A DNA stretch of 64,000 bases from Aquimarina rhabdastrellae. GTDB taxonomy: Bacteria; Bacteroidota; Bacteroidia; Flavobacteriales; Flavobacteriaceae. The stretch covers positions 62,001-126,000 of the forward strand of contig CANDNT010000011.1 of NCBI GenBank assembly GCA_947387485.1. The letters run 5' to 3'. Below, piece after piece: positions 1-64,000 of the stretch. The notes beneath the pieces were generated by a model. It saw nothing but the letters and a program-made list of their open reading frames with translations, did not search any database and had not been told where the DNA came from. The translations under genes and the position numbers were made by a program. Numbering within the stretch: the first letter of the stretch is position 1; every line of letters begins with the position of its first letter.

Positions 1-196
1 CCCCTCCAGCAAATGTATTTTGAATCAAATATCTTCCTTTAATTTTAAAGGACTCAAAATCATTTTTAATTAACAACTTATGATCTTCTTTTATTTCTTT
101 CAAAATCAATTTTAATATCTCATCTAACGCTAAAAAAAGTGTTTCTTTATCTCGAGTTAAATCGATCTCTTTTATTTCATCAATTAATTTTTTCAT
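1..196 (-). CDS. Partial hypothetical protein (C-terminus beyond the left edge)
   Basis: An open frame read on the minus strand begins with ATG at 196 and runs off the left edge after 65 codons. It starts MKKLIDEIKEIDL and is rich in Lys, Glu, Leu and Ile, suggesting amphipathic helices. No family is recognised. The frame stays open upstream of the ATG for about 15 codons, so a TTG start somewhat earlier is possible. Gene status rests on the open frame and coherent amino-acid composition only. Confidence 0.4.
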   Translation of the reverse strand, partial: MKKLIDEIKEIDLTRDKETLFLALDEILKLILKEIKEDHKLLIKNDFESFKIKGRYLIQNTFAGG

Positions 197-302
197 AAAC
201 ACATAAACTTCTCTATCTAATTTATAATCCAATGCATATAAAACTAATCAAACAACGCTTAACTATATTTTTATTAACATATTAATCCCTTATAAACGCT
301 CT

Positions 303-1028
303 TTATTCATTCAACATATTCATCATTTTTCCCACCTTAATCCATTCATGTTTTATATTTTTCATCAAAAGCGCATTATCAAACTTTACTGACCCTTTGG
401 GGAAAATATTTTCATTTTCAAAAAAACTCGATCGAACTGCTTTTACTTTTAATAATGATACATCCCAATTATAAGTTTTCAATTCTAAGCCTTCAAATCC
501 ATTTTTATCAGGAGAAAATCCTATTGAGCCATTTTCAAAAAACTCAGAAACACAATCTAAATTTTCAAATACACTTTCATTATTCCATTCATTAGTTTTA
601 ATTGCTTCTATAGCTAGAGAGGTATTATCATCACTTATAAACGAAACATTATATACCCCATTAGATTCCTTAACCGAAAAATTTGCTAAATGATGAATAC
701 CTGGAAAAACACTGCCACCAGCCAATGAGTTTAATTTTGACGACGTATCTCTCCTTGGAATATATACACCTTCTCTTAAAACTCCATTTTCTAACCATTC
801 TACAGCTATCCTATGTGCCCCATTTTCTGATGATATTCCTATTTGTTTTGGCAAACCTTTAGGTCTAATTTCTTTTAACCTAATCAAACAAATTCCTGCT
901 ACTCCTTTTCCTTTAACTATTTTAGGCTTAAATGGCTTAGGCAAGTAATTTTCTAGAACTTCTTTTTCTATTTGATAATTGATTAAAATCCTTCGATCTA
1001 TTATTCCCTTAATCTTAGGTATTTTCAT
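303..1028 (-). CDS. DUF2071 family protein (YqjF-like)
   Basis: The 241-residue protein matches the DUF2071/YqjF family, which has an acetoacetate-decarboxylase-like fold and no established reaction. Recognisable pieces are an N-terminal ILINYQIEKEVLENYLP segment, the central AHRIAVEWLENG and the GVYIPRRDTSS stretch. No signal peptide or membrane segment is seen, so it is probably cytoplasmic. It lies downstream of the esterase gene on the same strand with about 60 bases between them and may be cotranscribed. The length is usual for the family. Function is unknown. Confidence 0.75.
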   Translation of the reverse strand: MKIPKIKGIIDRRILINYQIEKEVLENYLPKPFKPKIVKGKGVAGICLIRLKEIRPKGLPKQIGISSENGAHRIAVEWLENGVLREGVYIPRRDTSSKLNSLAGGSVFPGIHHLANFSVKESNGVYNVSFISDDNTSLAIEAIKTNEWNNESVFENLDCVSEFFENGSIGFSPDKNGFEGLELKTYNWDVSLLKVKAVRSSFFENENIFPKGSVKFDNALLMKNIKHEWIKVGKMMNMLNE

Positions 1029-1089
1029 TTTACGTATAGTATTACTAGTATCATAAAATTACTCAAATCTTTAATACCATCTCTTATCC

Positions 1090-2538
1090 CTACTTATTTT
1101 CTTTCTTTTCGATTAGCAATTCTGGATAATTTGCTAGCGTATTCATTAGATTTTTATCTGCGTTATTTAAATACTGATTAAAAAACGTCGTAATAAGTTT
1201 TGACGTAATTTCTATAGCTTTTTTAGGATTGATCGTTCCTGCTTCATTTAGCATAGACGAATTAATCATCAACGGAATATCCATAAAATTGGAATGTCCT
1301 GTTCCTTTTATTTTTACGATATACATATCATCAAGACTTCCTTTTTTGTATGCATAGGCATTAAAATCAGGATGCTCTTTAGGCCAGTCTGAAGAAACAT
1401 ATAAAAATGGTTTTGTAAACGGCAAATCCAATTTCTTTCCCCATTGTGTTCCGTCTAGATTAATCCCAGCACTGATTTTGGGATTATCCTCTAAAGCCAG
1501 ACCTGCAGCAGCTCCTCCCTGTGAATGCCCCAACACTCCGATTTTTGTAATATCTATATGATTTGATAAAAATGTAGTCGCATTCCAATGTTCGATTTGA
1601 TTTAGTACCATTTGGATATCATTTGCCCAACGTTCTGTGATAGTTGCTGCTATATAATTTTTTAAAGCATATGATACCGTAGCTTCTTTTTCTTTTTCGG
1701 TTATGGCATTCTTGTATTGCTGCATCGAAGTCCAAATCAATTGCGACATCTCCTTATTATTATGCTTTGCATTATATTCCCAATCATATAATTTAATCGC
1801 TCCTGAGGGAAATAATGAACCAACGCTCTCATATGTATGATTGATATTAAGTACGACAAATCCATGACTTACCACCTCTTCTATTAACGCATAATATCCC
1901 GTAGCATTAGCTTGATATCCATGAGAAAAGATCAGTATCGGAAACTTTCTGTTGGCTATAGCAGGTTTCACATAAGTATGAGTATCGACCTGATCTAAAT
2001 AATTAAATAACCAAGACGGAATTCCGTATTTTGCAGCAAATCCTTTTCGCTCTCCTTCATCTAAATAGTATTCTTTTTTTTCATCCTTTATGTTAGCTGG
2101 ATACCATACCTTGACCATGAGTTCTCGTTTGTCTGTAGGGTCAATTGTAATCGTTTCTTCTTGTTCTGATTTTATATAAAAATAAGTTGCTCCAACCTTA
2201 TAATCTCCTTTGGGCACTGGTAACTCAAAAACAGCTAATGTATTGGCTAACAAAAATCCAAATCCTAGAAAGAGTACTAGAAAAATACCTTTTATAATTT
2301 TTAAATAGGTTTTTCCTTTAAAAAAACTAATACCTCTTAATAGCACTATGCAGATTGCTATACATATTATATATATTGAAAACATTTGCCATCTCAATCC
2401 TTCAAAAAGTATATGTAGCATTAAAATTCCTATGCTCCATATTAAAAGCCATAAGTTGTTTATTATTCTTTTTTTTGAGGTGTTTATAAAAGGTAAGAAT
2501 ACTCCTGATATGAGTAATACGATTTCAAAAAATCTCAT
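1090..2538 (-). CDS. Membrane-anchored PAF-acetylhydrolase-like alpha/beta hydrolase
   Basis: A 482-residue alpha/beta hydrolase. Residues 1-105 hold about four hydrophobic helices, so the enzyme is membrane-anchored. The catalytic domain follows from about residue 110. It has the oxyanion-side FSHGYQ at about 205-210 and the nucleophile elbow GHSQGG with Ser339. This arrangement fits the platelet-activating-factor acetylhydrolase isoform II / dienelactone-hydrolase-like esterases of Bacteroidota, which cleave ester bonds of lipids or small esters. The natural substrate is unknown. The promoter region carries a direct repeat of ATTGCGAT (see that entry). Confidence 0.75.
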   Translation of the reverse strand: MRFFEIVLLISGVFLPFINTSKKRIINNLWLLIWSIGILMLHILFEGLRWQMFSIYIICIAICIVLLRGISFFKGKTYLKIIKGIFLVLFLGFGFLLANTLAVFELPVPKGDYKVGATYFYIKSEQEETITIDPTDKRELMVKVWYPANIKDEKKEYYLDEGERKGFAAKYGIPSWLFNYLDQVDTHTYVKPAIANRKFPILIFSHGYQANATGYYALIEEVVSHGFVVLNINHTYESVGSLFPSGAIKLYDWEYNAKHNNKEMSQLIWTSMQQYKNAITEKEKEATVSYALKNYIAATITERWANDIQMVLNQIEHWNATTFLSNHIDITKIGVLGHSQGGAAAGLALEDNPKISAGINLDGTQWGKKLDLPFTKPFLYVSSDWPKEHPDFNAYAYKKGSLDDMYIVKIKGTGHSNFMDIPLMINSSMLNEAGTINPKKAIEITSKLITTFFNQYLNNADKNLMNTLANYPELLIEKKENK

Positions 2539-2600
2539 GAATAAGCTTGCTTAAAGTTTAATACCTTAAAAATAAACTACCCTTATTCTGTCTTTAATTA

Positions 2601-2629
2601 ATTGCGATTAACAAAATGATTATTGCGAT
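2601..2629. promoter_or_regulatory. Direct repeat ATTGCGAT, 21 bases apart, upstream of the esterase gene
   Basis: ATTGCGAT occurs at 2601-2608 and again at 2622-2629, an offset of 21 bases or two helical turns, each followed by A/T-rich bases. It lies 63-91 bases upstream of the esterase start at 2538. The arrangement suits a regulator binding two direct half-sites on one DNA face. The regulator is not identified. Confidence 0.35.
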
Positions 2630-2690
2630 AAATAACCGTTTTTATTCAGTATTCTGTTATTTATAGAATTCTAGATAACGAAGCTATATC

Positions 2691-3578
2691 TTATTTCTTT
2701 TTATTATTAGTTTTGGAAAGTATTACTGTAACCAAATCATTAAGCGGTGTCGCTATGTTATACATAGCTCCTAGCCTTGAAATAATCCCATTTTTAGCGC
2801 CTATTTCTATACTATTTCCGTTTAATCTATCAGTCAACATAGAACTTCCTTTTGTTTCTGGATAAGTACTGAGCTTAGTGATCATCTGTGCAATAAAATC
2901 AGTTTCAATTTTTGCCCCATCTGCTCGTGCTACGGCTAAAGATTCTTTCATTAAATTGATATAAAGTTCTTTGATTTTTTTGTCTTCAAAAACCCAACAC
3001 GTTTCTCCGCTTAAACATAAAATAGCTCCTAGACTAGCACTCTCACATAGTTTTTTCCAACTCTCGGTTTTAAAATCCTTCTCTTGATTTATCTTGATAT
3101 TCTCTTTATCAAATAAAGATTCAAATTCATTAGCTATCCCACTTTGTTGTAATGTTAGTACTGGCTTTTTTAGTTGCTGATAAAATCCATTTTGAACAGG
3201 TTGCGTAGGACAATCTATTGAGCATTCAACTATTTTAGATTCGTCTGTAAAAGGCAACAATGGCTCTTTTAAATTCAAACCATTTCTAATCACTACTACC
3301 TTGGTTTTGGAAGTTATTAAGGTCGAAAGTGTATCACTAGCTTCTTCAAATTGATGTTCTTTGATACAGATGATTAACCAATCTAATATAGGTACTTGAT
3401 CTTCTATAGTATGAATACTAATCGGAATTTCAATCTTATCTTCTTCAGTAATTAACTTTATCGCTGTTCTAGATGATCTATTAAAATAATAAAGTTCGTT
3501 TAACGCATTCTTTTGTAATTCATACGCTATAGCGTTACCTATAGCGCCTATCCCAAATACTCCTATCTTCAACGACAT
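2691..3578 (-). CDS. 2-dehydropantoate 2-reductase-like protein (ApbA/PanE family)
   Basis: A 295-residue ketopantoate-reductase-family protein. The N-terminal Rossmann fold shows GIGAIG at residues 9-14 for NADP(H). The C-terminal helical domain has SWKKLCESAS, with Lys175/Lys176 at the place of the family's catalytic lysine. True PanE reduces ketopantoate to pantoate in pantothenate synthesis, but Bacteroidota carry several paralogues with other or unknown substrates, and no pantothenate gene lies nearby. I therefore keep the family name rather than panE. Cytoplasmic, no signal peptide. Confidence 0.75.
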   Translation of the reverse strand: MSLKIGVFGIGAIGNAIAYELQKNALNELYYFNRSSRTAIKLITEEDKIEIPISIHTIEDQVPILDWLIICIKEHQFEEASDTLSTLITSKTKVVVIRNGLNLKEPLLPFTDESKIVECSIDCPTQPVQNGFYQQLKKPVLTLQQSGIANEFESLFDKENIKINQEKDFKTESWKKLCESASLGAILCLSGETCWVFEDKKIKELYINLMKESLAVARADGAKIETDFIAQMITKLSTYPETKGSSMLTDRLNGNSIEIGAKNGIISRLGAMYNIATPLNDLVTVILSKTNNKKK

Positions 3579-3609
3579 CTTATTATTCTTTTATAAATGA
3601 ATAACTTTA

Positions 3610-4485
3610 TTACTTCTTTTTTCGGTCATATATCCCGAATACTCTAAGAAAATCCTGATAATCTTCGATCATCTTTTTACGAACTAATGCAGATCCTATT
3701 GTATTATTAAATCCTGTTATTATCCATTCTTTATTTTTATTCAATTCTAGATGAAAGATTCTATTTTCTTCATTATTCATTTTACATACTACCTTATTAT
3801 CGGTAAACCTAGTATGACCTACCCAAGACTTATACAGTTTGCTTTTTCTTTCTATTTCTGATAAGGATTCTTGCGCTAAACTATAGGGTATGAATTCTTT
3901 TATAAAATCGATCACAGGCTTAGCACAATAGTCTTCTAGAATACTATAATTTTGTTCTTTATATAACCTGGTGATATCCCTTTTTAATCTCGTGATTTGC
4001 TTTAATACAGGACGCGACTTTAGTACATTTTCTGTGCTCTTTCTTTTCTCAATCAGTTGCTCCTTTCGTTCCTTAATAATTGCGTCTGTTATATATGTCC
4101 CATTTTCTCCGTGAACCAACCATTCTCCATCGGTTTTAACTAGATTTAATTCCATTATACTAAGGCTATTCATCTTACAAATTGCTGTATCTCCAGCGAT
4201 TTTTATATCTGCTATAGTTGTTTCTTCATTAGATTTCACAAATCTTCTATTACTATAACCTTCGCTAAATAACAATGCTAATTCTTCTTTATAAATAGCA
4301 TATAACTCGTCTAGTTTATCGCTATTTACAGTATTTAAAAGTGTTATATCTCCTGATCTAAATAAAGCAATACGACCTTTTATCCAAGTTTGACAAACAG
4401 TTCGTACCTCTTCTTCTTGAGCATATACATTACAAAGCTTTCCTAAAGAAAATACAATAACAACGATGGTTTTTAGACACTTCAT
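3610..4485 (-). CDS. Hypothetical exported protein
   Basis: A protein of about 291 residues with a Sec signal peptide, MKCLKTIVVIVFSLGKLCNVYA, cleaved before QEEE. I chose the ATG at 4485 because the signal peptide begins there and because this start does not overlap the preceding gene, which ends at 4524. An in-frame start 30 codons upstream would overlap it. The mature part is hydrophilic, with repeated KTDGEWLVHGEN- and NKEWIITGFN-like stretches typical of beta-strands. No family is recognised. Periplasmic or surface location is inferred. Confidence 0.6.
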   Translation of the reverse strand: MKCLKTIVVIVFSLGKLCNVYAQEEEVRTVCQTWIKGRIALFRSGDITLLNTVNSDKLDELYAIYKEELALLFSEGYSNRRFVKSNEETTIADIKIAGDTAICKMNSLSIMELNLVKTDGEWLVHGENGTYITDAIIKERKEQLIEKRKSTENVLKSRPVLKQITRLKRDITRLYKEQNYSILEDYCAKPVIDFIKEFIPYSLAQESLSEIERKSKLYKSWVGHTRFTDNKVVCKMNNEENRIFHLELNKNKEWIITGFNNTIGSALVRKKMIEDYQDFLRVFGIYDRKKK

Positions 4486-4523
4486 TTTTGCTTTTTTATG
4501 AACGAAATCGTTTGTTTTATTTA

Positions 4524-4874
4524 TTATTGATGAAACAATTTTGGTTTTCGTAGGTAAGCCGCAAAAACAGTACATATTCCTATAAGAATGACCACTTCAT
4601 ACGGTTTTCCTTTATACATATGTATCACAACAACACATGCCATGTATAATGCAAGAATAGCTGTTCCCCAGAGTACAGTCTTGTTTATTAAAAATAATAA
4701 TGCTGAGATCAAAAGTATAATTCCCACACTCATAATTACCGTACTATTGGTAATTACTTTATCCAATTTATCGGCGTTCGCTATTTTATCTATAGCATTA
4801 GGAATATAAAACATTACGATGACTATCGATGGTAACCATGTTAGTATTGTCTTTGTTATTTTTTCTAGTTTCAT
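4524..4874 (-). CDS. DoxX-like membrane protein
   Basis: A 116-residue protein with four hydrophobic helices separated by short loops, in the pattern of the DoxX-like family. The N-terminal helix carries the typical FYIPNAIDKIAN end. Members are small inner-membrane proteins, some tied to redox metabolism, but no function can be assigned here. It is followed 38 bases downstream on the same strand by the exported-protein gene. Confidence 0.65.
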   Translation of the reverse strand: MKLEKITKTILTWLPSIVIVMFYIPNAIDKIANADKLDKVITNSTVIMSVGIILLISALLFLINKTVLWGTAILALYMACVVVIHMYKGKPYEVVILIGICTVFAAYLRKPKLFHQ

Positions 4875-4920
4875 CTTTTATTCGTTTTTATTGATTAATG
4901 TTAAGTTTAAACGGAAACAA

Positions 4921-5445
4921 TTATGCTTTTATTTCGAGTTTCATCATGATGTCTGTTTGTTCATCATCACCTAACTTAAAAATATGTTTATCAAATGCTT
5001 TAAATCCATTTTTTTTATAAAAGCTAATGGCTCTATGGTTTTCTTCCCATACTCCTAACCATACATAATCAACCTTTTTTTGTTTTGCAATTGCAATTGC
5101 CTTTTCATACATTAATTGTCCGATTTTTTTTCCATAAAAATCTTTTAACACATAAATACGTTGTATCTCTAGCGTATTTTCATTTTGGATTTCGGTTTGA
5201 GCACGTCCAAGATTAACTTTTAGATATCCTATTACCTTGTTTTCTAATTCCACAAAATAGAATTCGGAATTCTTGTCTACTAGTTCTGTTTTAAGTTTAT
5301 CTAAAGAAAATTCACGGTCTAGATATCGCTTCATATTTTCTTCTGTATTCATAGGCGAAAATGTATCAGAAAACGTTTGTATCCCTATTTTTTGTAATTG
5401 ATCAACATCGTCTATGGTGAGTTTTCGTAGTTTAGTTTGCTCCAT
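4921..5445 (-). CDS. GNAT family N-acetyltransferase
   Basis: A 174-residue single-domain GNAT acetyltransferase. The acetyl-CoA binding motif A is visible as QRIYVLKDFYGKKIGQLMYE, with a basic GKKIGQ pyrophosphate loop. It is followed by VDYVWLGVWEENHRAISFYK and the family's typical C-terminal GF strand. The N-terminal half, with an FSDTFSPMNTEENM stretch, resembles the PaiA/spermidine-acetyltransferase subgroup. The acceptor substrate is unknown. It is 46 bases upstream of the DoxX-like gene on the same strand, so cotranscription is likely. Confidence 0.8.
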   Translation of the reverse strand: MEQTKLRKLTIDDVDQLQKIGIQTFSDTFSPMNTEENMKRYLDREFSLDKLKTELVDKNSEFYFVELENKVIGYLKVNLGRAQTEIQNENTLEIQRIYVLKDFYGKKIGQLMYEKAIAIAKQKKVDYVWLGVWEENHRAISFYKKNGFKAFDKHIFKLGDDEQTDIMMKLEIKA

Positions 5446-5524
5446 TATTTTAATCTCTAAATCCTAACTATTTTAGTTTATATCAATAATACTAGTAGGA
5501 TAAAGTTAGTTAATATTTTAGAAT

Positions 5525-6166
5525 CTAATTTTCTGAGTTGTTTTGAAGTACAAGTCCTCGTTCATTATCTAGTACTTTAAACACTTTTTTTTCTGATGCG
5601 TTCCAACTTTCTTGTGCTCTAAAATTAGTTCCTTTAGTCTTATAATTTACAGTGATCACATTTCCTGTAATTTCTAATTGAATCTCATCAAATGTATTTT
5701 GTACAGTAGCTGTATTAGGTATTCTAGGACAGTTTGAATTTTCTAATGTTTTTAAGACCTCTATATCAGTAGCAAAACTTTTCCTCAAAAAGCCTAAATG
5801 TTCAGCAGAACATTGACAACCTAATGCTAAGGCTGTGATTATTTTACATTCTAAATTTGTATACTCCTCATTAGGTTCATCATTTTTCCACCAGCAATCA
5901 TTTCCTACAAACGTTGCTATATATCCTATAGCAGCTCGTTCTACATCTGTCATCGTTTTGATGTAGCTTTTATTGAGTACGATCTCGTTATATGTTCCAT
6001 ATAATGCCGAGTCATATTTCATTTCTCTCCATAGAAATCGCACCACAGTATCTTTTAATTTTACTGTCGAAAGATCTGGTGTAGTTCGTTTTTTAAATGT
6101 TGTTGTCTCTTCTTTACAAGCAGAAATAAGAGTTAGTAGTAAGATTGTCCAAACTATATTTTTCAT
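5525..6166 (-). CDS. Hypothetical lipoprotein
   Basis: A 213-residue protein with a lipoprotein signal: MKNIVWTILLLTLISAC, with the lipobox Cys at residue 17 followed by KEE, which fits SP-II processing. The mature part contains a Cys-rich middle (WWKNDEP, CKIITALALGCQCSAEH). No known family. It is the second of two similarly sized exported-protein genes on this strand (spacing 25 bases to 6192), which probably form one transcript. Confidence 0.6.
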   Translation of the reverse strand: MKNIVWTILLLTLISACKEETTTFKKRTTPDLSTVKLKDTVVRFLWREMKYDSALYGTYNEIVLNKSYIKTMTDVERAAIGYIATFVGNDCWWKNDEPNEEYTNLECKIITALALGCQCSAEHLGFLRKSFATDIEVLKTLENSNCPRIPNTATVQNTFDEIQLEITGNVITVNYKTKGTNFRAQESWNASEKKVFKVLDNERGLVLQNNSEN

Positions 6167-6191
6167 TTTAATATGAAATTACATTTTACAT

Positions 6192-6941
6192 TTACTTCCA
6201 CCAATCTTTTGTTCCACTTATATTATAATCAGCCCATCCTTTTTCGTAGTATTTAGGATTAGGACTAAATTCTCCTGCTCCTATATCAAAATCTTGATTT
6301 GCATTAGGAACCCTAAAATCTGCCCAGTTACACATTTTTCCTTTATTAGTTTTATAACTTTTCCAAACACCTACAAATGCGTTATTAAAATACCCATCTG
6401 AAATAAGTTCTATATCATCATATTTAATTTGATTATTAGATGTCATATACCACCTAGAATATAATTTACCCGTAAAAAAGCCACTATGCTTTTGATTCTT
6501 ATCTTCTTTAAAATCATATGAAGCAATAGCAACTCCTTGAGCTTTTATTCCTTTACTTTTGTATTCATCATCGATACCAAAATGAAACTCTTCTACTTCT
6601 TTAATTAATTTTAATTCTATTTTTCCTCTAAAATCACAAATTGTTCCTTTTACTAATGACTTGCCATAAACATCATATACATTTGGATCATTTGTATCTC
6701 TTTCAATTGAAATTATTTTTATTCTAATCCTCTGATGATTCTTGCCTATAATTCCTAATATATTATCATTCTTTGTATGCTTCCATAATGTTGAAAAATC
6801 AAACAAATTGTATGTTGTTAATACATTTTCATTTTTAAGCTGATCTCCGAGTAAAAACTCATTTAAAAACTTTTGATCATTTTGTCCTATTGATATCTTA
6901 GTTATTAATAAAACTATCCAAACTATACTTTTTACTTTCAT
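6192..6941 (-). CDS. Hypothetical exported protein
   Basis: A 249-residue protein with a Sec signal peptide (MKVKSIVWIVLLITKISIGQ). The mature chain is beta-rich and polar and ends in WADYNISGTKDWWK. The family is not recognised. It lies 21 bases downstream of the HxlR gene on the same strand and 25 bases upstream of the lipoprotein gene, so all three may be cotranscribed. Confidence 0.6.
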   Translation of the reverse strand: MKVKSIVWIVLLITKISIGQNDQKFLNEFLLGDQLKNENVLTTYNLFDFSTLWKHTKNDNILGIIGKNHQRIRIKIISIERDTNDPNVYDVYGKSLVKGTICDFRGKIELKLIKEVEEFHFGIDDEYKSKGIKAQGVAIASYDFKEDKNQKHSGFFTGKLYSRWYMTSNNQIKYDDIELISDGYFNNAFVGVWKSYKTNKGKMCNWADFRVPNANQDFDIGAGEFSPNPKYYEKGWADYNISGTKDWWK

Positions 6942-6962
6942 ATATTGCTTTTAATTGATGAT

Positions 6963-7319
6963 TTATTTTTGAATTAATTCTTTTGTTTCTGTTCCCCAAT
7001 TATTCATCGCTTCTAAAACTGGAATAATCGTTTTTCCAAATTCCGTTATCGAGTATTCTATCCGTAAAGGAACCTCTTTATAAATAGTCTTTTCAATGAT
7101 ACCATCTGCTTCCATTTCGCTTATCGTGTTGGATAGCATTTTATCACTAATATAAGGCAATACTTTTTTTAATTGATTGTATCTAACAACACCTTCATTT
7201 ATTTTCCATAATACGGCAGGTTTCCATCTTTTTCCTATAAAACGTAAGGTCGTCATAAACGGACAATCATACTCAAGAAATTTTTCATTTTCAAAATTGG
7301 TAGATGTTAGTTTTCTCAT
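6963..7319 (-). CDS. HxlR family transcriptional regulator
   Basis: A 118-residue winged-helix regulator of the HxlR family. The N-terminal Cys of YDCPFMTTLRFIGKRWKPAVLW is the redox- or ligand-sensing position in many members. The recognition helix lies in SDKMLSNTISEMEADGIIEK. It is transcribed divergently from the NADP-dependent oxidoreductase at 7411, with 91 bases between them. That is the usual arrangement for an HxlR protein regulating its neighbour. Likely cues are electrophiles or oxidants, by family analogy only. Confidence 0.85.
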   Translation of the reverse strand: MRKLTSTNFENEKFLEYDCPFMTTLRFIGKRWKPAVLWKINEGVVRYNQLKKVLPYISDKMLSNTISEMEADGIIEKTIYKEVPLRIEYSITEFGKTIIPVLEAMNNWGTETKELIQK

Positions 7320-7347
7320 AATAACCTTTTTGTTAGTTGCTTTCCAT

Positions 7348-7378
7348 TTGGTAATCCATTTACAAACCTACAATTTTG
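7348..7378 (+). promoter_or_regulatory. Bacteroidota-type promoter for the NADP oxidoreductase gene
   Basis: TTG at 7348-7350, then 20 bases, then CAATTTTG at 7371-7378, close to the Bacteroidota consensus TTG-N17..23-TAnnTTTG with one mismatch in the -7 box. It lies between the HxlR gene and the oxidoreductase start at 7411, so HxlR binding here would control the divergent pair. Confidence 0.5.
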
Positions 7379-7410
7379 CCTTGATTTTTAAACAATTAAA
7401 TAGTATTAAT

Positions 7411-8007
7411 ATGAATATTAGTTTTATAGGTGCTGGTAATGTAGCATCTCGTCTAGGTACTTTATTTAGTAATGCTGGACATACTGTAAAATATGGTACG
7501 CAAATGCCAAAAAATAATGAGGCATCGCTTTCAGAGGCTTGTAATTTTGGTGATATTGTTTGTTTTGCTATTCCTTTTCAAGCAATGAAAAGCGTTTTAA
7601 CCATGCATAAAGAGCGCTTAAATGGTAAAATTGTCGTTGACATTACCAATGCCATTAATCTAGAAGATTGGTCTCCTTTATTTTTGGGTGAAGATAGTGG
7701 CGGTGAACAAACATCACGTATGTTACCTAATTCAAAAGTAGTTAAGGCTTTTAATACCATTTTTGCTGATGTAATGTCCAAAGAACATCAAGAGTTTAAC
7801 AGCCAAAAACTAACTGCTTTTATCGCTTCAGATCATACAGATGCTGCTACCACGGTTAAACAACTTGCTGAAGAAGCTGGTTTTCATGGGCTAATTGTTG
7901 GTGGTATAAAAAACGCTCGTCACTTAGAAGCTATGGCACATTTAAATATTGCTATTGCATTAGGTGGTGGCGGAACCGATGCTGGTTTTACGTATTTCCA
8001 AAGGTAA
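7411..8007 (+). CDS. NADPH-dependent F420-reductase-like oxidoreductase
   Basis: A 198-residue Rossmann protein starting MNISFIGAGNVASRLG, so the dinucleotide-binding GAGNVA is at residues 7-12. It belongs to the coenzyme F420-dependent NADP oxidoreductase superfamily, whose bacterial members usually act with NAD(P)H alone. SKVVKAFNTIFADVM is the conserved mid-domain stretch. I start at the ATG at 7411 because the Rossmann fold begins there and a promoter lies just upstream. The longer frame back to 7177 would run through the HxlR gene. The substrate is unknown. Divergent from HxlR, and followed after 6 bases by a small exported protein. Confidence 0.8.
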   Translation: MNISFIGAGNVASRLGTLFSNAGHTVKYGTQMPKNNEASLSEACNFGDIVCFAIPFQAMKSVLTMHKERLNGKIVVDITNAINLEDWSPLFLGEDSGGEQTSRMLPNSKVVKAFNTIFADVMSKEHQEFNSQKLTAFIASDHTDAATTVKQLAEEAGFHGLIVGGIKNARHLEAMAHLNIAIALGGGGTDAGFTYFQR

Positions 8008-8013
8008 ATACTC

Positions 8014-8421
8014 ATGCACTCTTTTTTAATCTTAACAATTTTAACTTTCAATCTGATGATGGCTCAACAAACTCCCACTATGCAATCTTGGACAGACGCT
8101 TGGATGAAAGCCGAAGCCACAAGTTTTAAAGCAGTTTATGCTAAAAATGCTATACTTTTTCCGCCTAATAAACCAACAGTTCACGGAAATGATAATGTTC
8201 TAGAATTTATGAAAGGTGGATTAGGTAAAGTAGCTGTTTTATTTGAACCTACTACACTTGTTATGAGCGAAACACTAGCTTATGAGCAAGGTATTTTTAA
8301 AGATGTTGATCTTCTTACTAAAAAAACTTTGGGACAAGGAACTTATGCTGTTATTTGGATTCTGGAAGATGGGTTATGGAAAATTCAATGTCATACCTGG
8401 TCTATGCCTAGGAAATCTTAA
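8014..8421 (+). CDS. Exported SnoaL/DUF4440-like protein
   Basis: A 135-residue protein with an N-terminal signal peptide (MHSFLILTILTFNLMMAQ) and an NTF2-like cone-fold domain. The pattern WTDAWMKAEATSFKAVYAKN ... DGLWKIQCHTW is typical of DUF4440/SnoaL-like proteins. No catalytic function can be assigned. It is 6 bases behind the oxidoreductase gene and so cotranscribed, and it ends at the bidirectional terminator at 8428. Confidence 0.65.
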   Translation: MHSFLILTILTFNLMMAQQTPTMQSWTDAWMKAEATSFKAVYAKNAILFPPNKPTVHGNDNVLEFMKGGLGKVAVLFEPTTLVMSETLAYEQGIFKDVDLLTKKTLGQGTYAVIWILEDGLWKIQCHTWSMPRKS

Positions 8422-8427
8422 TTATAT

Positions 8428-8453
8428 AAAAACCACATAATCATGTGGTTTTT
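8428..8453. terminator. Bidirectional rho-independent terminator
   Basis: AAAAACCACAT (8428-8438) pairs perfectly with ATGTGGTTTTT (8443-8453) across a 4-base loop. A runs on one side and T runs on the other give a terminator in both directions. It sits between the convergent genes ending at 8421 and 8441, and its right arm overlaps the last codons of the minus-strand hydrolase gene. Confidence 0.85.
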
Positions 8454-9280
8454 GTTTTAAGCTTTTTATCTTTTATTTTTTCCAAAATATACTTTACAAA
8501 AAAGCTTTCTTTATCTCCTAATTTGTGAATAATCTGATAATGATTTAATTCTTCATAGGCATAATACGCTAGAGTTGCTATAGTTTTGTTTTTAGTGTAT
8601 AATCTTTTAGATTCATGAATAAACAATTCAGTTTCTTTAGTTCCAACACTTAACAGTACTGGACACTTAATTACCGATAAATTTTTATTTATAACACTAA
8701 AACTTTCTACATCATTTTCACTTAAATCTAATACATCATTTAGGTAACTATCCTTTATAGGTTGCAAATCAAAAAGTCCACTTAAACTACACATAGCTTG
8801 TATATGTGGTCTTAATGTTTCATTCATTAAATAGGTCATCAATGTCAAATGACCACCTGCTGAATGTCCTGTAAGAATTATTTGATTCGAATCCCCATTA
8901 TATGTAGCAGCTTCTTTTATAATCCAATGCATTGCACTTTTTATATCCAGCAAAACTGTTTCCATATTTACTTTTGGGATCAACCTATAATTCACAATAC
9001 ATACTGTAAAATTATGTTGTATATAAGGCTCTGCTATAAAACTATAACTCGATTTATCTAGTCCTCTCCAATACCCACCATGTATAAATATCAATATCGG
9101 AGCGTTTTTTACTTTTGACGGAAAAATATCTATCGTTTGTAATTCGTCCTCACCATATTTTTTATTCAAAAAACAGGTATAGGTATTACGTACTCTTTTA
9201 GATTCTTTTTCATTAAAATCTAAATAACGTTGGTATTCGGGATGACATTGTCTTAGGTTTAATTGTTTATGTGGAGTCAT
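8441..9280 (-). CDS. Alpha/beta hydrolase, arylformamidase-like
   Basis: A 279-residue alpha/beta hydrolase with the oxyanion motif HGGYW followed by RGLDKSSYSF, the signature of the kynurenine-formamidase-like branch of the HSL/esterase group. The nucleophile elbow is GHSAGGH. A conserved SGLFDLQPI follows, and the catalytic His is probably in ELNHYQI near the C-terminus. Arylformamidase converts N-formylkynurenine to kynurenine. No tryptophan-degradation genes are adjacent, so other esters or amides are possible. No signal peptide, hence cytoplasmic. Confidence 0.75.
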   Translation of the reverse strand: MTPHKQLNLRQCHPEYQRYLDFNEKESKRVRNTYTCFLNKKYGEDELQTIDIFPSKVKNAPILIFIHGGYWRGLDKSSYSFIAEPYIQHNFTVCIVNYRLIPKVNMETVLLDIKSAMHWIIKEAATYNGDSNQIILTGHSAGGHLTLMTYLMNETLRPHIQAMCSLSGLFDLQPIKDSYLNDVLDLSENDVESFSVINKNLSVIKCPVLLSVGTKETELFIHESKRLYTKNKTIATLAYYAYEELNHYQIIHKLGDKESFFVKYILEKIKDKKLKTKTT

Positions 9281-9310
9281 AACTTATACTATTATATAGC
9301 TCTTTAATTT

Positions 9311-9607
9311 TCAATCACAATATGCTATTATTCCTTCATTACATAAAATAGCCCTATCAAGAATCTTCTGTAAAACATCGATTTCATCACCTATAAGATT
9401 ACTCTCCATTATTTTTGAATACATTTGCTGTATCATTTTGGTACTCCATCTAAAATCTGAATAATAATCAAACCTTGCAGCTATAATTCCTTTCTTAATA
9501 AGCTTATTAAAGCTAGTTTCGTCAACTCCTGATAAATACATCAAATCAGCTTGTTTAGGTGAGTTGGGTTTTGATTGATTGTCTTTTATTAAATAAAAAT
9601 CAAGCAT
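9311..9607 (-). CDS. Hypothetical protein
   Basis: A 98-residue protein starting MLDFYLIKDNQSKPNSPKQ. It is predicted mainly helical and soluble, with no signal peptide and no motif I recognise. It lies 30 bases upstream of the hydrolase gene on the same strand. The composition matches its neighbours, which supports it as a real gene. Confidence 0.5.
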   Translation of the reverse strand: MLDFYLIKDNQSKPNSPKQADLMYLSGVDETSFNKLIKKGIIAARFDYYSDFRWSTKMIQQMYSKIMESNLIGDEIDVLQKILDRAILCNEGIIAYCD

Positions 9608-9748
9608 GTTGTAATTTTAAATTAAGCTTTTACATCATTTGTTATAATGCTTATGTTCTTATCAGTTTATTTACTTTAGACTGAATAAACTATATTCTAA
9701 TCTAATTCATCGTAAACAAATATAACGATACTACATCAGCTAACAAAC

Positions 9749-9761
9749 TTTGGTTATCGTT
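9749..9761 (+). promoter_or_regulatory. Repeated 13-mer, copy 1 (TTTGGTTATCGTT)
   Basis: TTTGGTTATCGTT followed by an A-rich run. The identical 13-mer recurs at 10744-10756, before the AraC gene. Placed about 130 bases upstream of the MBL-fold lipoprotein gene, it may be a second operator type of the same circuit. Confidence 0.4.
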
Positions 9762-9800
9762 CAAAAAAGTAAGCCCATTTCTAAAACAAAAAAGACTACG

Positions 9801-9866
9801 TTATCAAAATGGTATACCTTTATTTATGATTGGTAGGTCTCTATCGCTCCAAAAAAATCACCTTTG
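9801..9866 (+). promoter_or_regulatory. Putative AraC-activated promoter, copy 1
   Basis: Contains TTATCAAAATGGTA at 9801-9814, TTGGTAGG at 9830-9837 and, 24 bases on, CTTTG at 9862-9866 as part of the -7-like CACCTTTG. The same three blocks with identical spacing lie before the gene at 11737. The core TGGTA occurs twice, 21 bases apart, as expected for direct half-sites of an AraC dimer. The distance from TTG to the -7 box is 26 bases, longer than the normal 17-23, which fits dependence on an activator. Confidence 0.6.
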
Positions 9867-9889
9867 CATTATCAAAAAAGTATAATACA

Positions 9890-10714
9890 ATGAAAAAAAT
9901 ATTTTTATCCGTAATTGCTATAATTACCTTGTCGTCATGTATCATTTCGCAAAAAACAGATACAAAAAAAGTACGGCTTCAATTTATTAGAAATGCTACT
10001 TTAAAACTTGATTATAATGGTACTACATTTCTTGTAGATCCTTCTTTATCTCCCAAAAACAGTTTTATGTCTTTTGTAGTACCTAATAAAAACCTCAACC
10101 CTACCATTGATTTACCCTTGCCTATTGATAACATCACAAAAGGTGTAGATGCGCTATTGGTTACACATACTCATCTTGACCATTTTGACGAAGGTGCCAA
10201 AACCCAATTAAATCCCGAACTTCCGTTATTTGGACAAGCTTTTGATAAGAAAACTTTTGAAGAAAGCCCTTTTAAAAACATCACTTTAATTGATCATAAA
10301 CAAACGTATAAAGGCACTACTATTATAAGAACCAAAGGGAAACACGGTCCAGATCAACTTATCGAAGCTCTTGGTGAGGTTTCTGGTTTTGTTTTACAAG
10401 CAGCAAACCATCCTACTGTATATATCGTTGGTGATTGTTTATTTGATGACGAAATTAAAAATACAATCAAGACCTATAATCCTGATATTATCGTCATGAA
10501 TACTGGTGGTGCTCAATGGGGTGGTGCAAAAATCCTTATGGACGAAATGGATGCTATAGCTTTGGCTAAATTTGCTCCAGAAGCTCAAATCATTGCGGTA
10601 CATATGGAAGCACTAGACCATTGTAAAACTACTCGTGAAGTTTTAAAGCAAAAAGCTAAAGAAGCTCATGTTGCTATAACAATTCCTAAAGATGGCGAAA
10701 CCTTATCGTTATAA
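9890..10714 (+). CDS. MBL-fold metallo-hydrolase, lipoprotein
   Basis: A protein of about 274 residues starting MKKIFLSVIAIITLSSC, a lipoprotein signal with the lipobox Cys at residue 17. I chose the ATG at 9890 for that reason; an in-frame start 20 codons earlier lies inside the promoter. The metallo-beta-lactamase zinc motif THTHLDHFD is present, with further metal ligands in GDCLFDD and AVHMEALDHC. It resembles the UlaG-like branch of the superfamily. The substrate is unknown, and the signal puts it in the cell envelope. It shares its upstream element with the gene at 11737. Confidence 0.75.
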   Translation: MKKIFLSVIAIITLSSCIISQKTDTKKVRLQFIRNATLKLDYNGTTFLVDPSLSPKNSFMSFVVPNKNLNPTIDLPLPIDNITKGVDALLVTHTHLDHFDEGAKTQLNPELPLFGQAFDKKTFEESPFKNITLIDHKQTYKGTTIIRTKGKHGPDQLIEALGEVSGFVLQAANHPTVYIVGDCLFDDEIKNTIKTYNPDIIVMNTGGAQWGGAKILMDEMDAIALAKFAPEAQIIAVHMEALDHCKTTREVLKQKAKEAHVAITIPKDGETLSL

Positions 10715-10743
10715 CTCTTTATAAAAGAAGCTTTAGTACCTAT

Positions 10744-10756
10744 TTTGGTTATCGTT
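10744..10756 (+). promoter_or_regulatory. Repeated 13-mer, copy 2 (TTTGGTTATCGTT)
   Basis: Second exact copy of the 13-mer seen at 9749-9761, 34 bases upstream of the AraC start at 10790. Its position in the regulator's own promoter suggests autoregulation or a common second factor. Confidence 0.4.
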
Positions 10757-10789
10757 AAAAATAGTTTATCTTAAATAAAAGTATAGAAA

Positions 10790-11659
10790 ATGCATTATAT
10801 CAAGTTTGATAAAACTGTTTGCGGAGTAAACTTTTTACTCAATGTTATTGATTTTCAGTCAGGTTGTGCTTTTGAATTTAACTCAGAAACGCAATCTGCC
10901 GATTACTTTCAAATTTACTTTATTAAAAAAGCTAGTGGTTTTCTAAAATTAAATGACGAAGTCATTACCCTAGAACCTAATACTGTTGTTTTTATCTCCA
11001 AGCATCAACATCATTCATGGCATGGTGATTTTTCAACTATAGAAGGACAACTTCTTGTATTTCAAGATGACTTCTTAAACAACTTTTTTTCTGATCAGTA
11101 TTTTATTTTTAGATTACTCTATTTTTACCAAACAAAATATCCGTTAACCCTATCTATATCTGCATCTTACTTAAACGATACTTTAGTAAAACTAAAAGAA
11201 ATAAAAAGAGAATTGGTTACACCCAAAAATGATAGCGTACATCTAATTCGTTCGCTTTTATATTATATTCTTATAGCCTTAAATCGTCATTATTCTGAAA
11301 CAAATGCATTAAAAGAAGCTATTGCTTTGGATAATACGGCTTATCAATTCAGAAAATTGGTCGAAGAAAATATTTCTTGTCATCAACGGGTCGAAGATTA
11401 TACTGCTTTAATGAATATTAGTCGAATTTCTATTAATAAAGCTGTCAAAGCGCAGTTTAATGTAACTGCTACAGAATTTATCAAATCGAGATTATTATTC
11501 GAAATTAAAATGAAGCTTATTCATTCTTCAAAAACCATATCCGAAATTGCACATGAATTTCATTTTTCTGAAGCCAATCACCTTTCTAGGTTTTTTAAAC
11601 AAAAAACTGGGCTTACTCCTATAGCGTATCGATTAGATTATCAAAATGGTACATCTTAA
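10790..11659 (+). CDS. AraC family transcriptional regulator
   Basis: A 289-residue AraC/XylS regulator. An N-terminal cupin-like sensor domain (about 1-150) contains FISKHQHHSWHG. The C-terminal double helix-turn-helix covers about 190-285, with the first HTH around YTALMNISRISINKAVKAQF and the second in SEIAHEFHFSEANHLSRFFK, followed by the family's KQKTGLTPIAYR. It is flanked by two exported-protein genes with matching upstream elements, one of which overlaps the 3' end of this gene, so these are its likely targets. The inducer is unknown. Confidence 0.85.
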   Translation: MHYIKFDKTVCGVNFLLNVIDFQSGCAFEFNSETQSADYFQIYFIKKASGFLKLNDEVITLEPNTVVFISKHQHHSWHGDFSTIEGQLLVFQDDFLNNFFSDQYFIFRLLYFYQTKYPLTLSISASYLNDTLVKLKEIKRELVTPKNDSVHLIRSLLYYILIALNRHYSETNALKEAIALDNTAYQFRKLVEENISCHQRVEDYTALMNISRISINKAVKAQFNVTATEFIKSRLLFEIKMKLIHSSKTISEIAHEFHFSEANHLSRFFKQKTGLTPIAYRLDYQNGTS

Positions 11660-11703
11660 TAAAGAGTTGGTAGGCAGTTACTAGCGTAATCACAGCATCT
11701 TTG
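11638..11703 (+). promoter_or_regulatory. Putative AraC-activated promoter, copy 2
   Basis: TTATCAAAATGGTA at 11638-11651, TTGGTAGG at 11667-11674 and CTTTG at 11699-11703 repeat the blocks at 9801-9866 with the same spacing. The first block lies within the last codons of the AraC gene. The -7-like box is CATCTTTG. Confidence 0.6.
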
Positions 11704-11736
11704 TAGTAACATTATAATTGATAAAATTTTAAATCA

Positions 11737-12213
11737 ATGACACGTTTACAATACGCTTGTTTAATACTACTAACATTTTTTACCATGATGAATACATCTA
11801 ACATACAAGGACAATCAAAAATGCATACAAAAGAAGCTATACGTCAAGCCATGGATCATCTTATAGATCGTGCCACCAATTTTGATATCGATGCACTAGA
11901 TACGATTTATCACAACGATTTTCATACAACACTAGTAATGCCAGATGGAAAAGTAACTACCTATACTAAAGAGGAATTCAAAGCTCATTTTGCAAAGCAA
12001 GCTCAAGAAGGAAAAACACAACTTAACACCTGGGCAGATTGGCATGATTTCCACATATTGGGTAACTCGGCTGTTTGTGTATTGACTAGAAAACACAGCG
12101 GAATGAATGGTGAGGAAATGCTACTCTTATGCAATATAGAACTCCGTTTTGAAGATGATCGCTGGCAAGTGATACGTGAAGCTATTTTTTTAAGACCATT
12201 ATCTGAATCTTAA
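11737..12213 (+). CDS. Exported NTF2-like (SnoaL/DUF4440) protein
   Basis: A 158-residue protein with an N-terminal signal segment (MTRLQYACLILLTFFTMMNTS, cleavage probably near IQGQ) and an NTF2-like domain: MDHLIDRATNFDIDALDTIY, a middle CVLTRKHSG and a final RWQVIREAIFL strand. NTF2-like proteins include small-molecule isomerases and binding proteins; no catalytic residues can be pinned here. The promoter matches that of the MBL-fold lipoprotein at 9890, so the two probably act in one AraC-controlled response. Confidence 0.7.
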   Translation: MTRLQYACLILLTFFTMMNTSNIQGQSKMHTKEAIRQAMDHLIDRATNFDIDALDTIYHNDFHTTLVMPDGKVTTYTKEEFKAHFAKQAQEGKTQLNTWADWHDFHILGNSAVCVLTRKHSGMNGEEMLLLCNIELRFEDDRWQVIREAIFLRPLSES

Positions 12214-12241
12214 TATTGATTTTGATAGTTTTCTATTTCTT

Positions 12242-12288
12242 GGCTTTGGAATATCCTTATTAATTATAAAATACGGAGTTCCAAAGCC
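12242..12288. terminator. Stem-loop between convergent genes
   Basis: GGCTTTGGAA (12242-12251) pairs with TTCCAAAGCC (12279-12288). Outer CTATT (12232-12236) and AATAG (12291-12295) extend the stem with an internal loop, and a T run follows at 12296. It lies between the genes ending at 12213 (+) and 12423 (-) and probably terminates the plus-strand transcript. Confidence 0.6.
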
Positions 12289-12422
12289 GGAATAGTTTTT
12301 ATTAGTAATTGTTAGATTTTATATTTTTGATTGAATGTAGATTTAACCCAATCTTGAATTTCTTTAACTGATTCTTTTACCTTTTTTAAGAGAACTATTA
12401 TTTAATAGCATAATATTTGATT

Positions 12423-15356
12423 TTATCTTTTGTTAACATTTTCTTTATTAAATAGAGGAGGTGTAGGCTTAAAAGTTTTTAATTCTTTCTGTTTAAAATA
12501 TTCTTTTTCTTGAAAGTTTCTTAATTTATCAATGTCTATTGTTCCTGTAAGAACAGAACTTTTATTACCTCCTTTTAATCTCAAAATATCTTTATCATTT
12601 GAGTTTGTAGGCTGAATTATTCTACTATCTCCAATATCTGAAGTATTTGATTGAATATAATAACAATGTACATCTCTTGATATTGATTCAGCAATATTTG
12701 AAAAATATTTCCAATCTTTATTAAATTCAGAAGCAAAAATTGCATCTACTTTAGATACAAATAAGGATCTATCTTGAACAGAAGCTAATTCATAACAATT
12801 AAACACAGTAAAACTTAATCCTTTCCATTTAAAAAGATTATAAAAATTCATATTATTTGAAGGTACTCTATGTCTAATACTTTTAATTAATAAATCCTCT
12901 TCGGGAGAATAATAATTTTTTAATCTAGGTATAATAATACATTCCTTAACATTATTAATTTCTATAGGTAGAATAGTAATTAAATAATTATAACAATATC
13001 TATTAATTGAAAAATGTTCTAAACCACCAATAATAGCGCGTTGCTTCCTTCTAGACTCATCTGAAATTCTAATAAGCCATTTAAAGGGAACTGTTATTTC
13101 AGGTAGTAAAAGAATATCTGCTTTTTCTTCTTCTGTTTGATTTAATATTCTTACTAGATTATTTTTTTTAACATTTGAAAAAATAAGTTTATTCTTAATT
13201 GAATTTTCAATTTCTGTATTATGAATTTTATGATTAGCTACTGCTATTGAAAATCTATTTTTTGGTATAGATTTTAAATTAACTCCAATTATTCTTTCAT
13301 TACCCTTATTATCAACAATTTCAAATAATTTTGATTTATGTTTCTCTTCAAAATCATTCGTTAAATCAGTTCTATGCTCATAATTGATTTTGTAATATAA
13401 CTTATAACTTTCTTCTAAAAGATGTTGTGAAGAATTAGGTTCAATTTCATCTTTAGTTATGAGAGATGAGAAAAATTTATGAATATTGCATTCGAAAAAA
13501 TTTATATATCTAGGTGAATACTCAGCTTTATGTTTATCTATAGTAATATTTTTAAGATTCAATTCTTTCTCTATTAATTTTATTTCATTCTTAAAAACTA
13601 ATGGTTTATAAAATGGAGAATTAAATTCTGATGAATATCTAGTGAAATTCAATAATGGAAAACTAATATAATTATGTCTAATCAAATTGGATTCTCTCAA
13701 TAAATTAGTTTTATTAATAAGATACTCAATAATATTCTTTTCAAAAATTAATTTGATCTTTTTCTCTAGATAGGAATCCTTTTCAAATAAAAAACTGGGT
13801 ATTAATGCTACAGAAATTGAAATACAATATTTCAAATGATTCAATAAAAACTCTTTTACATCTTCTTTCCTATTTTCAATAAAAGATTCATCTATTGCTT
13901 TTTTACATAAATCTATAAACTTAAAAAACTCTTTCTTTTTGTAATTTATAACGAAATAAGTAGAAACTTTTTCCCATAACTGATAAAACTCTAAAGATAA
14001 TTTACCCTTAAAAAAAGTTAATATTTGCTCGTCAGTTTTTTCATTAGGTTCCTCATCTGCTAATAGGCTACTTAAAATTCGTTTAGCAAGAAAAACAGAA
14101 GCTCCAAACTTACTAGGTAAAATATTATTTAAACTTCTTAATTTATTTATTGAATCTGTATAAATCAAATCATTAGCGCTTTTATCAAAATCTTGACTAT
14201 CCTTCTCGTCTTCTGGCAATAACCAAAAAATAGAACTTGTCTCTTTTAATTTTTTTACAAAATTGTTTAATGCTGCGAAAGATTCCTTATGATTAAATTC
14301 AAGAATAGATAATTTATTTTCTTGAATATATAAATTATCAGTTTCAAGATCATTATTTTGACAAAATTTAAGTAAATACCCTTCTTTTTGAATAGGTTTA
14401 AACAAATCTTTGTCAATAAAATATTCCTTAATAAAATTATTTAAATCTTCATTTTCATCATGACCTCTTTGAATTTGCGTATTAGCTAAAACTATTATTA
14501 TATCATCAACATATCTACCATAAAAAGCAGGAGATAGTTTTTTTGAAACTTTTTTATCAAAATTGTCTAGATGCCAATTACCCAGAATACCAGAGGAGAG
14601 TAATCCTATTGGTAAAGGATATAATTTTTCTTTTTTAGAGGAAAAATCTTGCGTTTTTAACTTGAGTAATTCAAAATATTTAATATGAATTTTTTCAAGT
14701 AATTCAGTAAAAAAAATATTCTTAGTTGAAATTTTTTCTTTTATATTATTAAAATCTAAAGAAACATTATGAAAATATTTTTTTACATCTAATTGAATTA
14801 TTGTTACATCTTGCTTTTTTGTTAATAATGATTTTGCTGTTTCTATCGAGTTATCTCTCCATTTCTGATAATTATTAAAGTATTTATCGTATAATCTTAA
14901 TCCTTTAGTTACTTCACCTCTATCATCTAAAGATAATTTATAACCATAATTATATCTATCATATGATTCTTGTAATTGATAACCTTCTTTTATAATCCAT
15001 AAAATAGAAATTAAATGAATTTCAATTGGCGCATCTAAAATGAAATTCGTATCCTCTAGTTTAAATGGTAAATTTGCTGAACGATTAGAAATGATCTGAT
15101 TATTTGTAGAATAAGTATATTTATTCCCATAAGACTTCGGAATCTCAATAACTTTCATTTCATTTAAGAATTCACTTATATCACCTTCAGTCGAACTGTT
15201 AAGTTTTTCTTGTAATCTAGTTAGTTTATTTTCTATACTTTCTTTATTCTCAAACTCAGCTAATTTTATTCTTACAAATGATGAAAAATTATCATAATAA
15301 TAATAACTCTTCAACTTACGATAAGCTAATTTTAAATCTACAAGTTCTATTTTCAT
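12423..15356 (-). CDS. Reverse transcriptase-nitrilase fusion (DRT1-like, UG1/UG5-type defence RT)
   Basis: A 977-residue fusion. RT motifs: IIQLDVKKYF at 186-195 (motif A Asp190), LPIGLLSSGILGNWHL at 248-263 and the catalytic YVDD at 282-285. A helical middle of about 300 residues follows. The C-terminal 700-945 is nitrilase-like and keeps the Glu-Lys-Cys triad order: LLLPE with Glu753, PRLKNYYSPEED with Lys813, FNCYEL with Cys854. RT-nitrilase fusions are the hallmark of defence-associated RTs of type 1 (UG1; UG5 is similar), which protect against phage. No maturase, integrase or retron partner is adjacent, so it acts alone as DRT1 does. It sits between unrelated housekeeping genes, consistent with acquisition. 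Which UG class it belongs to needs a phylogeny. Confidence 0.85.
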   Translation of the reverse strand: MKIELVDLKLAYRKLKSYYYYDNFSSFVRIKLAEFENKESIENKLTRLQEKLNSSTEGDISEFLNEMKVIEIPKSYGNKYTYSTNNQIISNRSANLPFKLEDTNFILDAPIEIHLISILWIIKEGYQLQESYDRYNYGYKLSLDDRGEVTKGLRLYDKYFNNYQKWRDNSIETAKSLLTKKQDVTIIQLDVKKYFHNVSLDFNNIKEKISTKNIFFTELLEKIHIKYFELLKLKTQDFSSKKEKLYPLPIGLLSSGILGNWHLDNFDKKVSKKLSPAFYGRYVDDIIIVLANTQIQRGHDENEDLNNFIKEYFIDKDLFKPIQKEGYLLKFCQNNDLETDNLYIQENKLSILEFNHKESFAALNNFVKKLKETSSIFWLLPEDEKDSQDFDKSANDLIYTDSINKLRSLNNILPSKFGASVFLAKRILSSLLADEEPNEKTDEQILTFFKGKLSLEFYQLWEKVSTYFVINYKKKEFFKFIDLCKKAIDESFIENRKEDVKEFLLNHLKYCISISVALIPSFLFEKDSYLEKKIKLIFEKNIIEYLINKTNLLRESNLIRHNYISFPLLNFTRYSSEFNSPFYKPLVFKNEIKLIEKELNLKNITIDKHKAEYSPRYINFFECNIHKFFSSLITKDEIEPNSSQHLLEESYKLYYKINYEHRTDLTNDFEEKHKSKLFEIVDNKGNERIIGVNLKSIPKNRFSIAVANHKIHNTEIENSIKNKLIFSNVKKNNLVRILNQTEEEKADILLLPEITVPFKWLIRISDESRRKQRAIIGGLEHFSINRYCYNYLITILPIEINNVKECIIIPRLKNYYSPEEDLLIKSIRHRVPSNNMNFYNLFKWKGLSFTVFNCYELASVQDRSLFVSKVDAIFASEFNKDWKYFSNIAESISRDVHCYYIQSNTSDIGDSRIIQPTNSNDKDILRLKGGNKSSVLTGTIDIDKLRNFQEKEYFKQKELKTFKPTPPLFNKENVNKR

Positions 15357-15431
15357 TCACTTTTTTATAATTATAAGTAAAGTAGTTAATGAATTCACAT
15401 TCTTAAAATATGTTTATATCTCTTTACTTAA

Positions 15432-15520
15432 AGGTATGTCCCATACCTAAAATATTTTACATTAATAGTTTTAATAAAACTATTCCTTTCTAGACTCTCT
15501 ATTTTACGGTTTTCCGTAAA
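15432..15520. other. Three consecutive palindromes upstream of the RT gene (candidate leader or ncRNA)
   Basis: AGGTATG-TCC-CATACCT (15432-15448), AATAGTTTTA-A-TAAAACTATT (15464-15484) and TTTACGG-TTTT-CCGTAAA (15503-15520), all perfect, fill most of the 176 bases between the SDR gene end (15533) and the RT start (15356). As RNA they would form three successive hairpins just 5' of the RT gene. One may be the SDR terminator and another an operator. A structured leader or ncRNA is the more interesting reading. Confidence 0.45.
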
Positions 15521-15532
15521 CACCTTATTTTT

Positions 15533-16231
15533 TTATGGATTTGTTGCCCAAACTGTAACGGTATTGACAAAACCTACATCGTTCATTGCTAACATCGATA
15601 ATATGGTATGTGCTATTTCTGTAGGTTTTAGTTTGGTTTCGGGATTTTTTGTGGTATAGTCGATTTTTTCTAGAAAAGGAGTGATGACTTCACTAGGATT
15701 AACCTGCATGACACGTATATTGTGTTTTCTTAATTCGGCTTGCCAACTTTGTGTCATTCCGGATACGGCAAACTTACTTGAGGCATAACTTGTTCCTCCT
15801 GCAAATCCTTTTTGAGCGGCTGTAGATCCTATATTAATGATATTTCCATAGTTATGTTGGATAAAATGTTTTGCTGCATATTTGGCAACCAGAAAAGATC
15901 CTAAAACATTGGTTTGCCATACTTCTTTAAAATCGGCTATGGTAGTATCTGTCAAGGATGCCATTCTCCCTATTCCTGCGTTATTGATAATCACATTGAG
16001 TCCATCCATTTTTGCAATGGCTTCATCTATTAATCGCGCTACATCTTCTTCGTTTGAGACATCGGCTACAGTACCATAAACATTAAGTGTAGTTATTGCT
16101 TTTTCTAGAGATTGAGCTGTACGCGAACAAATAAAGACTGTTGCTCCGTTTTCTTTAAGTAATTTTGCAGTTTCATAACCTATTCCTGTACTTCCTCCAG
16201 TAATAAGTACTTTGGCTGTTTTGATTTCCAT
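15533..16231 (-). CDS. Short-chain dehydrogenase/reductase
   Basis: A classical SDR of 232 residues from the ATG at 16231. The NAD(P) loop GGSTGIG follows MEIKTAKVLIT directly. NNAG occurs as INNAGIGRM, the catalytic Ser lies in INIGSTAA and Tyr/Lys in SYASSK. An in-frame start 20 codons earlier would add a non-conserved leader, so I prefer 16231. The sequence resembles 3-ketoacyl-ACP-reductase-like SDRs of unknown substrate. Cytoplasmic. Confidence 0.8.
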   Translation of the reverse strand: MEIKTAKVLITGGSTGIGYETAKLLKENGATVFICSRTAQSLEKAITTLNVYGTVADVSNEEDVARLIDEAIAKMDGLNVIINNAGIGRMASLTDTTIADFKEVWQTNVLGSFLVAKYAAKHFIQHNYGNIINIGSTAAQKGFAGGTSYASSKFAVSGMTQSWQAELRKHNIRVMQVNPSEVITPFLEKIDYTTKNPETKLKPTEIAHTILSMLAMNDVGFVNTVTVWATNP

Positions 16232-16324
16232 TAATGTAATTGCTATTTTGTTTTTATACTCTAATTTAGCAAATGCATCTTGTTTGGACACTTTCTTACA
16301 AAACTTTTTTACCAGTTTTTTTAA

Positions 16325-16462
16325 TTACTTTTTCTTCATATTAAAAATCTGAGCCTGATATACTGCATTTCTATTATAATAACTAAAACCTCAAAAAAAC
16401 CATACATCATCAAACTCAGATTCTTTTATGTTGTTTTTAATTCGATACTTAAAGTTACTCAT
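16325..16462 (-). pseudogene. Small ORF interrupted by an in-frame TGA
   Basis: From ATG at 16462 the frame reads MSNFKYRIKNNIKESEFDD and VWFF, then TGA (16391-16393), then GFSYYNRNAVYQAQIFNMKKK and TAA at 16325. Residue composition on both sides of the TGA is protein-like, so this looks like a 45-codon gene broken by one nonsense change (CGA to TGA would do it). No homologue is known to me. It could be chance. Confidence 0.35.
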
Positions 16463-16555
16463 TTCTTATGACATCTTATAGTGTATAAACCTTTGATTTT
16501 ATACGGGATTTGTAGTTAGTGATAAGTCGTAATTAAAGAGTATTGAGTCTTCAGT

Positions 16556-16601
16556 GAAGAGTGGAGAGTGAAGAGTGATAGCCTTCGATAAACTCAGGCT
16601 A
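16556..16601. repeat. REP-like palindrome with short direct repeats
   Basis: TAGCCT at 16579-16584 and AGGCTA at 16596-16601 flank TCGATAAACTC. This resembles the widespread CCTTCGA..CTCAGG REP-like intergenic element. Just before it GAAGAGTG occurs at 16556-16563 and 16570-16577. The surrounding 16463-16726 holds no gene I can support. Confidence 0.45.
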
Positions 16602-16726
16602 CAATTATATTCGTTATCCAGTTTAGATTAAGAATCCTTTTAAATTTTAGATTTAGCGTTTTACATTTTTGATTCAACCCAACTTATCTCTCGTTACTAA
16701 TCACTCTTAACTTATAAACTCATTAA

Positions 16727-16762
16727 AAAAGAAGAAGCAGTGCAAAACATACTTCTTCTTTT
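16727..16762 (-). terminator. Rho-independent terminator of the nrf-ccs operon
   Basis: AAAAGAAGAAG (16727-16737) pairs with CTTCTTCTTTT (16752-16762) over a 14-base loop. Read on the minus strand, the stem is followed by a T run, 44 bases beyond the ccsA stop. Confidence 0.65.
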
Positions 16763-16805
16763 GGGAAAGGATTATGAAATAGCTATGTTTATTCTTTTGT
16801 TAGTT

Positions 16806-17606
16806 TTATTGTGTATAGGTATGTACACTGGTATTTGCTACTGGCAAATAATTAACGCCAAACCAGCATATAATTAAGACTACAAAGGCTAAAGCCAATA
16901 TACGTATCGCTTGTTTGCTTTTATGCGGATGAAAATACCTATAGTGTATGTATATCAAATATCCCATCCAGGTTAAAAACGCCCAAACTTCTTTTGGATC
17001 CCAGGTCCAATAATGTCCCCAAGCTTCTTTTGCCCATAAGGCTCCAAAGAGTAATCCTAAAGTTAAAAAAGCAAATCCTATATAAACTAGATTGTCTGCA
17101 AGACGTAATGCATTCATAGAGAATGTACCTTTATACATATCCCACATTGCTTTAAGAGCTACTATACTAGATGCTGCTAATACTGCATAAGAGAATAAGT
17201 ACACTAATACATGAGGGATAAACCATGGACTTTGTAATGCTGGCATTAAGGTTTTTGAATACGTCTCTGGATTGAGGTAATTGATAATCAAAAACATTCC
17301 TGCCATACCTATACTATAGCCTAAAAACCATTTGTATTTCCATCTATAATAAGTTACTACTCCTACCAAGGGTAAAAATACGGCATACCACAATCGAGTT
17401 TCGCCTAGAGTACGCATAGGTGGTCGTTGTAACTCTATCCATAATTCTTTTACAAAATATAATAATACTCCCCATCCTGCTACAAATGCAAGGATAGCTA
17501 CAGTTGTTAATTGCTCTTTTTTATAACTAGTTGCCAAAAATACGAACCCAATAAACCATAGTAACACTATGATAATACTGTATAAAGGAAAATCTATCCA
17601 AGTCAT
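16806..17606 (-). CDS. ccsA: Cytochrome c biogenesis protein CcsA (System II heme lyase subunit)
   Basis: A 266-residue polytopic membrane protein with the heme-handling WWD motif WGHYWTWDPKEVW at 196-208 and a conserved His in IPHVLVYL (His132). With ResB/Ccs1 it forms the System II lyase that attaches heme to CXXCH sites on the outer side of the membrane. Its ATG overlaps the resB stop by four bases (ATGA), so the two are translationally coupled. Because the operon starts with nrfHA, this lyase probably matures those cytochromes, including the unusual CWTCK site. Confidence 0.9.
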   Translation of the reverse strand: MTWIDFPLYSIIIVLLWFIGFVFLATSYKKEQLTTVAILAFVAGWGVLLYFVKELWIELQRPPMRTLGETRLWYAVFLPLVGVVTYYRWKYKWFLGYSIGMAGMFLIINYLNPETYSKTLMPALQSPWFIPHVLVYLFSYAVLAASSIVALKAMWDMYKGTFSMNALRLADNLVYIGFAFLTLGLLFGALWAKEAWGHYWTWDPKEVWAFLTWMGYLIYIHYRYFHPHKSKQAIRILALAFVVLIICWFGVNYLPVANTSVHTYTQ

Positions 17607-18904
17607 AAGGCCTCTTCTTTATTAATTTTACTTCCTGTCCAAAACATATATACCGCTCCTATAATCATCATAAAAATTCCGATATAAATAACGGGTAACC
17701 ACGGATCTCTTACCAGTTCGATCACACTTAAATTTGACCATTTACCCATGCGATCATCATAACTCAATTGATAGAGTTTATACCCTTGATATGCTAGTGG
17801 TTTGTTTACTTCGAGTACAGCTTCTTCTCTACTTCCATCCGGATTTAAGAGCGAAATATCCGATGCAAATTTCTTAGCTTCGGGTATGGTCATCACTACA
17901 GAGAGTTCGTCATTAATTTTTAAAGCTTCATAAGGATGTCTAAAACTTCCGCTACAAATCCATCCTGTTATTTCTTCTTTAGTTTGTTTATTGGTTACTT
18001 TAATTTGAGCCGAAGGAGGAGAACCTGCTTCATTTACAAATTGATACCCATTAGCAACTCTTCCAGACGAAGACAAAAACGTTAAAACTTCTATTTCGTA
18101 TGTTTCAAAAGGATATGTAATTCCCTCTTCTATTAGGTATAAATTCTTTCCGTTATTGTGTACTATCTTTCCTTCTTCATTATCTACCAAAGCCAACTTA
18201 GGTAGGTATTCTTCCATTTTAAAATCTTTAAGATATACAGCAAAAGGCAATTCGACTTGTTTCCCGTCTATATCATAAGCAATTAAACTAGGTTTTCCTT
18301 CATACGTATCTAATGTTAATCGTTGTAAATCACCTGTACCTACCATTCCGGCTACTAGAGCTAGAAAAAGTCCTAAATGATTTAAAATAAACCCTGTATT
18401 CTTCCATTTAAATTGCAATACGCGTTTAATAGTTACCAATCCTAAACAGCTTAAAAACAACATTAGGATTAAAATAAAGCTCCAGTGTGTGGTGATATGG
18501 TTTAATCCTAAAGCAGTAATCCATTTATTTTCTGAGGGTACTTGCGGAAAAGTTCCCATGAGCATCACCATAACGGTGACTAAAACTATGCTGCTAATAG
18601 ATGCTGGAACTTTAGTCATCCAGCGTACTAATTGTAGGTTTGAACACCATTTAAATGCAATAAACAAAATGGCAACATAACCTAAAACTGCATATAAATT
18701 ATACGGAAATTTAAGTATTAAAGCATTATGAGTCGGGATCATCAGTTCCATTAAAAAACCCGTAAAGATCAGTCCTAAACCTATGATAAAGGATTCTGAG
18801 TATCCCCAAGGAGTTTCCCATAATGCTTTTTTATTATGGGGTAGTGTATTCATATTCAATAATTTCTTTCGTGTAATCTTAGTATCTCTTACAGCATTTA
18901 TCAT
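17603..18904 (-). CDS. ResB/Ccs1-like cytochrome c biogenesis protein
   Basis: A 433-residue membrane protein with about five helices: clusters at about 35-55, 65-85, 110-125, 145-165 and 185-200. A long periplasmic domain follows, then a final helix before the C-terminus (PWLPVIYIGIFMMIIGAVYM). This is the ResB plan. ETPWGYSESFIIGLGLIF near the N-terminus is typical of the Bacteroidota form. ResB supplies reduced heme and apocytochrome to CcsA. A start at 18853 (MNTLPHNKK) is an alternative to 18904. Confidence 0.8.
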   Translation of the reverse strand: MINAVRDTKITRKKLLNMNTLPHNKKALWETPWGYSESFIIGLGLIFTGFLMELMIPTHNALILKFPYNLYAVLGYVAILFIAFKWCSNLQLVRWMTKVPASISSIVLVTVMVMLMGTFPQVPSENKWITALGLNHITTHWSFILILMLFLSCLGLVTIKRVLQFKWKNTGFILNHLGLFLALVAGMVGTGDLQRLTLDTYEGKPSLIAYDIDGKQVELPFAVYLKDFKMEEYLPKLALVDNEEGKIVHNNGKNLYLIEEGITYPFETYEIEVLTFLSSSGRVANGYQFVNEAGSPPSAQIKVTNKQTKEEITGWICSGSFRHPYEALKINDELSVVMTIPEAKKFASDISLLNPDGSREEAVLEVNKPLAYQGYKLYQLSYDDRMGKWSNLSVIELVRDPWLPVIYIGIFMMIIGAVYMFWTGSKINKEEAL

Positions 18905-18952
18905 CTTCTTTCTTCAACTACACTATGCTATTCACTTCTTCTTTCTTTTAAA

Positions 18953-18993
18953 ATATAGGGATTGTCACAGCGTTAAATAAACAATCCCTATAT
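18953..18993 (-). terminator. Strong stem-loop between nrfA and resB
   Basis: ATATAGGGATTGT (18953-18965) and ACAATCCCTATAT (18981-18993) form a perfect 13-bp stem with a 15-base loop, followed on the minus strand by TTTTAAAAG. It lies 60 bases past the nrfA stop. It would terminate or attenuate transcription before resB-ccsA, keeping lyase levels below nitrite reductase levels, or protect the nrfHA mRNA 3' end. Confidence 0.65.
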
Positions 18994-19052
18994 AAACTAG
19001 CTCCATTTAAATAAGCTAAACGGTCGTTAACCCACCAGAGTCCGTCTATGTC

Positions 19053-20549
19053 TTATTTGTCATAAGTAGCTTCCCTCTTTGCTGCTTCTGCAGTCCACTG
19101 AGGTAATAGTTCTTTTTTAAATTTTTCTTTCTCTGCTTCAAGTTTCTCCATAGGTAAGCCTATAAATTCTTGAGCTTCTTTTTTGGTTTTAATTGGTGGA
19201 TAAGGTACCTCTCCTTCAAAACCAAGTGCTATTAATAATTTAGCTAATTTGATACGCCCTTCTTGTGTCACTTCGATACCTTTAGAAATCACACGTCCAA
19301 TCTCAACTGGTGCATGAAACGAACCACCGTGTGATGCAGCAGCATAATCCCATCTCCATTGCCCGTGACGTATGTCTTGTAAAATGTCTTTCATCTGCTC
19401 TTCTGTAGCTCCTAGATCCCAACATTGTTTTGCTTCTACGTGAGCTCTTACTAATAATTCTTCAAGTTTATCTCTGTTTTCGATAATCTTATCTTGATTA
19501 TCAAATACATTAGCCATCAAAGTTTCTGATTCTTCTCTATGACAAACCTGGCATGAATTTGCTACATTGTTTAATGGAGACTGGATGTGGTGATCTGTAA
19601 ATTTTTGTCCACCTTCTGTCTTATATGGCATATGACAATCTGCACATGATACGCCACGTTTACCGTGTATACCCATTTTGTATACTTCATACCCTGGGTG
19701 TTGTGCTTTAAGCATTGGTGCTTTACTCAATTTGTGTGTCCAATCTACATGCTGGATACTATCGTAATATGCTTCCATAGCTTCTACATTCTGTCCTCCA
19801 TCCCAAGGGAATACTAAGTATGGAGTACCTTTTTTACCAGGCAACTTCTTATCAAAATAGTACTCTACGTGACACTGTGCACATACTAGTGAACGCATTT
19901 CGTTATGAGAAGCTTTGGTGATATCTTTTCCTTGACGCTCAAAAGCTTCTATCAATGCAGGTCGTGTAATTTTTAAGTTCATTGTTTCAGCATCATGACA
20001 ATCTGCACAACCTATAGGGTTTACAATCTCGCTACCTAATCGTGACCACTTTCCTTTGTAAAACTCTTCGATACCATGCTCATTCATTACTCTAGGTACA
20101 TCTGGAGATTTACACGTCCAACATGTCGCTGGCATAGGGCCATCATCTGGCCCAGTAGGGCCTCCTGTACGTAATGAGTTTTGTAGATCTTCGATAGCAT
20201 AATAGTGTCCTCTACCTTGGGTATAATCTTTGGAGAAACCATATCCTGCCCATAATACCACCAAACGTGGATCTATTTCTAGCATATCGATAACAGCATT
20301 ACCATTGTATTTTGATCTAAAACTCGTATCTGCTGTTTTATAATACGATTGAAATTCTCTTGGGAAATTCTTTCCCCAAACTTCGTTTCTTGGTTCTAAT
20401 TCATTAATTTCTACTTGAGGGGTATAGGCAAATTGAGCTTCCATTTTACGCTCAGTAATAGAAGATACCATTAACCCAAGTAAAAACACTACGACTAAGG
20501 AGACTAGGAACAACATCCAATTCATCCAGGGTTTTCTTTTACTACTCAT
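19053..20549 (-). CDS. nrfA: Ammonia-forming cytochrome c nitrite reductase, catalytic subunit NrfA
   Basis: A 498-residue pentaheme cytochrome. The catalytic heme has the diagnostic lysine ligand, CWTCK (143-147). The other hemes are CADCH (181-185), CAQCH (223-227), CADCH (302-306) and CQVCH (333-337). An uncleaved or cleavable N-terminal helix (about 11-30) exports it. NrfA reduces nitrite to ammonium with six electrons from NrfH, usually in anaerobic respiration. The start overlaps the end of nrfH by 8 bases. Length and motif order are normal. Confidence 0.97.
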   Translation of the reverse strand: MSSKRKPWMNWMLFLVSLVVVFLLGLMVSSITERKMEAQFAYTPQVEINELEPRNEVWGKNFPREFQSYYKTADTSFRSKYNGNAVIDMLEIDPRLVVLWAGYGFSKDYTQGRGHYYAIEDLQNSLRTGGPTGPDDGPMPATCWTCKSPDVPRVMNEHGIEEFYKGKWSRLGSEIVNPIGCADCHDAETMNLKITRPALIEAFERQGKDITKASHNEMRSLVCAQCHVEYYFDKKLPGKKGTPYLVFPWDGGQNVEAMEAYYDSIQHVDWTHKLSKAPMLKAQHPGYEVYKMGIHGKRGVSCADCHMPYKTEGGQKFTDHHIQSPLNNVANSCQVCHREESETLMANVFDNQDKIIENRDKLEELLVRAHVEAKQCWDLGATEEQMKDILQDIRHGQWRWDYAAASHGGSFHAPVEIGRVISKGIEVTQEGRIKLAKLLIALGFEGEVPYPPIKTKKEAQEFIGLPMEKLEAEKEKFKKELLPQWTAEAAKREATYDK

Positions 20550-21189
20550 GATCTTCTTGTTTCTGTTTATTAGTTTCAGTTTTCTGTTCTTTTTCTTCTT
20601 GCTCTTCGGTTAGCATATTGGTTAGCCATTCTGGTAACGTCTCTTGATGTTCTGAAGGTATCTTACCATAATACTTGGTAGAAGAAAGGCTATGTACACT
20701 ACCATGTGGTACTTCTTGATGACACTCCCAGCATTTGCGAGTAGTTCTACTCTCTTTGTGATTGGCTACCCATCCAGATAGCTTTACATCAGTCACCTGA
20801 TTTTGATGGCAACGAATGCAATTGTCTTGCACTACTTCATTTCCTGCTGCTTTCATCTTGATTACCTCTGGCTCATTGCGCAGTAAAAAAGCACTTGCAT
20901 GATTAAATCCATCTTGGGCTTTAAAAGCGTATTTTTTTACAACATTATCTTGCGGTACATGACAATCGTTACAAGTTGCCCATTCTCTATGCGAACTATT
21001 ACTCCATGTCGTGTACTGAGGTGTCATTACATGGCAATTAGCACAGGTCTTAGGATCATCTGATAAATACGATACCGCTTTGGATTCAATAAGCGTATAA
21101 ATAGAAAGTCCGCAGAAAGCTCCTAATAATACAAAGGCTGGTACTCGCCATTGTTCTGGAGGGGTCAGAAATTTGATCAGCTTTCTCAT
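20542..21189 (-). CDS. nrfH: Cytochrome c nitrite reductase membrane subunit NrfH
   Basis: A 215-residue NapC/NirT-family quinol dehydrogenase with one N-terminal helix (about 18-35) and four heme sites: CANCH, CNDCH, CIRCH and CWECH. It passes electrons from menaquinol to NrfA at the outer face of the inner membrane. A Glu/Lys/Gln-rich tail of about 25 residues is slightly unusual. It is the first gene of the operon; a CRP/FNR-like site lies about 145 bases upstream. Confidence 0.95.
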   Translation of the reverse strand: MRKLIKFLTPPEQWRVPAFVLLGAFCGLSIYTLIESKAVSYLSDDPKTCANCHVMTPQYTTWSNSSHREWATCNDCHVPQDNVVKKYAFKAQDGFNHASAFLLRNEPEVIKMKAAGNEVVQDNCIRCHQNQVTDVKLSGWVANHKESRTTRKCWECHQEVPHGSVHSLSSTKYYGKIPSEHQETLPEWLTNMLTEEQEEKEQKTETNKQKQEDHE

Positions 21190-21332
21190 ATCAAACTATA
21201 TTTTGTTACTATTCAAGTTCTGAATTTTAACAAGCGATAACTATACTATCTACTCCTATCCTCGCCTTCTTTATCGGTTTTCTTTGTTAAAATTTTATAG
21301 TACAAATGTTCACTTATATTCCCTCTTATAAA

Positions 21333-21346
21333 ATGATATTTATCAA
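21333..21346. promoter_or_regulatory. CRP/FNR-type box
   Basis: ATGAT-ATTT-ATCAA matches the FNR/CRP-family palindrome TTGAT-N4-ATCAA at nine of ten positions. It lies in the divergent region between nrfH (minus, start 21189) and the tyrosinase operon (plus, start 21566). Oxygen or nitrogen-oxide control of nrfHA is plausible. The rest of 21190-21565 shows no gene I can support. Confidence 0.45.
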
Positions 21347-21565
21347 TTGCTTAATTTTTTCTTAAAATTTTTAATGGTTAAAAAAATGGGAAATCCACAA
21401 GGTGATTACGCTTTTGTTATAGCTTAATTATCAATCCACTTACAAACAAAAACAATAACCTAAAAAACAGGTATTTATACGCTTATCCATGCTTAAGCTT
21501 TTTTGGATATTTGAGTAAGAAGCAAATCTCATACTCTTTTCTAATAAAGAAAAACTCTTATTATT

Positions 21566-23827
21566 ATGTCAAAAAAAGGTAAACAAAAACCATTGTATGA
21601 GCAGGTAAAGGATATCTTAAATACTTTACAAGGTAAAAATGTACCTAGTTACCAAGGATTACATGCCTTCTGGCTTGATCCTGATACCTTTCAAACTGCT
21701 TATTTATATGGACAACGTTTAATCGCTCCCAAAGAGGATACAACCACAACACAAACTACAAGTTGTTGTGGTTCAAAAAACACGGCTCCACCTCAACCCA
21801 CAACTCCTTCAAATTGTTGTGGTGAGGATACAGATGCTAATACGATACAGGCAGTTCCTATAGCTCCAGAAGGTATAGCTGCTAGTCCTAGATTATCGCA
21901 AAGTGATCCCAAAGATTGCTGGCCATCTGGTGGATCTGGAGGAAGTAGTACTCCTATAGAAACTTCAAAACGCAGTGATCGTTCTGCTATTATTAGAGGA
22001 CTAAAAGGATTACCTCCTTTTGATGGTTCTATTTTCCCTAAGTTATTATGGGATGCTGCTTATGAAGCTACTCCTGATCAAATTGCAATAATAGCGAGTT
22101 GGATTGATGCAGATTGCCCTGTTGAGGAGGACAAAAGCAAAGACAAAGAAAAACAACAAATACAGATAAAAGCAGTACAACTTTCTAATCTTAAAGCGTC
22201 ACTAGCTCGAGGCGAAAGTTTACATACGGTTTCTACCGAAAAAACTAATTTTAATACCCAACGTTGTAAAGATTTACACGTGCGTAAAGAAGTTAGTTCT
22301 CTTACCAAAGAGGAATTGGATACGCTTAGAGAAGCGATCAATTGTATGTATCAATACAACAACTTTTTACAAGACGAACGCAGTTATGATCATTGGGCTC
22401 GTATACACACCGATTCTTGTCAGCATGGTTGGGAACAATTTTTACCTTGGCATCGTTTGTATCTTTATTTCTTTGAACAAACATTACAAGATTATGATCC
22501 TAGTATTACCTTACCGTATTGGTCATGGACAGATTATAGTGATGTTAATCGTACTTCTTTTAATAATTTACAACCTGATCTTGGGGTCTTACCTGAAGCT
22601 TATGGTTGTTATTTAACACAAAAAGGCTTAGATACTCTAAAAGATGATCCTAATGCTAATCTTAATACCAAAGAGATTGCTGCCTTAGAAAAAATCGTTA
22701 AAAAAGGAACTATTTATAATTCTGGAATACGGTTTTTAAAGGCTGCAGGCATTCCATATGAAATCATTAATCTTAATGGTGTCGCTACGTGGAGTAATAA
22801 AATTAGAGCAATCTACAGAGTATTGAGAAAAACCAATCCATTGTGGTTTCCTAATCGATGGCCTGGTGCGATGATGTCTCCTACTCAATATCCTACTCCA
22901 GGAGATATAGATAATTTATTGGCTCTGGATAATTGGTCAGACTTTGGAGGTGGCCCAACTTATGATCACCATTTTGGCGCTTTAGAAAAAGTACATAATG
23001 GTATGCATAATTTTTCTGGTGGAACAAATCCATTTTTTCCTAATCCTAATGCGACTTTCGCTTCAGCAAAAGAATGGGTTGCAGTCTACGAAAAGTTAGG
23101 ATTAAATCCGCCTAATCCACAAAGTATAGAAAATCCTCCTTTTGGATGGATGACTGATAATCGTATCACTGCTTTTGATCCTATTTTCTGGGCACATCAC
23201 TCTAATGTGGATCGTTTATGGGCAAAATGGCAAGAGCGCCATAATGGTACTCCTCAACAAATGAATGGTGCATTGGCACCATGGTCACTTACGGTACAAG
23301 ATACTATGAGTATACAGCAATTAGGATATACCTATATGAGAGATACTGTCTTTTATGATGTACATAATGATGTAGGTTTACAGAAATTTAATTCAGATAA
23401 AAAGACTTTTTCTTCAAATACTTTAGATTTACATCGCAAAGCCGAAATAAAAATTCACCGTGTACGTAGAGGTAATCTTCACAATGTATATATACGCATC
23501 TTCATTAACACCCCTGAAGCTTCAGTAGATACACCTACATTAAACAATCCAAATTTTGTTGAAGAACTCAGTACTTTTCACGGTACTTGCTATGGTGGTC
23601 CTGGTCATTGTGACCTTCCGTTAAGCAAAACAAGAGCCAACGATTTACGTCCATTACATCATCACGAACCTCGTAATTATAAAATTGATGCTACAGCTGC
23701 AGTAGCACGTGTTTTAAATGCTGGTGCCAAAGATATTACTATACAATTAGTTGTTATAGGTATCGACGGACAAGCTGTTGATAATGCTTTATATATAGAT
23801 GGCGTATCCCTAACCTTTTTTGACTAA
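21566..23827 (+). CDS. Tyrosinase-family type-3 copper protein
   Basis: A 753-residue protein. The first 200 residues form an unusual extension with two CCG motifs (67-69, 84-86) and a Gly/Ser/Pro-rich linker. The tyrosinase domain follows: CuA ligands in DHWARIHTD and HGWEQFLPWHRLYLYFFE (His276/281, His287, His296), CuB ligands in VHNGMHNF (HxxxH) and FDPIFWAHHSNVDRLW. A C-terminal domain of about 150 residues with CYGGPGHCD resembles the capping domains of polyphenol oxidases. Such enzymes oxidise phenols or catechols to quinones. No signal peptide is evident. It heads an operon with LodA- and LodB-like genes, the next start being 5 bases after its stop. Confidence 0.85.
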   Translation: MSKKGKQKPLYEQVKDILNTLQGKNVPSYQGLHAFWLDPDTFQTAYLYGQRLIAPKEDTTTTQTTSCCGSKNTAPPQPTTPSNCCGEDTDANTIQAVPIAPEGIAASPRLSQSDPKDCWPSGGSGGSSTPIETSKRSDRSAIIRGLKGLPPFDGSIFPKLLWDAAYEATPDQIAIIASWIDADCPVEEDKSKDKEKQQIQIKAVQLSNLKASLARGESLHTVSTEKTNFNTQRCKDLHVRKEVSSLTKEELDTLREAINCMYQYNNFLQDERSYDHWARIHTDSCQHGWEQFLPWHRLYLYFFEQTLQDYDPSITLPYWSWTDYSDVNRTSFNNLQPDLGVLPEAYGCYLTQKGLDTLKDDPNANLNTKEIAALEKIVKKGTIYNSGIRFLKAAGIPYEIINLNGVATWSNKIRAIYRVLRKTNPLWFPNRWPGAMMSPTQYPTPGDIDNLLALDNWSDFGGGPTYDHHFGALEKVHNGMHNFSGGTNPFFPNPNATFASAKEWVAVYEKLGLNPPNPQSIENPPFGWMTDNRITAFDPIFWAHHSNVDRLWAKWQERHNGTPQQMNGALAPWSLTVQDTMSIQQLGYTYMRDTVFYDVHNDVGLQKFNSDKKTFSSNTLDLHRKAEIKIHRVRRGNLHNVYIRIFINTPEASVDTPTLNNPNFVEELSTFHGTCYGGPGHCDLPLSKTRANDLRPLHHHEPRNYKIDATAAVARVLNAGAKDITIQLVVIGIDGQAVDNALYIDGVSLTFFD

Positions 23828-23832
23828 ATATC

Positions 23833-26019
23833 ATGAGTACACATAACACTACTTTTAAAATACATCCTAGTATAGGTATTGCTCGATTAGGTAATGCCCA
23901 AGATAATTTTTACTTAGCGCCAGAACAACCAGGAGCTCGCCCAATTGAATGTGACGAAATGGGACGCGAAACCTTTGATAAAGATGGTAATCCTGTGCGT
24001 GTTGCTAATTTTAAAGATGAAAATGATTTATCCAAAATAAGAAAACAAGCCGCTCGTTTTAAAATCTTTGCCTATAAAGATGAAAATGATACTGAAGGGA
24101 CAGAGGTTTTAAAAGGACATACCTATAACTTTGTTAATATCTCTTCTATCACCGCTCCTACTACAGTTCAAGGGACTGTTACCGATATCAATTGGACTGT
24201 ACATCTTGCCAACAAAAAGGCGTCTTGGTATGCGTTTAAACAAACTCAAGGATTACATGGCTATGCTCCTGATCATCCTTTACGAAATCCAGAAGTAACA
24301 CAACCTGATCTTCGCAGACAACTTATTATTGATCCAGGTCCTTTAACAGTGAATTTGAAACATCATTTAGGGCATTTTGCTCGCTTTGATTCTGATCTTA
24401 AGCAAAAGGATAATAGTAAATTTCGTAAAGTTAGTTATCCGCAAACATTTCCGCCCAAAGACATCAAACCTAATCCTATTGATACACTAGGAAGCGTTAT
24501 GGTTAACGAACAGGATAATCACATTCGTTTAATCGTATTGGGAGGTGAAGGTAATTCTGGTTCTACAAAACAACCTGTTATTACCAATTTTGTAAATAAT
24601 GATGGTTGGTTTGACGATATTTCTGATGGTCCTGTAACCGCTTCTATTGAGTATGAATATGAAGAAACCATATTTGACGGTGATAAACCCATTGTCAAAA
24701 AACAAAAAGGAACTATGGATGTACAGGTTCCTGCGTGGGTAGTCGTAGGATATCCTAGGTATGCTCCAGAAATGGAAGACATGATTACTATGGACGAAAA
24801 TATGTTTGACCTCTTTGTTAGAGAAATGGCTTATAGACCTACTATTTATGGAGTCGCTCCTTTTGACAAAAAATCGAATAGTCCTAGTAATCCAGAAGAG
24901 TTAAGGCTCTGGAAAAATCAAGCGCATTTTAATCCAGATTACTTTCCTAAATTTTATAGAGACATCTGGCCTATTTTCCGTAGACCTAATGATTATCGTT
25001 TTTCTTATGATTTTGATAATTTCTCTGGAAGTGATCCACATAACAGAGGTACTGGAGGTAATCTCAATGCTGCTGTTCTAGGGCAAGTACCTATAAACGG
25101 AAAAGATCCTTGTAAACGCTATAGAGAATTTGTTTATAGCATTATGAGACAAACACATCAACGCAATGTTTTTGAAGTACAAAACAATACCAATAAAAGC
25201 TTTAACAAACCTAGGTTAATGCCTATGCTCTGTGGTAATAACCCATTAGACAACACGGTGCCTGATAAGTTTTTATCGATGACTCCTACTCAACTTTTCT
25301 TTTTAAAGCAATGGGTAGATGGTAAGTTTGTTAATGAATGTGATGAATGGGGCGAAGAAAATCCTAATTGTAATAATCCTTGGGCATCTCCTCCTACTAC
25401 TGGTGTAGGGATAGATCGTGGTGTTTTGGGCAATGTATTAGGTGGACCGTTTTGTCCTGGAGGTGAATTGTCATGGATTGTAAATAATCCCGCTATTTAT
25501 AGCGAACCTTATCGCATCAATCACGCTAATTATATTCCTGGACAACTTAGTTTACCTATAGTCGTAGATCCTAATAACTCTCCTAATCTTGCTCAAGGCT
25601 TAGAACCTGGTGATTTAACAAAGTATATCGGTATTCCTTGGCAAGCAGATTTTCATGAGTGTACAGTACAAGATATCAATATCACTTATGATGATTGGGT
25701 TAATATTCATTTAGACTCTGTGGGAGATCCTGCTCAAGAAAAGATTGCGTACAACGTACCCTGGTGGCCTGCTCATAGACCTATAGTGGTATTTGAATCT
25801 CCTCAAGGTCCACAAGTATATTGGGCTTCTGGAATACCTGGGAATAATGCAGGGGATTTGCAAATGGTACAAGCATGGAAAGATCTTGGTTTTTTAACTA
25901 CACAAGGAAGTGGTAATGATCGTGTCTTTTATCAAGTAGAACGCAATAATGAAGCTTTGGGGGAACCAGAACAGCCTGGTGATCGTATAAAAGGACATAC
26001 GTTTAACGAAGAAAATTAA
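23833..26019 (+). CDS. LodA-like quinoprotein amino-acid oxidase (CTQ cofactor)
   Basis: A 728-residue homologue of L-lysine epsilon-oxidase LodA and glycine oxidase GoxA. The N-terminus has the family's HPSIGIARLGN and FYLAPE. The residues that form cysteine tryptophylquinone are conserved: Cys541 in GGPFCPGGELSW and Trp603 in IPWQADFHEC. The spacing is close to that of LodA (Cys516, Trp581). These enzymes deaminate amino acids oxidatively and release hydrogen peroxide, often antibacterial. The LodB-like gene needed to make the cofactor is two genes downstream. Substrate, lysine or other, cannot be told from sequence. No classical signal peptide, as in LodA itself. Confidence 0.9.
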   Translation: MSTHNTTFKIHPSIGIARLGNAQDNFYLAPEQPGARPIECDEMGRETFDKDGNPVRVANFKDENDLSKIRKQAARFKIFAYKDENDTEGTEVLKGHTYNFVNISSITAPTTVQGTVTDINWTVHLANKKASWYAFKQTQGLHGYAPDHPLRNPEVTQPDLRRQLIIDPGPLTVNLKHHLGHFARFDSDLKQKDNSKFRKVSYPQTFPPKDIKPNPIDTLGSVMVNEQDNHIRLIVLGGEGNSGSTKQPVITNFVNNDGWFDDISDGPVTASIEYEYEETIFDGDKPIVKKQKGTMDVQVPAWVVVGYPRYAPEMEDMITMDENMFDLFVREMAYRPTIYGVAPFDKKSNSPSNPEELRLWKNQAHFNPDYFPKFYRDIWPIFRRPNDYRFSYDFDNFSGSDPHNRGTGGNLNAAVLGQVPINGKDPCKRYREFVYSIMRQTHQRNVFEVQNNTNKSFNKPRLMPMLCGNNPLDNTVPDKFLSMTPTQLFFLKQWVDGKFVNECDEWGEENPNCNNPWASPPTTGVGIDRGVLGNVLGGPFCPGGELSWIVNNPAIYSEPYRINHANYIPGQLSLPIVVDPNNSPNLAQGLEPGDLTKYIGIPWQADFHECTVQDINITYDDWVNIHLDSVGDPAQEKIAYNVPWWPAHRPIVVFESPQGPQVYWASGIPGNNAGDLQMVQAWKDLGFLTTQGSGNDRVFYQVERNNEALGEPEQPGDRIKGHTFNEEN

Positions 26020-26025
26020 ATTCTT

Positions 26026-26475
26026 ATGAATACATCAAATATACAGGTTCCAGAAATCTTAGTGGGTAATTGGACATATCGCAGTTTTTTAAGTGATCCT
26101 GATCTTAAAACTGAGTTTAATGCTCTTGAGTTTGGTAAAGGTACTATCGAAATAAAACCTGAAGCAATGCAAACGCTAAGCGGACGAATCTATGGTCCTG
26201 GATGGGAATTAAATTTAAAAGGTAGTATCGCTTATGGTAATCCTTTTACGCTACAGTTTCAGGGCAAAGGTATCGTGGGTGGTGCACAATGGTTTTATAA
26301 CTATCTAGGGTATTTTGTTCCTAATTGGGTAGATGGTGTTGAGCAACGTCCAGCATTAGTAGGGTCTATTGTACGTGTAATTCCACATCCTACAGGTGCT
26401 AATGGTAAATCTACAGCTCCTGCCGGAGTTGTCGCTCAATGGATAGCAGTAAAACAAGATGATATAGATGGATAA
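26026..26475 (+). CDS. Conserved small protein of the LodA operon
   Basis: A 149-residue protein starting MNTSNIQVPEILVGNWTYRSF. It is beta-rich with many Gly and Trp, has no signal peptide and no cysteine. No family is recognised. It lies 6 bases after the LodA-like gene and overlaps the LodB-like gene by 8 bases, so it is translated with them. A role in binding or maturing one of the oxidases is inference from position only. Confidence 0.65.
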   Translation: MNTSNIQVPEILVGNWTYRSFLSDPDLKTEFNALEFGKGTIEIKPEAMQTLSGRIYGPGWELNLKGSIAYGNPFTLQFQGKGIVGGAQWFYNYLGYFVPNWVDGVEQRPALVGSIVRVIPHPTGANGKSTAPAGVVAQWIAVKQDDIDG

Positions 26476-27625
26476 ATCTTCTCATACATATGATGTAGTT
26501 ATTATAGGGGGAGGCATAGCTGGTTGTGCCACAGCCATTGCGTTACAAAAACTAAAACCAAGTTTACAAATCGCAATTATTGAACGCAATACGATACATT
26601 CTAGCGCAACTGTTTTTCGTATAGGAGAAACCTTGCCTCCTCAATCATCATCTTTATTAAATACTCTAGGGCTATGGGATGATTTCTTAAACTGCAACTT
26701 TATCCGCTCTTATGGTACGGCTGCGGCTTGGGGATCTGCTACACTTAGACATAATGAATACCTATTTTCTACTGCTGGTTATGGTTGGCATCTAGATAGG
26801 GCTACTTTTGATCAATTTATGTATTTACAAGCTACTCGTAGAGGAATTACTTTTATTGAAGATACTACAATACTTAATAGTAATTATACAAATGATCAAT
26901 GGCATTTACACTGTAATCGAGAGCGTAAATTGACTGCTCGATTTGTAGTTGATGCTACGGGTAAAAAAGCAGTTTTTGCATCACAACAACACATACAAAA
27001 AATAAAAGATGATCATCTAGTTGGTATACATCGTTTTTTTAGAATAAATACTGCTACGACTCCATTAGGAAAAGGAACTTGTGTAGAAACAGATATTCAT
27101 GGTTGGTGGTATAGTGCTACTCTACCTAATCAAACCTTAGTAGTTTCATACATGACCGATGCAGATATAGCTAATCGCTTTTTATATAAAAAAAGTATCT
27201 TTTTTAATACTGCGTTGGAGAATACCAAATATACTTCTCAACGAATTTCTAATGCATCTCCGTTGACTCCGATCAAATTAGTTGCTGCCCATACACAACG
27301 ACTCAGTTCGTGTATTGGTAAAAATTGGTTAGCTGTAGGTGACGCTTTATCTAGTTATGATCCCATTTCTTCTTTAGGAATATATAAAGCCTTGCATTCA
27401 AGCATTTATGCTTCTTATGCTATAATCGATCATTTTAAAGGCGACTCGATTGGTCTTCAAAAATACAAACAATTACATCAATTGCTTTTTGACAATTATT
27501 TACAGAAAAGACATGCTTATTACAAAGAAGAACAACGCTTTGTAGAAGCTCCCTTCTGGAAACGTCGACAGTTTGATCAAACAACAATTTCAAATCATAA
27601 AAAAACTCTAATTCATGAACTTTAA
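26468..27625 (+). CDS. LodB-like FAD-dependent maturation oxidoreductase
   Basis: A 385-residue flavoprotein of the tryptophan-halogenase/geranylgeranyl-reductase-like superfamily. The FAD motif is VVIIGGGIAGCATAIAL near the N-terminus, with GWHLDRATFDQFM and the C-terminal WLAVGDALSSYDPISSLG typical of LodB-type proteins. LodB proteins are required to build the CTQ cofactor in LodA. Halogenase signature lysine and WxWxIP motifs are not seen, arguing against a halogenase. It overlaps both its neighbours in the operon. Confidence 0.85.
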   Translation: MDKSSHTYDVVIIGGGIAGCATAIALQKLKPSLQIAIIERNTIHSSATVFRIGETLPPQSSSLLNTLGLWDDFLNCNFIRSYGTAAAWGSATLRHNEYLFSTAGYGWHLDRATFDQFMYLQATRRGITFIEDTTILNSNYTNDQWHLHCNRERKLTARFVVDATGKKAVFASQQHIQKIKDDHLVGIHRFFRINTATTPLGKGTCVETDIHGWWYSATLPNQTLVVSYMTDADIANRFLYKKSIFFNTALENTKYTSQRISNASPLTPIKLVAAHTQRLSSCIGKNWLAVGDALSSYDPISSLGIYKALHSSIYASYAIIDHFKGDSIGLQKYKQLHQLLFDNYLQKRHAYYKEEQRFVEAPFWKRRQFDQTTISNHKKTLIHEL

Positions 27626-29243
27626 ATTACATTATATACTCGCTGCTTTTCTATTATTAAATGTAGCTTGTAAAAAGACTCCTAAAGAAATAGCACAAAA
27701 CAATGATGATGCTACTTATATAGAAATTCCTGCTCCTATTCGCATTTCTCCAGATATTCCTGTTGATGTGAATCCCGAATTACAAAAGAGTTTAAAAAAA
27801 GAAAACAATATTTTTGAGCTCAATCAAGAGTTTAATAAATATAGCTGGGAAGCTTTTCTTGCTATTAATTGGCCTACTGATGATCAAGGTAATCCTAAAA
27901 AGTATTTTTATGATAAAGGAATTCCTGCTTGGCAACAATGGAAAGAAGCTTTTCAAGTGTACCGAAAAAACGGAGAAGCACCTACTCCATGGGGCAGTAC
28001 TCCTAGTTTATCTGATCAAGATTTCCCTAAAAATATAACAAACACTCAACGCGTAATAATACGAAACACTACACCTACTCATCCTGCTACTGTAGCAGAT
28101 GAGGTTGATCAAGCTTTTGCTGGTAAGCTATTTGATCAATGGGGTAATGTCGTTGTTTATGAAGCTTTAATGAATAAACCTGAATTTGATTATATCGTTG
28201 AGAATGAATTGTACAATATCAACGGACAAATTGCTTATTACCAAAAAAATAAAAATACTGATGATGGGAATGTCAATTTCCCAAAAGGAGATTATGCTTC
28301 TAATACATTAGGTGCTATTGAGATAAAATTTGCATGGCGCGTTTTTCCAGAAAATTACCCTCATAAAGATCGTTATTATATAGAAGAGGGATATGTACAG
28401 GATAAAGATGGTAACTGGAAACTAACTGAATTAGGTATGATTGGTTTTCATATCAGTCAAAAAACGCCAACAGGAAAGCAATGGGTATGGTCTACTTTTG
28501 AACATATTGATAATCTAGATCAAAATATCATTACCAAAGAAGTTACTAAAGATGGTAAAAAAGCAACAGAAGTGACTGTAATTCACCCTACACTTACTGA
28601 TCCTAATTGTGCGATTTGTCCGGTAAATGTAGATGTTTCTAACAATAACACCACATATACTCATCACAAAGGTGAACATGGTAACTATTGGACTATTTCT
28701 GGGGATTTAACCGATAAGTATTTTACCAATACCGATGTCATGAAAACTCAGGCTAAACGCATGGTTGATATTCCTATACGTGTACAACAGCTCAATACGC
28801 AAATGCAAGCTTATTTTAAAAAACATAATAGTGTTTGGCAATATTACCAGTTAATTGATACACAGTATCCGTTACATCAAAATGTCAAACCTGCCTCGCA
28901 TCAAGAAGCGTCTTATCATTTACCGCAATCTGTACATAATAAATCTGGTGGACAACCTAATATTACTTTACTTACTAATATCACTATGGAAACTTTTTTT
29001 CAGGACGGTAATCAAAATGCATCTAACTTAATGGAAGATAATCCAGTAAGTGATCTTACCATTTTTGGTACAGAGAGTTGTATTGGTTGTCATTCTAGTG
29101 CTAGCGCTTATCAAAAATATTCTTTTGATCCTAATTCAAACAATTACAAACTCATATCTGGTGACCAACTTTCTGGAGATTTTAGTTGGCTATTAGGTAG
29201 AGCTTCATGGAAAGATAATAAACCATTGACCAATTTAAATTAA
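27615..29243 (+). CDS. Single-heme c-type lipoprotein of the tyrosinase/LodA operon
   Basis: A 542-residue lipoprotein. The signal MNFKLHYILAAFLLLNVAC ends in a lipobox Cys at residue 19. One c-heme site, CIGCH (489-493), lies close to the C-terminus in ESCIGCHSSASA; a CAICP pair lies mid-protein. The rest is not a family I can name. As the last gene of the oxidase operon (10-base overlap with the LodB-like gene) it could carry electrons to or from quinone products at the outer envelope; this is inference. A terminator follows at once. Confidence 0.7.
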   Translation: MNFKLHYILAAFLLLNVACKKTPKEIAQNNDDATYIEIPAPIRISPDIPVDVNPELQKSLKKENNIFELNQEFNKYSWEAFLAINWPTDDQGNPKKYFYDKGIPAWQQWKEAFQVYRKNGEAPTPWGSTPSLSDQDFPKNITNTQRVIIRNTTPTHPATVADEVDQAFAGKLFDQWGNVVVYEALMNKPEFDYIVENELYNINGQIAYYQKNKNTDDGNVNFPKGDYASNTLGAIEIKFAWRVFPENYPHKDRYYIEEGYVQDKDGNWKLTELGMIGFHISQKTPTGKQWVWSTFEHIDNLDQNIITKEVTKDGKKATEVTVIHPTLTDPNCAICPVNVDVSNNNTTYTHHKGEHGNYWTISGDLTDKYFTNTDVMKTQAKRMVDIPIRVQQLNTQMQAYFKKHNSVWQYYQLIDTQYPLHQNVKPASHQEASYHLPQSVHNKSGGQPNITLLTNITMETFFQDGNQNASNLMEDNPVSDLTIFGTESCIGCHSSASAYQKYSFDPNSNNYKLISGDQLSGDFSWLLGRASWKDNKPLTNLN

Positions 29244-29252
29244 TACCACAAT

Positions 29253-29280
29253 ACCTACTTGAGCTTAGTTTCAAGTAGGT
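29253..29280 (+). terminator. Rho-independent terminator of the tyrosinase-LodA operon
   Basis: ACCTACTTGA (29253-29262) pairs with TCAAGTAGGT (29271-29280) over an 8-base loop and is followed by TCTCTTTTCTTTT. Confidence 0.85.
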
Positions 29281-29309
29281 TCTCTTTTCTTTTAACGCAA
29301 CACTACATT

Positions 29310-29729
29310 ATGAAAACATCTTGCTCTTGCCATAATTCGTCAAAACCTACACTAAAAAATAAAGGTTTAAGTGGTCTTAATATCATTTCTGCTATCGTAT
29401 TCTTTTTATTTCCTAAATGTCCGATATGTTGGGCTGCTTATGCTTCTTTTTTTAGCTTTATAGGCTTGGATACACTGTCTTATAATCCTAGTTGGAAGTA
29501 TGCATTATTTGCTATTTTTTCTATCGGTAGTCTTTTCCTATTGTGGAAACATTACAAACAACGTGCATGGATCAATATCATCGTTTATAGTAGTGGGTTA
29601 GCTATTTTTGCTATTACTTACCTTTTAAATACTTCTCAAAATTGGTGGTTGTATATCGTTGTTATTTTAATGTTATTGAGTAATCTATATTGGAATGCAA
29701 AATCTTTAAAATTATGGAGTCGTTTATGA
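29310..29729 (+). CDS. Small membrane protein with MerC-like CPxC motif
   Basis: A 139-residue protein from the ATG at 29310. It starts MKTSCSCHNSS and continues to four hydrophobic helices. The first helix contains FPKCPICWAAYASFF, a Cys-Pro-Ile-Cys pair inside the membrane as in MerC-type metal transporters. The earlier in-frame start lies inside the preceding terminator, so I reject it. It follows the copper-oxidase operon in the same direction, so metal handling for those enzymes is conceivable, but an independent role is equally possible. Confidence 0.6.
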   Translation: MKTSCSCHNSSKPTLKNKGLSGLNIISAIVFFLFPKCPICWAAYASFFSFIGLDTLSYNPSWKYALFAIFSIGSLFLLWKHYKQRAWINIIVYSSGLAIFAITYLLNTSQNWWLYIVVILMLLSNLYWNAKSLKLWSRL

Positions 29730-29742
29730 TTATAAAATAGGT

Positions 29743-30129
29743 TTATTCATCTTCTTTTAATCTCCATGGTGGATTCAGTCTATTTTCTCCTGCATAATAT
29801 AAAATAAGCTTGTTATCGTCTTTATCTCTTAGTCTAGCTTCTCTCCAAAGCCATCTTTTATCATTTGGCATTTCGTCAAAAACAACTCCCTGATCTATTA
29901 ATTCTTCTACTTTTTTATCTAAATCTTCACACTCAAAATATACAGTTATTCCTTCTCCATTAGAGAGTTCTTCAACTTCATGGATAGAAAACGTTGCTCC
30001 TCCATCTAAACATTCAAATCGAGCATAATGTGGTAATGCTTTGATAATTAATTTTAGTCCCAATTTTTTATAAAAATGAATTGCCTTTTCTACATTTAAT
30101 GATGGAACAGTTATTTGATTTAAATTCAT
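29743..30129 (-). CDS. VOC-superfamily protein (glyoxalase/bleomycin-resistance fold)
   Basis: A 128-residue single VOC module. MNLNQITVPSLNVEKAIHFY is the typical opening beta-alpha unit with the first metal-ligand position, FSIHEVEEL and VYFECEDLDKKVEEL are the mid strands, and RDKDDNKLILYY the final one with an acidic ligand nearby. VOC enzymes include glyoxalases, dioxygenases and drug-binding proteins; the function here is not assignable. Convergent with the preceding gene. Confidence 0.8.
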   Translation of the reverse strand: MNLNQITVPSLNVEKAIHFYKKLGLKLIIKALPHYARFECLDGGATFSIHEVEELSNGEGITVYFECEDLDKKVEELIDQGVVFDEMPNDKRWLWREARLRDKDDNKLILYYAGENRLNPPWRLKEDE

Positions 30130-30146
30130 AAATATGAGTTATTATA

Positions 30147-30914
30147 CTATTTAATTAATGTAGCGTTTTGTGATAAAATCTCTTTACCACTTTTATATAC
30201 TATTAGATTAGCTGGCGGTGTATCACTTGTACCAAGTACATTGATATAACACTCATAATTGTATTTTCCATTTTTAAATACATACTTATGGTTTCCTCCT
30301 GATCCTTCTGGAACAAAAGTCCCATTATATAATATCAAAGAGGGTTTATCAGTCATTTTTGAGGTAATAGGCCATGAAGCATATCGATACTTACGATCTT
30401 TCAACTCATCAATCCTAACTCTAAATTTTGATGTTTCTAGAATCAAAACAGGTCTTTCAAAATTTTTTAATGTTTTATATACGCCTTCTTTATCTTGAGT
30501 TATTAATTTGTCTTCTATGTCTACTTCTACTTTTGTTTGATAATTCAACGCGATTAAGATTCCATCATAATCTAGCCATAGTTCTCCGTTATTAAACATT
30601 ATTCCTCTCCATCCCACAGTCGACCAATCAGCATTTAAATCAGAATTGATAATTTTATTTTCTAAATCACTATCAAATAATTGCTTATAATTCTTAATAA
30701 AATCTTTTTCATCTTTAATTGCTGCAATTGGATATTTTCGCCTTAATGGATAGGTAACATTTTTGGCTATAGCATCAATATCTTTATTTTTAAAATTCTG
30801 AATAAAAGTCGTGACGTGTTCTTTTTGATTTGCATTTAATTCTTGAGCTTCAGTTACTTTTATATTACATACTAGTATCAGAATACAGAGTACAACTTTG
30901 ATGTTTAAATACAT
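30147..30914 (-). CDS. Hypothetical exported protein
   Basis: A 255-residue protein with a Sec signal peptide (MYLNIKVVLCILILVCN, cleavage probably near TEAQE). The mature chain begins with an NTF2/DUF4440-like stretch (TTFIQNFKNKDIDAIAKNVT) and ends in beta-rich sequence. No specific family is recognised. It lies 17 bases upstream of the VOC gene on the same strand. Confidence 0.6.
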   Translation of the reverse strand: MYLNIKVVLCILILVCNIKVTEAQELNANQKEHVTTFIQNFKNKDIDAIAKNVTYPLRRKYPIAAIKDEKDFIKNYKQLFDSDLENKIINSDLNADWSTVGWRGIMFNNGELWLDYDGILIALNYQTKVEVDIEDKLITQDKEGVYKTLKNFERPVLILETSKFRVRIDELKDRKYRYASWPITSKMTDKPSLILYNGTFVPEGSGGNHKYVFKNGKYNYECYINVLGTSDTPPANLIVYKSGKEILSQNATLIK

Positions 30915-31022
30915 ATTTGTTTTGTTAGTTCTTTTATTCTTTTAAAGTCAAATATCGAGTTTTTAACTTATATCTTTTAATTAAAACAAAAGCCATGCCT
31001 ATCTACATACTTCAATACAGCT

Positions 31023-31583
31023 CTATCTGAGATATATCGTCTTAAAATATTCACAAACAATAATCATATGCTCATCAAATTTATCTCCATAAGGTTCCAT
31101 TTCTCTTTTATAATACGCCTCATGTACTCTTTTCCAATAAGCAAGAGATTTATCTCCTTCTCCTTCTGTTCTAGCAAAGTCAGCAGTGATTTTATTATAA
31201 GGTACTTGTTCTACTCTTGTTGTTTCGATAATAGCTTTGGCGTTACCATCCCAATCGGTTATTACATATTGATCTCCTATTCTAGGTAATGGCTCTTGAT
31301 GTTTTTCATACCACCATAAAGAACTGGCTGTCGCCTGTTTTATACCCTCAACAACTAATGTAGCACACTCATCTGCATCCTTTTTATTATCACAGAAATA
31401 GAAAGATAATGGTATTTCTTTAATTTTATTATCAGGTGTTTTTTCTAGAAAATCATTCCATAATTTTTCTACTGACTTATAGTTTTTCTTAACTGTTTCC
31501 ATATGTTTATCGTTACCAGATGTACAACTAGTAAATCCGCATATAACTATAAAAATGATTAGTTTCTTTAAGTATTCTTTCAT
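31023..31583 (-). CDS. ASCH-domain protein with a lipoprotein signal
   Basis: A 186-residue protein. Residues 1-20 (MKEYLKKLIIFIVICGFTSC) read as a lipoprotein signal. From about residue 40 it is a clear ASCH domain: GDQYVITDWDGNAKAIIETT, the ADFARTEGEGDKSLAYWK core and a final VCEYF strand. ASCH domains (PUA-like fold) normally act on RNA or nucleosides in the cytoplasm, so export is odd. An internal ATG at 31502 (METVKKNYKS) would give a cytoplasmic form. I keep the longer start because the signal is well formed. Confidence 0.65.
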   Translation of the reverse strand: MKEYLKKLIIFIVICGFTSCTSGNDKHMETVKKNYKSVEKLWNDFLEKTPDNKIKEIPLSFYFCDNKKDADECATLVVEGIKQATASSLWWYEKHQEPLPRIGDQYVITDWDGNAKAIIETTRVEQVPYNKITADFARTEGEGDKSLAYWKRVHEAYYKREMEPYGDKFDEHMIIVCEYFKTIYLR

Positions 31584-31667
31584 GAGTAAAATTTAATTGT
31601 ATTACTACGTACTCTAATTAAATTAATTGTTACCCAGTTTTTTGATTTTAGATAATGCCCTAATTTA

Positions 31668-32081
31668 TTATTCCCTTTTCATTTCTAATTTCATTCCTGG
31701 AATAATGAAATATGTTTTTCCTTTTACCCTTTTAAAAAGAATATGCATTAATGTATACTCATCTTCTGGAGTTCCTATTTTTATTTGATTCTGCTCTACC
31801 TTCCAATTTTTATCATTTAGAAAGACCAATTCTTTCATAAAAAATGGTTGATCATATGGAAACTTGATATAAAACTTTCCATTTTCTCTAAAATCAAACT
31901 CAGATTTAAGAAAGCCTTTTTTTAATTCTTTTAGAACATTTTCGTCTTTTGATTTTGTGTTACCAAAATCAATTACTAAATCTTCTGTTATCCACTTACC
32001 TACTACTTCTCTCTTTTCTAAACTTTGCCCAAAACTCATAATGCACATTCCAAGCATTATCAATATCAAAACTGCTCTCAT
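31668..32081 (-). CDS. Hypothetical exported protein
   Basis: A 137-residue protein with signal peptide MRAVLILIMLGMCIMSFGQ. The mature part (REVVGKWITEDLVIDFGN and KFYIKFPYD) has the look of the small lipocalin-like proteins common in Bacteroidota, but I cannot confirm a family. It is 12 bases downstream of the DinB gene on the same strand, so cotranscription is likely. Confidence 0.6.
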   Translation of the reverse strand: MRAVLILIMLGMCIMSFGQSLEKREVVGKWITEDLVIDFGNTKSKDENVLKELKKGFLKSEFDFRENGKFYIKFPYDQPFFMKELVFLNDKNWKVEQNQIKIGTPEDEYTLMHILFKRVKGKTYFIIPGMKLEMKRE

Positions 32082-32093
32082 TTGCTTTATTAT

Positions 32094-32591
32094 TTATTCT
32101 TTAGATAATTCTTTTTTAAACTTTTCTATTTGTCTTTGATGTCGTAATATATGCATAATTGCATGCTGCATTAGTTGTTCAACATCATATATTTGTCCCC
32201 ATCTTACATATATTTTTTTAGATATATCATAGGTTACAAGTGCTATATCAGGATATTCAATAAATAATTGCTCTGTAAAATCGAACATATCATCCAAAGC
32301 CGATTTATAGGCTTTAACTGTAGTTAACCTCTTTTTTTCTTGATACACTATATCTTCTCCTAACCATTTTCTTATTTCAATTACATAAGTATATCCACTT
32401 TGAACAATATGCGTAAGAATTGTTTGTATAGACCTACAATCTTCATCATTTGTTTTTGTATCTATACTATTAATTAACTCTTGTTGGGATAGCCCTTCTA
32501 TTGTATTTTTAAGCTCGTTTAATGATTTTTTATAGATATCTAGCAATGCTCCTATAACTCCATTCTCTCTATACATAATTGATGAATTCAT
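32094..32591 (-). CDS. DinB-family protein
   Basis: A 165-residue four-helix protein of the DinB/YfiT superfamily. The three metal-ligand histidines can be placed in LTHIVQSGY (helix 2) and in LMQHAIMHILRHQRQIEKF (helix 4), in family order. These proteins bind a divalent metal and include thiol-S-transferases, but most members are uncharacterised. No signal peptide. Confidence 0.8.
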   Translation of the reverse strand: MNSSIMYRENGVIGALLDIYKKSLNELKNTIEGLSQQELINSIDTKTNDEDCRSIQTILTHIVQSGYTYVIEIRKWLGEDIVYQEKKRLTTVKAYKSALDDMFDFTEQLFIEYPDIALVTYDISKKIYVRWGQIYDVEQLMQHAIMHILRHQRQIEKFKKELSKE

Positions 32592-32690
32592 GCTGTTTTA
32601 TGTCTTATTTAGTATTATCTCCAATTATACGTATGGTAATAGGCATAAGTGTTACCTTAATTAATACTTTTTGACTTACAGATTGTATGC

Positions 32691-33242
32691 TTAACTATTA
32701 AATAATTTACTTTTTTTAATAGGTATTCCTTTATTAATCTTTGAAACTGCAAAAATGGAAGGTACGTCTGTTGTCCATTTTTTTAATTTGATTATTATCA
32801 AGTTTATTTCTATTCTCAATATTATCCCTAATATTATACAAACAAAAAATGGTATTTGACTTGTAGCGTTAAGAGTTAAATCAATTAAAAACCATAATAG
32901 TGAAATCGTCCAAAACTTAGCTAATATTGAATGTGTAGCAATTGTCTTTTTGAACTTAATGTAACTAATAACATAAGACATTAACTCTAATCCGATTACA
33001 CTTCCTATCCAAAGCATATGTGCTAATACAAAATCAATTCTTAAATAGAAAACTGAAACGATAATCACAATCCAAAAAAATTGATCTACATTTGAATCCC
33101 ATACACGAAGCTTCTCTGTCGAAATATTCATTCTTCTGGCTATAATTCCGTCAAAAATATCTGTAATTAATCCTAAAGACATTAATATTACAATCCATAT
33201 TGGATAATTTTCAATTTTATAGATTGCTAATATTCCTATCAA
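32691..33242 (-). CDS. CDP-alcohol phosphatidyltransferase-family membrane protein, start uncertain
   Basis: A protein of at least 183 residues with about five membrane helices. The active-site pattern D-x2-DG-x2-AR-x8-L-x3-D-x3-D is present in DIFDGIIARRMNISTEK and LRVWDSNVD. The Gly of the consensus is Leu, as in some phospholipid-synthase-like relatives. The family joins CDP-activated lipids to alcohols. The TTG at 33242 is the first usable start codon, but the open frame continues upstream to a TAG at 33297-33299 and encodes SIPFLLVYNRIIFGILIG, which looks like the missing first helix. No ATG exists in that stretch. Confidence 0.65.
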   Translation of the reverse strand: MIGILAIYKIENYPIWIVILMSLGLITDIFDGIIARRMNISTEKLRVWDSNVDQFFWIVIIVSVFYLRIDFVLAHMLWIGSVIGLELMSYVISYIKFKKTIATHSILAKFWTISLLWFLIDLTLNATSQIPFFVCIILGIILRIEINLIIIKLKKWTTDVPSIFAVSKINKGIPIKKSKLFNS

Positions 33243-33326
33243 TATTCCAAATATTATTCTGTTATAAACAAGTAAAAAAGGTATGCTTCGCGTTTTCTAT
33301 TATGAGGTTTTATAAACTATAATTAC

Positions 33327-34414
33327 TTATTCACGATTATATTCGTGTATTCCAGCAATAACACCCAAAGCCATAAATACTTCATCTTGATTCGTTTTTT
33401 TATTCCAACCTTTATTTGCTAATTCAGCTCTAACTTCACTTTCCAATTTTCCCATTTCAAAAAGATAAATTGTGTATTCAAGCACTTTTTCTGGAACTTT
33501 TTTACGATGTAATTCATCACTATTCCTACTACTCTAGCTTGTGCTATCAAAAAAGAAAAAACAGTTTGAAATACCCAACTCAATGATAGTCCAATCCATC
33601 CCAAATTTGTTTCTTTTATTTCTAATCCGTTCTCTAGACTTAATAGTATAAAATCAAAAAAAACTAATCCAGAAATATTACTCTCTAGTATCACTATTAA
33701 GTATTGAGAAAATAGATTAGCCATCAGCATTACTAATATCATTCCTCCAAGAATATAGTTAATTGATTTAAGGTTAGTATAATTGGTTTTCTTTATAAGT
33801 TGACCAAAAAGATATCCCATACCTATACCTATTCCCAACTCATAAATTCCAATTATATACAGGAACTTCATTGTTATATAGCCAATTAGTATACCAAATA
33901 CAATTGAAATTATTACTCCTCCAATAACTGTCTTTGTTATATCGGGCTTTTTATATTCTTTTGGTCTTGGTAAAGCTAAAGGAATCTCATAATCTGACCA
34001 ACTACGATTTTTCTCCAACTCTTCTGCTAATTTGCCAAGTTCATCACTTTCTTTATATTCTTCAGCTAGTTTCTTAAATAATGTAATAAATAACCCCGTT
34101 CTTAAAGAGTTCTTCCCAAAGTCAAAGAAATTACCTTCAAGTGTTTTACTATGAACTTCTATTCTCCCAGATGCTTTTTGTCTAACTGTAATTTTTTCTG
34201 TTAGCTTATTTACATCACCTTTTCTTTTGGCTTCTATACTATTTTTAGAAATAAAAACAATTGGCCATTCTAATTCTTCAAAAACTTTTTTTGCCAAGGG
34301 AATAACCTGGCTAGCTGCTATTTCTATTTTAAATGATTCAGAGAATTCTGGTTTGTATTTAAAACTATATTGTCTTTTTATAGTTGACTGGAGATTTTCA
34401 TATTTTATATGCAT
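33327..34414 (-). CDS. Membrane protein with a -1 frame change at a slippery A run
   Basis: From the ATG at 34414 (MHIKYENLQ) the frame encodes a soluble N-terminal half of about 150 residues, then four to five membrane helices, and stops at 33419 after a basic, poor-looking tail. The -1 frame beginning around 33500 instead encodes VPEKVLEYTIYLFEMGKLES, EVRAELANKGWNKKTNQDEV and FMALGVIAGIHEYNRE, ending with TAA at 33327. This sequence is clearly protein-like. The switch point is A-AAA-AAG (33497-33503) in the correct register for -1 slippage. A lost base in the A6 run would look the same. Family unknown. The first in-frame Met lies further upstream at 34471. Confidence 0.55.
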
Positions 34415-34512
34415 TGTTTGATTTGATTGTGAATTATTGGATAAATATTTTAAAATAAAAGCGAAACTCAATATATCGAATTTCGCCTACACTATTTTTT
34501 AGTTTATCAAAA

Positions 34513-35520
34513 CTATTTTGATTCTAATTTTTCTAATCGTGATTGAAAACTAGAAAGCTTTTTATTTAGTATTTCTAATTCTTTATTTTTTTCTTCTAGC
34601 TTTTCTATCTTCTTTTCTTGCTGAATCGTATATAATGTTAATTCTTCGATTTTTTGAAGAAGCCTGGCATCCATTTTACCTAAGAATATTCCGTTTTCTT
34701 CAACATCTTTGGCACTAGGAATATCTTTTAAATGCCCTTTTTCTTCTATGTATCTTTCAACTTCTTCTAGTGTTGGTAATTGATAATCATCATAGAAAAC
34801 AAAATCGGACCATCCTGTTTCTACCTTTATTTCTTTTGCTCTAATTTCACCATTTACAGCTAATTTCCAAGAACCAGGATTATTTGTACCTATACCCACA
34901 TTTCCACTATTATAATATATTTTAGAGCTATTATGCTCCCATAAACTATTACCTGATGAAGAAGAGATTAAACCTTGATAAGGACTTACTGCTTCAGGAT
35001 GAATAAATACTAATTCAGATACTCCTAATCTACCATTTGCTCCAACTGCCGAGTAAAATGTATATCTTAATTTTGTGTAAGCTCCCGGATTAGGAATCTT
35101 CTTAAAAAATTTTCTGCTAGTATAATCTTGTGTAGAATAATCAGCAATTACCCTCCAAGTATTAGCTGATTCATAAGTATCATATCCTTCAATTTTAAAC
35201 CTACTAGCTTGCCAATATCTAGTAGTCCACCCAACCCATGCTCCTAATTGAGTATGTTGATAAGGTAAATTTTCTATCAAAATTACTGTTGGATCAGACG
35301 GCGTTGGTGCCGTTGTGGTATATGACGGTACATATCTACCATCAAATAATAGTCCTAAATCTAATCGTGCAGAACCTGTTTGTGTTACATTAAATGAATT
35401 ATTTGCATTAAAAAGAACATTATGTTCCATTCCTACAGGAAATTCGTTACTTGTAAATGTTTGTGCGTTTGTTGTAAGGGAAATCGCTATCGTAAAGATA
35501 GTTAATAGTAGCTTCTTCAT
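34513..35520 (-). CDS. Exported protein with tail-fibre-like C-terminus
   Basis: A 335-residue protein from the ATG at 35520, with signal peptide MKKLLLTIFTIAISLTTNA. A beta-rich middle of about 180 residues is followed by the repeat-type stretch GNVGIGTNNPGSWKLAVNG. This occurs widely in Bacteroidota secreted and phage tail-fibre-like proteins. Then come HLKDIPSAKDVEENG and a C-terminal coiled coil of about 60 residues rich in Glu/Lys/Leu that suggests trimerisation. The role is unknown, probably surface display or adhesion. Confidence 0.65.
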   Translation of the reverse strand: MKKLLLTIFTIAISLTTNAQTFTSNEFPVGMEHNVLFNANNSFNVTQTGSARLDLGLLFDGRYVPSYTTTAPTPSDPTVILIENLPYQHTQLGAWVGWTTRYWQASRFKIEGYDTYESANTWRVIADYSTQDYTSRKFFKKIPNPGAYTKLRYTFYSAVGANGRLGVSELVFIHPEAVSPYQGLISSSSGNSLWEHNSSKIYYNSGNVGIGTNNPGSWKLAVNGEIRAKEIKVETGWSDFVFYDDYQLPTLEEVERYIEEKGHLKDIPSAKDVEENGIFLGKMDARLLQKIEELTLYTIQQEKKIEKLEEKNKELEILNKKLSSFQSRLEKLESK

Positions 35521-35730
35521 TGCTATTGTTAATTGATTTGACGAATTGTTATAAGATACAAAATCTAATAGATTACAAATATACGTTTTTACCATAATAA
35601 TTAATACTATTCATTTTAATATTTAGCATACCCTATCATTATTCATCAATCCTATCTATTAATTCACATTATTTTGATATTTCTTTAAGAGTTAAAGCAT
35701 AAAAAACTTTCGATATTTGGCAAAAAACTC

Positions 35731-38004
35731 TTGAAAACACTTTTTACAATTCTTTCATTTTTAGCTATTCAATTTGTTGTTGCCCAACAAATAGATGGTA
35801 AATTCATCGATCAAATCACGCAAATTCCCATCATTGATGTTACTCTTGTCAATACTACTACTCAAGATACCATACCAGTTTCTAATGGTTACTTTTCTAT
35901 AAATAAAATAGAAGTTGAAACTACTTTTATTGCTAGCGCAAAAGGATATTATCCAAAAAGTTTTGTAGTTACCACTTCTCCATATCTTATCATCAGTTTA
36001 CAACCACAATATCAACAATTAGAAGAAGTCGCTATACAACAAGCTACTATTCCTAAAAAAGTAAAACAAAGCGCTAAGGCTATTCACATACTTTCTGCAA
36101 GTGATTTACAACAAAACTCTGGTGTAGATTATGCTACTATCTTAAATACTGTTCCAGGTGTTTTTATGCAAAGTGGTGCTTTAAATACGAATCGAATAAG
36201 TATACGTGGTATTGGGGCTCGTAATCTTTTTGGTACTGCTAATATACGTGCATATTTTGGTGATATTCCTTTAACCGATGGTAATGGTGCTTCGGCTATA
36301 GAAGATTTAGAATTGGAATCTATTTCGCAAATTCAGATTCATAAAGGTCCATCTTCTAGTAGTTTTGGTGTTGGTTTAGGAGGTACGATTTTGCTTTCGC
36401 CCAAAAAAACTTCATATCAAAATACTCAACTTTCTTCTACTTATACTATAGGTAGTTATGGCTTACAAAAAACTAGTTTAGGTTTTGCTACTCATAAAAA
36501 CAATGCCGATTTCAATCTCCTATATAGTAATACGCATCAAGATGGTTATCGTGAAAACAATACCTACAATCGAAACACTTTTACAGGAAGCGGTACATTT
36601 AGCTTAAGTGAAAAAGATGAACTCACTTTTCTTGCTAGTTATATTGATCTTAAAGCTTTTATTCCCAGTTCGCTTAGCCAAGAAAACTTTGAAAACGATC
36701 CTAGATCTGCTGCTTTTACTTGGGGTCGAGCCAAAGGATTTGAAGATGCTCAAAATTTCTTATTAGGTAGTTCTTGGCAACATAAATTCAATGATAAACT
36801 CTCGGTATACACTAGTATATTTGGTCGACATCATAAGAATGACGAGCCTCGTCCTTTTAATATTCTTACAGAAGAAGCTACTTCTTATGGAATTCGTTCA
36901 CGTATCTTAGGTAATCATAAACTTAAACAAATAAAGGTAAAGTGGACGGTTGGTGGTGAATTCTTTAATGAGCATTACAACGGACAAACATTTGAAAACT
37001 TATATCAAGATTTTCCTGTAGGAACTGGTAGTGTTCAAGGTACTATCTTATCAGACCTAGATGAAACCCGTAGTTATTATAATTTGTTTGCCGAAACTCA
37101 AATCCATCCACATTCACAATGGTATATTACTATAGGTACTCATCTTAATCAAACTCAATACACCATTACAAATCAACTGGCAAATACTCCCAAAACAACA
37201 TTTGATTATGATCCTATCCTTTCTCCTAAACTAGGTGTTTCCTATATTTTGAATGACCAATTTAATTTTTATGGAACAATTGCTCACGGTTTTTCGACTC
37301 CTACAGCTAGTGAAACACTATTACCTGATGGTCTTTTTAATCCGGATTTAGCCCCTGAAACTGGATGGAATCTTGAATTTGGTAGCCGTTTTAATGCTCT
37401 AAATAAACAAGTTCAAGGTAGTTTTGCTATTTATCGTATGTGGGTAAATGATTTATTAGTAACTCGCCGTACTCCAGACGATAACTTCTTTGCTATTAAT
37501 GCTGGAAAAACTATTCATGATGGTATTGAATTAGATCTTAATTACCTACTCATTCAAACAGATGACATAACACTAACAGCAAATATGAATACGGCTATTT
37601 ATAATTATCGTTTTGACGAATTTATTGATGATGATGAGGATTTTTCTGGTAATGATCTTACAGGTGTTCCTGATTGGGTACGTAATTTTGGAGCATCTCT
37701 ACAATACAAGAATTACTATGCAAACGCCAACTTTAGACAAGTAGGTCAAATTCCGGTTAACGATCAAAATTCATTGTATAGTGATGTTTATGAATTATTA
37801 AATGCCAAAATAGGTTATCGACATATCTTATTTAAACATTTTAATCTGAATGCTTTCTTTGGTGTAAATAATATTCTAGATAAACGTTATGCCTCTCAAA
37901 TTCAAATTAATGCTAGAGGTTTTGGCGGTAATGCTCCACGCTATTTTTATCCTGGATTACCTATTCATGTTTATGGAGGTATTAACATAAATTATAATTT
38001 TTAA
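35731..38004 (+). CDS. TonB-dependent outer-membrane receptor
   Basis: A 757-residue receptor. The signal peptide MKTLFTILSFLAIQFVVAQ begins at a TTG start codon, and no in-frame ATG precedes it. A carboxypeptidase-like domain (about 20-95), then the plug (ILNTVPGVFMQSGALN, IRGIGARN, IHKGPSSSSFGVGLGG) and a beta-barrel ending in YGGININYNF follow. Close behind (59 bases) lies a PQQ-type sugar dehydrogenase gene, then a cytochrome c gene. The substrate may therefore be the sugar or the PQQ cofactor. No SusD partner is present. Confidence 0.9.
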   Translation: MKTLFTILSFLAIQFVVAQQIDGKFIDQITQIPIIDVTLVNTTTQDTIPVSNGYFSINKIEVETTFIASAKGYYPKSFVVTTSPYLIISLQPQYQQLEEVAIQQATIPKKVKQSAKAIHILSASDLQQNSGVDYATILNTVPGVFMQSGALNTNRISIRGIGARNLFGTANIRAYFGDIPLTDGNGASAIEDLELESISQIQIHKGPSSSSFGVGLGGTILLSPKKTSYQNTQLSSTYTIGSYGLQKTSLGFATHKNNADFNLLYSNTHQDGYRENNTYNRNTFTGSGTFSLSEKDELTFLASYIDLKAFIPSSLSQENFENDPRSAAFTWGRAKGFEDAQNFLLGSSWQHKFNDKLSVYTSIFGRHHKNDEPRPFNILTEEATSYGIRSRILGNHKLKQIKVKWTVGGEFFNEHYNGQTFENLYQDFPVGTGSVQGTILSDLDETRSYYNLFAETQIHPHSQWYITIGTHLNQTQYTITNQLANTPKTTFDYDPILSPKLGVSYILNDQFNFYGTIAHGFSTPTASETLLPDGLFNPDLAPETGWNLEFGSRFNALNKQVQGSFAIYRMWVNDLLVTRRTPDDNFFAINAGKTIHDGIELDLNYLLIQTDDITLTANMNTAIYNYRFDEFIDDDEDFSGNDLTGVPDWVRNFGASLQYKNYYANANFRQVGQIPVNDQNSLYSDVYELLNAKIGYRHILFKHFNLNAFFGVNNILDKRYASQIQINARGFGGNAPRYFYPGLPIHVYGGININYNF

Positions 38005-38063
38005 TCTATAGATTCTTTGTATTTTTCTTTCGAAAAGGAAATACGTAAATAAATTATTTGATT

Positions 38064-39185
38064 ATGAAATCTATTTTCTCTCTTGTTTTCTTGTCTATCA
38101 TAGGGTTGAGTTCATGTGCTCAGCAACCTAAAGCTAATGATATTCCTGTTGAAAATGATCCAAAAAATTATACTACAGCATTAGTAGTATCAGACTTATC
38201 TATACCGTGGGGAATGACTTGGCTACCTGATGGTAGTATGCTTATTACTGAAAAAAGTGGTTCTTTGATTCATTTTAAAAATGGAAAAAAGATCGAAATC
38301 AGTAATGTACCTGAAGTATATTTACGTAATCAAGGTGGTTTACTTGATATAGAAATACATCCAGATTATAAAAAGAATGGATGGTTATATCTTACGTATT
38401 CCTCTAAAGAAGGTACTGAAAAAGGTGGAAATACTGCTTTGATTAGAGCTCAACTGAAAGATAATGCACTTGTTAATATAGAAACTTTATATAAAGGAAG
38501 TCCTAATACGACCAAAGGACATCATTTTGGTTCTCGTATCGAGTTTGACAATCAAGGGTATCTTTATTTTTCTATTGGAGATCGTGGTGCTCGTGATGTT
38601 AATCCACAAGATGTTACTCGTGATGGTGGAAAAATCTATCGTTTACATGATGACGGACGTATTCCTAAAGACAATCCTTTTGTTGCTACTCTTAATGCAA
38701 AAAAGGCTGTTTTTTCTTTTGGACATCGCAACCCTCAAGGAATGGCAAAAAATCCAAAAGATGGTACGATATGGGTTCATGAACATGGTCCTCGTGGTGG
38801 TGACGAAATCAATATTATCCAGAAAGGAAATAACTATGGTTGGCCTGTTATAACGTATGGTATAAACTATAGTGGTACCAAAATCACTGATGAAACCAAA
38901 AAACTTGGTATGCAACAACCGCTATATTATTGGGTTCCATCTATAGCTCCTAGCGGAATGGCTTTTATCTCTAGTGATCGTTACCCTCAGTGGGAAAATA
39001 GCTTAGTGGTAGGTTCTCTTAAATTTCAGTACTTAGAACTACTAACCTTAAAAAACAATACTGTAGTAAAGCGTCAAAAGTTATTAGAAGATATTGGTCG
39101 TGTGCGTAATGTTGCTCAGGGTCCTGATGGTTATTTATATGTAGCTGTTGAAGGTAAAGGTATTGTAAAAATCATTCCTAATTAA
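38064..39185 (+). CDS. PQQ-dependent sugar dehydrogenase (GSDH/YliI-like) lipoprotein
   Basis: A protein of about 373 residues from the ATG at 38064, with the lipoprotein signal MKSIFSLVFLSIIGLSSC. The beta-propeller has the soluble aldose dehydrogenase/sorbosone dehydrogenase pattern: DLSIPWGMTWLPDGSMLITE, NQGGLLDIEIHPDY, KGHHFGSRIEFD, GHRNPQGMA and VHEHGPRGGDEIN. The family oxidises aldoses with PQQ and calcium in the periplasm. Electron acceptors are cytochromes; a cytochrome c gene follows 42 bases downstream. No PQQ-synthesis gene is in the window, so PQQ must come from elsewhere. Confidence 0.85.
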   Translation: MKSIFSLVFLSIIGLSSCAQQPKANDIPVENDPKNYTTALVVSDLSIPWGMTWLPDGSMLITEKSGSLIHFKNGKKIEISNVPEVYLRNQGGLLDIEIHPDYKKNGWLYLTYSSKEGTEKGGNTALIRAQLKDNALVNIETLYKGSPNTTKGHHFGSRIEFDNQGYLYFSIGDRGARDVNPQDVTRDGGKIYRLHDDGRIPKDNPFVATLNAKKAVFSFGHRNPQGMAKNPKDGTIWVHEHGPRGGDEINIIQKGNNYGWPVITYGINYSGTKITDETKKLGMQQPLYYWVPSIAPSGMAFISSDRYPQWENSLVVGSLKFQYLELLTLKNNTVVKRQKLLEDIGRVRNVAQGPDGYLYVAVEGKGIVKIIPN

Positions 39186-39227
39186 TTTTTTTCATAATCT
39201 AGGTATTTTTATTTAACAACAACATTT

Positions 39228-39668
39228 ATGAAATTTATTCTATTTATTTTTTCTACATTTTTTGGCTTTGCTTATTGGAATATCACTACTCCAACTACAA
39301 CACAAACATATACCATAATAGATACACAAGATGTATTAAAAGAGAGTGTTGCACGTGGTGCCGAAGTCTATGCCGATTTTTGTATGCAATGCCATATGGC
39401 CGAAGGTGAAGGTGTTCCTAATTCTTTTCCTCCACTAGCTAAATCTGATTGGATAAAAAACAAAAGAAAAGCGAGCATACAGGCTATTAAATACGGTCTT
39501 AAAGGAGAAATTACTGTAAACGGAAAAACATATAACAATATCATGACTCCTATGGGGTTAGAAGACGAAGAGATTGCCGATGTTATGAACTACATCATGA
39601 ATAACTGGGGTAATACTCAAAAAAACATAGTCACGCCAGCAGAAGTTGCAAAGGTTAAAAAGTCTTAA
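39228..39668 (+). CDS. Class I cytochrome c
   Basis: A 146-residue exported single-heme cytochrome. The N-terminal hydrophobic segment (MKFILFIFSTFFGFAYW) is the signal. The heme site CMQCH lies in YADFCMQCHMAEGEGVPNSF. The axial Met is probably in MTPMGLEDEEIADVMNY. It is the likely electron acceptor of the PQQ-type dehydrogenase just upstream. Confidence 0.85.
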   Translation: MKFILFIFSTFFGFAYWNITTPTTTQTYTIIDTQDVLKESVARGAEVYADFCMQCHMAEGEGVPNSFPPLAKSDWIKNKRKASIQAIKYGLKGEITVNGKTYNNIMTPMGLEDEEIADVMNYIMNNWGNTQKNIVTPAEVAKVKKS

Positions 39669-39677
39669 ATCAATATA

Positions 39678-40136
39678 TTATTCAGCAATAGTAGTGTGTT
39701 TATCTTTTCTATGATATTCAAACATTTCTATTGCTGTTTTTAACATTCCTATAAATCCAATACCTAATACAATTATACCTATAGATAATTCTTGAAGTTT
39801 AGCATTTGTCTCTCCTAGATAACCTATCATTCCATAAATAATAAATACAGCTGTCATTATTGACATAAAAATTAAGAATAATTTTCCTTTTGTAGGACTC
39901 TCCCATATTTTTCTAGAAAGCTTGTTCTGTGTTTTTGTCGTATCCTGAAGAGTAGAAAAGCTTATAGCTAACCCCATAAATATCAACATATTATTTAAAC
40001 TCTTAAAAACCATATCAATACTTTCTTTGTCTCCTTCAATTCCCTCAAAATGAGGTTTAAATGCAAAGTATAAAGCAACTATCATTAATGGATATTGTAA
40101 ATAACTGATATAATGGAAAAATAGTTTAATGTTCAT
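39678..40136 (-). CDS. Hypothetical membrane protein
   Basis: A 152-residue protein with about four hydrophobic helices (about 10-27, 45-62, 88-108, 118-137) and a charged C-terminus. No motif or family is recognised. Convergent with the cytochrome gene, 9 bases between stops. Confidence 0.55.
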   Translation of the reverse strand: MNIKLFFHYISYLQYPLMIVALYFAFKPHFEGIEGDKESIDMVFKSLNNMLIFMGLAISFSTLQDTTKTQNKLSRKIWESPTKGKLFLIFMSIMTAVFIIYGMIGYLGETNAKLQELSIGIIVLGIGFIGMLKTAIEMFEYHRKDKHTTIAE

Positions 40137-40200
40137 TTTTTGAATTTTATATGCAGCTAAATATACTATTTATCTCATATTATCAAGTATTTAAAGATTA

Positions 40201-40235
40201 AAAAGACTCTTAACTACTATTGCCAAGAGTCTTTT
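40201..40235 (-). terminator. Rho-independent terminator of the di-heme peroxidase gene
   Basis: AAAAGACTCTT (40201-40211) pairs with AAGAGTCTTTT (40225-40235) over a 13-base loop. T runs lie on both outer sides, so it may work in both directions. It lies 38 bases past the stop at 40273. Confidence 0.8.
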
Positions 40236-40272
40236 TTGCTTTCCCCAAAAAGCATTCCCCCAAATATTTATT

Positions 40273-41496
40273 TTATTTAAAAGGATCAGACCACTTTTCG
40301 TTTATATATACATCTGTTCCTGATAGCGTTCTTAAAAAAGCGGTAAGTTGTTCCATTTCTTGAGTCGTCATATCCAGAAATTGAGGATTCCCTCCTGGTG
40401 TTAATCTTCTATCTAGATTAGTGTTTCCTGTTACTCTAGAAATACTATTGTAATGTTCTAAGGTAGCACTTAAATCTCCTCCTGTTTCCATTCCGTTATG
40501 AAACAATCCACCGTTTAATGTACCATCAATTTTCATGATATCTCTTAAACTAGGCGAACGTGTAACGTCTATATCTATTCCTATTCCTGTTAATGTTTCT
40601 ACCATTCCGTTATTACGTGAATCTGGATCTATATCAAATTCTGGAGCACGATGACATACCATACAATTTACTCCTCCACTTGTTCTTCTCGATACAGTAA
40701 CTCCATTAATTGTTGTAGTTTCAAATTCAAAATTTGTGCTAAACAATAATTTTCCAGCATTTTCATCGGCAGTAAAATTGGGGAAATCCTGTCTATGGTT
40801 ATTTACTTGACTTCGTCCTATATCATATTTGGAATCAAAGGACTGAATACTTCTTATAAATTGTGCTAAAGCATTTTGAATTCTAGTTTCTGTAATCTCT
40901 TCATCTCCAAAAGCACTTCTAAATAATACTTCATAATAAGGAAGCTCTCCTAATTTTATAATCATATCAGTTAAATCTGGAGCGCCATCTGTACCACTAA
41001 AGCCCATCTCTGCATGATCTTGAATTGGCATGGTTGTTTGTTCTTCTAGTGTAGTAGCTCTTTCGTCCCAAAAGAATCTAGTTTCTTCTGCAAATCGCGT
41101 ATTAATTAAACGCATAGAATGTCTTCCTGTCTGTCCATTAACACCTGTACTTGCTTGTGCTATATCTCCAAAAGCATTTGTTTGTTGATGGCAACTTGCA
41201 CAAGAGATTGTATTATTTGTCGATAGGTTTTTATCATAAAAAAGGACTCTTCCTAATGTTGCTGCTTCATCTGTAATAATATTATTTGTAGTATTATCTT
41301 TGGTTATATATCCAGGTACAGTTTGATTTTCATAATTTAATAACTCACTCAAATCAATATTTAATACTTCGTCTATAATGTTTTGATCACTATTAATCTC
41401 TTCATTAGTTTCATCTATAGGAATATAATCGGTTGTTTCGTTGTCTGAGCATGAGAGTAATATAATTGTTATTAAGGCTAAAGCAAATCTTTTCAT
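40273..41496 (-). CDS. Di-heme cytochrome c peroxidase/MauG-family lipoprotein
   Basis: A 407-residue protein with the lipoprotein signal MKRFALALITIILLSC. Two c-heme sites are present: CASCH in NTISCASCHQQTNAFGD (N-terminal, peroxidatic or high-spin heme) and CMVCH in GGVNCMVCHRAPEFD (electron-transfer heme). FFWDERATTLEEQTTMPIQD and the C-terminal LTAFLRTLSG are typical of the CcpA/MauG family. It reduces hydrogen peroxide in the periplasm or modifies a partner protein. The LodA-like oxidase elsewhere in the window makes peroxide, but the genes are 14 kb apart. Confidence 0.9.
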   Translation of the reverse strand: MKRFALALITIILLSCSDNETTDYIPIDETNEEINSDQNIIDEVLNIDLSELLNYENQTVPGYITKDNTTNNIITDEAATLGRVLFYDKNLSTNNTISCASCHQQTNAFGDIAQASTGVNGQTGRHSMRLINTRFAEETRFFWDERATTLEEQTTMPIQDHAEMGFSGTDGAPDLTDMIIKLGELPYYEVLFRSAFGDEEITETRIQNALAQFIRSIQSFDSKYDIGRSQVNNHRQDFPNFTADENAGKLLFSTNFEFETTTINGVTVSRRTSGGVNCMVCHRAPEFDIDPDSRNNGMVETLTGIGIDIDVTRSPSLRDIMKIDGTLNGGLFHNGMETGGDLSATLEHYNSISRVTGNTNLDRRLTPGGNPQFLDMTTQEMEQLTAFLRTLSGTDVYINEKWSDPFK

Positions 41497-41598
41497 ATAA
41501 AAGAATTTAGGAGTTATATAGCTTTAGACTTCAAAAATGTTAAAAAGTTTAACACCATCATAAAAAAAACAAAAATATTTTAGCCCAAAATAAACAAA

Positions 41599-41629
41599 AG
41601 CCCCTGTAAACTATAGATTTACAAGGGCT
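41599..41629 (-). terminator. Rho-independent terminator
   Basis: AGCCCCTGTAAA (41599-41610) pairs with TTTACAAGGGCT (41618-41629), one mismatch, 7-base loop, with a T-rich tail on the minus strand. It lies 23 bases past the stop of the lipoprotein gene at 41652. Confidence 0.75.
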
Positions 41630-41651
41630 CAAAATTTTATAAAATAATTCT

Positions 41652-42671
41652 TTATTCTATACCTAAATATGGATTATATGTATAAGTTTTACTAAAATTA
41701 CCCAAACCATTAAAATAAACATCCACAAGGTGAGCAGGATATTTTGCTAAACCACCGGCTAATAATCCTGTTCCTCCACCATCATTTTTATCATCCCAAT
41801 TCCATGGTGCATTTGCTGTTCCTGAACCATATGATTTTCTAAATGAGTTGCAATTATTAAATAATCTACTATTGCAACGTTCCTCCCACATTCCTTCAGA
41901 CTTGTATATATCAACCAATTGATACTGTACAAATCGATCGTATACATCGTTAGGCACTTCGCTTGTTGTTTTACTAGGGTAATAAATTACATAATCGCTA
42001 CCTCTTGGTTTTAACTTTGAATATGCTTTTATTCCATGGCCTTTGGCTTCTGCTGCTGTCTCAAAACGCTGTACACCATCATATTGTTTTAATGATAATG
42101 TTCCATCTATATCCTCATTACCATCTCTTAATCCAGAATTTGGTGCTTTAAATGAGAAAAAATCACTGTGAAAAACAGTTACTATTCCTAACGCTTCTCC
42201 ATATGTCGAGTTGTCTTTTTTTACAATTGTTAACACGCCTTCTAAATCATTTTCATGTTCATCTAATCGATATAAAAAGAAAATATCTGTCCAATCTCTA
42301 GGGTGAAAAAATGCGTAAATGATGAAATAGTGTGTTGTTGTTTCTACTACAGAATAATAACTCACAGCTTCTGCGGCTTTTGTTTTAATATTATCCCAAT
42401 TATTGGTCGCATTTAAGTCACCATCAAAATCATATCTTGTGATATAATCTGCTTTTCCACTTAATCCATGCGAACCTGTTTTGTCTACATCTTGATAATG
42501 AATTGGAGCGTGGTGATAAGCTAAATCCAAATAGAATTGCTGTCTATTTTGTTGTTTTGTTGTCCTTGTTAATTCAAGCTGTTTGTGTTCTAATTCTTCA
42601 TTTAATACATTATCTTCCTCACACCCCATTGCTATGATACTTATAAGCAATATTAGTAATAACTTTTTCAT
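41652..42671 (-). CDS. Hypothetical lipoprotein
   Basis: A 339-residue protein with the lipoprotein signal MKKLLLILLISIIAMGC. Near the start of the mature part is YHHAPIHYQDVDKTG. Later come FFHPRDWTDIFFLYRLDEHE followed by NDLEG, and CNSRLFNNCNSF with two cysteines that could form a disulfide. The first two stretches faintly recall NPP1-like or Vps62-like folds, but I cannot support either. Own terminator downstream; probably a single-gene unit. Confidence 0.55.
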   Translation of the reverse strand: MKKLLLILLISIIAMGCEEDNVLNEELEHKQLELTRTTKQQNRQQFYLDLAYHHAPIHYQDVDKTGSHGLSGKADYITRYDFDGDLNATNNWDNIKTKAAEAVSYYSVVETTTHYFIIYAFFHPRDWTDIFFLYRLDEHENDLEGVLTIVKKDNSTYGEALGIVTVFHSDFFSFKAPNSGLRDGNEDIDGTLSLKQYDGVQRFETAAEAKGHGIKAYSKLKPRGSDYVIYYPSKTTSEVPNDVYDRFVQYQLVDIYKSEGMWEERCNSRLFNNCNSFRKSYGSGTANAPWNWDDKNDGGGTGLLAGGLAKYPAHLVDVYFNGLGNFSKTYTYNPYLGIE

Positions 42672-42697
42672 GTTTACGTTAATTTAGTTTTGAAATT

Positions 42698-43434
42698 TTA
42701 TTTTGATTCTAGAATATTTGATTCATCTTTTAAAACCCAATTACTTCGTTTGGGTAATGCTATACTTATGATATAATTTTCTTTAATCTCACTTATGATT
42801 TGATACTGAGAAAAATTATTCATTAAAAAGTGATACTGGAAAATCTTATTTTTATTATACTATACTTTGGTGATTTCAAATAATTGAAAAGAGGTCATCA
42901 ATCCTGTTTTTAGAACTTTGGAAATTGCTTCTTTGGCTGTCCATAATAATCCGTATCGAATATTTTCAGGTATAGATTGTGTTAAACTTAATTCTCTAAG
43001 TGTACATTGTTTAGCTACGACTTCATAATTTAATTTATCTCCATTAATTTCGATATCAATAGCCATAGGATGTCCTACTTCACAAACTACTACTGCTGCA
43101 CAATCATTTTTATGACTTATACTAAGTTGAATCTGTTCGTAACTATTTAATTGTAACAAAGGCTGTCCAAAAACTCCTGATTTTACTTCTACAGCCTTGT
43201 AATCTATCTGACATAGGGTCTGTACAGCAATTTTTGAAGAATTCTACCTAAAAGAAATTGGTGTTGCTTATTTTTAATTTTATACGTGTCGTACTGTAAT
43301 AATTCTGACGATGTTAAATATGTTTCTTTTACTATTTCGCAACTTTTAAAATCAGCTTGAAGCACTATAACTTTCGCTTTAAGTATAATTTCTTCTCTAT
43401 ATAAAACGAGATATTTTTGCTCTATTTTAAACAC
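42698..43434 (-). pseudogene. Decayed Sfp-type phosphopantetheinyl transferase
   Basis: The GTG-started frame at 43434 gives the N-terminal part up to HQFLLGRILQK. The frame is then lost at an A5 run (43231-43235). One added A would continue it as IAVQTLCQIDYKAVEVKSGV, then QLSISHKNDCAAVVV, AIDIEI and LLWTAKEAISKVLKTGL, the PPTase Mg and CoA motifs. A TAG at 42860-42862 interrupts it again, after which YNKNKIFQYHFLMNNFSQYQ and ISIALPKRSNWVLKDES run in frame to TAA at 42698. Two independent lesions make decay more likely than sequencing error. An intact PPTase lies at 46564-47226. Confidence 0.8.
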
Positions 43435-43435
43435 T

Positions 43436-44386
43436 TTATGTTTTTGAATACGATATTTTTCGTGTTTTTGCTTTAAGATTTCTTATTGATATTGCACTTG
43501 CAATTAACATTGCATATATCGCTACTAATACTATAAAATTAAGCATGCATGTTAGCGTTACTTGTTCGGATTTTACCATGCTTGTAATCCATAACTCTGA
43601 GATGTATGAGGATGGAACTATTTTTGCAATATATTGTGCCAAGACTGTCATATTATCTAATGGTAATATCAAATTACTCAACAAGATATCTGGAAGTATC
43701 ATAACCATAATCTTTTGCAAACGCTTTTCTTTACTCTTGGTTTTAAAAAACATCAATCTGGTTATACATAAATTGACCAAAATAAATAACAACATTGTTC
43801 CTGATGCTACTACAAAATTCTGTTTCATTTGTAAAACACCTAGTATTTGTGCCAAGCCAGTATACATATAAAATAATATCAAGCTTACCATAAATGACAA
43901 AAGAAAGCTCTTTTTATGTTTTTTCGTTTTTTGATATATCCAGAAATATAAAAGCTTTGATAAGGTTCCTAAAAAAATAATTAAAAACCCACTCAACAGG
44001 TATTTTTGAAACCAATTTATAGCAGTTATTCCATAGACTGTTTTGCTCTTGTCTACTTCTTTTTTGACATAATCATCAAAAAGAAAAAATGATAACATAT
44101 TATCTTTTTGAAACACTAACGTAACCTCTTCTTCTTTTTCTTGATGAGCATGTATTTCTGCCAAAAAAACTTTTTGTTCTATCTCATAATCTCCTGCTAC
44201 ATGCACCTTCAGTTTTTTTACTACCTCCTGAGCTTCTATATATTCACGGATATATTCTGTTTGATATTTTTTTTGAATAAATACATCTATAGGTTTTTCA
44301 TATGATTTTCCTGCATTAGAAAATAACACTAGTAATAATGGAAAAATAAATAGCCAAAATCCATATTTTTTAATAATATATTTCAT
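43436..44386 (-). CDS. ABC-2-type permease-like membrane protein
   Basis: A 316-residue protein. One N-terminal helix is followed by an extracytoplasmic domain of about 110 residues, then five helices. This is the plan of ABC-2 permeases (one helix, large loop, five helices). The stretch ILLSNLILPLDNMTVLAQYI and IVPSSYISEL resembles the conserved end of ABC-2 export permeases. No ATPase gene is adjacent. It ends 2 bases before the decayed PPTase gene, so the two were once one operon, perhaps part of a lost biosynthetic locus. Confidence 0.6.
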   Translation of the reverse strand: MKYIIKKYGFWLFIFPLLLVLFSNAGKSYEKPIDVFIQKKYQTEYIREYIEAQEVVKKLKVHVAGDYEIEQKVFLAEIHAHQEKEEEVTLVFQKDNMLSFFLFDDYVKKEVDKSKTVYGITAINWFQKYLLSGFLIIFLGTLSKLLYFWIYQKTKKHKKSFLLSFMVSLILFYMYTGLAQILGVLQMKQNFVVASGTMLLFILVNLCITRLMFFKTKSKEKRLQKIMVMILPDILLSNLILPLDNMTVLAQYIAKIVPSSYISELWITSMVKSEQVTLTCMLNFIVLVAIYAMLIASAISIRNLKAKTRKISYSKT

Positions 44387-44870
44387 GAGTATCTTAAATA
44401 TTATTTTGATTATTATATTTCAAAACATTCTTATCTTATACGTTTTGGAATCTTTGTAAGTTTATCAACTATCATTAAGCATTGTTAAATTCTTTTATTG
44501 ATATATGAAATACTTCAATTAGATATTTTAAAAAGTTTCATTTCTCCGATCTATAGAACCAAATACAAATTAAAAATCTCTTTGTCAGGCTATCTGTTCT
44601 ATAATTTAGAAAACATTTCACTTTTTTATTGCGATTTATGTCCTACTTTTTATTAGCTAACTCTCGTGATTTAAAAATGTAAATGCTATTTTTTAATGAC
44701 AAACATAGTTTTTATCATATTCACATTTATTCATATAAAACGACTAATTAACAAACCTTTACATCTTATTCATTTATTATTGAATTAAAACTTTCATTTG
44801 TTTAATAATTAATCACCCTTTATCCTATTTTCAATTATGTTATTATTTAAAAATAAAAAACACATAATCG
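44387..44870. other. Intergenic stretch without a recognisable gene
   Basis: About 480 AT-rich bases between the permease start and the tRNA promoter. I see no open frame with protein-like composition, no strong stem-loop and no repeat longer than a few bases. It must hold the permease promoter, but no clear TAnnTTTG box is visible on the minus strand. Confidence 0.5.
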
Positions 44871-44901
44871 TTGCATAGAATATTCATGTTATTTATATTT
44901 G
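44871..44901 (+). promoter_or_regulatory. Consensus Bacteroidota promoter of the tRNA pair
   Basis: TTG at 44871-44873, a 20-base spacer, and TATATTTG at 44894-44901, an exact match to TTG-N17..23-TAnnTTTG. Transcription should start about 44908, giving a 40-base leader before tRNA-Ser. Confidence 0.85.
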
Positions 44902-44947
44902 CACCCGCATTACGATAAGAGCAATGCCAAGTTCTGAAATTAATTAT

Positions 44948-45029
44948 GGAGAGGTGGCAGAGTGGTAATGCAGCAGCCTGCTAAGCTGTCATCCTTAGGG
45001 ATGCCCGGGTTCGAATCCCGGTCTCTCCG
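44948..45029 (+). tRNA. tRNA-Ser (GCT)
   Basis: Acceptor GGAGAGG (44948-44954) pairs with TCTCTCC (45022-45028), discriminator G. Anticodon stem GCAGC/GCTGT with loop CTGCTAA; anticodon GCT at 44980-44982 with T33 in place. A long variable arm, as in class II serine tRNAs, and T-arm loop TTCGAAT. CCA is not encoded. Confidence 0.95.
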
Positions 45030-45047
45030 CTCTTTTATTTCACACCT

Positions 45048-45122
45048 CGGGGTGTAGCGTAGCCCGGTCATCGCGCCTGCTTTGGGAGCAGGAGGTCGCA
45101 GGTTCGAATCCTGCCACCCCGA
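45048..45122 (+). tRNA. tRNA-Pro (TGG)
   Basis: Acceptor CGGGGTG (45048-45054) pairs with CACCCCG (45115-45121), discriminator A. Anticodon stem CCTGC/GCAGG with loop TTTGGGA; anticodon TGG at 45083-45085. It is 18 bases after tRNA-Ser and shares its promoter. A terminator follows. Confidence 0.95.
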
Positions 45123-45130
45123 CAAAAATA

Positions 45131-45162
45131 AACCGTTCATTTTTAACTAAGAATGATCGGTT
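45131..45162 (+). terminator. Terminator of the tRNA-Ser/tRNA-Pro transcript
   Basis: AACCGTTCATT (45131-45141) pairs with AATGATCGGTT (45152-45162) with one T-T mismatch, followed by a run of T. Confidence 0.8.
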
Positions 45163-45241
45163 TTTTTATTTCTAGTATATTTATCTCTATATATTACATA
45201 AACTTAAAACTATAAAAGGAAAATTTCCATTCCTATCTAGT

Positions 45242-45922
45242 TTATGATACATTTGTTTTAGAACTATTAAAGCCATATAATATTAACCATATACCTAGAA
45301 CTAACTCCAGTATTGCTGTTGGTATATTTAAAATTATGTACTCTGGTGTAATAATGTCAATACTTTGAAAGAGAATCAAGATACTAGCTATTCCCGAAAA
45401 CAAAGTACCTAATAATCCCCAAATAGAGAGCCATATAGGTACTAGATTTGATTTTATCAATAATACATATAGCATAAGATTGCCTATACATAAAACCAAA
45501 ACCATGAATACATGATTTATATAATCTCTCTTTATTTTTAGTACATTCCCTAAAGCTTTTAAATCCAAGGCACTCTGCGGTGAGTTATATACAAATTCAT
45601 GACTTAGAGCTAAAATTGATAATAATAGTATAGTTCCAAAGATAACAAGTGTTGCTGCTATTATTCTAAAACTTAAAAAACCGATAGCTAAGCTACCATC
45701 AAATTTCTTGAGAATAGGATATAATAAAATAGCAACACCTAAATATGCAAGTGACATCATAAACTGAAAGAAAGCGTCTACTATTACATTGTTTGAATTA
45801 GCCGCAGCCTCAGTTAAATATTTTGTAGAATCAATTGATGGAGCTACACTTAAAATCCCTGCAATCATAGCTGCAATGAATAATAAGCCGGCATATCTTA
45901 TTTTGAGTTGTCCTTGATACAT
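45242..45922 (-). CDS. DUF4386 membrane protein
   Basis: A 226-residue protein with six or seven hydrophobic helices. RYAGLLFIAAMIAGILSVAP at the start and the middle ILALSHEFVYNSPQSALD fit the DUF4386 family, integral membrane proteins without a known role. The minus-strand region upstream (45923-46194) holds no further gene I can support. Confidence 0.75.
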   Translation of the reverse strand: MYQGQLKIRYAGLLFIAAMIAGILSVAPSIDSTKYLTEAAANSNNVIVDAFFQFMMSLAYLGVAILLYPILKKFDGSLAIGFLSFRIIAATLVIFGTILLLSILALSHEFVYNSPQSALDLKALGNVLKIKRDYINHVFMVLVLCIGNLMLYVLLIKSNLVPIWLSIWGLLGTLFSGIASILILFQSIDIITPEYIILNIPTAILELVLGIWLILYGFNSSKTNVS

Positions 45923-46194
45923 AAGTCACTTTTTGTGGTAAAAACCTTTTTTATAAATAGAAAAAATTAATATTCCTACAAGTACAAATGACTATTCCCT
46001 TCTCAAAAAGCATATCAATTAATTACTAAATTATTTTTATTAAGAGATAATTAATAAAGTTTTGCTTTTAGTTCAAAATTAATGAATTAGCATCAATTTT
46101 AGATAACTTTTTTAGAGTAATTTCAACTTAACACACAACTATCTAGAAATAAAAGTTTTATATCTTTATATTTGATGTTGATACTATAAAAGAA

Positions 46195-46455
46195 CTATTT
46201 TTCTTTAAGTTTTTTAACAAACAGAAAAGCAAGTTCTCCGAGATTATTAGCTTTATAAAATTCTTCAGCAGCTACATTTAATGACAGTTCTTCCTTCATT
46301 CTCGCTATTAATTCTGCACGTCCGATGGAATCCATTCCAAGAGGAGACAACATTGATGAATGTTTAATCGTTTCGAAATTTACATTTGTAGTAATATCGA
46401 CTACATGTGTAACGATTAAATCAAAAATTTGATTTTCAGTTTTATTCATAATCAT
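46195..46455 (-). CDS. Acyl carrier protein (last gene of the PKS cluster)
   Basis: An 86-residue free-standing ACP. The phosphopantetheine Ser lies in the GMDSIGRAEL motif, followed by LSLNVAAEEFYKANNLGELA, the usual helix II-III region. MNKTEN at 46449 is an alternative start two codons in. It lies 108 bases behind the PPTase gene, which would convert it to the holo form. It is the second discrete ACP of the cluster, the other being at 50713. Confidence 0.9.
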   Translation of the reverse strand: MIMNKTENQIFDLIVTHVVDITTNVNFETIKHSSMLSPLGMDSIGRAELIARMKEELSLNVAAEEFYKANNLGELAFLFVKKLKEK

Positions 46456-46563
46456 ATATTTTAGTTTGAATTAGTTTTGAAGTAATATACTAACTAAAGA
46501 AGCTTAATAAAGACCTACTTTCGATAACTATATAGAGAAGATGGAAGAATACAGCAAACTCTA

Positions 46564-47226
46564 TTATCTTACCATTTCTGGATTGTAAAAATTTACCTCG
46601 TGAATTTTATATGTAGCTATTACACTTGTAGTCAAGGATAAACTATATCCATCAATAAATTTAATATTATTAACAAACCACAATTTATCATCCAATAATA
46701 CAGTATTATTTTTCACTTCCAACTTATCTAGAGGTACAAAAAAGCCTCGCCCATCAGCCTTAATAACACTTTCTTTTATTGTCCAATATTTGTAGAACGT
46801 TTTTATTGAACAACTTGAATTTTTAATTTCATCCCACTGATTCGAAGTCATTATATTTCGGAAATTATTAAAGTTTCTTTTTTGATTTTTTTCAATATCA
46901 ATCCCTAGTTTCATATTTTTACCTATTGCACATATCACAAAATCTCCCGAATGTGATATATTAAAATCATACTCTTTTATCTTCAAATAAGGTCTTTTAT
47001 AAGGTGTATAATCGATAAGACTCCAAATATCATTTTTTATTTGGTATCTTCTTAGTGCCTTATCTAGCAACAGTTTTCCTAACAAATGAGCATGTTTATC
47101 TTGCCAACGGATAAATTGTGAATTCTTTTTTCTTAAATCCGGAGGTAACCAAGATAAATATGTAGAGAAACAACTTTGTTCCAGTGGTTCTCTGAACGAT
47201 GTTATAAAAATATCTACAGAATCCAT
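46564..47226 (-). CDS. Sfp-type 4'-phosphopantetheinyl transferase
   Basis: A 220-residue PPTase with all motifs intact: RPYLKIKEYDFNISHSGDFV, GIDIEK (metal ligands Asp and Glu) and KYWTIKESVIKADGRGF. It transfers phosphopantetheine from CoA to the Ser of carrier proteins, here surely the PKS and its ACPs. The start lies 2 bases from the preceding gene stop, so they are translationally linked. It may also serve other carrier proteins, as the PPTase at 42698-43434 is broken. Confidence 0.9.
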   Translation of the reverse strand: MDSVDIFITSFREPLEQSCFSTYLSWLPPDLRKKNSQFIRWQDKHAHLLGKLLLDKALRRYQIKNDIWSLIDYTPYKRPYLKIKEYDFNISHSGDFVICAIGKNMKLGIDIEKNQKRNFNNFRNIMTSNQWDEIKNSSCSIKTFYKYWTIKESVIKADGRGFFVPLDKLEVKNNTVLLDDKLWFVNNIKFIDGYSLSLTTSVIATYKIHEVNFYNPEMVR

Positions 47227-47228
47227 TT

Positions 47229-48158
47229 TTATATCTTTTCAAATTTGGGAACTGGTACTACATTAAACAATTTGGAAAATACAATATCAAATATTTCATC
47301 AATTGCCCTAACTTTTACAAAATGTTGTGCTTCTTTACCCATAAAAATCAAAGGTACCTGATTTGTACTATGACCTCCAAAAGACAGATCCTCAATGTTT
47401 CCATGATCACTGGTAATCAATACGTGTATATTTTCTTGTTTATTATGGATAACCCCCTTAAAAAAATCATCCAGCATCTCTAAAAAAATAAGTGCTTTAT
47501 TCATATCTTTACTATGTCCAATCATATCTGGCATAAAACATTCATAAACAACTAAATCATATTTTTTTGTAAGATTTCTTAAATTTTCTCCAGCTTTAAA
47601 CGGGGTTATCAAAGGTATTTTGTTATCAGATTCATCTTGTAAAGTAAAATTCGTAATATCCCAGTGTACTGCTTTTCCTTCTTTTAGATCATTAAGAGTA
47701 TTTAAGCTATTTTTGGCAGCCAATACACAACGTGTAGTTACACTATAATTCGTTGAGGCTATATCAAAAGATTTAAAAAAACCATCGGTATAAGAATTTG
47801 CAAATACGTTTTTAATACCATTTTCATTAGCATATTTGAAAATTGACCTTTTATTTATCATTGAAATCAATTGATCATTGGGATATGCCATCAAATGATA
47901 TCCTAAAAATGCCTGAGCATTACACCCTGTAAATAAAGATGTTTGACCTGTCGCGCTTTGGGGAATTCCTTCTACCTCAAGACAAGCATCTATTCCTTTG
48001 ATCAAAAAATCTTGCTTTACAATATTTGTAGTGTTGGTTAATTTTTCCCCAATCAGATTAAACATTGTTGGCATATTGGCTAGGGTAAATGGATTAAAAC
48101 TCTCGTTTTTTCCTAATCCAATTCCATCCAAAAAAATAAATATTAATTTATTTTCCAT
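47229..48158 (-). CDS. Alkaline-phosphatase-superfamily metalloenzyme (phosphoglycerate mutase/phosphopentomutase-like)
   Basis: A 309-residue protein of the alkaline phosphatase/iPGM metalloenzyme superfamily. An N-terminal metal site in FIFLDGIGLGKNE, the nucleophile position in GIPQSATGQTSLFTG (Ser or Thr), a Asp/His pair in MPDMIGHS and the final metal site TSDHGNIEDLSFGGHS are in superfamily order. A member between PPTase and AT genes is unusual for a polyketide cluster. It could hydrolyse or move a phosphate or sulfate ester on the product, but this is inference from position. Confidence 0.75.
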   Translation of the reverse strand: MENKLIFIFLDGIGLGKNESFNPFTLANMPTMFNLIGEKLTNTTNIVKQDFLIKGIDACLEVEGIPQSATGQTSLFTGCNAQAFLGYHLMAYPNDQLISMINKRSIFKYANENGIKNVFANSYTDGFFKSFDIASTNYSVTTRCVLAAKNSLNTLNDLKEGKAVHWDITNFTLQDESDNKIPLITPFKAGENLRNLTKKYDLVVYECFMPDMIGHSKDMNKALIFLEMLDDFFKGVIHNKQENIHVLITSDHGNIEDLSFGGHSTNQVPLIFMGKEAQHFVKVRAIDEIFDIVFSKLFNVVPVPKFEKI

Positions 48159-48165
48159 TCAACAA

Positions 48166-49350
48166 TTATTGAATAGCTTTTATTTCTCTCAAATCAAAAT
48201 ATCCATTATATCCTTTCATATACACTGCAGCACGATGTCCAAATAGAATTGTTGCCTCTGATCTGGTTTCCAGCTGATTTTCATAAAAATCTGAAACTAC
48301 TTTTGTTCCTATCGGGTATTCATTATTCCATTGTTCAACTAGTTTTTTAGGGTCTAACAATATCGCTTTTGCTATTGTCTTTATCTTAGATTTGTCATTT
48401 TTCTCCGTTTTAATAGCTTCATCTGTACTTTTCGGTATTGTTTGAGTTTCTTTCTCCTGAATTGTTTCTACTTTTGACTCAGACTTAACATTAGTATTTC
48501 TTTCGTAATCCCGTTTAATGTATCTTGTTAATTTGGTAAGTACATCCCCTACTCCAAGTTCTTCTATCTTCATCTCTCCCTGATCTAACAGATATGTTAT
48601 ACTTTCTGACCATCTTACACTATTTGATAGTTGATCTACAAGGTGTTTAACTACATTTTTATGTTCATAAGGTTTCCCGGTGACATTAGCTATAACATCA
48701 ATTTTTGGTTTATAAAACCTTGTTTTTTTTACAAATCCCTCAAATTCTTTAGCTGCTGCTATCATATGACGTGAATGAAATGCACCACTAGTATTTAAAG
48801 GAATAAACATAATATTTGCCTTTTCAAAAAATGGATGTGCTTTATTAATCTCATCTTTCAATCCTGAAATAACAATCTGAGAGGAAGCATTCAAATTAGC
48901 AATATCAATAGTATCTAATCCTGCCTCCTTCAATATTTTTTGAATTTTTTCTTCCGAAGAATTTAAAATTGCAGCCATTCCTCCATTTTTAGCCTGGCTC
49001 ATTATTTCTCCTCTTTTTTTAACCAGCTTAAGGCCACTTTCAAAACCAAATACTCCTGCTGCATGTAATGCATTATATTCTCCTAAACTATGTCCCGCTA
49101 AAAAATCTGGTTGTCTTTCTCCTTCCTTAATTTTCTTTTTATACGATAAGGCATTCACAACGTATAAAGCAGGTTGTGTATATTGTGTTTGATTTAATTG
49201 TTTATGTGGATCTTCAAGACAAAGTTCTTTAATAGAATATCCTAATATCTTATCTACCTTTTTGATTAAAGTAGGAAATTCATCAAAAAGCTCTTTTCCC
49301 ATTCCTTTTCTTTGAGACCCTTGTCCCGGAAACACATATGTTTTCTTCAT
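48166..49350 (-). CDS. trans-acting malonyl-CoA:ACP acyltransferase with C-terminal extension
   Basis: A 394-residue acyltransferase. The FabD-like domain covers about 1-290: VFPGQGSQRKGMG, GHSLGEYNAL with Ser88, SGAFHSRHM with catalytic His192. As a free-standing AT in a cluster whose PKS has no AT domain, it should load malonyl units on the PKS. After a charged linker rich in Lys/Glu/Thr (about 295-325) comes a 65-residue module ending EATILFGHRAAVYMKGYNGY, which I do not recognise and which FabD lacks. Confidence 0.88.
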   Translation of the reverse strand: MKKTYVFPGQGSQRKGMGKELFDEFPTLIKKVDKILGYSIKELCLEDPHKQLNQTQYTQPALYVVNALSYKKKIKEGERQPDFLAGHSLGEYNALHAAGVFGFESGLKLVKKRGEIMSQAKNGGMAAILNSSEEKIQKILKEAGLDTIDIANLNASSQIVISGLKDEINKAHPFFEKANIMFIPLNTSGAFHSRHMIAAAKEFEGFVKKTRFYKPKIDVIANVTGKPYEHKNVVKHLVDQLSNSVRWSESITYLLDQGEMKIEELGVGDVLTKLTRYIKRDYERNTNVKSESKVETIQEKETQTIPKSTDEAIKTEKNDKSKIKTIAKAILLDPKKLVEQWNNEYPIGTKVVSDFYENQLETRSEATILFGHRAAVYMKGYNGYFDLREIKAIQ

Positions 49351-49385
49351 TTTTATATTATTTTTTTATTAGTTATTTATTATTT

Positions 49386-50660
49386 TTATCTCTTTTTTAA
49401 TACGATAGAAGTATTTATCCCTCCAAATCCAAAAGAATTACTCAATGCTATATCAATCTGATAATCAACATATTTTCCTCCACAAAATTGTAATTCATTA
49501 CTAATTGGAGTTTCCAAGTTTTTATTTGGATGTAAAAACCCGTTTCTCATCTGTTCTACTGTAGCAATTGTCTCTACAACACCTGCAGAATACAAACAAT
49601 GTCCTGTCAATCCTTTGGTAGAATTTAACCGCAAGTTCATAATATCCTTTTTAAATATCTTGGTAATAGCTTCTACCTCTGTTTTATCACCTAGAGGAGA
49701 AGAACTGCCATGAGTATTAATATAATCGATATCAGAAGATGATATTTTAGCTTGATTCATTGCTGAAAGCATAGCTTTTGCCTCACCATTTATATTTGGG
49801 TTAGCAGAACTATTACTATCTATATTAAACGAATAGCCTTTAATTTCTGCCAGAAACGGAACCTCTCGTTTAGAAGCACTTGTTTCTGATTCTAAAATTA
49901 CACAAGCACTTGCTTGTCCATAAATAAATCCTTCATGCTTCTTATCGAAAGGGCGACAAGCTCTTTCTGGTTGATCAATAAATTTCTTACCTCCCATAGC
50001 TCCAATATTGATAAATCCCTGAATATCCATTGGAGAAAGATCAGCCACAACACCTACTACCAAACACACGTCAACCAAACCTGACTTAACAAGTTGATAC
50101 CCTTTTATAACACCTACATTTCCAGTTGCAGATGCGCCTCCTACAACAAATCCTTCTCCTTCTATACCAAATAATTCACTTAAAACCCCTACTTGATTTG
50201 TTTCCAAAAATTCAAGCGCATATCTTGGAGAAAGATATTCTGGGTTCTTCATAAATTTTGAAATCAAATCGTATTGATAATTCTGAGTACTGTTTTGCCC
50301 AGCTACAATTACACCTATTCTTTCTGGTAAGGGTTTATTATAATGTAACCTGGCATTAAACCATGCTTCTAAGGCAGAAACAATAGACGTTTGAATGACA
50401 AAAGGAGCTCTTCTACCTAATCGTTTCGCATGTTGATATTTATCTTCTGATATTCCTTGAACATAATCTATAGAATCAACAAAAGAAAAATCTTCTATCC
50501 TAGCTGAAAGATCAACGGATATCTTAGGTTCTTTTAATATAGTAGCTTTCTTTATACCAGATTTTCCAGTTTTTAAGGAGTTACTAAATGATGGAATATC
50601 ATTACCAATAGAAGAAACAATCCCCATGCCTGTAATTCCAACTTTATTTGTTATTAACAT
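49386..50660 (-). CDS. pksF: Decarboxylating ketosynthase-like protein of the HMGS cassette (Cys to Ser)
   Basis: A 424-residue KAS II-like protein. The active-site Cys is replaced by Ser177 (GGASATGNVG); the His motifs remain in INTHGSSSPLGDKTEVE and STKGLTGH. In PksF-type proteins this change removes condensation but keeps decarboxylation of malonyl-ACP to acetyl-ACP, the donor for HMG synthase. The PksF equivalence follows from that change and from the adjacent ACP (50713) and the HMGS/ECH genes further upstream. Confidence 0.85.
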   Translation of the reverse strand: MLITNKVGITGMGIVSSIGNDIPSFSNSLKTGKSGIKKATILKEPKISVDLSARIEDFSFVDSIDYVQGISEDKYQHAKRLGRRAPFVIQTSIVSALEAWFNARLHYNKPLPERIGVIVAGQNSTQNYQYDLISKFMKNPEYLSPRYALEFLETNQVGVLSELFGIEGEGFVVGGASATGNVGVIKGYQLVKSGLVDVCLVVGVVADLSPMDIQGFINIGAMGGKKFIDQPERACRPFDKKHEGFIYGQASACVILESETSASKREVPFLAEIKGYSFNIDSNSSANPNINGEAKAMLSAMNQAKISSSDIDYINTHGSSSPLGDKTEVEAITKIFKKDIMNLRLNSTKGLTGHCLYSAGVVETIATVEQMRNGFLHPNKNLETPISNELQFCGGKYVDYQIDIALSNSFGFGGINTSIVLKKR

Positions 50661-50712
50661 TCTTTATCGTTGTGATTAAATTAGTTTTTGGAAGAACCTA
50701 TTGCTGTTAATA

Positions 50713-50970
50713 TTAACTTTGAACAGACGTAACATAATTTTCAATCAATACATCTACTAACCCCTGTATATTACTTGCGTGAGCAAAACTCATTAAAGGT
50801 ATTTTCATATTTAGTTCCTCCATTGACATGGTGACCACCTCCATTCTATCAATTGAGTTAGCGCCTAATTCTTTCAAACTTTTTTCTATTTGAATCTGAT
50901 TCGAATCTAAATCTGGAAGTACTTCTATAATAACATTTTTCACTACTTCTAATACGTGTTCTTTTGACAT
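50713..50970 (-). CDS. acpK: Donor acyl carrier protein of the HMGS cassette
   Basis: An 85-residue ACP with its phosphopantetheine Ser in LGANSIDRMEVV. Lying directly before the Ser-type ketosynthase gene, it is the probable carrier of malonyl/acetyl for beta-branching (AcpK role). RMEVVTMSMEELNMKIP is the recognition helix II region. Confidence 0.85.
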   Translation of the reverse strand: MSKEHVLEVVKNVIIEVLPDLDSNQIQIEKSLKELGANSIDRMEVVTMSMEELNMKIPLMSFAHASNIQGLVDVLIENYVTSVQS

Positions 50971-51029
50971 AATTTTTCTTATTTAATTTAAATTTTATAT
51001 TGTATGGTTCTTATTTTTCATGATGTAAC

Positions 51030-51755
51030 CTATTGAAAATCGAAAAAACTTAGTTTATTCTGTCCTTTTCTTAATCGATAAGCAGTAAAATCATTTTTGT
51101 TTTTAAATTGTAGATAAATATTATTCTTCAATATTTGAGAAAATATTTGACCAGGAGATTTCCCATAACTATGTCCCGGAAAAATAAGAGTTTCTGGCAT
51201 TATTTTTTTCTTAAGAAACTCTATACTATCATACATACTATGTGCTCCTTTTATATCAGGACATAAGCCACAACCTTCGGCAAATAATGTGTCTCCTGTA
51301 AACAGACTATTCCCTATTAAATAACACATACCACCTGGTGTATGTCCTGGAGTTAACAAGGGTTCAATTTGTATTTGACCAACTGACCAAGGTGTATTAT
51401 CAATTCCTTTTAATTGTTGGTCATAAAAACCAGAATAAGTAATTTCTTCATTAGACATCCATATTGGACAATTATATTTTCTTGAAAGAGGTCTAGCTAA
51501 GTGAACATGATCTGGATGAGAATGTGTAAGTAAAATCCCACTTAAAATCGTTTTTGTTTTTTTCAAAGCTTGATCTACTTTTCTCATATCCCAAGCTGGA
51601 TCTACAATCACTGCCTGATTATTAATATGGTCTACTATTAAATAACTATAGTTTACTATTGACATATAAGTCATTCTTAGAATAACAACTTGCACTACAC
51701 CACTGTGATAAGCATCGGTATATCCGATATTCATTATTGCTTCTTCAAATTTCAT
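51030..51755 (-). CDS. MBL-fold hydrolase (PksB/BaeB-like)
   Basis: A metallo-beta-lactamase-fold hydrolase of 241 residues from the ATG at 51755 (MKFEEAIMN). The zinc motif is LLTHSHPDHVHLARPLS, further ligands lie in LTPGHTPGGM, TGDTLF and FPGHSYG. Related glyoxalase-II-like proteins (PksB, BaeB) are frequent in trans-AT clusters and may hydrolyse stalled thioesters. The frame continues upstream over tRNA-Cys, so a start at 51902 would be false. It starts 34 bases after that tRNA. Confidence 0.85.
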   Translation of the reverse strand: MKFEEAIMNIGYTDAYHSGVVQVVILRMTYMSIVNYSYLIVDHINNQAVIVDPAWDMRKVDQALKKTKTILSGILLTHSHPDHVHLARPLSRKYNCPIWMSNEEITYSGFYDQQLKGIDNTPWSVGQIQIEPLLTPGHTPGGMCYLIGNSLFTGDTLFAEGCGLCPDIKGAHSMYDSIEFLKKKIMPETLIFPGHSYGKSPGQIFSQILKNNIYLQFKNKNDFTAYRLRKGQNKLSFFDFQ

Positions 51756-51789
51756 TAATAAATTAATTATTACATTTTGGCATTTATAG

Positions 51790-51864
51790 AGGCGCCGAGT
51801 GGATTCGAACCACTGAAATAAAGGCTTTGCAGGCCCTTCCCTTTGACCACTTGGATACAGCGCC
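51790..51864 (-). tRNA. tRNA-Cys (GCA), canonical copy
   Basis: Read on the minus strand: acceptor GGCGCTG pairs with CGGCGCC (one G-T pair), discriminator T; anticodon stem AGGGC/GCCTT with loop CTGCAAA; anticodon GCA at 51828-51830 with normal T33; T-arm AGTGG-TTCGAAT-CCACT. A weak promoter-like TTG-N18-CTGATTTG lies between the two tRNA genes. It is embedded in the PKS operon just before the PksB-like gene. Confidence 0.92.
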
Positions 51865-51920
51865 ATTATTATACAAATCAGAGTAACTACCTTACTATAC
51901 AATCATTATAAAGTTTTTGG

Positions 51921-51995
51921 AGGCGCCGAGTGGATTCGAACCACTGAAATAAAGGCTTTGCGAGCCCTTCCCTTTGACCACTTGGATACAGCGCC
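51921..51995 (-). tRNA. tRNA-Cys (GCA), variant copy with C33
   Basis: Identical to the copy at 51790-51864 except that two neighbouring bases are swapped: the loop is TCGCAAA instead of CTGCAAA. Anticodon GCA (51959-51961) is preserved, but position 33 is C rather than the nearly invariant U that makes the anticodon U-turn. Acceptor, D and T arms are unchanged. It lies between the acyl hydrolase gene (end 52050) and the other tRNA, on the operon strand. Confidence 0.88.
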
Positions 51996-52049
51996 ATTTC
52001 TTCTTTTTTTACAGATTAAATTTTTATAGATGTTATTTATAGGTATTGA

Positions 52050-53000
52050 TTAACATAAACAGACTCTCAATTTCTGAATCACATTCAAATCTTTTCCAAA
52101 TTGATTCATCATCTGCATTGAAATAGAATCAGAACCTGAAGGAAGTATATATTTAACAAAAGTTGATAACGTTCCACTAGGTCCGATATCTATAAAAGTA
52201 TAATCTCCAGTCTCAACAATTCTTTCTATTGTTTGTTTAAAATTAACTGGATTACGAATAGCTTTCCATATATAGTCTGCACTCAATTCCTGCACTATTC
52301 CGTTTTTCAATGAAGATATTATAGGGGTTTTTGGAGACTCCAACTGTATACTTTCAAAAATTTTCTGGTAAGTATTTTTAATGGAATCTATATGTTTTGT
52401 ATGGAATCCATACTTAACTGGTAATATCTGTGAGATAACATTTTCTTCATTCAATTTTCCATGAAGTTTCTCTATCACAGTTGGTAAGCCACTGACAACA
52501 AAATTATCTTGAAAGTTTTCTGCAGTAAGGTCGCAATTATTAAATAAATCCGAATAACGTCTCATTATTAATTTTGATCCTACAATTGCTAGCATCCCTA
52601 TAAGTTGTGTACGTTCTTGAGTAAGTTTAGCTATTTCAACAGATATCTTGATGCCATCTTCAAGTGAAATCCCTTCTGAAACTACAGCTGCATGAAGTTC
52701 TCCCATGCTATATCCCAAAAGAAAATCTGGATGAATATTCATCTCTTTCAGTAACTTGAACATACTATATTGAATACTCAGTAAAGCTGGATTAGTATAA
52801 ACAATATTATCAAAAGCCTCACTTTTTTTCTTTCCTCGATATAAAACATCAATTAATGAAATACCAATTAATGGATAAGCGATTTCACTACAATGATCCA
52901 TCCAATTTCTAAATTTCTCATTATTCTCATAGAGTTCTTTACCCATCTCATAGTATTGTGATCCCTGACCAGAGAACATACATATAATTTGTTTATTCAT
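52050..53000 (-). CDS. trans-AT-cluster acyltransferase/acyl hydrolase (PedC/PksD-like)
   Basis: A 316-residue AT-fold protein: MFSGQGSQYYEMG, nucleophile Ser98 in LLGYSMGELHAA, catalytic His in KYGFHTKHIDS. Tyr at 97 in place of the usual His (GHSxGE) marks the group of acyl hydrolases or non-malonyl ATs (PedC, PksD) that proofread the assembly line by releasing stalled acyl chains. It is clearly different from the malonyl AT at 48166. The two tRNA-Cys genes follow it directly. Confidence 0.85.
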   Translation of the reverse strand: MNKQIICMFSGQGSQYYEMGKELYENNEKFRNWMDHCSEIAYPLIGISLIDVLYRGKKKSEAFDNIVYTNPALLSIQYSMFKLLKEMNIHPDFLLGYSMGELHAAVVSEGISLEDGIKISVEIAKLTQERTQLIGMLAIVGSKLIMRRYSDLFNNCDLTAENFQDNFVVSGLPTVIEKLHGKLNEENVISQILPVKYGFHTKHIDSIKNTYQKIFESIQLESPKTPIISSLKNGIVQELSADYIWKAIRNPVNFKQTIERIVETGDYTFIDIGPSGTLSTFVKYILPSGSDSISMQMMNQFGKDLNVIQKLRVCLC

Positions 53001-53100
53001 TTGTTTTTTTGTTTGGTTCTTGAATTTCTATAATTAATTACAGTCTCTTATCACCAAATAATGTGTAAGTTATAAGCTTAACTTACTTTTTTAATAAGTT

Positions 53101-54456
53101 TTAAAACTGATATAAAATCCTAAAAGCTATTTGTTTTTGATCTCGATAAGGGTAAAGTCCACTTCTTACATCATCTACAATAGGAATAAGACTATCAAAA
53201 TTCAAAGTAATATGATCGTTCCAATCATAGGAAGCTGATAATATGTTAAAGAAATTAGTATATGGCCCATTATACATAGAAGCCCAACTTAAAGACAAAT
53301 CATCTTTCATCAATTGTTTACTTAAAGCCAATAATACTGTGTAGTTATTTCTTGGAATTCCCTGAATTTTATCAGACCAATCCATAACATGATAATTCAC
53401 AGTTTCCAAACTTAATGTAAAAGTACTGCTAGGAGAATAATCAACTCCAAGCGAAGCATCAATAGCATTTTTTTTAATAATCTGAAAAGATGCATCATTA
53501 TATGCTTTTTTAGATTTAATTGCTAATTCACCTCTAATTAATACATTATTAATTGCTCGATTAAAAGTAATTCCTGCCATGAAAAATCGTTCTTTTTGTT
53601 GAGTAATAAGAGTTGGCGTAACCATGCGTAAAGCATATTGATTATCTATCAAATTGGCGGCCATAATACTAATATCGCTTTTTCCAAAGGTTTTTCTCCA
53701 CCGTAGACCATATTCAAGTAAATTTACATCTTGCTCATCTTTTTGATATTCTACTTTTCCCTCAAAAGGATCAAAATAATATCCAGTATCTCTTCTAGGT
53801 TGTTCGTTAAACTGAGGATAAGGTGAAAAAAACGCACTCCAATATCCAAATGACGAATATTGATCCACAGTTAACATAGGTTGTCCTATTCTTAAATCAT
53901 CTATATTAAGACTCAGTGGTTCCCTATAGTCCAAACGACCAATTTCATTAGTAACAATAGCATAATCAGATTCCCCCCATACTAGTATCTGAATTCCAGC
54001 CTTAATACTTGTTTTATTAAAACTACTTTGTAGATATGCTTCTCGGGTTCTTCCTTCAAAGGTTACTATATCATCTTCATTTTTGAATCTATGATCTTCC
54101 TTTAAAAAAGTAAAAACCTTAGTATCCACATGTACCGAAAAATAATCCAAAAAAGTGTCAGCGTACTCTAACCTAAAAGATAACCGATTATTCATTACCC
54201 TATCTGGTTTTTCAACCTTATATGTAAATCCATATTGTACTCCTAATCTTGTAGCATTCCATATATCAGAAATCCAGAACGATTTTTCTTTTTCTTCTTC
54301 ATCTACTTTAAGTTCCATGTCGATTGTATCAAAATCTTCAAACTCTATTATACTATCATTTTCTACAGGAATCTGGGCAGACAGATATGAAACACTGAAT
54401 AATGAAATTATTATTCTAACTGTTCTATTAGCGTAAGAATTCAAATTGCTCTTCAT
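53101..54456 (-). CDS. Outer-membrane beta-barrel protein (DUF1302-like)
   Basis: A protein of about 451 residues from the ATG at 54456. The signal peptide (RIIISLFSVSYLSAQ) is followed by an acidic linker and a beta-barrel ending in a terminal Phe (AFRILYQF), as outer-membrane proteins do. KAGIQILVWGESDYAI, LDYREPLS and DDLRIGQPMLTV resemble the DUF1302 family, often linked to RND/MMPL exporters. Here it probably has a role in moving the polyketide or a precursor across the outer membrane. Confidence 0.75.
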   Translation of the reverse strand: MKSNLNSYANRTVRIIISLFSVSYLSAQIPVENDSIIEFEDFDTIDMELKVDEEEKEKSFWISDIWNATRLGVQYGFTYKVEKPDRVMNNRLSFRLEYADTFLDYFSVHVDTKVFTFLKEDHRFKNEDDIVTFEGRTREAYLQSSFNKTSIKAGIQILVWGESDYAIVTNEIGRLDYREPLSLNIDDLRIGQPMLTVDQYSSFGYWSAFFSPYPQFNEQPRRDTGYYFDPFEGKVEYQKDEQDVNLLEYGLRWRKTFGKSDISIMAANLIDNQYALRMVTPTLITQQKERFFMAGITFNRAINNVLIRGELAIKSKKAYNDASFQIIKKNAIDASLGVDYSPSSTFTLSLETVNYHVMDWSDKIQGIPRNNYTVLLALSKQLMKDDLSLSWASMYNGPYTNFFNILSASYDWNDHITLNFDSLIPIVDDVRSGLYPYRDQKQIAFRILYQF

Positions 54457-54746
54457 TGTATTTTGCCAGCAAAGAATAATAAAAGGTGTAAGTTTCATAA
54501 AAATTACCTTTTTGAGGCTATCAAAAACTCTTTTTAGTTTTATTGGTTTCTGTTTATAAGAACTGGAATTAACAGTATCTAATAATTTATGAGGTATAAT
54601 CCCATTCTGATTTGAATATACTTTTACAAAAAACTACAGAGGTAAACTCTAAATAAAAAAACAAAAGCATTTATATCTGATTACATTTTTTATCTAAACA
54701 TTTTAAAAACCTTTTTTTCAGAAAATTCATATCAGAACGGGTATTA

Positions 54747-55523
54747 TTAGCTCTCCCAGGGAAATTGTCCAGTTTTTACAAATCTTGCTATTTTGTCCAA
54801 ATTTTCCTGGTCAGAAAACACTTCTAAATTTGCAGCCAAGGCATTTGGTTTAGCAACCTCTGTAAAATCACTAAGTTGAGTTATATAATTTTTATATCGA
54901 GTTACTCCTTTTTTCGATAGTAATCGAAGTCTCAATAAGTGTTTTCTAAGTAAGTTTTCACTATTTTCTGCATAAACATCCACTAACCCCCAATCCTGTG
55001 CTTGCTTAGCTGTTATAGGTTGGGTCATTAATGTTAAATAATGAGCTTTGGAAAAGCCAACTCTACGAATTAAAAAAGGTAATACACAAGCTGGCATCAA
55101 TCCAAACAAAAGTTCTGACAAACTGAATACTGCTGTATCATTACACAATACAATATCGCATGCTGCAACAAAACCAATTCCGCCTGCATTAGCTTTCCCT
55201 CTTACATGTGCTATGGTGATGTACGGACCTGAAGTTAGTTTATTCCATAAATCATACATAGGTTCTGGATTTTGTTCCTCATGAAGTTTTCCGTCGTCCA
55301 GGCTTTGTTGAATCCCTTTAAAATCTGCCCCAAAACAAAATACTTCTTTAGAACCTTCTATGACAACAATCTTAACTTTATCTTTGCATTGATCAAGTAC
55401 TGCTGTAAATTCCCTGATCATATCCTGGTTAATGGCATTATTAGCTTCTGGGCGATCAATTTTAATAAAACAAATATCTTCCTCAAATTTAACCTGTATA
55501 GTTTCGTATTCAGTTGCATTCAT
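54747..55523 (-). CDS. pksH: Enoyl-CoA hydratase-like ECH1 (dehydratase) of the HMGS cassette
   Basis: A crotonase-fold protein of about 258 residues. VFCFGADFKGI, YITIAHVRGKANAGGIGFVA, FSLSELLFGLMPACVLPFL and the terminal GQFPWES match the ECH1/PksH type that dehydrates the HMG-like branch. The ECH2 decarboxylase type (PksI) looks different and is absent here. I take the ATG at 55523, which overlaps the HMGS stop as TAATG, over the ATG four codons upstream. Confidence 0.85.
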   Translation of the reverse strand: MNATEYETIQVKFEEDICFIKIDRPEANNAINQDMIREFTAVLDQCKDKVKIVVIEGSKEVFCFGADFKGIQQSLDDGKLHEEQNPEPMYDLWNKLTSGPYITIAHVRGKANAGGIGFVAACDIVLCNDTAVFSLSELLFGLMPACVLPFLIRRVGFSKAHYLTLMTQPITAKQAQDWGLVDVYAENSENLLRKHLLRLRLLSKKGVTRYKNYITQLSDFTEVAKPNALAANLEVFSDQENLDKIARFVKTGQFPWES

Positions 55524-56782
55524 TATGACACCCATTCGTATTCTCTTTTAAATTCTTTGATTTCCTTTAAAAACAGTGTCTCTTTCTTTAATGCTTTTCT
55601 TGCTTGCGGAATAAAACCAGTATCCAACGTTACATTACGTGTTCCAAATTTTACTGCATTACTGCCTACCAATAGATTTTCATACTCATCCATTTGTAAT
55701 TCATATCGTTTATCAAATTGTTCTTTGATACCAAATTTTTGAATACTCTTTTGGCTTTCTTTGTTTACAATACCGCTAAAAAACTCGGAACAACAACCTG
55801 ACCCATAAGAAAAACAACCAATTCTTTGAGGTTCATTAAAAGAACCATTCTCGATTGTACTTGCTAATGACATCATAGCTGTTGCTCCCATAATATTACC
55901 AATGCGTTGACAATAGATCAATCCAGGTACAACACGATTTTCAAAATCTACATCAATGTCCTGAGTTTTGGCTTTAACTGTCTTTCTCATTAAATTACGA
56001 TGGGCTCCTTTTACCATACCTCCAAAAGGAGTATGAAAAGCCAAATAACTAAAAGTCTTGGCATAATCCGCCTCTGGCACACGTTTTTTATATTCGTAAA
56101 ATGCATTTTCACAACAATCCAGATAAGAAAGTAGTGATAAGTCTGAATCTCCAGCTTCTCCATCTGTAGTAGGTCTGCAAGTATCCATTACCTGATATCC
56201 ATAATAGCCATTTGCTCCAATATCTACCTGGAAAACATATGGTTTTTCACTTACTAACATTGCAACTGCACCTGCCCCTCCGCTTGGTTCGGCAAAGGAC
56301 CATTCCATTGTAAGAGCATCTCCTCCTTCTTCTATCATAAAACGGGATACATCTGTAGCGATTACAAGAGCCTTTGCTCCGGGAGAGGTTTGAGACAAAA
56401 TAAAATTAATGGCCATTTGAAATCCTGCTACTCCAGAATAGCAGGCATTTTTTAATTCAAACAAGCGACAATTACGATTTAATCCTAATATCTCATGAAA
56501 ATATGTGCTCATGGATTTTCCAAAATCAAAAGATGATTCTGTACATGAAATTACCAATTCGATACGATCTTTTTCTTCTGAACTAAGTGAATCTATAATA
56601 GGTTTGGCTGCATTTACACCAAATGTAACTGGATCTTCATAAGGTAATGCTACGGTTTTTTCTTTCATTAAGAGATTCTTAAATCTAGATGTATCAAGTT
56701 TACGATGTTTGGCAAGTTTTTCTACGTCTAAAAATGCTGTACCTGCAAAAACATTCATTGCTTCAATTCCTGCTATTCGCAT
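55523..56782 (-). CDS. pksG: HMG-CoA synthase-like beta-branching enzyme
   Basis: A 419-residue HMG synthase homologue. The catalytic Cys114 is in FELKNACYSGVAG, the general base Glu82 in ISCTESSFDFG and the His in AFHTPFGGMVKGAHRNLM. It adds the acetyl group from the donor ACP to a beta-keto intermediate on the PKS, the first step of beta-branching. Its stop overlaps the ECH1 start (TAATG). Length and motifs are standard. Confidence 0.92.
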   Translation of the reverse strand: MRIAGIEAMNVFAGTAFLDVEKLAKHRKLDTSRFKNLLMKEKTVALPYEDPVTFGVNAAKPIIDSLSSEEKDRIELVISCTESSFDFGKSMSTYFHEILGLNRNCRLFELKNACYSGVAGFQMAINFILSQTSPGAKALVIATDVSRFMIEEGGDALTMEWSFAEPSGGAGAVAMLVSEKPYVFQVDIGANGYYGYQVMDTCRPTTDGEAGDSDLSLLSYLDCCENAFYEYKKRVPEADYAKTFSYLAFHTPFGGMVKGAHRNLMRKTVKAKTQDIDVDFENRVVPGLIYCQRIGNIMGATAMMSLASTIENGSFNEPQRIGCFSYGSGCCSEFFSGIVNKESQKSIQKFGIKEQFDKRYELQMDEYENLLVGSNAVKFGTRNVTLDTGFIPQARKALKKETLFLKEIKEFKREYEWVS

Positions 56783-57251
56783 ATATATTTATAATATTAA
56801 ATGGTTAAAAAATATTTTTTCTTGGTTTACTGTATTTTGATTACTTTAAAATCAATACTAAATCATTCTTATTGTAATAATAGATATACCTCTCAACTCA
56901 AAGAGATAATTATGCAGTAACTATTTGGTATATTTTCTTATTCAAAAAAATTAAGAAATCTATCTCATCTATTTGAAATATATCTATTCATAAGGTCAAA
57001 CAGCTAAGAGCTATTTATACAGGTAATCTCTTATGTATTCTAACACAAGGATTATCAATTTATAAATGGAAATGTATTTATATTTATGAGTAGGATAAAA
57101 CTAAAATTCTATACTTATTCTTCTACTTTGGTATCTTGAGTAAAACGGCAAACATTTGTAGTAGGCTTATCCACTCCATTTTAAACTATATAAATATGAA
57201 TGATTGTTTTAAAAGTAATTTGGTTTAGAACTGAATTAGTTCTTTTGTTTA
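56783..57251. other. Intergenic stretch, no gene seen
   Basis: About 470 very AT-rich bases between the SufS-like gene end (57252) and the HMGS start (56782). No protein-like open frame, strong hairpin or long repeat is visible. It is the largest gap in the cluster and may contain a promoter for the beta-branching genes, but I cannot point to a convincing TTG/TAnnTTTG pair. Confidence 0.4.
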
Positions 57252-59246
57252 TTATGCGTAGACTCTTTGAGCTGCTTTCTTAGAAAAATCATCAAGTTGC
57301 TTTTGAAAATCTGCCTCTGCTTTAGCATTTGCTTTCTTTTGTGCTCCACTAAGTTTTTCTTTATTTTGTTGGATCAATTTATGCAATACTTCAAGTAAAA
57401 TATCTATATCTTCTTCTGTATTTTCTATTCCTAAACTAACCCTAACAACTCCTGGTAATTGAGTTTTTGGAGCTACTGTCAACACAACACGTTGTACCTG
57501 TTCGAGTACTGGGCTAATTCCTGTTATTTTTTTAACTAATAAATGAGAACAATGACAACCATATCTTACACCAATACCTCCTTTATGGAACATTTCTTCT
57601 GCTAATTTATTGTGCAAAATTCCTTTTGTCTCAAAAACAATTACCCCTATCCTATTGTCAAATTGAGAAGATTTTGGATCATTTACTCCAAAAACATCAA
57701 GACCTGGTATTTTAGCCATTCCTTCAAGTGCTCTTTTAGTCAAAGCCTGTTCATCTTCATGTACAACATCCATTCCTATACGCTGCAAAAGTATCAGAGC
57801 CTTACCTAATGAAGCTATCCCTCCTATATTCTCTTCTCCTGATGATTGAAGTCTCTTTATCTTATCCTTATTATAATTAAGTAATCCCTTTTTTACTACT
57901 AATACTCCAGTACCAAATGGCGCATAAACCTTATGAGCTGAGAAAGCCATAAAATCTATATCATCTTTTTCCATATCTACCTTTAGGTGAGCTACTACTT
58001 GGGCTCCATCAACCAAAATTTTTGCTCCATACCGATGCGCAATTTTAGAAATTTCTGTAACATCATTACAACTTCCCAAAACATTTGAAGCGCCACTAAT
58101 AGCAATAATTTTTATACGTTTCTTTCCATACTTCTGTTCTTGATTATACTCCTTAAGATTATTTTCTAATTCTGCTAAATCTACAAACCCTTCACTATTT
58201 ACATCTAATCTGATTAACGACTTTTTTGATACCATACGCCATGGCAAATCATTTGATGAATGTTCAAGTAAGGAAATTAATACTACTGGGTCTACATCAT
58301 TTTTTGATGTTGTCATTAAACTTTCAGAGACAAGGTTTATTGATTCAGTAGTATTTTTGGTAAAAATTATATCGTATTTTTCTAAAGATGCTCCCAGAAT
58401 TTCACTACATACAGTACTTACTTCTCTAACAACTTCCTCTCTTCTCTTTTTCGATAATCTCAAGGATTTACGAAAAGTATCCCATATTGGTATAAATGTA
58501 GGAGTACTTGCACTATTATCGAGATTAACGAATGGCTTTTCTCCCTCTAAGGTAGGTACAATAGATCCACGACCTATTAATGTTTTCCTAAGTTTTTTCA
58601 ATAGTTCCACCCCAGAATATTCAATAAGCTTATCTTGATAAAGCAATTCATTTACTTCAATATTTATCGGAGATAATTCCTTAAAGATATTTTTTCCATA
58701 TTTTTTCATCAATAATAGAGCCTTACTAAATGTAATCACATTTATAATTGCGGGAGTACCTGGTTCAAATTTATCTGGTCCAGTATTCCAAATAATCCAA
58801 CTCGCAGCAACCAATCTTGCTGTACCTCCACCACACTCTGAAGGAGCTCCTGTTGGTAATGCTTTTTTATCAATAGCTAACGCAGTTATTCCTAACGGAA
58901 TTCCTATATCTATACTTGTTAAAGTTTTATAGTTTCCAGGTTTAAGTTCCAAAATCAAATCTTTTGTACGTTTTGGAGAACAAAAGATTACGATATACTT
59001 ATCCTTGTTCAAATTCATATATTCTATAGCTATATTTCTAGCTTGTTCGTATAAATATGAAGATACCATTGAATTGTGCCCACTTCCACGATGTACGTTG
59101 GAATAAGTCTCTAATGCAGCATATACACCACGCTCCAGCTCTTCAAATACTGCCTCTGATCCATTACTATTTTGAGTCCTTTTTTCATTTTTTTTGAGTT
59201 GGCGAATGTTTGATGCCTCATACTCATTGTACATGGTTGTTTCCAT
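57252..59246 (-). CDS. SufS-like class V aminotransferase-fold protein with duplicated N-terminal segment
   Basis: A 664-residue PLP protein. Residues 230-640 form a complete class V fold: FVNLDNSAST, ILVDGAQVVAHLKVD, the PLP-binding Lys439 in MAFSAHKVYAPFG and Cys566 in RYGCHCSHL at the place of the SufS persulfide Cys, with an extra Cys564. Residues 35-190 repeat the front part of such a fold (ALETYSNVHRGSGHNS, AIINVITFSK) without a PLP lysine. A Lys/Ala/Gln-rich tail closes the protein. It may be a cysteine desulfurase or a lyase acting on a carrier-bound substrate. It follows the methyltransferase gene by 61 bases. Confidence 0.78.
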   Translation of the reverse strand: METTMYNEYEASNIRQLKKNEKRTQNSNGSEAVFEELERGVYAALETYSNVHRGSGHNSMVSSYLYEQARNIAIEYMNLNKDKYIVIFCSPKRTKDLILELKPGNYKTLTSIDIGIPLGITALAIDKKALPTGAPSECGGGTARLVAASWIIWNTGPDKFEPGTPAIINVITFSKALLLMKKYGKNIFKELSPINIEVNELLYQDKLIEYSGVELLKKLRKTLIGRGSIVPTLEGEKPFVNLDNSASTPTFIPIWDTFRKSLRLSKKRREEVVREVSTVCSEILGASLEKYDIIFTKNTTESINLVSESLMTTSKNDVDPVVLISLLEHSSNDLPWRMVSKKSLIRLDVNSEGFVDLAELENNLKEYNQEQKYGKKRIKIIAISGASNVLGSCNDVTEISKIAHRYGAKILVDGAQVVAHLKVDMEKDDIDFMAFSAHKVYAPFGTGVLVVKKGLLNYNKDKIKRLQSSGEENIGGIASLGKALILLQRIGMDVVHEDEQALTKRALEGMAKIPGLDVFGVNDPKSSQFDNRIGVIVFETKGILHNKLAEEMFHKGGIGVRYGCHCSHLLVKKITGISPVLEQVQRVVLTVAPKTQLPGVVRVSLGIENTEEDIDILLEVLHKLIQQNKEKLSGAQKKANAKAEADFQKQLDDFSKKAAQRVYA

Positions 59247-59307
59247 TTTGAACCTTGTTTTATTTGGTTTTTATTTAATTAGTATTCCCTTCCTATTACA
59301 AGATTTC

Positions 59308-59937
59308 TTACTTTTTTTGTGCTATAATTAAATACTGTCGCCCTCTTCGACGTATACATTCTGTTTTCAGAATTTTAAATTCCGTATTAAAAATTAATTC
59401 TTCTAATTCTGAAAGATTATAAATTCTCAAATTAGGAATTAATCCAATCTTACTTATTAAAGATAGAGACATTCCCATCAAAGATCTTTTACCTAAACAA
59501 GGAGTTACAGAAATAAATAATCCTCCAGGTTTTAACAATTCATGTATTCTTTTTAATATATTAGGTATATCATCAACCAAATGAAGCACATACATTCCTA
59601 AAATAACATCAAAACCTTCTTTCTTATATCTTGAATCAAATATCGTTGTATGTGTATATTCTACGTTTTGTATACCTTCTTTATTGGCTTTATCCCTTGC
59701 TATATTGATCATTTTTGATGATATATCCATCCCATATACCATTTTAACATGATGAGCAATTTCGTTTGCTAATAATCCTGTAGCACATCCAAAATCTAAT
59801 ACGCAGTCTTCTTTGTGGAGGTATTTTTTAGTTTTTTCCAAGATTTTAACTCTTCCTTCTCTATCTTTCATTTCCTCTTTATCATACCCTTTGGCACTTT
59901 TGTCCCAAAAACTTTCAGATTTATCTATTGTATGCAT
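59308..59937 (-). CDS. Class I SAM-dependent methyltransferase
   Basis: A 209-residue methyltransferase. Motif I is VLDFGCATGLLANEIA (about 44-59); YGMDISSKMINIARDKA (motif II region), GFDVILGMYVLHLVDD and LKPGGLFISVTP follow in order. It is of the Methyltransf_11 type, with small-molecule acceptors. Between two cysteine-desulfurase-like genes in a polyketide cluster it could be an S- or O-methyltransferase for the product. The substrate is inferred from position only. Confidence 0.85.
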   Translation of the reverse strand: MHTIDKSESFWDKSAKGYDKEEMKDREGRVKILEKTKKYLHKEDCVLDFGCATGLLANEIAHHVKMVYGMDISSKMINIARDKANKEGIQNVEYTHTTIFDSRYKKEGFDVILGMYVLHLVDDIPNILKRIHELLKPGGLFISVTPCLGKRSLMGMSLSLISKIGLIPNLRIYNLSELEELIFNTEFKILKTECIRRRGRQYLIIAQKK

Positions 59938-60148
59938 TTGGTTAATCGTATTTATTCAATTTATAAATTCTAGTTATATCAAGTGTATATATAAAAACAT
60001 CAATCCTTTATTAAATCATTATCTAACATAAAGGGTTGTGCATTTTACTCTAGTAATTTAAGTATATAACTAGTTTTATACTAGTTAACATTGAAAAAAT
60101 AGCTATATAAAATTCCCCTTTTTAAATTCATATCAATAAAACTAGATA

Positions 60149-61354
60149 TTACAATCTAAGTTCTTGACTTTTTAATTTTATTACTGTTCCAGTTTCTTCT
60201 CTTTTTTTCTCCTCCAAATATTGCTTTAATACCTTTAATGTATATTTGATATGCTTGTACTTTGTATCATTACCAAAACTAATCCGAATAGATTCCTGAG
60301 CTTCCTTATCCGTCAATCCTATTGCTTTTAATACATGAGATGGTTTGTTTGAAGAAGAACTACAGGCTGAACCAGCTGAAACAGCTATTCCTTGATAATC
60401 TAATGCTCTCATTAATTCACCACTTGTAATTCCAGGAAAGGTTAAATTGATTGTATTTGTTAAACAATTATCCATTGGAGAATTAATAATAATATCGCTT
60501 TTTATAACTTTTAACTCATCAATAAAATGTTTTTTAAGAAATGTATTTTTTGATGTATTAGAAATAAGCTTTTTCACTTGTTTACAGGCCTCACCAAAAC
60601 CAGCTATGTTGTGAATTGACTCGGTACCAGCACGCATTCCTTCTTCCTGATGTCCCCCATGAATATAAGACTCCAATGGGCTACTAATTCTGGAATACCA
60701 TGCTCCTACTCCTTTAGGTCCATAAAGTTTATGAGCAGAAAATGTTGCATAATCAACACCAAGTTCTTTAACATTTATTGGTATTTTCCCTAAAGCTTGC
60801 ACACAATCCGAAAAAACCAATGCATTTTTAACCTTGGCCAGTTTCGTTATTTTTTTTACATCCTGTATAGTACCTATTTCATTATTTGCCAACATACAAC
60901 AAACCAAAAAGGTTTTGTCGTCTATCATATCTTCTAGATCTTTAAGTAAAACACGACCTGATTTATCTACTGGACAATATTGTACTTCAATTCCTAATTT
61001 ACTTATATACTCTAGAGTACTCATCACAGATGGATGTTCTATTGGTGTAGAAATTATTTTATTTTTTTCTGGATAGAATATATTACTTACTGTTTTTAAC
61101 AACGCATTATTTGATTCTGTGGCACAACTGGAAAAATATACTTCATGTGAATGTGCTCCTATCGCAGTTGCGACTTGTTCTCTGGCTTTTTCAATAATCT
61201 GTGCAGACATTTTCCCTTTAGCATAGCCAGAAGAAGGATTACCCCAATAAGATTTCAATACTTGATTCATAACACTTCTAACTTTTGGAGTGACCTTAGT
61301 AGTTGCATTATTATCAAAATAGACTCTGTTTTTACTCAATAACTGTTTTATCAT
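60149..61354 (-). CDS. Cysteine desulfurase (IscS/NifS type)
   Basis: A 401-residue class I desulfurase. VYFDNNATTKVTP opens it, PLP is bound at Lys209 (FSAHKLYGPKG), and the persulfide Cys331 lies in SAGSACSSSSNKPSHVL. It releases sulfur from cysteine as an enzyme-bound persulfide. No iscU, iscA or suf genes accompany it. Instead it stands next to a C_GCAxxG_C_C protein (16 bases away) and inside a polyketide cluster, so the sulfur is probably used in the product rather than for Fe-S clusters. Confidence 0.92.
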   Translation of the reverse strand: MIKQLLSKNRVYFDNNATTKVTPKVRSVMNQVLKSYWGNPSSGYAKGKMSAQIIEKAREQVATAIGAHSHEVYFSSCATESNNALLKTVSNIFYPEKNKIISTPIEHPSVMSTLEYISKLGIEVQYCPVDKSGRVLLKDLEDMIDDKTFLVCCMLANNEIGTIQDVKKITKLAKVKNALVFSDCVQALGKIPINVKELGVDYATFSAHKLYGPKGVGAWYSRISSPLESYIHGGHQEEGMRAGTESIHNIAGFGEACKQVKKLISNTSKNTFLKKHFIDELKVIKSDIIINSPMDNCLTNTINLTFPGITSGELMRALDYQGIAVSAGSACSSSSNKPSHVLKAIGLTDKEAQESIRISFGNDTKYKHIKYTLKVLKQYLEEKKREETGTVIKLKSQELRL

Positions 61355-61370
61355 GATAATAGTCTTTAAA

Positions 61371-62192
61371 TTATAAAGCAGCTAGCGCTTCAATGATCTT
61401 TTGACAACCTCCTTTTTTGATATAATCAGAATGATCATCAATGTCTTTAAACTCTTTTTTGGTAATTTTACTACACAACACTTCTGAATCTGTCTGCATA
61501 TAAAAAGCTCTCAACATTTTTTTGGTTTCCAAACTATCAAATGATGAAGGAGATTTGCCTGGATTCTTTTTTATCCAGTCCACCATCTTGTACCAAATTG
61601 CCGCACTTAGTGCCCCGCATTCTTTACCACTTAACCCAAGTCCTCCTGCATATCCTGCAACCATAAGCATTTCTTCTTCAGTAGCTCCCATCTTTCTAAC
61701 CACTTCTGATGCACAACTTACTGATCCTGGACAGAAATTTACAGATTCATCTGACAAACCCTCATCTGCCGATTTAATTGCCTCAGGAGCCCATCTCCCT
61801 GCCAGCTTCATACACCCGAATGCTTTTCCTGTAAACAATACTTTAAGAGGCGCTAATTTACCTGTAAGATCCATATCTGTGATTTCCCGGCAACTGATTG
61901 TATTTGTTCTTTTTTTAAAAGACTCCATTAAGTGCTGTGTGGCTGTAATGGCCATTGCTATAGCCTCTCCAATATCTTCATTTCTACGATATGATTCTGC
62001 CCCTGCCGCCAAAACTGCACCTCCTATCATTCCACATTGATATCCTCTGTTTAGTAACCCTCCTGCAAAGGGAGATGCTGCTATTTCTGCTATTTCGTTT
62101 GGCACACCATATTCTGTATTGAGTAGAGAGCAAAATGCTGTACCACAAGTCCCTTTGGATAGTACCTTTAATCCTTCTTTGATAGCTTTCAT
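61371..62192 (-). CDS. C_GCAxxG_C_C family protein (putative redox or sulfur carrier)
   Basis: A 273-residue protein rich in conserved cysteines, in two similar halves. The first has GTCGTAFCSLLN, GYQCGMIGG and later SCREI; the second has FCPGSVSCASEVV, KECGALSAAIWY and GGCQKIIEAL. This pattern is the C_GCAxxG_C_C family, thought to be redox or metal-binding. Its gene is directly before the cysteine desulfurase gene (16-base spacing), so it may accept or pass on persulfide sulfur. That role is inference. Confidence 0.78.
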   Translation of the reverse strand: MKAIKEGLKVLSKGTCGTAFCSLLNTEYGVPNEIAEIAASPFAGGLLNRGYQCGMIGGAVLAAGAESYRRNEDIGEAIAMAITATQHLMESFKKRTNTISCREITDMDLTGKLAPLKVLFTGKAFGCMKLAGRWAPEAIKSADEGLSDESVNFCPGSVSCASEVVRKMGATEEEMLMVAGYAGGLGLSGKECGALSAAIWYKMVDWIKKNPGKSPSSFDSLETKKMLRAFYMQTDSEVLCSKITKKEFKDIDDHSDYIKKGGCQKIIEALAAL

Positions 62193-62466
62193 AATGAAAA
62201 TTTAAGTAAGTTTTAATTAAATATGTAATCAGAAAATCTTCTAGAAAATAGATGCCGATTGTTTAATTGAAATGAGTAGCTTATTTATAAAACTGATATA
62301 ACAATCGCCTCAATCAACTTCAGTATTTCTGATTTTTATGTTACCCTTAACCATGTGAAAAACATATCATATCTGTTAAGGTTATTAAAATGATTGTTTG
62401 TGTTTAATGGAGTTTCGTATTACTCGGCGTTTTCTTAATTCAAATTATCTATCGACTATAGATATT

Positions 62467-64000
62467 CTATGCATTAATCTCTTCCAGCTGATCTACTGCT
62501 TTTCTATTCTGGTTTACATTTGATGTATTTAACGCTCTTACATAAAAATCTTTGATCCTAACCAGCACATCACCTTTATCATTAAGCATCTTTATTGTAA
62601 ATTTTTTGATCCCTGTTTGAAGTCTTTCTTCATCAACCCCTGATGGTTCTACATATGCGTAACAGATATGAGATAATGGCCTTAAAATTTCAATTTCGTC
62701 AATAGCAAAAGGTAAGTGTGGAATTGAAGGTTCTTTTTGCCCCATTAGCCCTGCGACAGTTTGTAAAGCTCCATCAATTAAAGATGGATGTAATACATAG
62801 TGATCTGCATCTTTAATTAAACAATTAGAAAGCTTCAATTTTGATATAGCAAAAGAATTACCTATATAAAATTCTTGGATAGTTCTAAACGTTTTTCCAT
62901 ATGTAAAACCTACTTTATCAAAAACAGCATAATAATCTTCTGTATTTCGATTTACCGAACATTGCTCTTTCAGTTTTTGTATTGGTATATTTTCGATTCC
63001 ATTAACAAAACTTCCTCCATTTTGAAAATATAATTTCCCTTCTGAATGTAGTAATGGTTCACCTTCATAATCAATTGAGGTAATTTTAAATTCTGTCCCT
63101 TCTCCAATTGATTTTAATGATGTTTGCACACATAGTGTTCCATTTTCAAAACTTAAAGGATGAGCCCATACGATATCTCTTATCTTACAAACCTTTTGCT
63201 CTCCTGCCAGAGATCCTGCAATATTTGCCATTTCAATAAATCCAGAACCAGGAAATATCTTAGTTCCATTTACCTGATGATCCAATGCATAAAATTCTTT
63301 ATCCGACAACCACGAACTAAAACGAATTTCCTTTAGTGTAGATGAATTGTAGGAAATCAATGGGTGTAGCTGTTCCTTTTTTAAAGAGGATTCTGTTTTT
63401 TTATCTTCTCTTACCCGATCAGATACCCAATGTCTTTCTTTAGCAAAAGGGTAAGTAGGTAGCGAAATTTTAAGTGGTGTATGATTTTTGTACAAATCTC
63501 CCCAGTCAATCACTTCTCCTGTCACCCATAAATATGCCAGTTGATTAAGTCTTCCTTTTTCAAATAAATCTCTATGCGCTTTTTGTTTATCACCAAAGTT
63601 CTTTCTACCTTGACGAATAGTTACTTTTCCTTTATATAATTGAGCATTCTCTTCTTCACAATTCCAGTTTTCTAATTTATCCTTAAGATCTTCCTTATCT
63701 GAAACTATTATTGCTAATCTCTCAGACATGGCTTCACGCCCTACTTGTAAAGTAAAAGATAGATCCGTAAGATTGAGTTGATTCTCTTCTTTTAGATAAT
63801 CATTCAACTGGTTGGTATATCTTTTTAAGGCTTCTTGATTCCTGGCCGAAAGAACAATCAAATGTGGCCCTTTCTTCTGGATTTCTTTCTGTTCATTTTT
63901 CTTTTCATACTCTTCTATTAGGAGGCAGGCATTTACTCCTCCTGCTCCAAACGAGTTAATCAACGCTCTTCTAGGATAATCCGATACTGGTTCCCATGGA
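62467..64000 (-). CDS. trans-AT polyketide synthase, C-terminal part (KS end - DH), 5' part beyond the right edge
   Basis: Open from the right edge to the stop at 62467. The first visible residues, WEPVSDYPRRALINSFGAGG, are the end of a ketosynthase domain. A post-KS docking linker follows (PHLIVLSARNQEALKRY, LADLSF-like TDLSFTLQVGREAM, with no AT domain). Then comes a dehydratase domain: LHPLI, ALDHQVNGTKIFPGSGF with the catalytic His (codon around 63277-63279) and HPSLIDGALQTV with the catalytic Asp. The protein ends soon after DH, with no KR, ACP or thioesterase. The absence of AT and the separate AT genes identify the trans-AT type. Several stops follow in frame, so the end is real. Confidence 0.9.
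   Translation of the reverse strand, partial: PWEPVSDYPRRALINSFGAGGVNACLLIEEYEKKNEQKEIQKKGPHLIVLSARNQEALKRYTNQLNDYLKEENQLNLTDLSFTLQVGREAMSERLAIIVSDKEDLKDKLENWNCEEENAQLYKGKVTIRQGRKNFGDKQKAHRDLFEKGRLNQLAYLWVTGEVIDWGDLYKNHTPLKISLPTYPFAKERHWVSDRVREDKKTESSLKKEQLHPLISYNSSTLKEIRFSSWLSDKEFYALDHQVNGTKIFPGSGFIEMANIAGSLAGEQKVCKIRDIVWAHPLSFENGTLCVQTSLKSIGEGTEFKITSIDYEGEPLLHSEGKLYFQNGGSFVNGIENIPIQKLKEQCSVNRNTEDYYAVFDKVGFTYGKTFRTIQEFYIGNSFAISKLKLSNCLIKDADHYVLHPSLIDGALQTVAGLMGQKEPSIPHLPFAIDEIEILRPLSHICYAYVEPSGVDEERLQTGIKKFTIKMLNDKGDVLVRIKDFYVRALNTSNVNQNRKAVDQLEEINA

Follow-up and report, generated by a model that had tools for sequence, protein, structure and literature searches.

Two cysteine desulfurase-like proteins, a cysteine-rich protein and a methyltransferase are encoded in a row behind a polyketide synthase (PKS) gene of Aquimarina rhabdastrellae, which raises the question of what these enzymes could contribute to polyketide assembly. 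In the 64,000-nucleotide stretch of DNA analysed here (the window), the list of open reading frames (ORFs) contains four intact minus-strand ORFs that span exactly positions 57252-62192. The PKS gene lies upstream of them, and its end (62467) is separated from the first gene of the block by 274 bp. The block is composed as follows:

61371..62192, minus strand: double C_GCAxxG_C_C (CGCA) protein, 273 aa, matching PF09719 in two stretches
60149..61354, minus strand: NifS/IscS-like cysteine desulfurase (class V), 401 aa, with intact SAHK and SAGSACSS motifs
59308..59937, minus strand: class I SAM-dependent methyltransferase, 209 aa, a candidate S-methyltransferase by its presumed substrate
57252..59246, minus strand: SufS-like desulfurase, 664 aa, with a C-terminal class-V core and an N-terminal extra part

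This row of genes behind the PKS, described in an earlier note made from the letters alone, was confirmed by the four ORFs and their family matches. We cautiously favour the reading that the four genes provide sulfur supply and S-tailoring for a trans-AT PKS that installs sulfur by means of a leinamycin-type DUF-SH didomain, leinamycin being an antitumour drug.

The PKS and the genes past the block map to the following positions:

62467..64000, minus strand: 3' end of a 4623-aa trans-AT PKS, whose ORF runs on along contig C11 past the window
55523..56782, minus strand: HMG-CoA synthase-like protein (HMGS) of the beta-branching cassette, by family match, its position kept in 10/10 loci
54747..55535, minus strand: enoyl-CoA hydratase (ECH) of the beta-branching cassette, by family match and locus comparison
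52050..53000, minus strand: stand-alone acyltransferase (trans-AT), by family match and locus comparison
51030..51902, minus strand: metallo-beta-lactamase-fold hydrolase, best NCBIfam match SolJ, under the cut-off
50713..50970, minus strand: stand-alone acyl carrier protein (ACP), 85 aa, with a DSI motif recognised by eye and a homologue in the Chitinophaga locus
49386..50660, minus strand: stand-alone ketosynthase, apparently decarboxylating, with Ser for the active-site Cys (GGASATG, by eye)
48166..49350, minus strand: second stand-alone acyltransferase with a C-terminal extension, by family match
46564..47226, minus strand: 4'-phosphopantetheinyl transferase, by family match

The 4623-aa ORF contains KS, DH, KR and ACP domains and ends in KS-DH, with no carrier protein or thioesterase match beyond this terminal pair and no match to Acyl_transf_1. 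Together with the stand-alone AT genes found past the block, next to those for ACP, KS, HMGS and ECH, this domain content bears out the earlier assignment to the trans-AT type. On contig C11 the 4623-aa PKS is followed by a 412-aa gene and then by another ORF, at least 3986 aa long, which is cut off where the contig stops at 151617, within a PKS. No condensation or AMP-binding match was found in the C11 PKSs (the 3986-aa ORF being searched outside residues 1851-2239 and 3501-3769).

No match to Fe-S scaffold or carrier families was obtained among the 19 ORFs run between 39678 and 63999, a set without the opposite-strand overlapping ORFs 55272-55742 and 61522-62040 (at least 150 aa) and the 85-aa ACP. 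The block therefore does not have the make-up of an ISC, SUF or NIF operon, in agreement with the earlier remark that it lacks an Fe-S assembly partner. The four gaps in the window contain a single ATG ORF of at least 25 aa (39 aa, opposite strand) and none on the strand of the block. Thiouridylase-like families had no match in the ORFs run, nor did the sulfur acceptor families MnmA, TusA and rhodanese, whose absence counts against a supply role. A promoter and terminator scan gave results close to those of shuffled sequences (47 promoter-like sites versus 44.8 expected, and one terminator-like site versus 3.1 expected).

Both desulfurases retain the residues expected for catalysis: the PLP-lysine motif SAHK and the cysteine loop SAGSACSS of the NifS/IscS-like protein, as well as the PLP lysine and the CHC motif of the SufS-like protein, are kept in 11/11 clusters. 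Among the matches listed, both are under every NCBIfam cut-off. The best match of the NifS/IscS-like protein, TIGR03402, reached 382.9 bits against an equivalog cut-off of 530.75, and the SufS-like protein scored 254.3 bits against the subfamily cut-off of 475.1 for TIGR01979, for which the SufS of the SUF operon scores 587.3. These scores suggest that their reactions could differ, but an ordinary-looking IscS-like gene on contig C23 likewise fails the NifS cut-off (382.4 bits). The SufS-like chain is longer than a usual SufS and has some 236 extra residues at its N-terminus, which show weak matches to pieces of SufS; its AlphaFold model was too poor for use (mean pLDDT 49.6). The possibility that housekeeping desulfurases are merely located here was discarded, since the genome contains a SUF operon on contig C2 (SufB, SufC, SufD and SufS above the NCBIfam cut-offs, a SufE-like protein below) and the further IscS-like gene on C23.

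The CGCA protein belongs to PF09719 (78.3 bits, gathering cut-off 27), labelled 'putative redox-active protein' in Pfam, and narrowly missed the NCBIfam model TIGR01909 (44.4 bits, cut-off 47.4). Eight cysteines are conserved (C16, C53, C101, C127, C160, C192, C240 and C263), while a further one, C154, is confined to the cluster form and absent from all distant rows aligned. The protein is 87-96% identical across the 10 related clusters. Among six proteins compared, it and HMGS were the two most conserved, CGCA being higher in 6/10 loci and HMGS in 4/10. In the four pairs computed, its fourfold-degenerate sites were only 17-50% identical, indicating that selection holds the protein; the same values rule out recent transfer as the source of its high identity. 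Distant Bacteroidota homologues are mostly 44-53% identical, with the eight cysteines kept in 20 of them, and in the two such loci read (L016 and L017) no PKS gene adjoins. No sequence relative was found in the PDB (best E 0.64) or, at 1e-5, in a plasmid collection, and the AlphaFold model was too poor for use (mean pLDDT 41.4). We propose that the CGCA protein could act as a sulfur or redox relay.

The methyltransferase is present in 10/10 related loci with 58-71% identity, the least conserved of the four block genes in the comparisons made. It matches generic methyltransferase families only, and its similarity to the methyltransferase of a Kitasatospora DUF-SH cluster is weak (27% over 139 aa, E 2.7e-7). 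Passages of PMC8479088 describe GnmP, which methylates a hydropersulfide in the guangnanmycin pathway and is likewise a SAM methyltransferase whose cluster also encodes a DUF-SH PKS. By analogy of gene context, as distinct from a comparison with the GnmP sequence, S-methylation by the block methyltransferase is possible.

The four-gene set was searched for beside other PKS loci and was found, with its order kept behind the PKS, in 10/10 related loci (seven Aquimarina-type, two Fulvivirga and one Chitinophaga), indicating that the block is not a chance arrangement. Within the genus, CGCA, a full-length DUF-SH and the SufS-like gene occur in the same 9/66 genomes, and DUF-SH is present in all 10 related genomes that hold CGCA; thus CGCA at 87% identity or more was never seen without DUF-SH (9/9 in the genus and 10/10 related genomes). 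Since the genes of the cluster travel together, this whole-cluster linkage alone does not prove a linkage to the DUF-SH step. Searching the phylum with DUF-SH gave matches in 138/395 genomes at 1e-20, and of the matches listed, all but those in one genome (G000) were confined to the lyase part, from query position 330 on. In the genus of Chitinophaga varians (79 genomes), the sole match of the DUF-SH search at 1e-40 was the already known genome. The parts of this picture shown by computation are the genes present, the conservation of the catalytic residues, the homology of the DUF-SH didomain and the co-inheritance.

The earlier note had set this arrangement apart from the DUF-SH type of sulfur insertion. 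A check for the didomain reversed that claim, because a DUF-SH (thiocysteine-lyase-type) didomain is part of this very assembly line; in the window genome it lies on contig C24 (79%). The contig of the window ends inside a PKS, which placed the didomain beyond the view of a reader of the window and removes the option that this system has no DUF-SH. In the complete cluster of genome AU58, the first PKS has the order ACP, LPG_synthase_C-like DUF, PLP lyase, KS-DH-KR-ACP-KS-DH; the DUF is immediately upstream of the lyase within the PKS, as in a DUF-SH didomain. The terminal PKS of this cluster reads ACP-KS-ACP-TE from its motifs.

The AU58 lyase had its best PDB match in 9cen ('Polyketide Synthase Protein', 1.1e-54), and tyrosine phenol-lyases matched less well (3.7e-43). 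The didomain is 36-38% identical, over 92-99% of its length, to four actinobacterial plasmid PKSs, three of which have LnmK annotated next door, the fourth being an unannotated record; its likeness to the leinamycin family is thus to leinamycin-type actinobacterial PKSs and not to the LnmJ, GnmT or WsmR sequences. In the lyase alignment, 148 columns are invariant in the 15 PKS rows, one of them that of K567, which lines up with the PLP-holding lysine pair of tyrosine phenol-lyase. A tree separated these 15 PKS lyases, leinamycin-type included, from three tyrosine phenol-lyase/tryptophanase-type rows with 100/100 support, with a long-branch warning. This split rules out a misplaced tyrosine phenol-lyase. 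The SH domain, which retains a lysine at the PLP position, is a candidate thiocysteine lyase.

Leinamycin-family PKSs (LnmJ, GnmT and WsmR) share with these loci the order of DUF then SH, the trans-AT context and HMGS beta-branching. Their terminal module, defined as KS-ACP-ACP-DUF-SH-TE in PMC7618002, differs from the order in AU58, where DUF-SH follows an N-terminal ACP and is succeeded by further KS modules. The AU58 line does not appear as an NRPS-PKS hybrid either, as no condensation or AMP-binding match was found (E 1e-5) in the proteins covered, PKS1-3 and the 1265-aa PKS, a set that leaves out PKS4-5. Another difference is that desulfurases and CGCA lie inside the cluster here: seven stretches from four actinobacterial DUF-SH loci gave no match to CGCA, NifS-like or SufS-like proteins (E 1e-3). 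Such genes thus seem dispensable to leinamycin-type clusters, which counts against the supply reading. According to passages of PMC8479088, SH domains are thiocysteine lyases that require L-thiocysteine, and a source named there is the cystathionine gamma-lyase of primary metabolism.

In the mechanism that we infer for sulfur supply to DUF-SH, which takes in all chemical steps, the relay role, the S-methylation and the sulfur in the product, the hydropersulfide is probably installed on-line, in mid-chain. The window PKS ends in KS-DH and the C24 PKS begins with ACP-DUF-SH, so that together, in the presumed order of the line, they would form one module. The DH would leave an alpha,beta-unsaturated ACP-thioester, the DUF would catalyse conjugate addition of L-thiocysteine (Cys-SSH), and the SH domain, a PLP lyase, would cut the C-S bond, so that the chain would bear -SSH (or -SH) and continue via further modules to a thioesterase. 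The NifS/IscS-like and SufS-like proteins would take cysteine sulfur as enzyme persulfide, the eight-cysteine CGCA protein would relay this sulfur or keep it reduced, making L-thiocysteine available, and the methyltransferase may cap the sulfur. The origin of the Michael acceptor counts against this model: a KR is missing from the DUF-SH module itself, and the Cys-His-His motifs of the last KS are intact. A more specific proposal, possible and held tentatively, is that of a dedicated persulfide supply, in which the two desulfurases and the eight-cysteine carrier would make L-thiocysteine, or pass sulfane sulfur directly, to the mid-chain DUF-SH, with capping by the methyltransferase leading to methyl-persulfide polyketides in marine Bacteroidota.

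The earlier note instead had cysteine sulfur entering the polyketide by a route separate from DUF-SH. The sulfur role tied to the PKS stands, as the set is inherited with the didomain in the genomes examined, whereas the separate route does not: with DUF-SH on the same line, the desulfurases more probably provide sulfur to it. Nor would a stand-alone desulfurase be new. In the thiotetronate pathway, as described in PMC5518548, the separate NifS-like desulfurase StuS supplies the polyketide sulfur, and its loss abolished production, although the PKS is iterative there and not of the modular trans-AT type. These pathways (StuS/StuJ, TlmS/TlmJ) share with our loci a NifS-like desulfurase associated with a sulfur-bearing polyketide, the need for it being shown there by deletion; they differ in the partner, a thiouridylase-like enzyme encoded at a separate locus, while here the neighbours are CGCA, the methyltransferase and the SufS-like protein within the cluster. 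This precedent and the intact catalytic residues speak for persulfide passing straight to the polyketide, followed by S-methylation. We nevertheless regard that route as highly doubtful, given a DUF-SH with its invariant lysine at the expected place, the constant company of CGCA and DUF-SH, and the lack of a thiouridylase-like match.

Less easily dismissed, though still unlikely, is that the desulfurases and CGCA make or repair an Fe-S or metal-thiolate centre, in CGCA or another cluster enzyme, while product sulfur comes via DUF-SH with L-thiocysteine from general metabolism. The cysteines of CGCA form two four-cysteine sets that would suit metal ligation, also in the 20 distant homologues, and leinamycin-type clusters seemingly need no extra desulfurases; against this, the block shows no scaffold or carrier gene, the genomic SUF operon could serve, and family matches among the cluster proteins run revealed no evident Fe-S client such as a radical-SAM enzyme. 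The class-V enzymes could also be PLP enzymes for another step (e.g. a beta-lyase, or an aminotransferase acting on a tailoring intermediate) within a general tailoring set, as their scores below the NCBIfam cut-offs among the matches listed (shared by the C23 gene) and the odd N-terminal part of the SufS-like protein might suggest. This is improbable, because the cysteine motifs kept in all 11 clusters would not be needed by an aminotransferase, and the AU58 cluster already has a separate class-III aminotransferase. Finally, CGCA and the desulfurases could serve in self-resistance or detoxification, shielding the producer from the reactive persulfide that the pathway yields instead of taking part in its synthesis. 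This would fit the description of hydropersulfides as unstable in PMC8479088 and the redox role guessed in the annotation of PF09719; two cysteine desulfurases, however, would be expected to produce persulfide sulfur and not remove it, and this explanation is very improbable.

A named product may already exist. The cuniculene cluster has been reported in strains Aq78, Aq349, EL33 and A. muelleri, according to PMC9323603 and PMC9860996, and both the four-gene block and DUF-SH are present in the genomes of Aq78 and A. muelleri. This strain overlap, and the finding that both multi-KS contigs of Aq78 belong to the cluster, lead us to identify it tentatively as the cuniculene cluster, an identity that is based on strains and contigs and not on product structure. 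In cultured Aquimarina strains the product of the cluster would thus have a name, cuniculene.

The CGCA/desulfurase block was not described in the literature found by searching, although it may still have been published. If the supply reading is true, the persulfide supply would be specific to this pathway and serve a hydropersulfide made on an assembly line, an arrangement of which we found no description. The L-thiocysteine source of DUF-SH lines is not fully settled, and cluster-borne desulfurases with a constrained CGCA protein make supply testable. The system would also represent a natural DUF-SH unit inside a modular line and not at its end, useful for C-S bond engineering, and would provide a functional hint for the C_GCAxxG_C_C family.

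The four genes that the earlier note had placed behind the trans-AT PKS, at 57252-62192 on the minus strand of the window (C11:62001-126000, from a genome of 4,995,868 bp in 59 contigs), were intact and on a single strand, and family searches bore out the assignments proposed there: a double C_GCAxxG_C_C protein (CGCA, PF09719), a NifS-like desulfurase, a class I SAM-dependent methyltransferase (MT) and a SufS-like protein. CGCA lies 274 bp from the PKS, the gaps within the block measure 16, 211 and 61 bp, and 469 bp separate the SufS-like gene from HMGS. The PKS runs on past the window to the end of contig C11 at 151617.

Features around the block in the window's genome
End of C11, PKS ORF of at least 3986 aa: KS, DH, three ECH stretches, twin ACP, KR
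L007:14398-15636 (C11, just beyond the window), 412-aa gene between two PKS genes: HxxxD motif, read by eye
Last PKS before the block, 4623 aa: ends KS-DH
Downstream of the block: HMGS, ECH, two ATs, ACP, stand-alone KS, MBL-fold hydrolase, PPTase

A Pfam search with the 412-aa protein gave no match; its HxxxD motif resembles that of condensation/acyltransferase enzymes, and similar genes occupy the same place in Aquimarina sp. AU58 and Fulvivirga marina. Also encoded in the cluster are a metalloenzyme superfamily protein (PF01676; 47229-48158) and a DUF1302 protein (53101-54498), the latter found in all 10 related loci.

These 10 loci were recovered from the genome contig collection with the CGCA protein, which is 87-96% identical over three genera, the PKS being about 58-65% identical. 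They belong to Aquimarina macrocephali, AU58, A. atlantica, A. megaterium, A. muelleri and Aq78, a Bacteroidia MAG, F. marina, F. kasyanovii and Chitinophaga varians. The four-gene set recurred next to PKS genes in every one, with the order PKS-CGCA-desulfurase-MT-SufS-like-HMGS-ECH-DUF1302-AT kept. The cluster is split over two contigs (C2 and C64) in the C. varians genome, and likewise over two in the window's genome and in Aq78. Outside the 10 loci, CGCA is rarer and more distant: it was found in three other genomes of the phylum sample (395 genomes; two at 50-53% identity, one at 28%) and in 17 others of the family sample (397 genomes; 44-53%). No PKS gene was present beside the distant homologues in the two loci whose surroundings were read (L016 and L017).

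In AU58 the whole cluster is on one contig, and its first PKS carries a didomain of the DUF-SH type, known for installing sulfur.

Features of the AU58 cluster, in order
First PKS, 3516 aa: ACP - DUF (PF09924-like) - PLP lyase (SH; PF01212) - KS-DH-KR-ACP-KS-DH
L072:10747-12513: class-III aminotransferase, adjoining the TE-bearing PKS
1265-aa PKS: ACP-KS-ACP-TE
MMPL and LolA-like proteins
L073:1305-2567: GMC oxidoreductase
PKSs of 6152, 3532 and 4737 aa
413-aa gene
4626-aa counterpart of the window's PKS

The earlier note had set the desulfurase route apart from that of DUF-SH, a contrast that does not hold, as the didomain is also present in the window's genome, on contig C24 (79% identity), where the next ORFs are sized as expected for the aminotransferase and the TE-PKS. 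The last PKS stops at KS-DH and lacks a carrier, and ACP-DUF-SH opens the first; the two would therefore form a single module, which would place the sulfur mid-chain and leave the 1265-aa PKS, with its TE, to terminate the line. The aminotransferase and GMC oxidoreductase suggest that the product carries an amino group and has been oxidised.

The closest solved structure to the lyase is the PKS protein 9cen, also the top match of a Streptomyces DUF-SH lyase. Four actinobacterial plasmid PKSs showed 36-38% identity over 92-99% of DUF and SH; LnmK, ACP and HMGS adjoin in the three annotated records, as in leinamycin-type clusters, and the fourth record is unannotated. Aligning 11 Bacteroidota and these four rows gave 148 invariant columns, including K567, which we take to be the place of the PLP lysine by comparison with tyrosine phenol-lyase. 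In a tree for which the tool gave a long-branch warning, the 15 PKS lyases stood apart, with 100/100 support, from three stand-alone rows of TPL/tryptophanase type.

Of 66 genus genomes, nine have full-length DUF-SH, nine have CGCA (at least 92%) and nine have the SufS-like gene, the nine being identical each time; one further genome of that sample (G404) has only a stand-alone lyase. DUF-SH is present in all 10 related genomes holding CGCA. Among 79 genomes of the C. varians genus it was found only in C. varians itself, and among the matches listed for the phylum sample (395 genomes) the full-length form was found only in G000. This shows that the four-gene set belongs to the pathway; as all cluster genes travel together, linkage ties the set to the pathway and not to a particular step. 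The surroundings of the four actinobacterial loci were searched in seven stretches, with 42 kb read for the unannotated fourth record, by tblastn (E 1e-3) with CGCA, both desulfurases, MT and HMGS. HMGS was found at all four loci and MT matches were weak (E 2.7e-7 to 2e-5), but no CGCA, NifS-like or SufS-like homologues were detected, which counts against a general need for desulfurase or CGCA genes.

The nearest solved relatives of the NifS-like protein are 1ecx (3.3e-90) and IscS (1.6e-73); it falls under the NCBIfam cut-offs, as does an IscS-like gene on C23. SUF genes were found on C2, with SufB, SufC, SufD, SufS and a SUF-associated protein over cut-offs and a SufE-like protein under. The SAHK and GSACS motifs of the NifS-like protein and the SAHK and CHC motifs of the SufS-like protein are kept in all 11 clusters. 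The class-V core of the latter begins at about residue 237 and, in the alignment, is some 23 residues short in the region of the KFEAGTP loop of SufS; its N-terminal part (about 236 aa) has weak matches to two SufS segments, 234-328 (E 7e-6) and 57-95 (E 0.016; composition correction off), and looks as if it were the remnant of a degenerate copy. CGCA has two four-cysteine sets, and none of these eight cysteines varies among the 11 proteins from the clusters and 20 others (short row L015 excluded); a further cysteine, C154, is confined to the cluster form. Of six proteins compared, CGCA and HMGS are the two best conserved (CGCA ahead in 6/10 loci, HMGS in 4/10), and fourfold sites of CGCA are 17-50% identical (four pairs); judged from these comparisons, CGCA is under strong constraint, as is HMGS. 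MT matches generic families.

Thiocysteine lyase activity is established for the SH domains of GnmT, LnmJ and WsmR; they require L-thiocysteine, which CGL is able to form in Streptomyces, and a hydropersulfide is methylated by GnmP (PMC8479088). It has been proposed that the DUF carries out a conjugate addition (PMC7618002). Here, the two desulfurases and CGCA would supply sulfane sulfur for the DUF-SH step, and MT may cap the installed sulfur. The DUF-SH module has no KR and is preceded by KS-KR-ACP. A trans-AT PKS dehydrating bimodule would, with such a preceding module, yield an alkene. The last KS, however, retains Cys, HGTGT and KxNIGH, which speaks for elongation. Branching by HMGS, the case in leinamycin module 8, is an alternative source.

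The cluster is very likely that of cuniculene, since both multi-KS contigs of Aq78 belong to it and published reports name Aq78 and A. muelleri; cuniculene clusters are reported for Aq78, Aq349, EL33 and A. muelleri (PMC9323603, PMC9860996). A 2025 paper on F. kasyanovii includes a trans-AT cluster of 103 kb in its set of 14 that have no characterised counterpart (PMC12565237). Three families of DUF-SH PKSs beyond leinamycin were already reported in PMC8479088, from whose main text the words Aquimarina and Bacteroid are absent; module architectures are there called "highly variable", so a DUF-SH unit with modules downstream of it may already have been described. The combination of a DUF-SH didomain with desulfurases and CGCA encoded in the cluster itself seems to be new.
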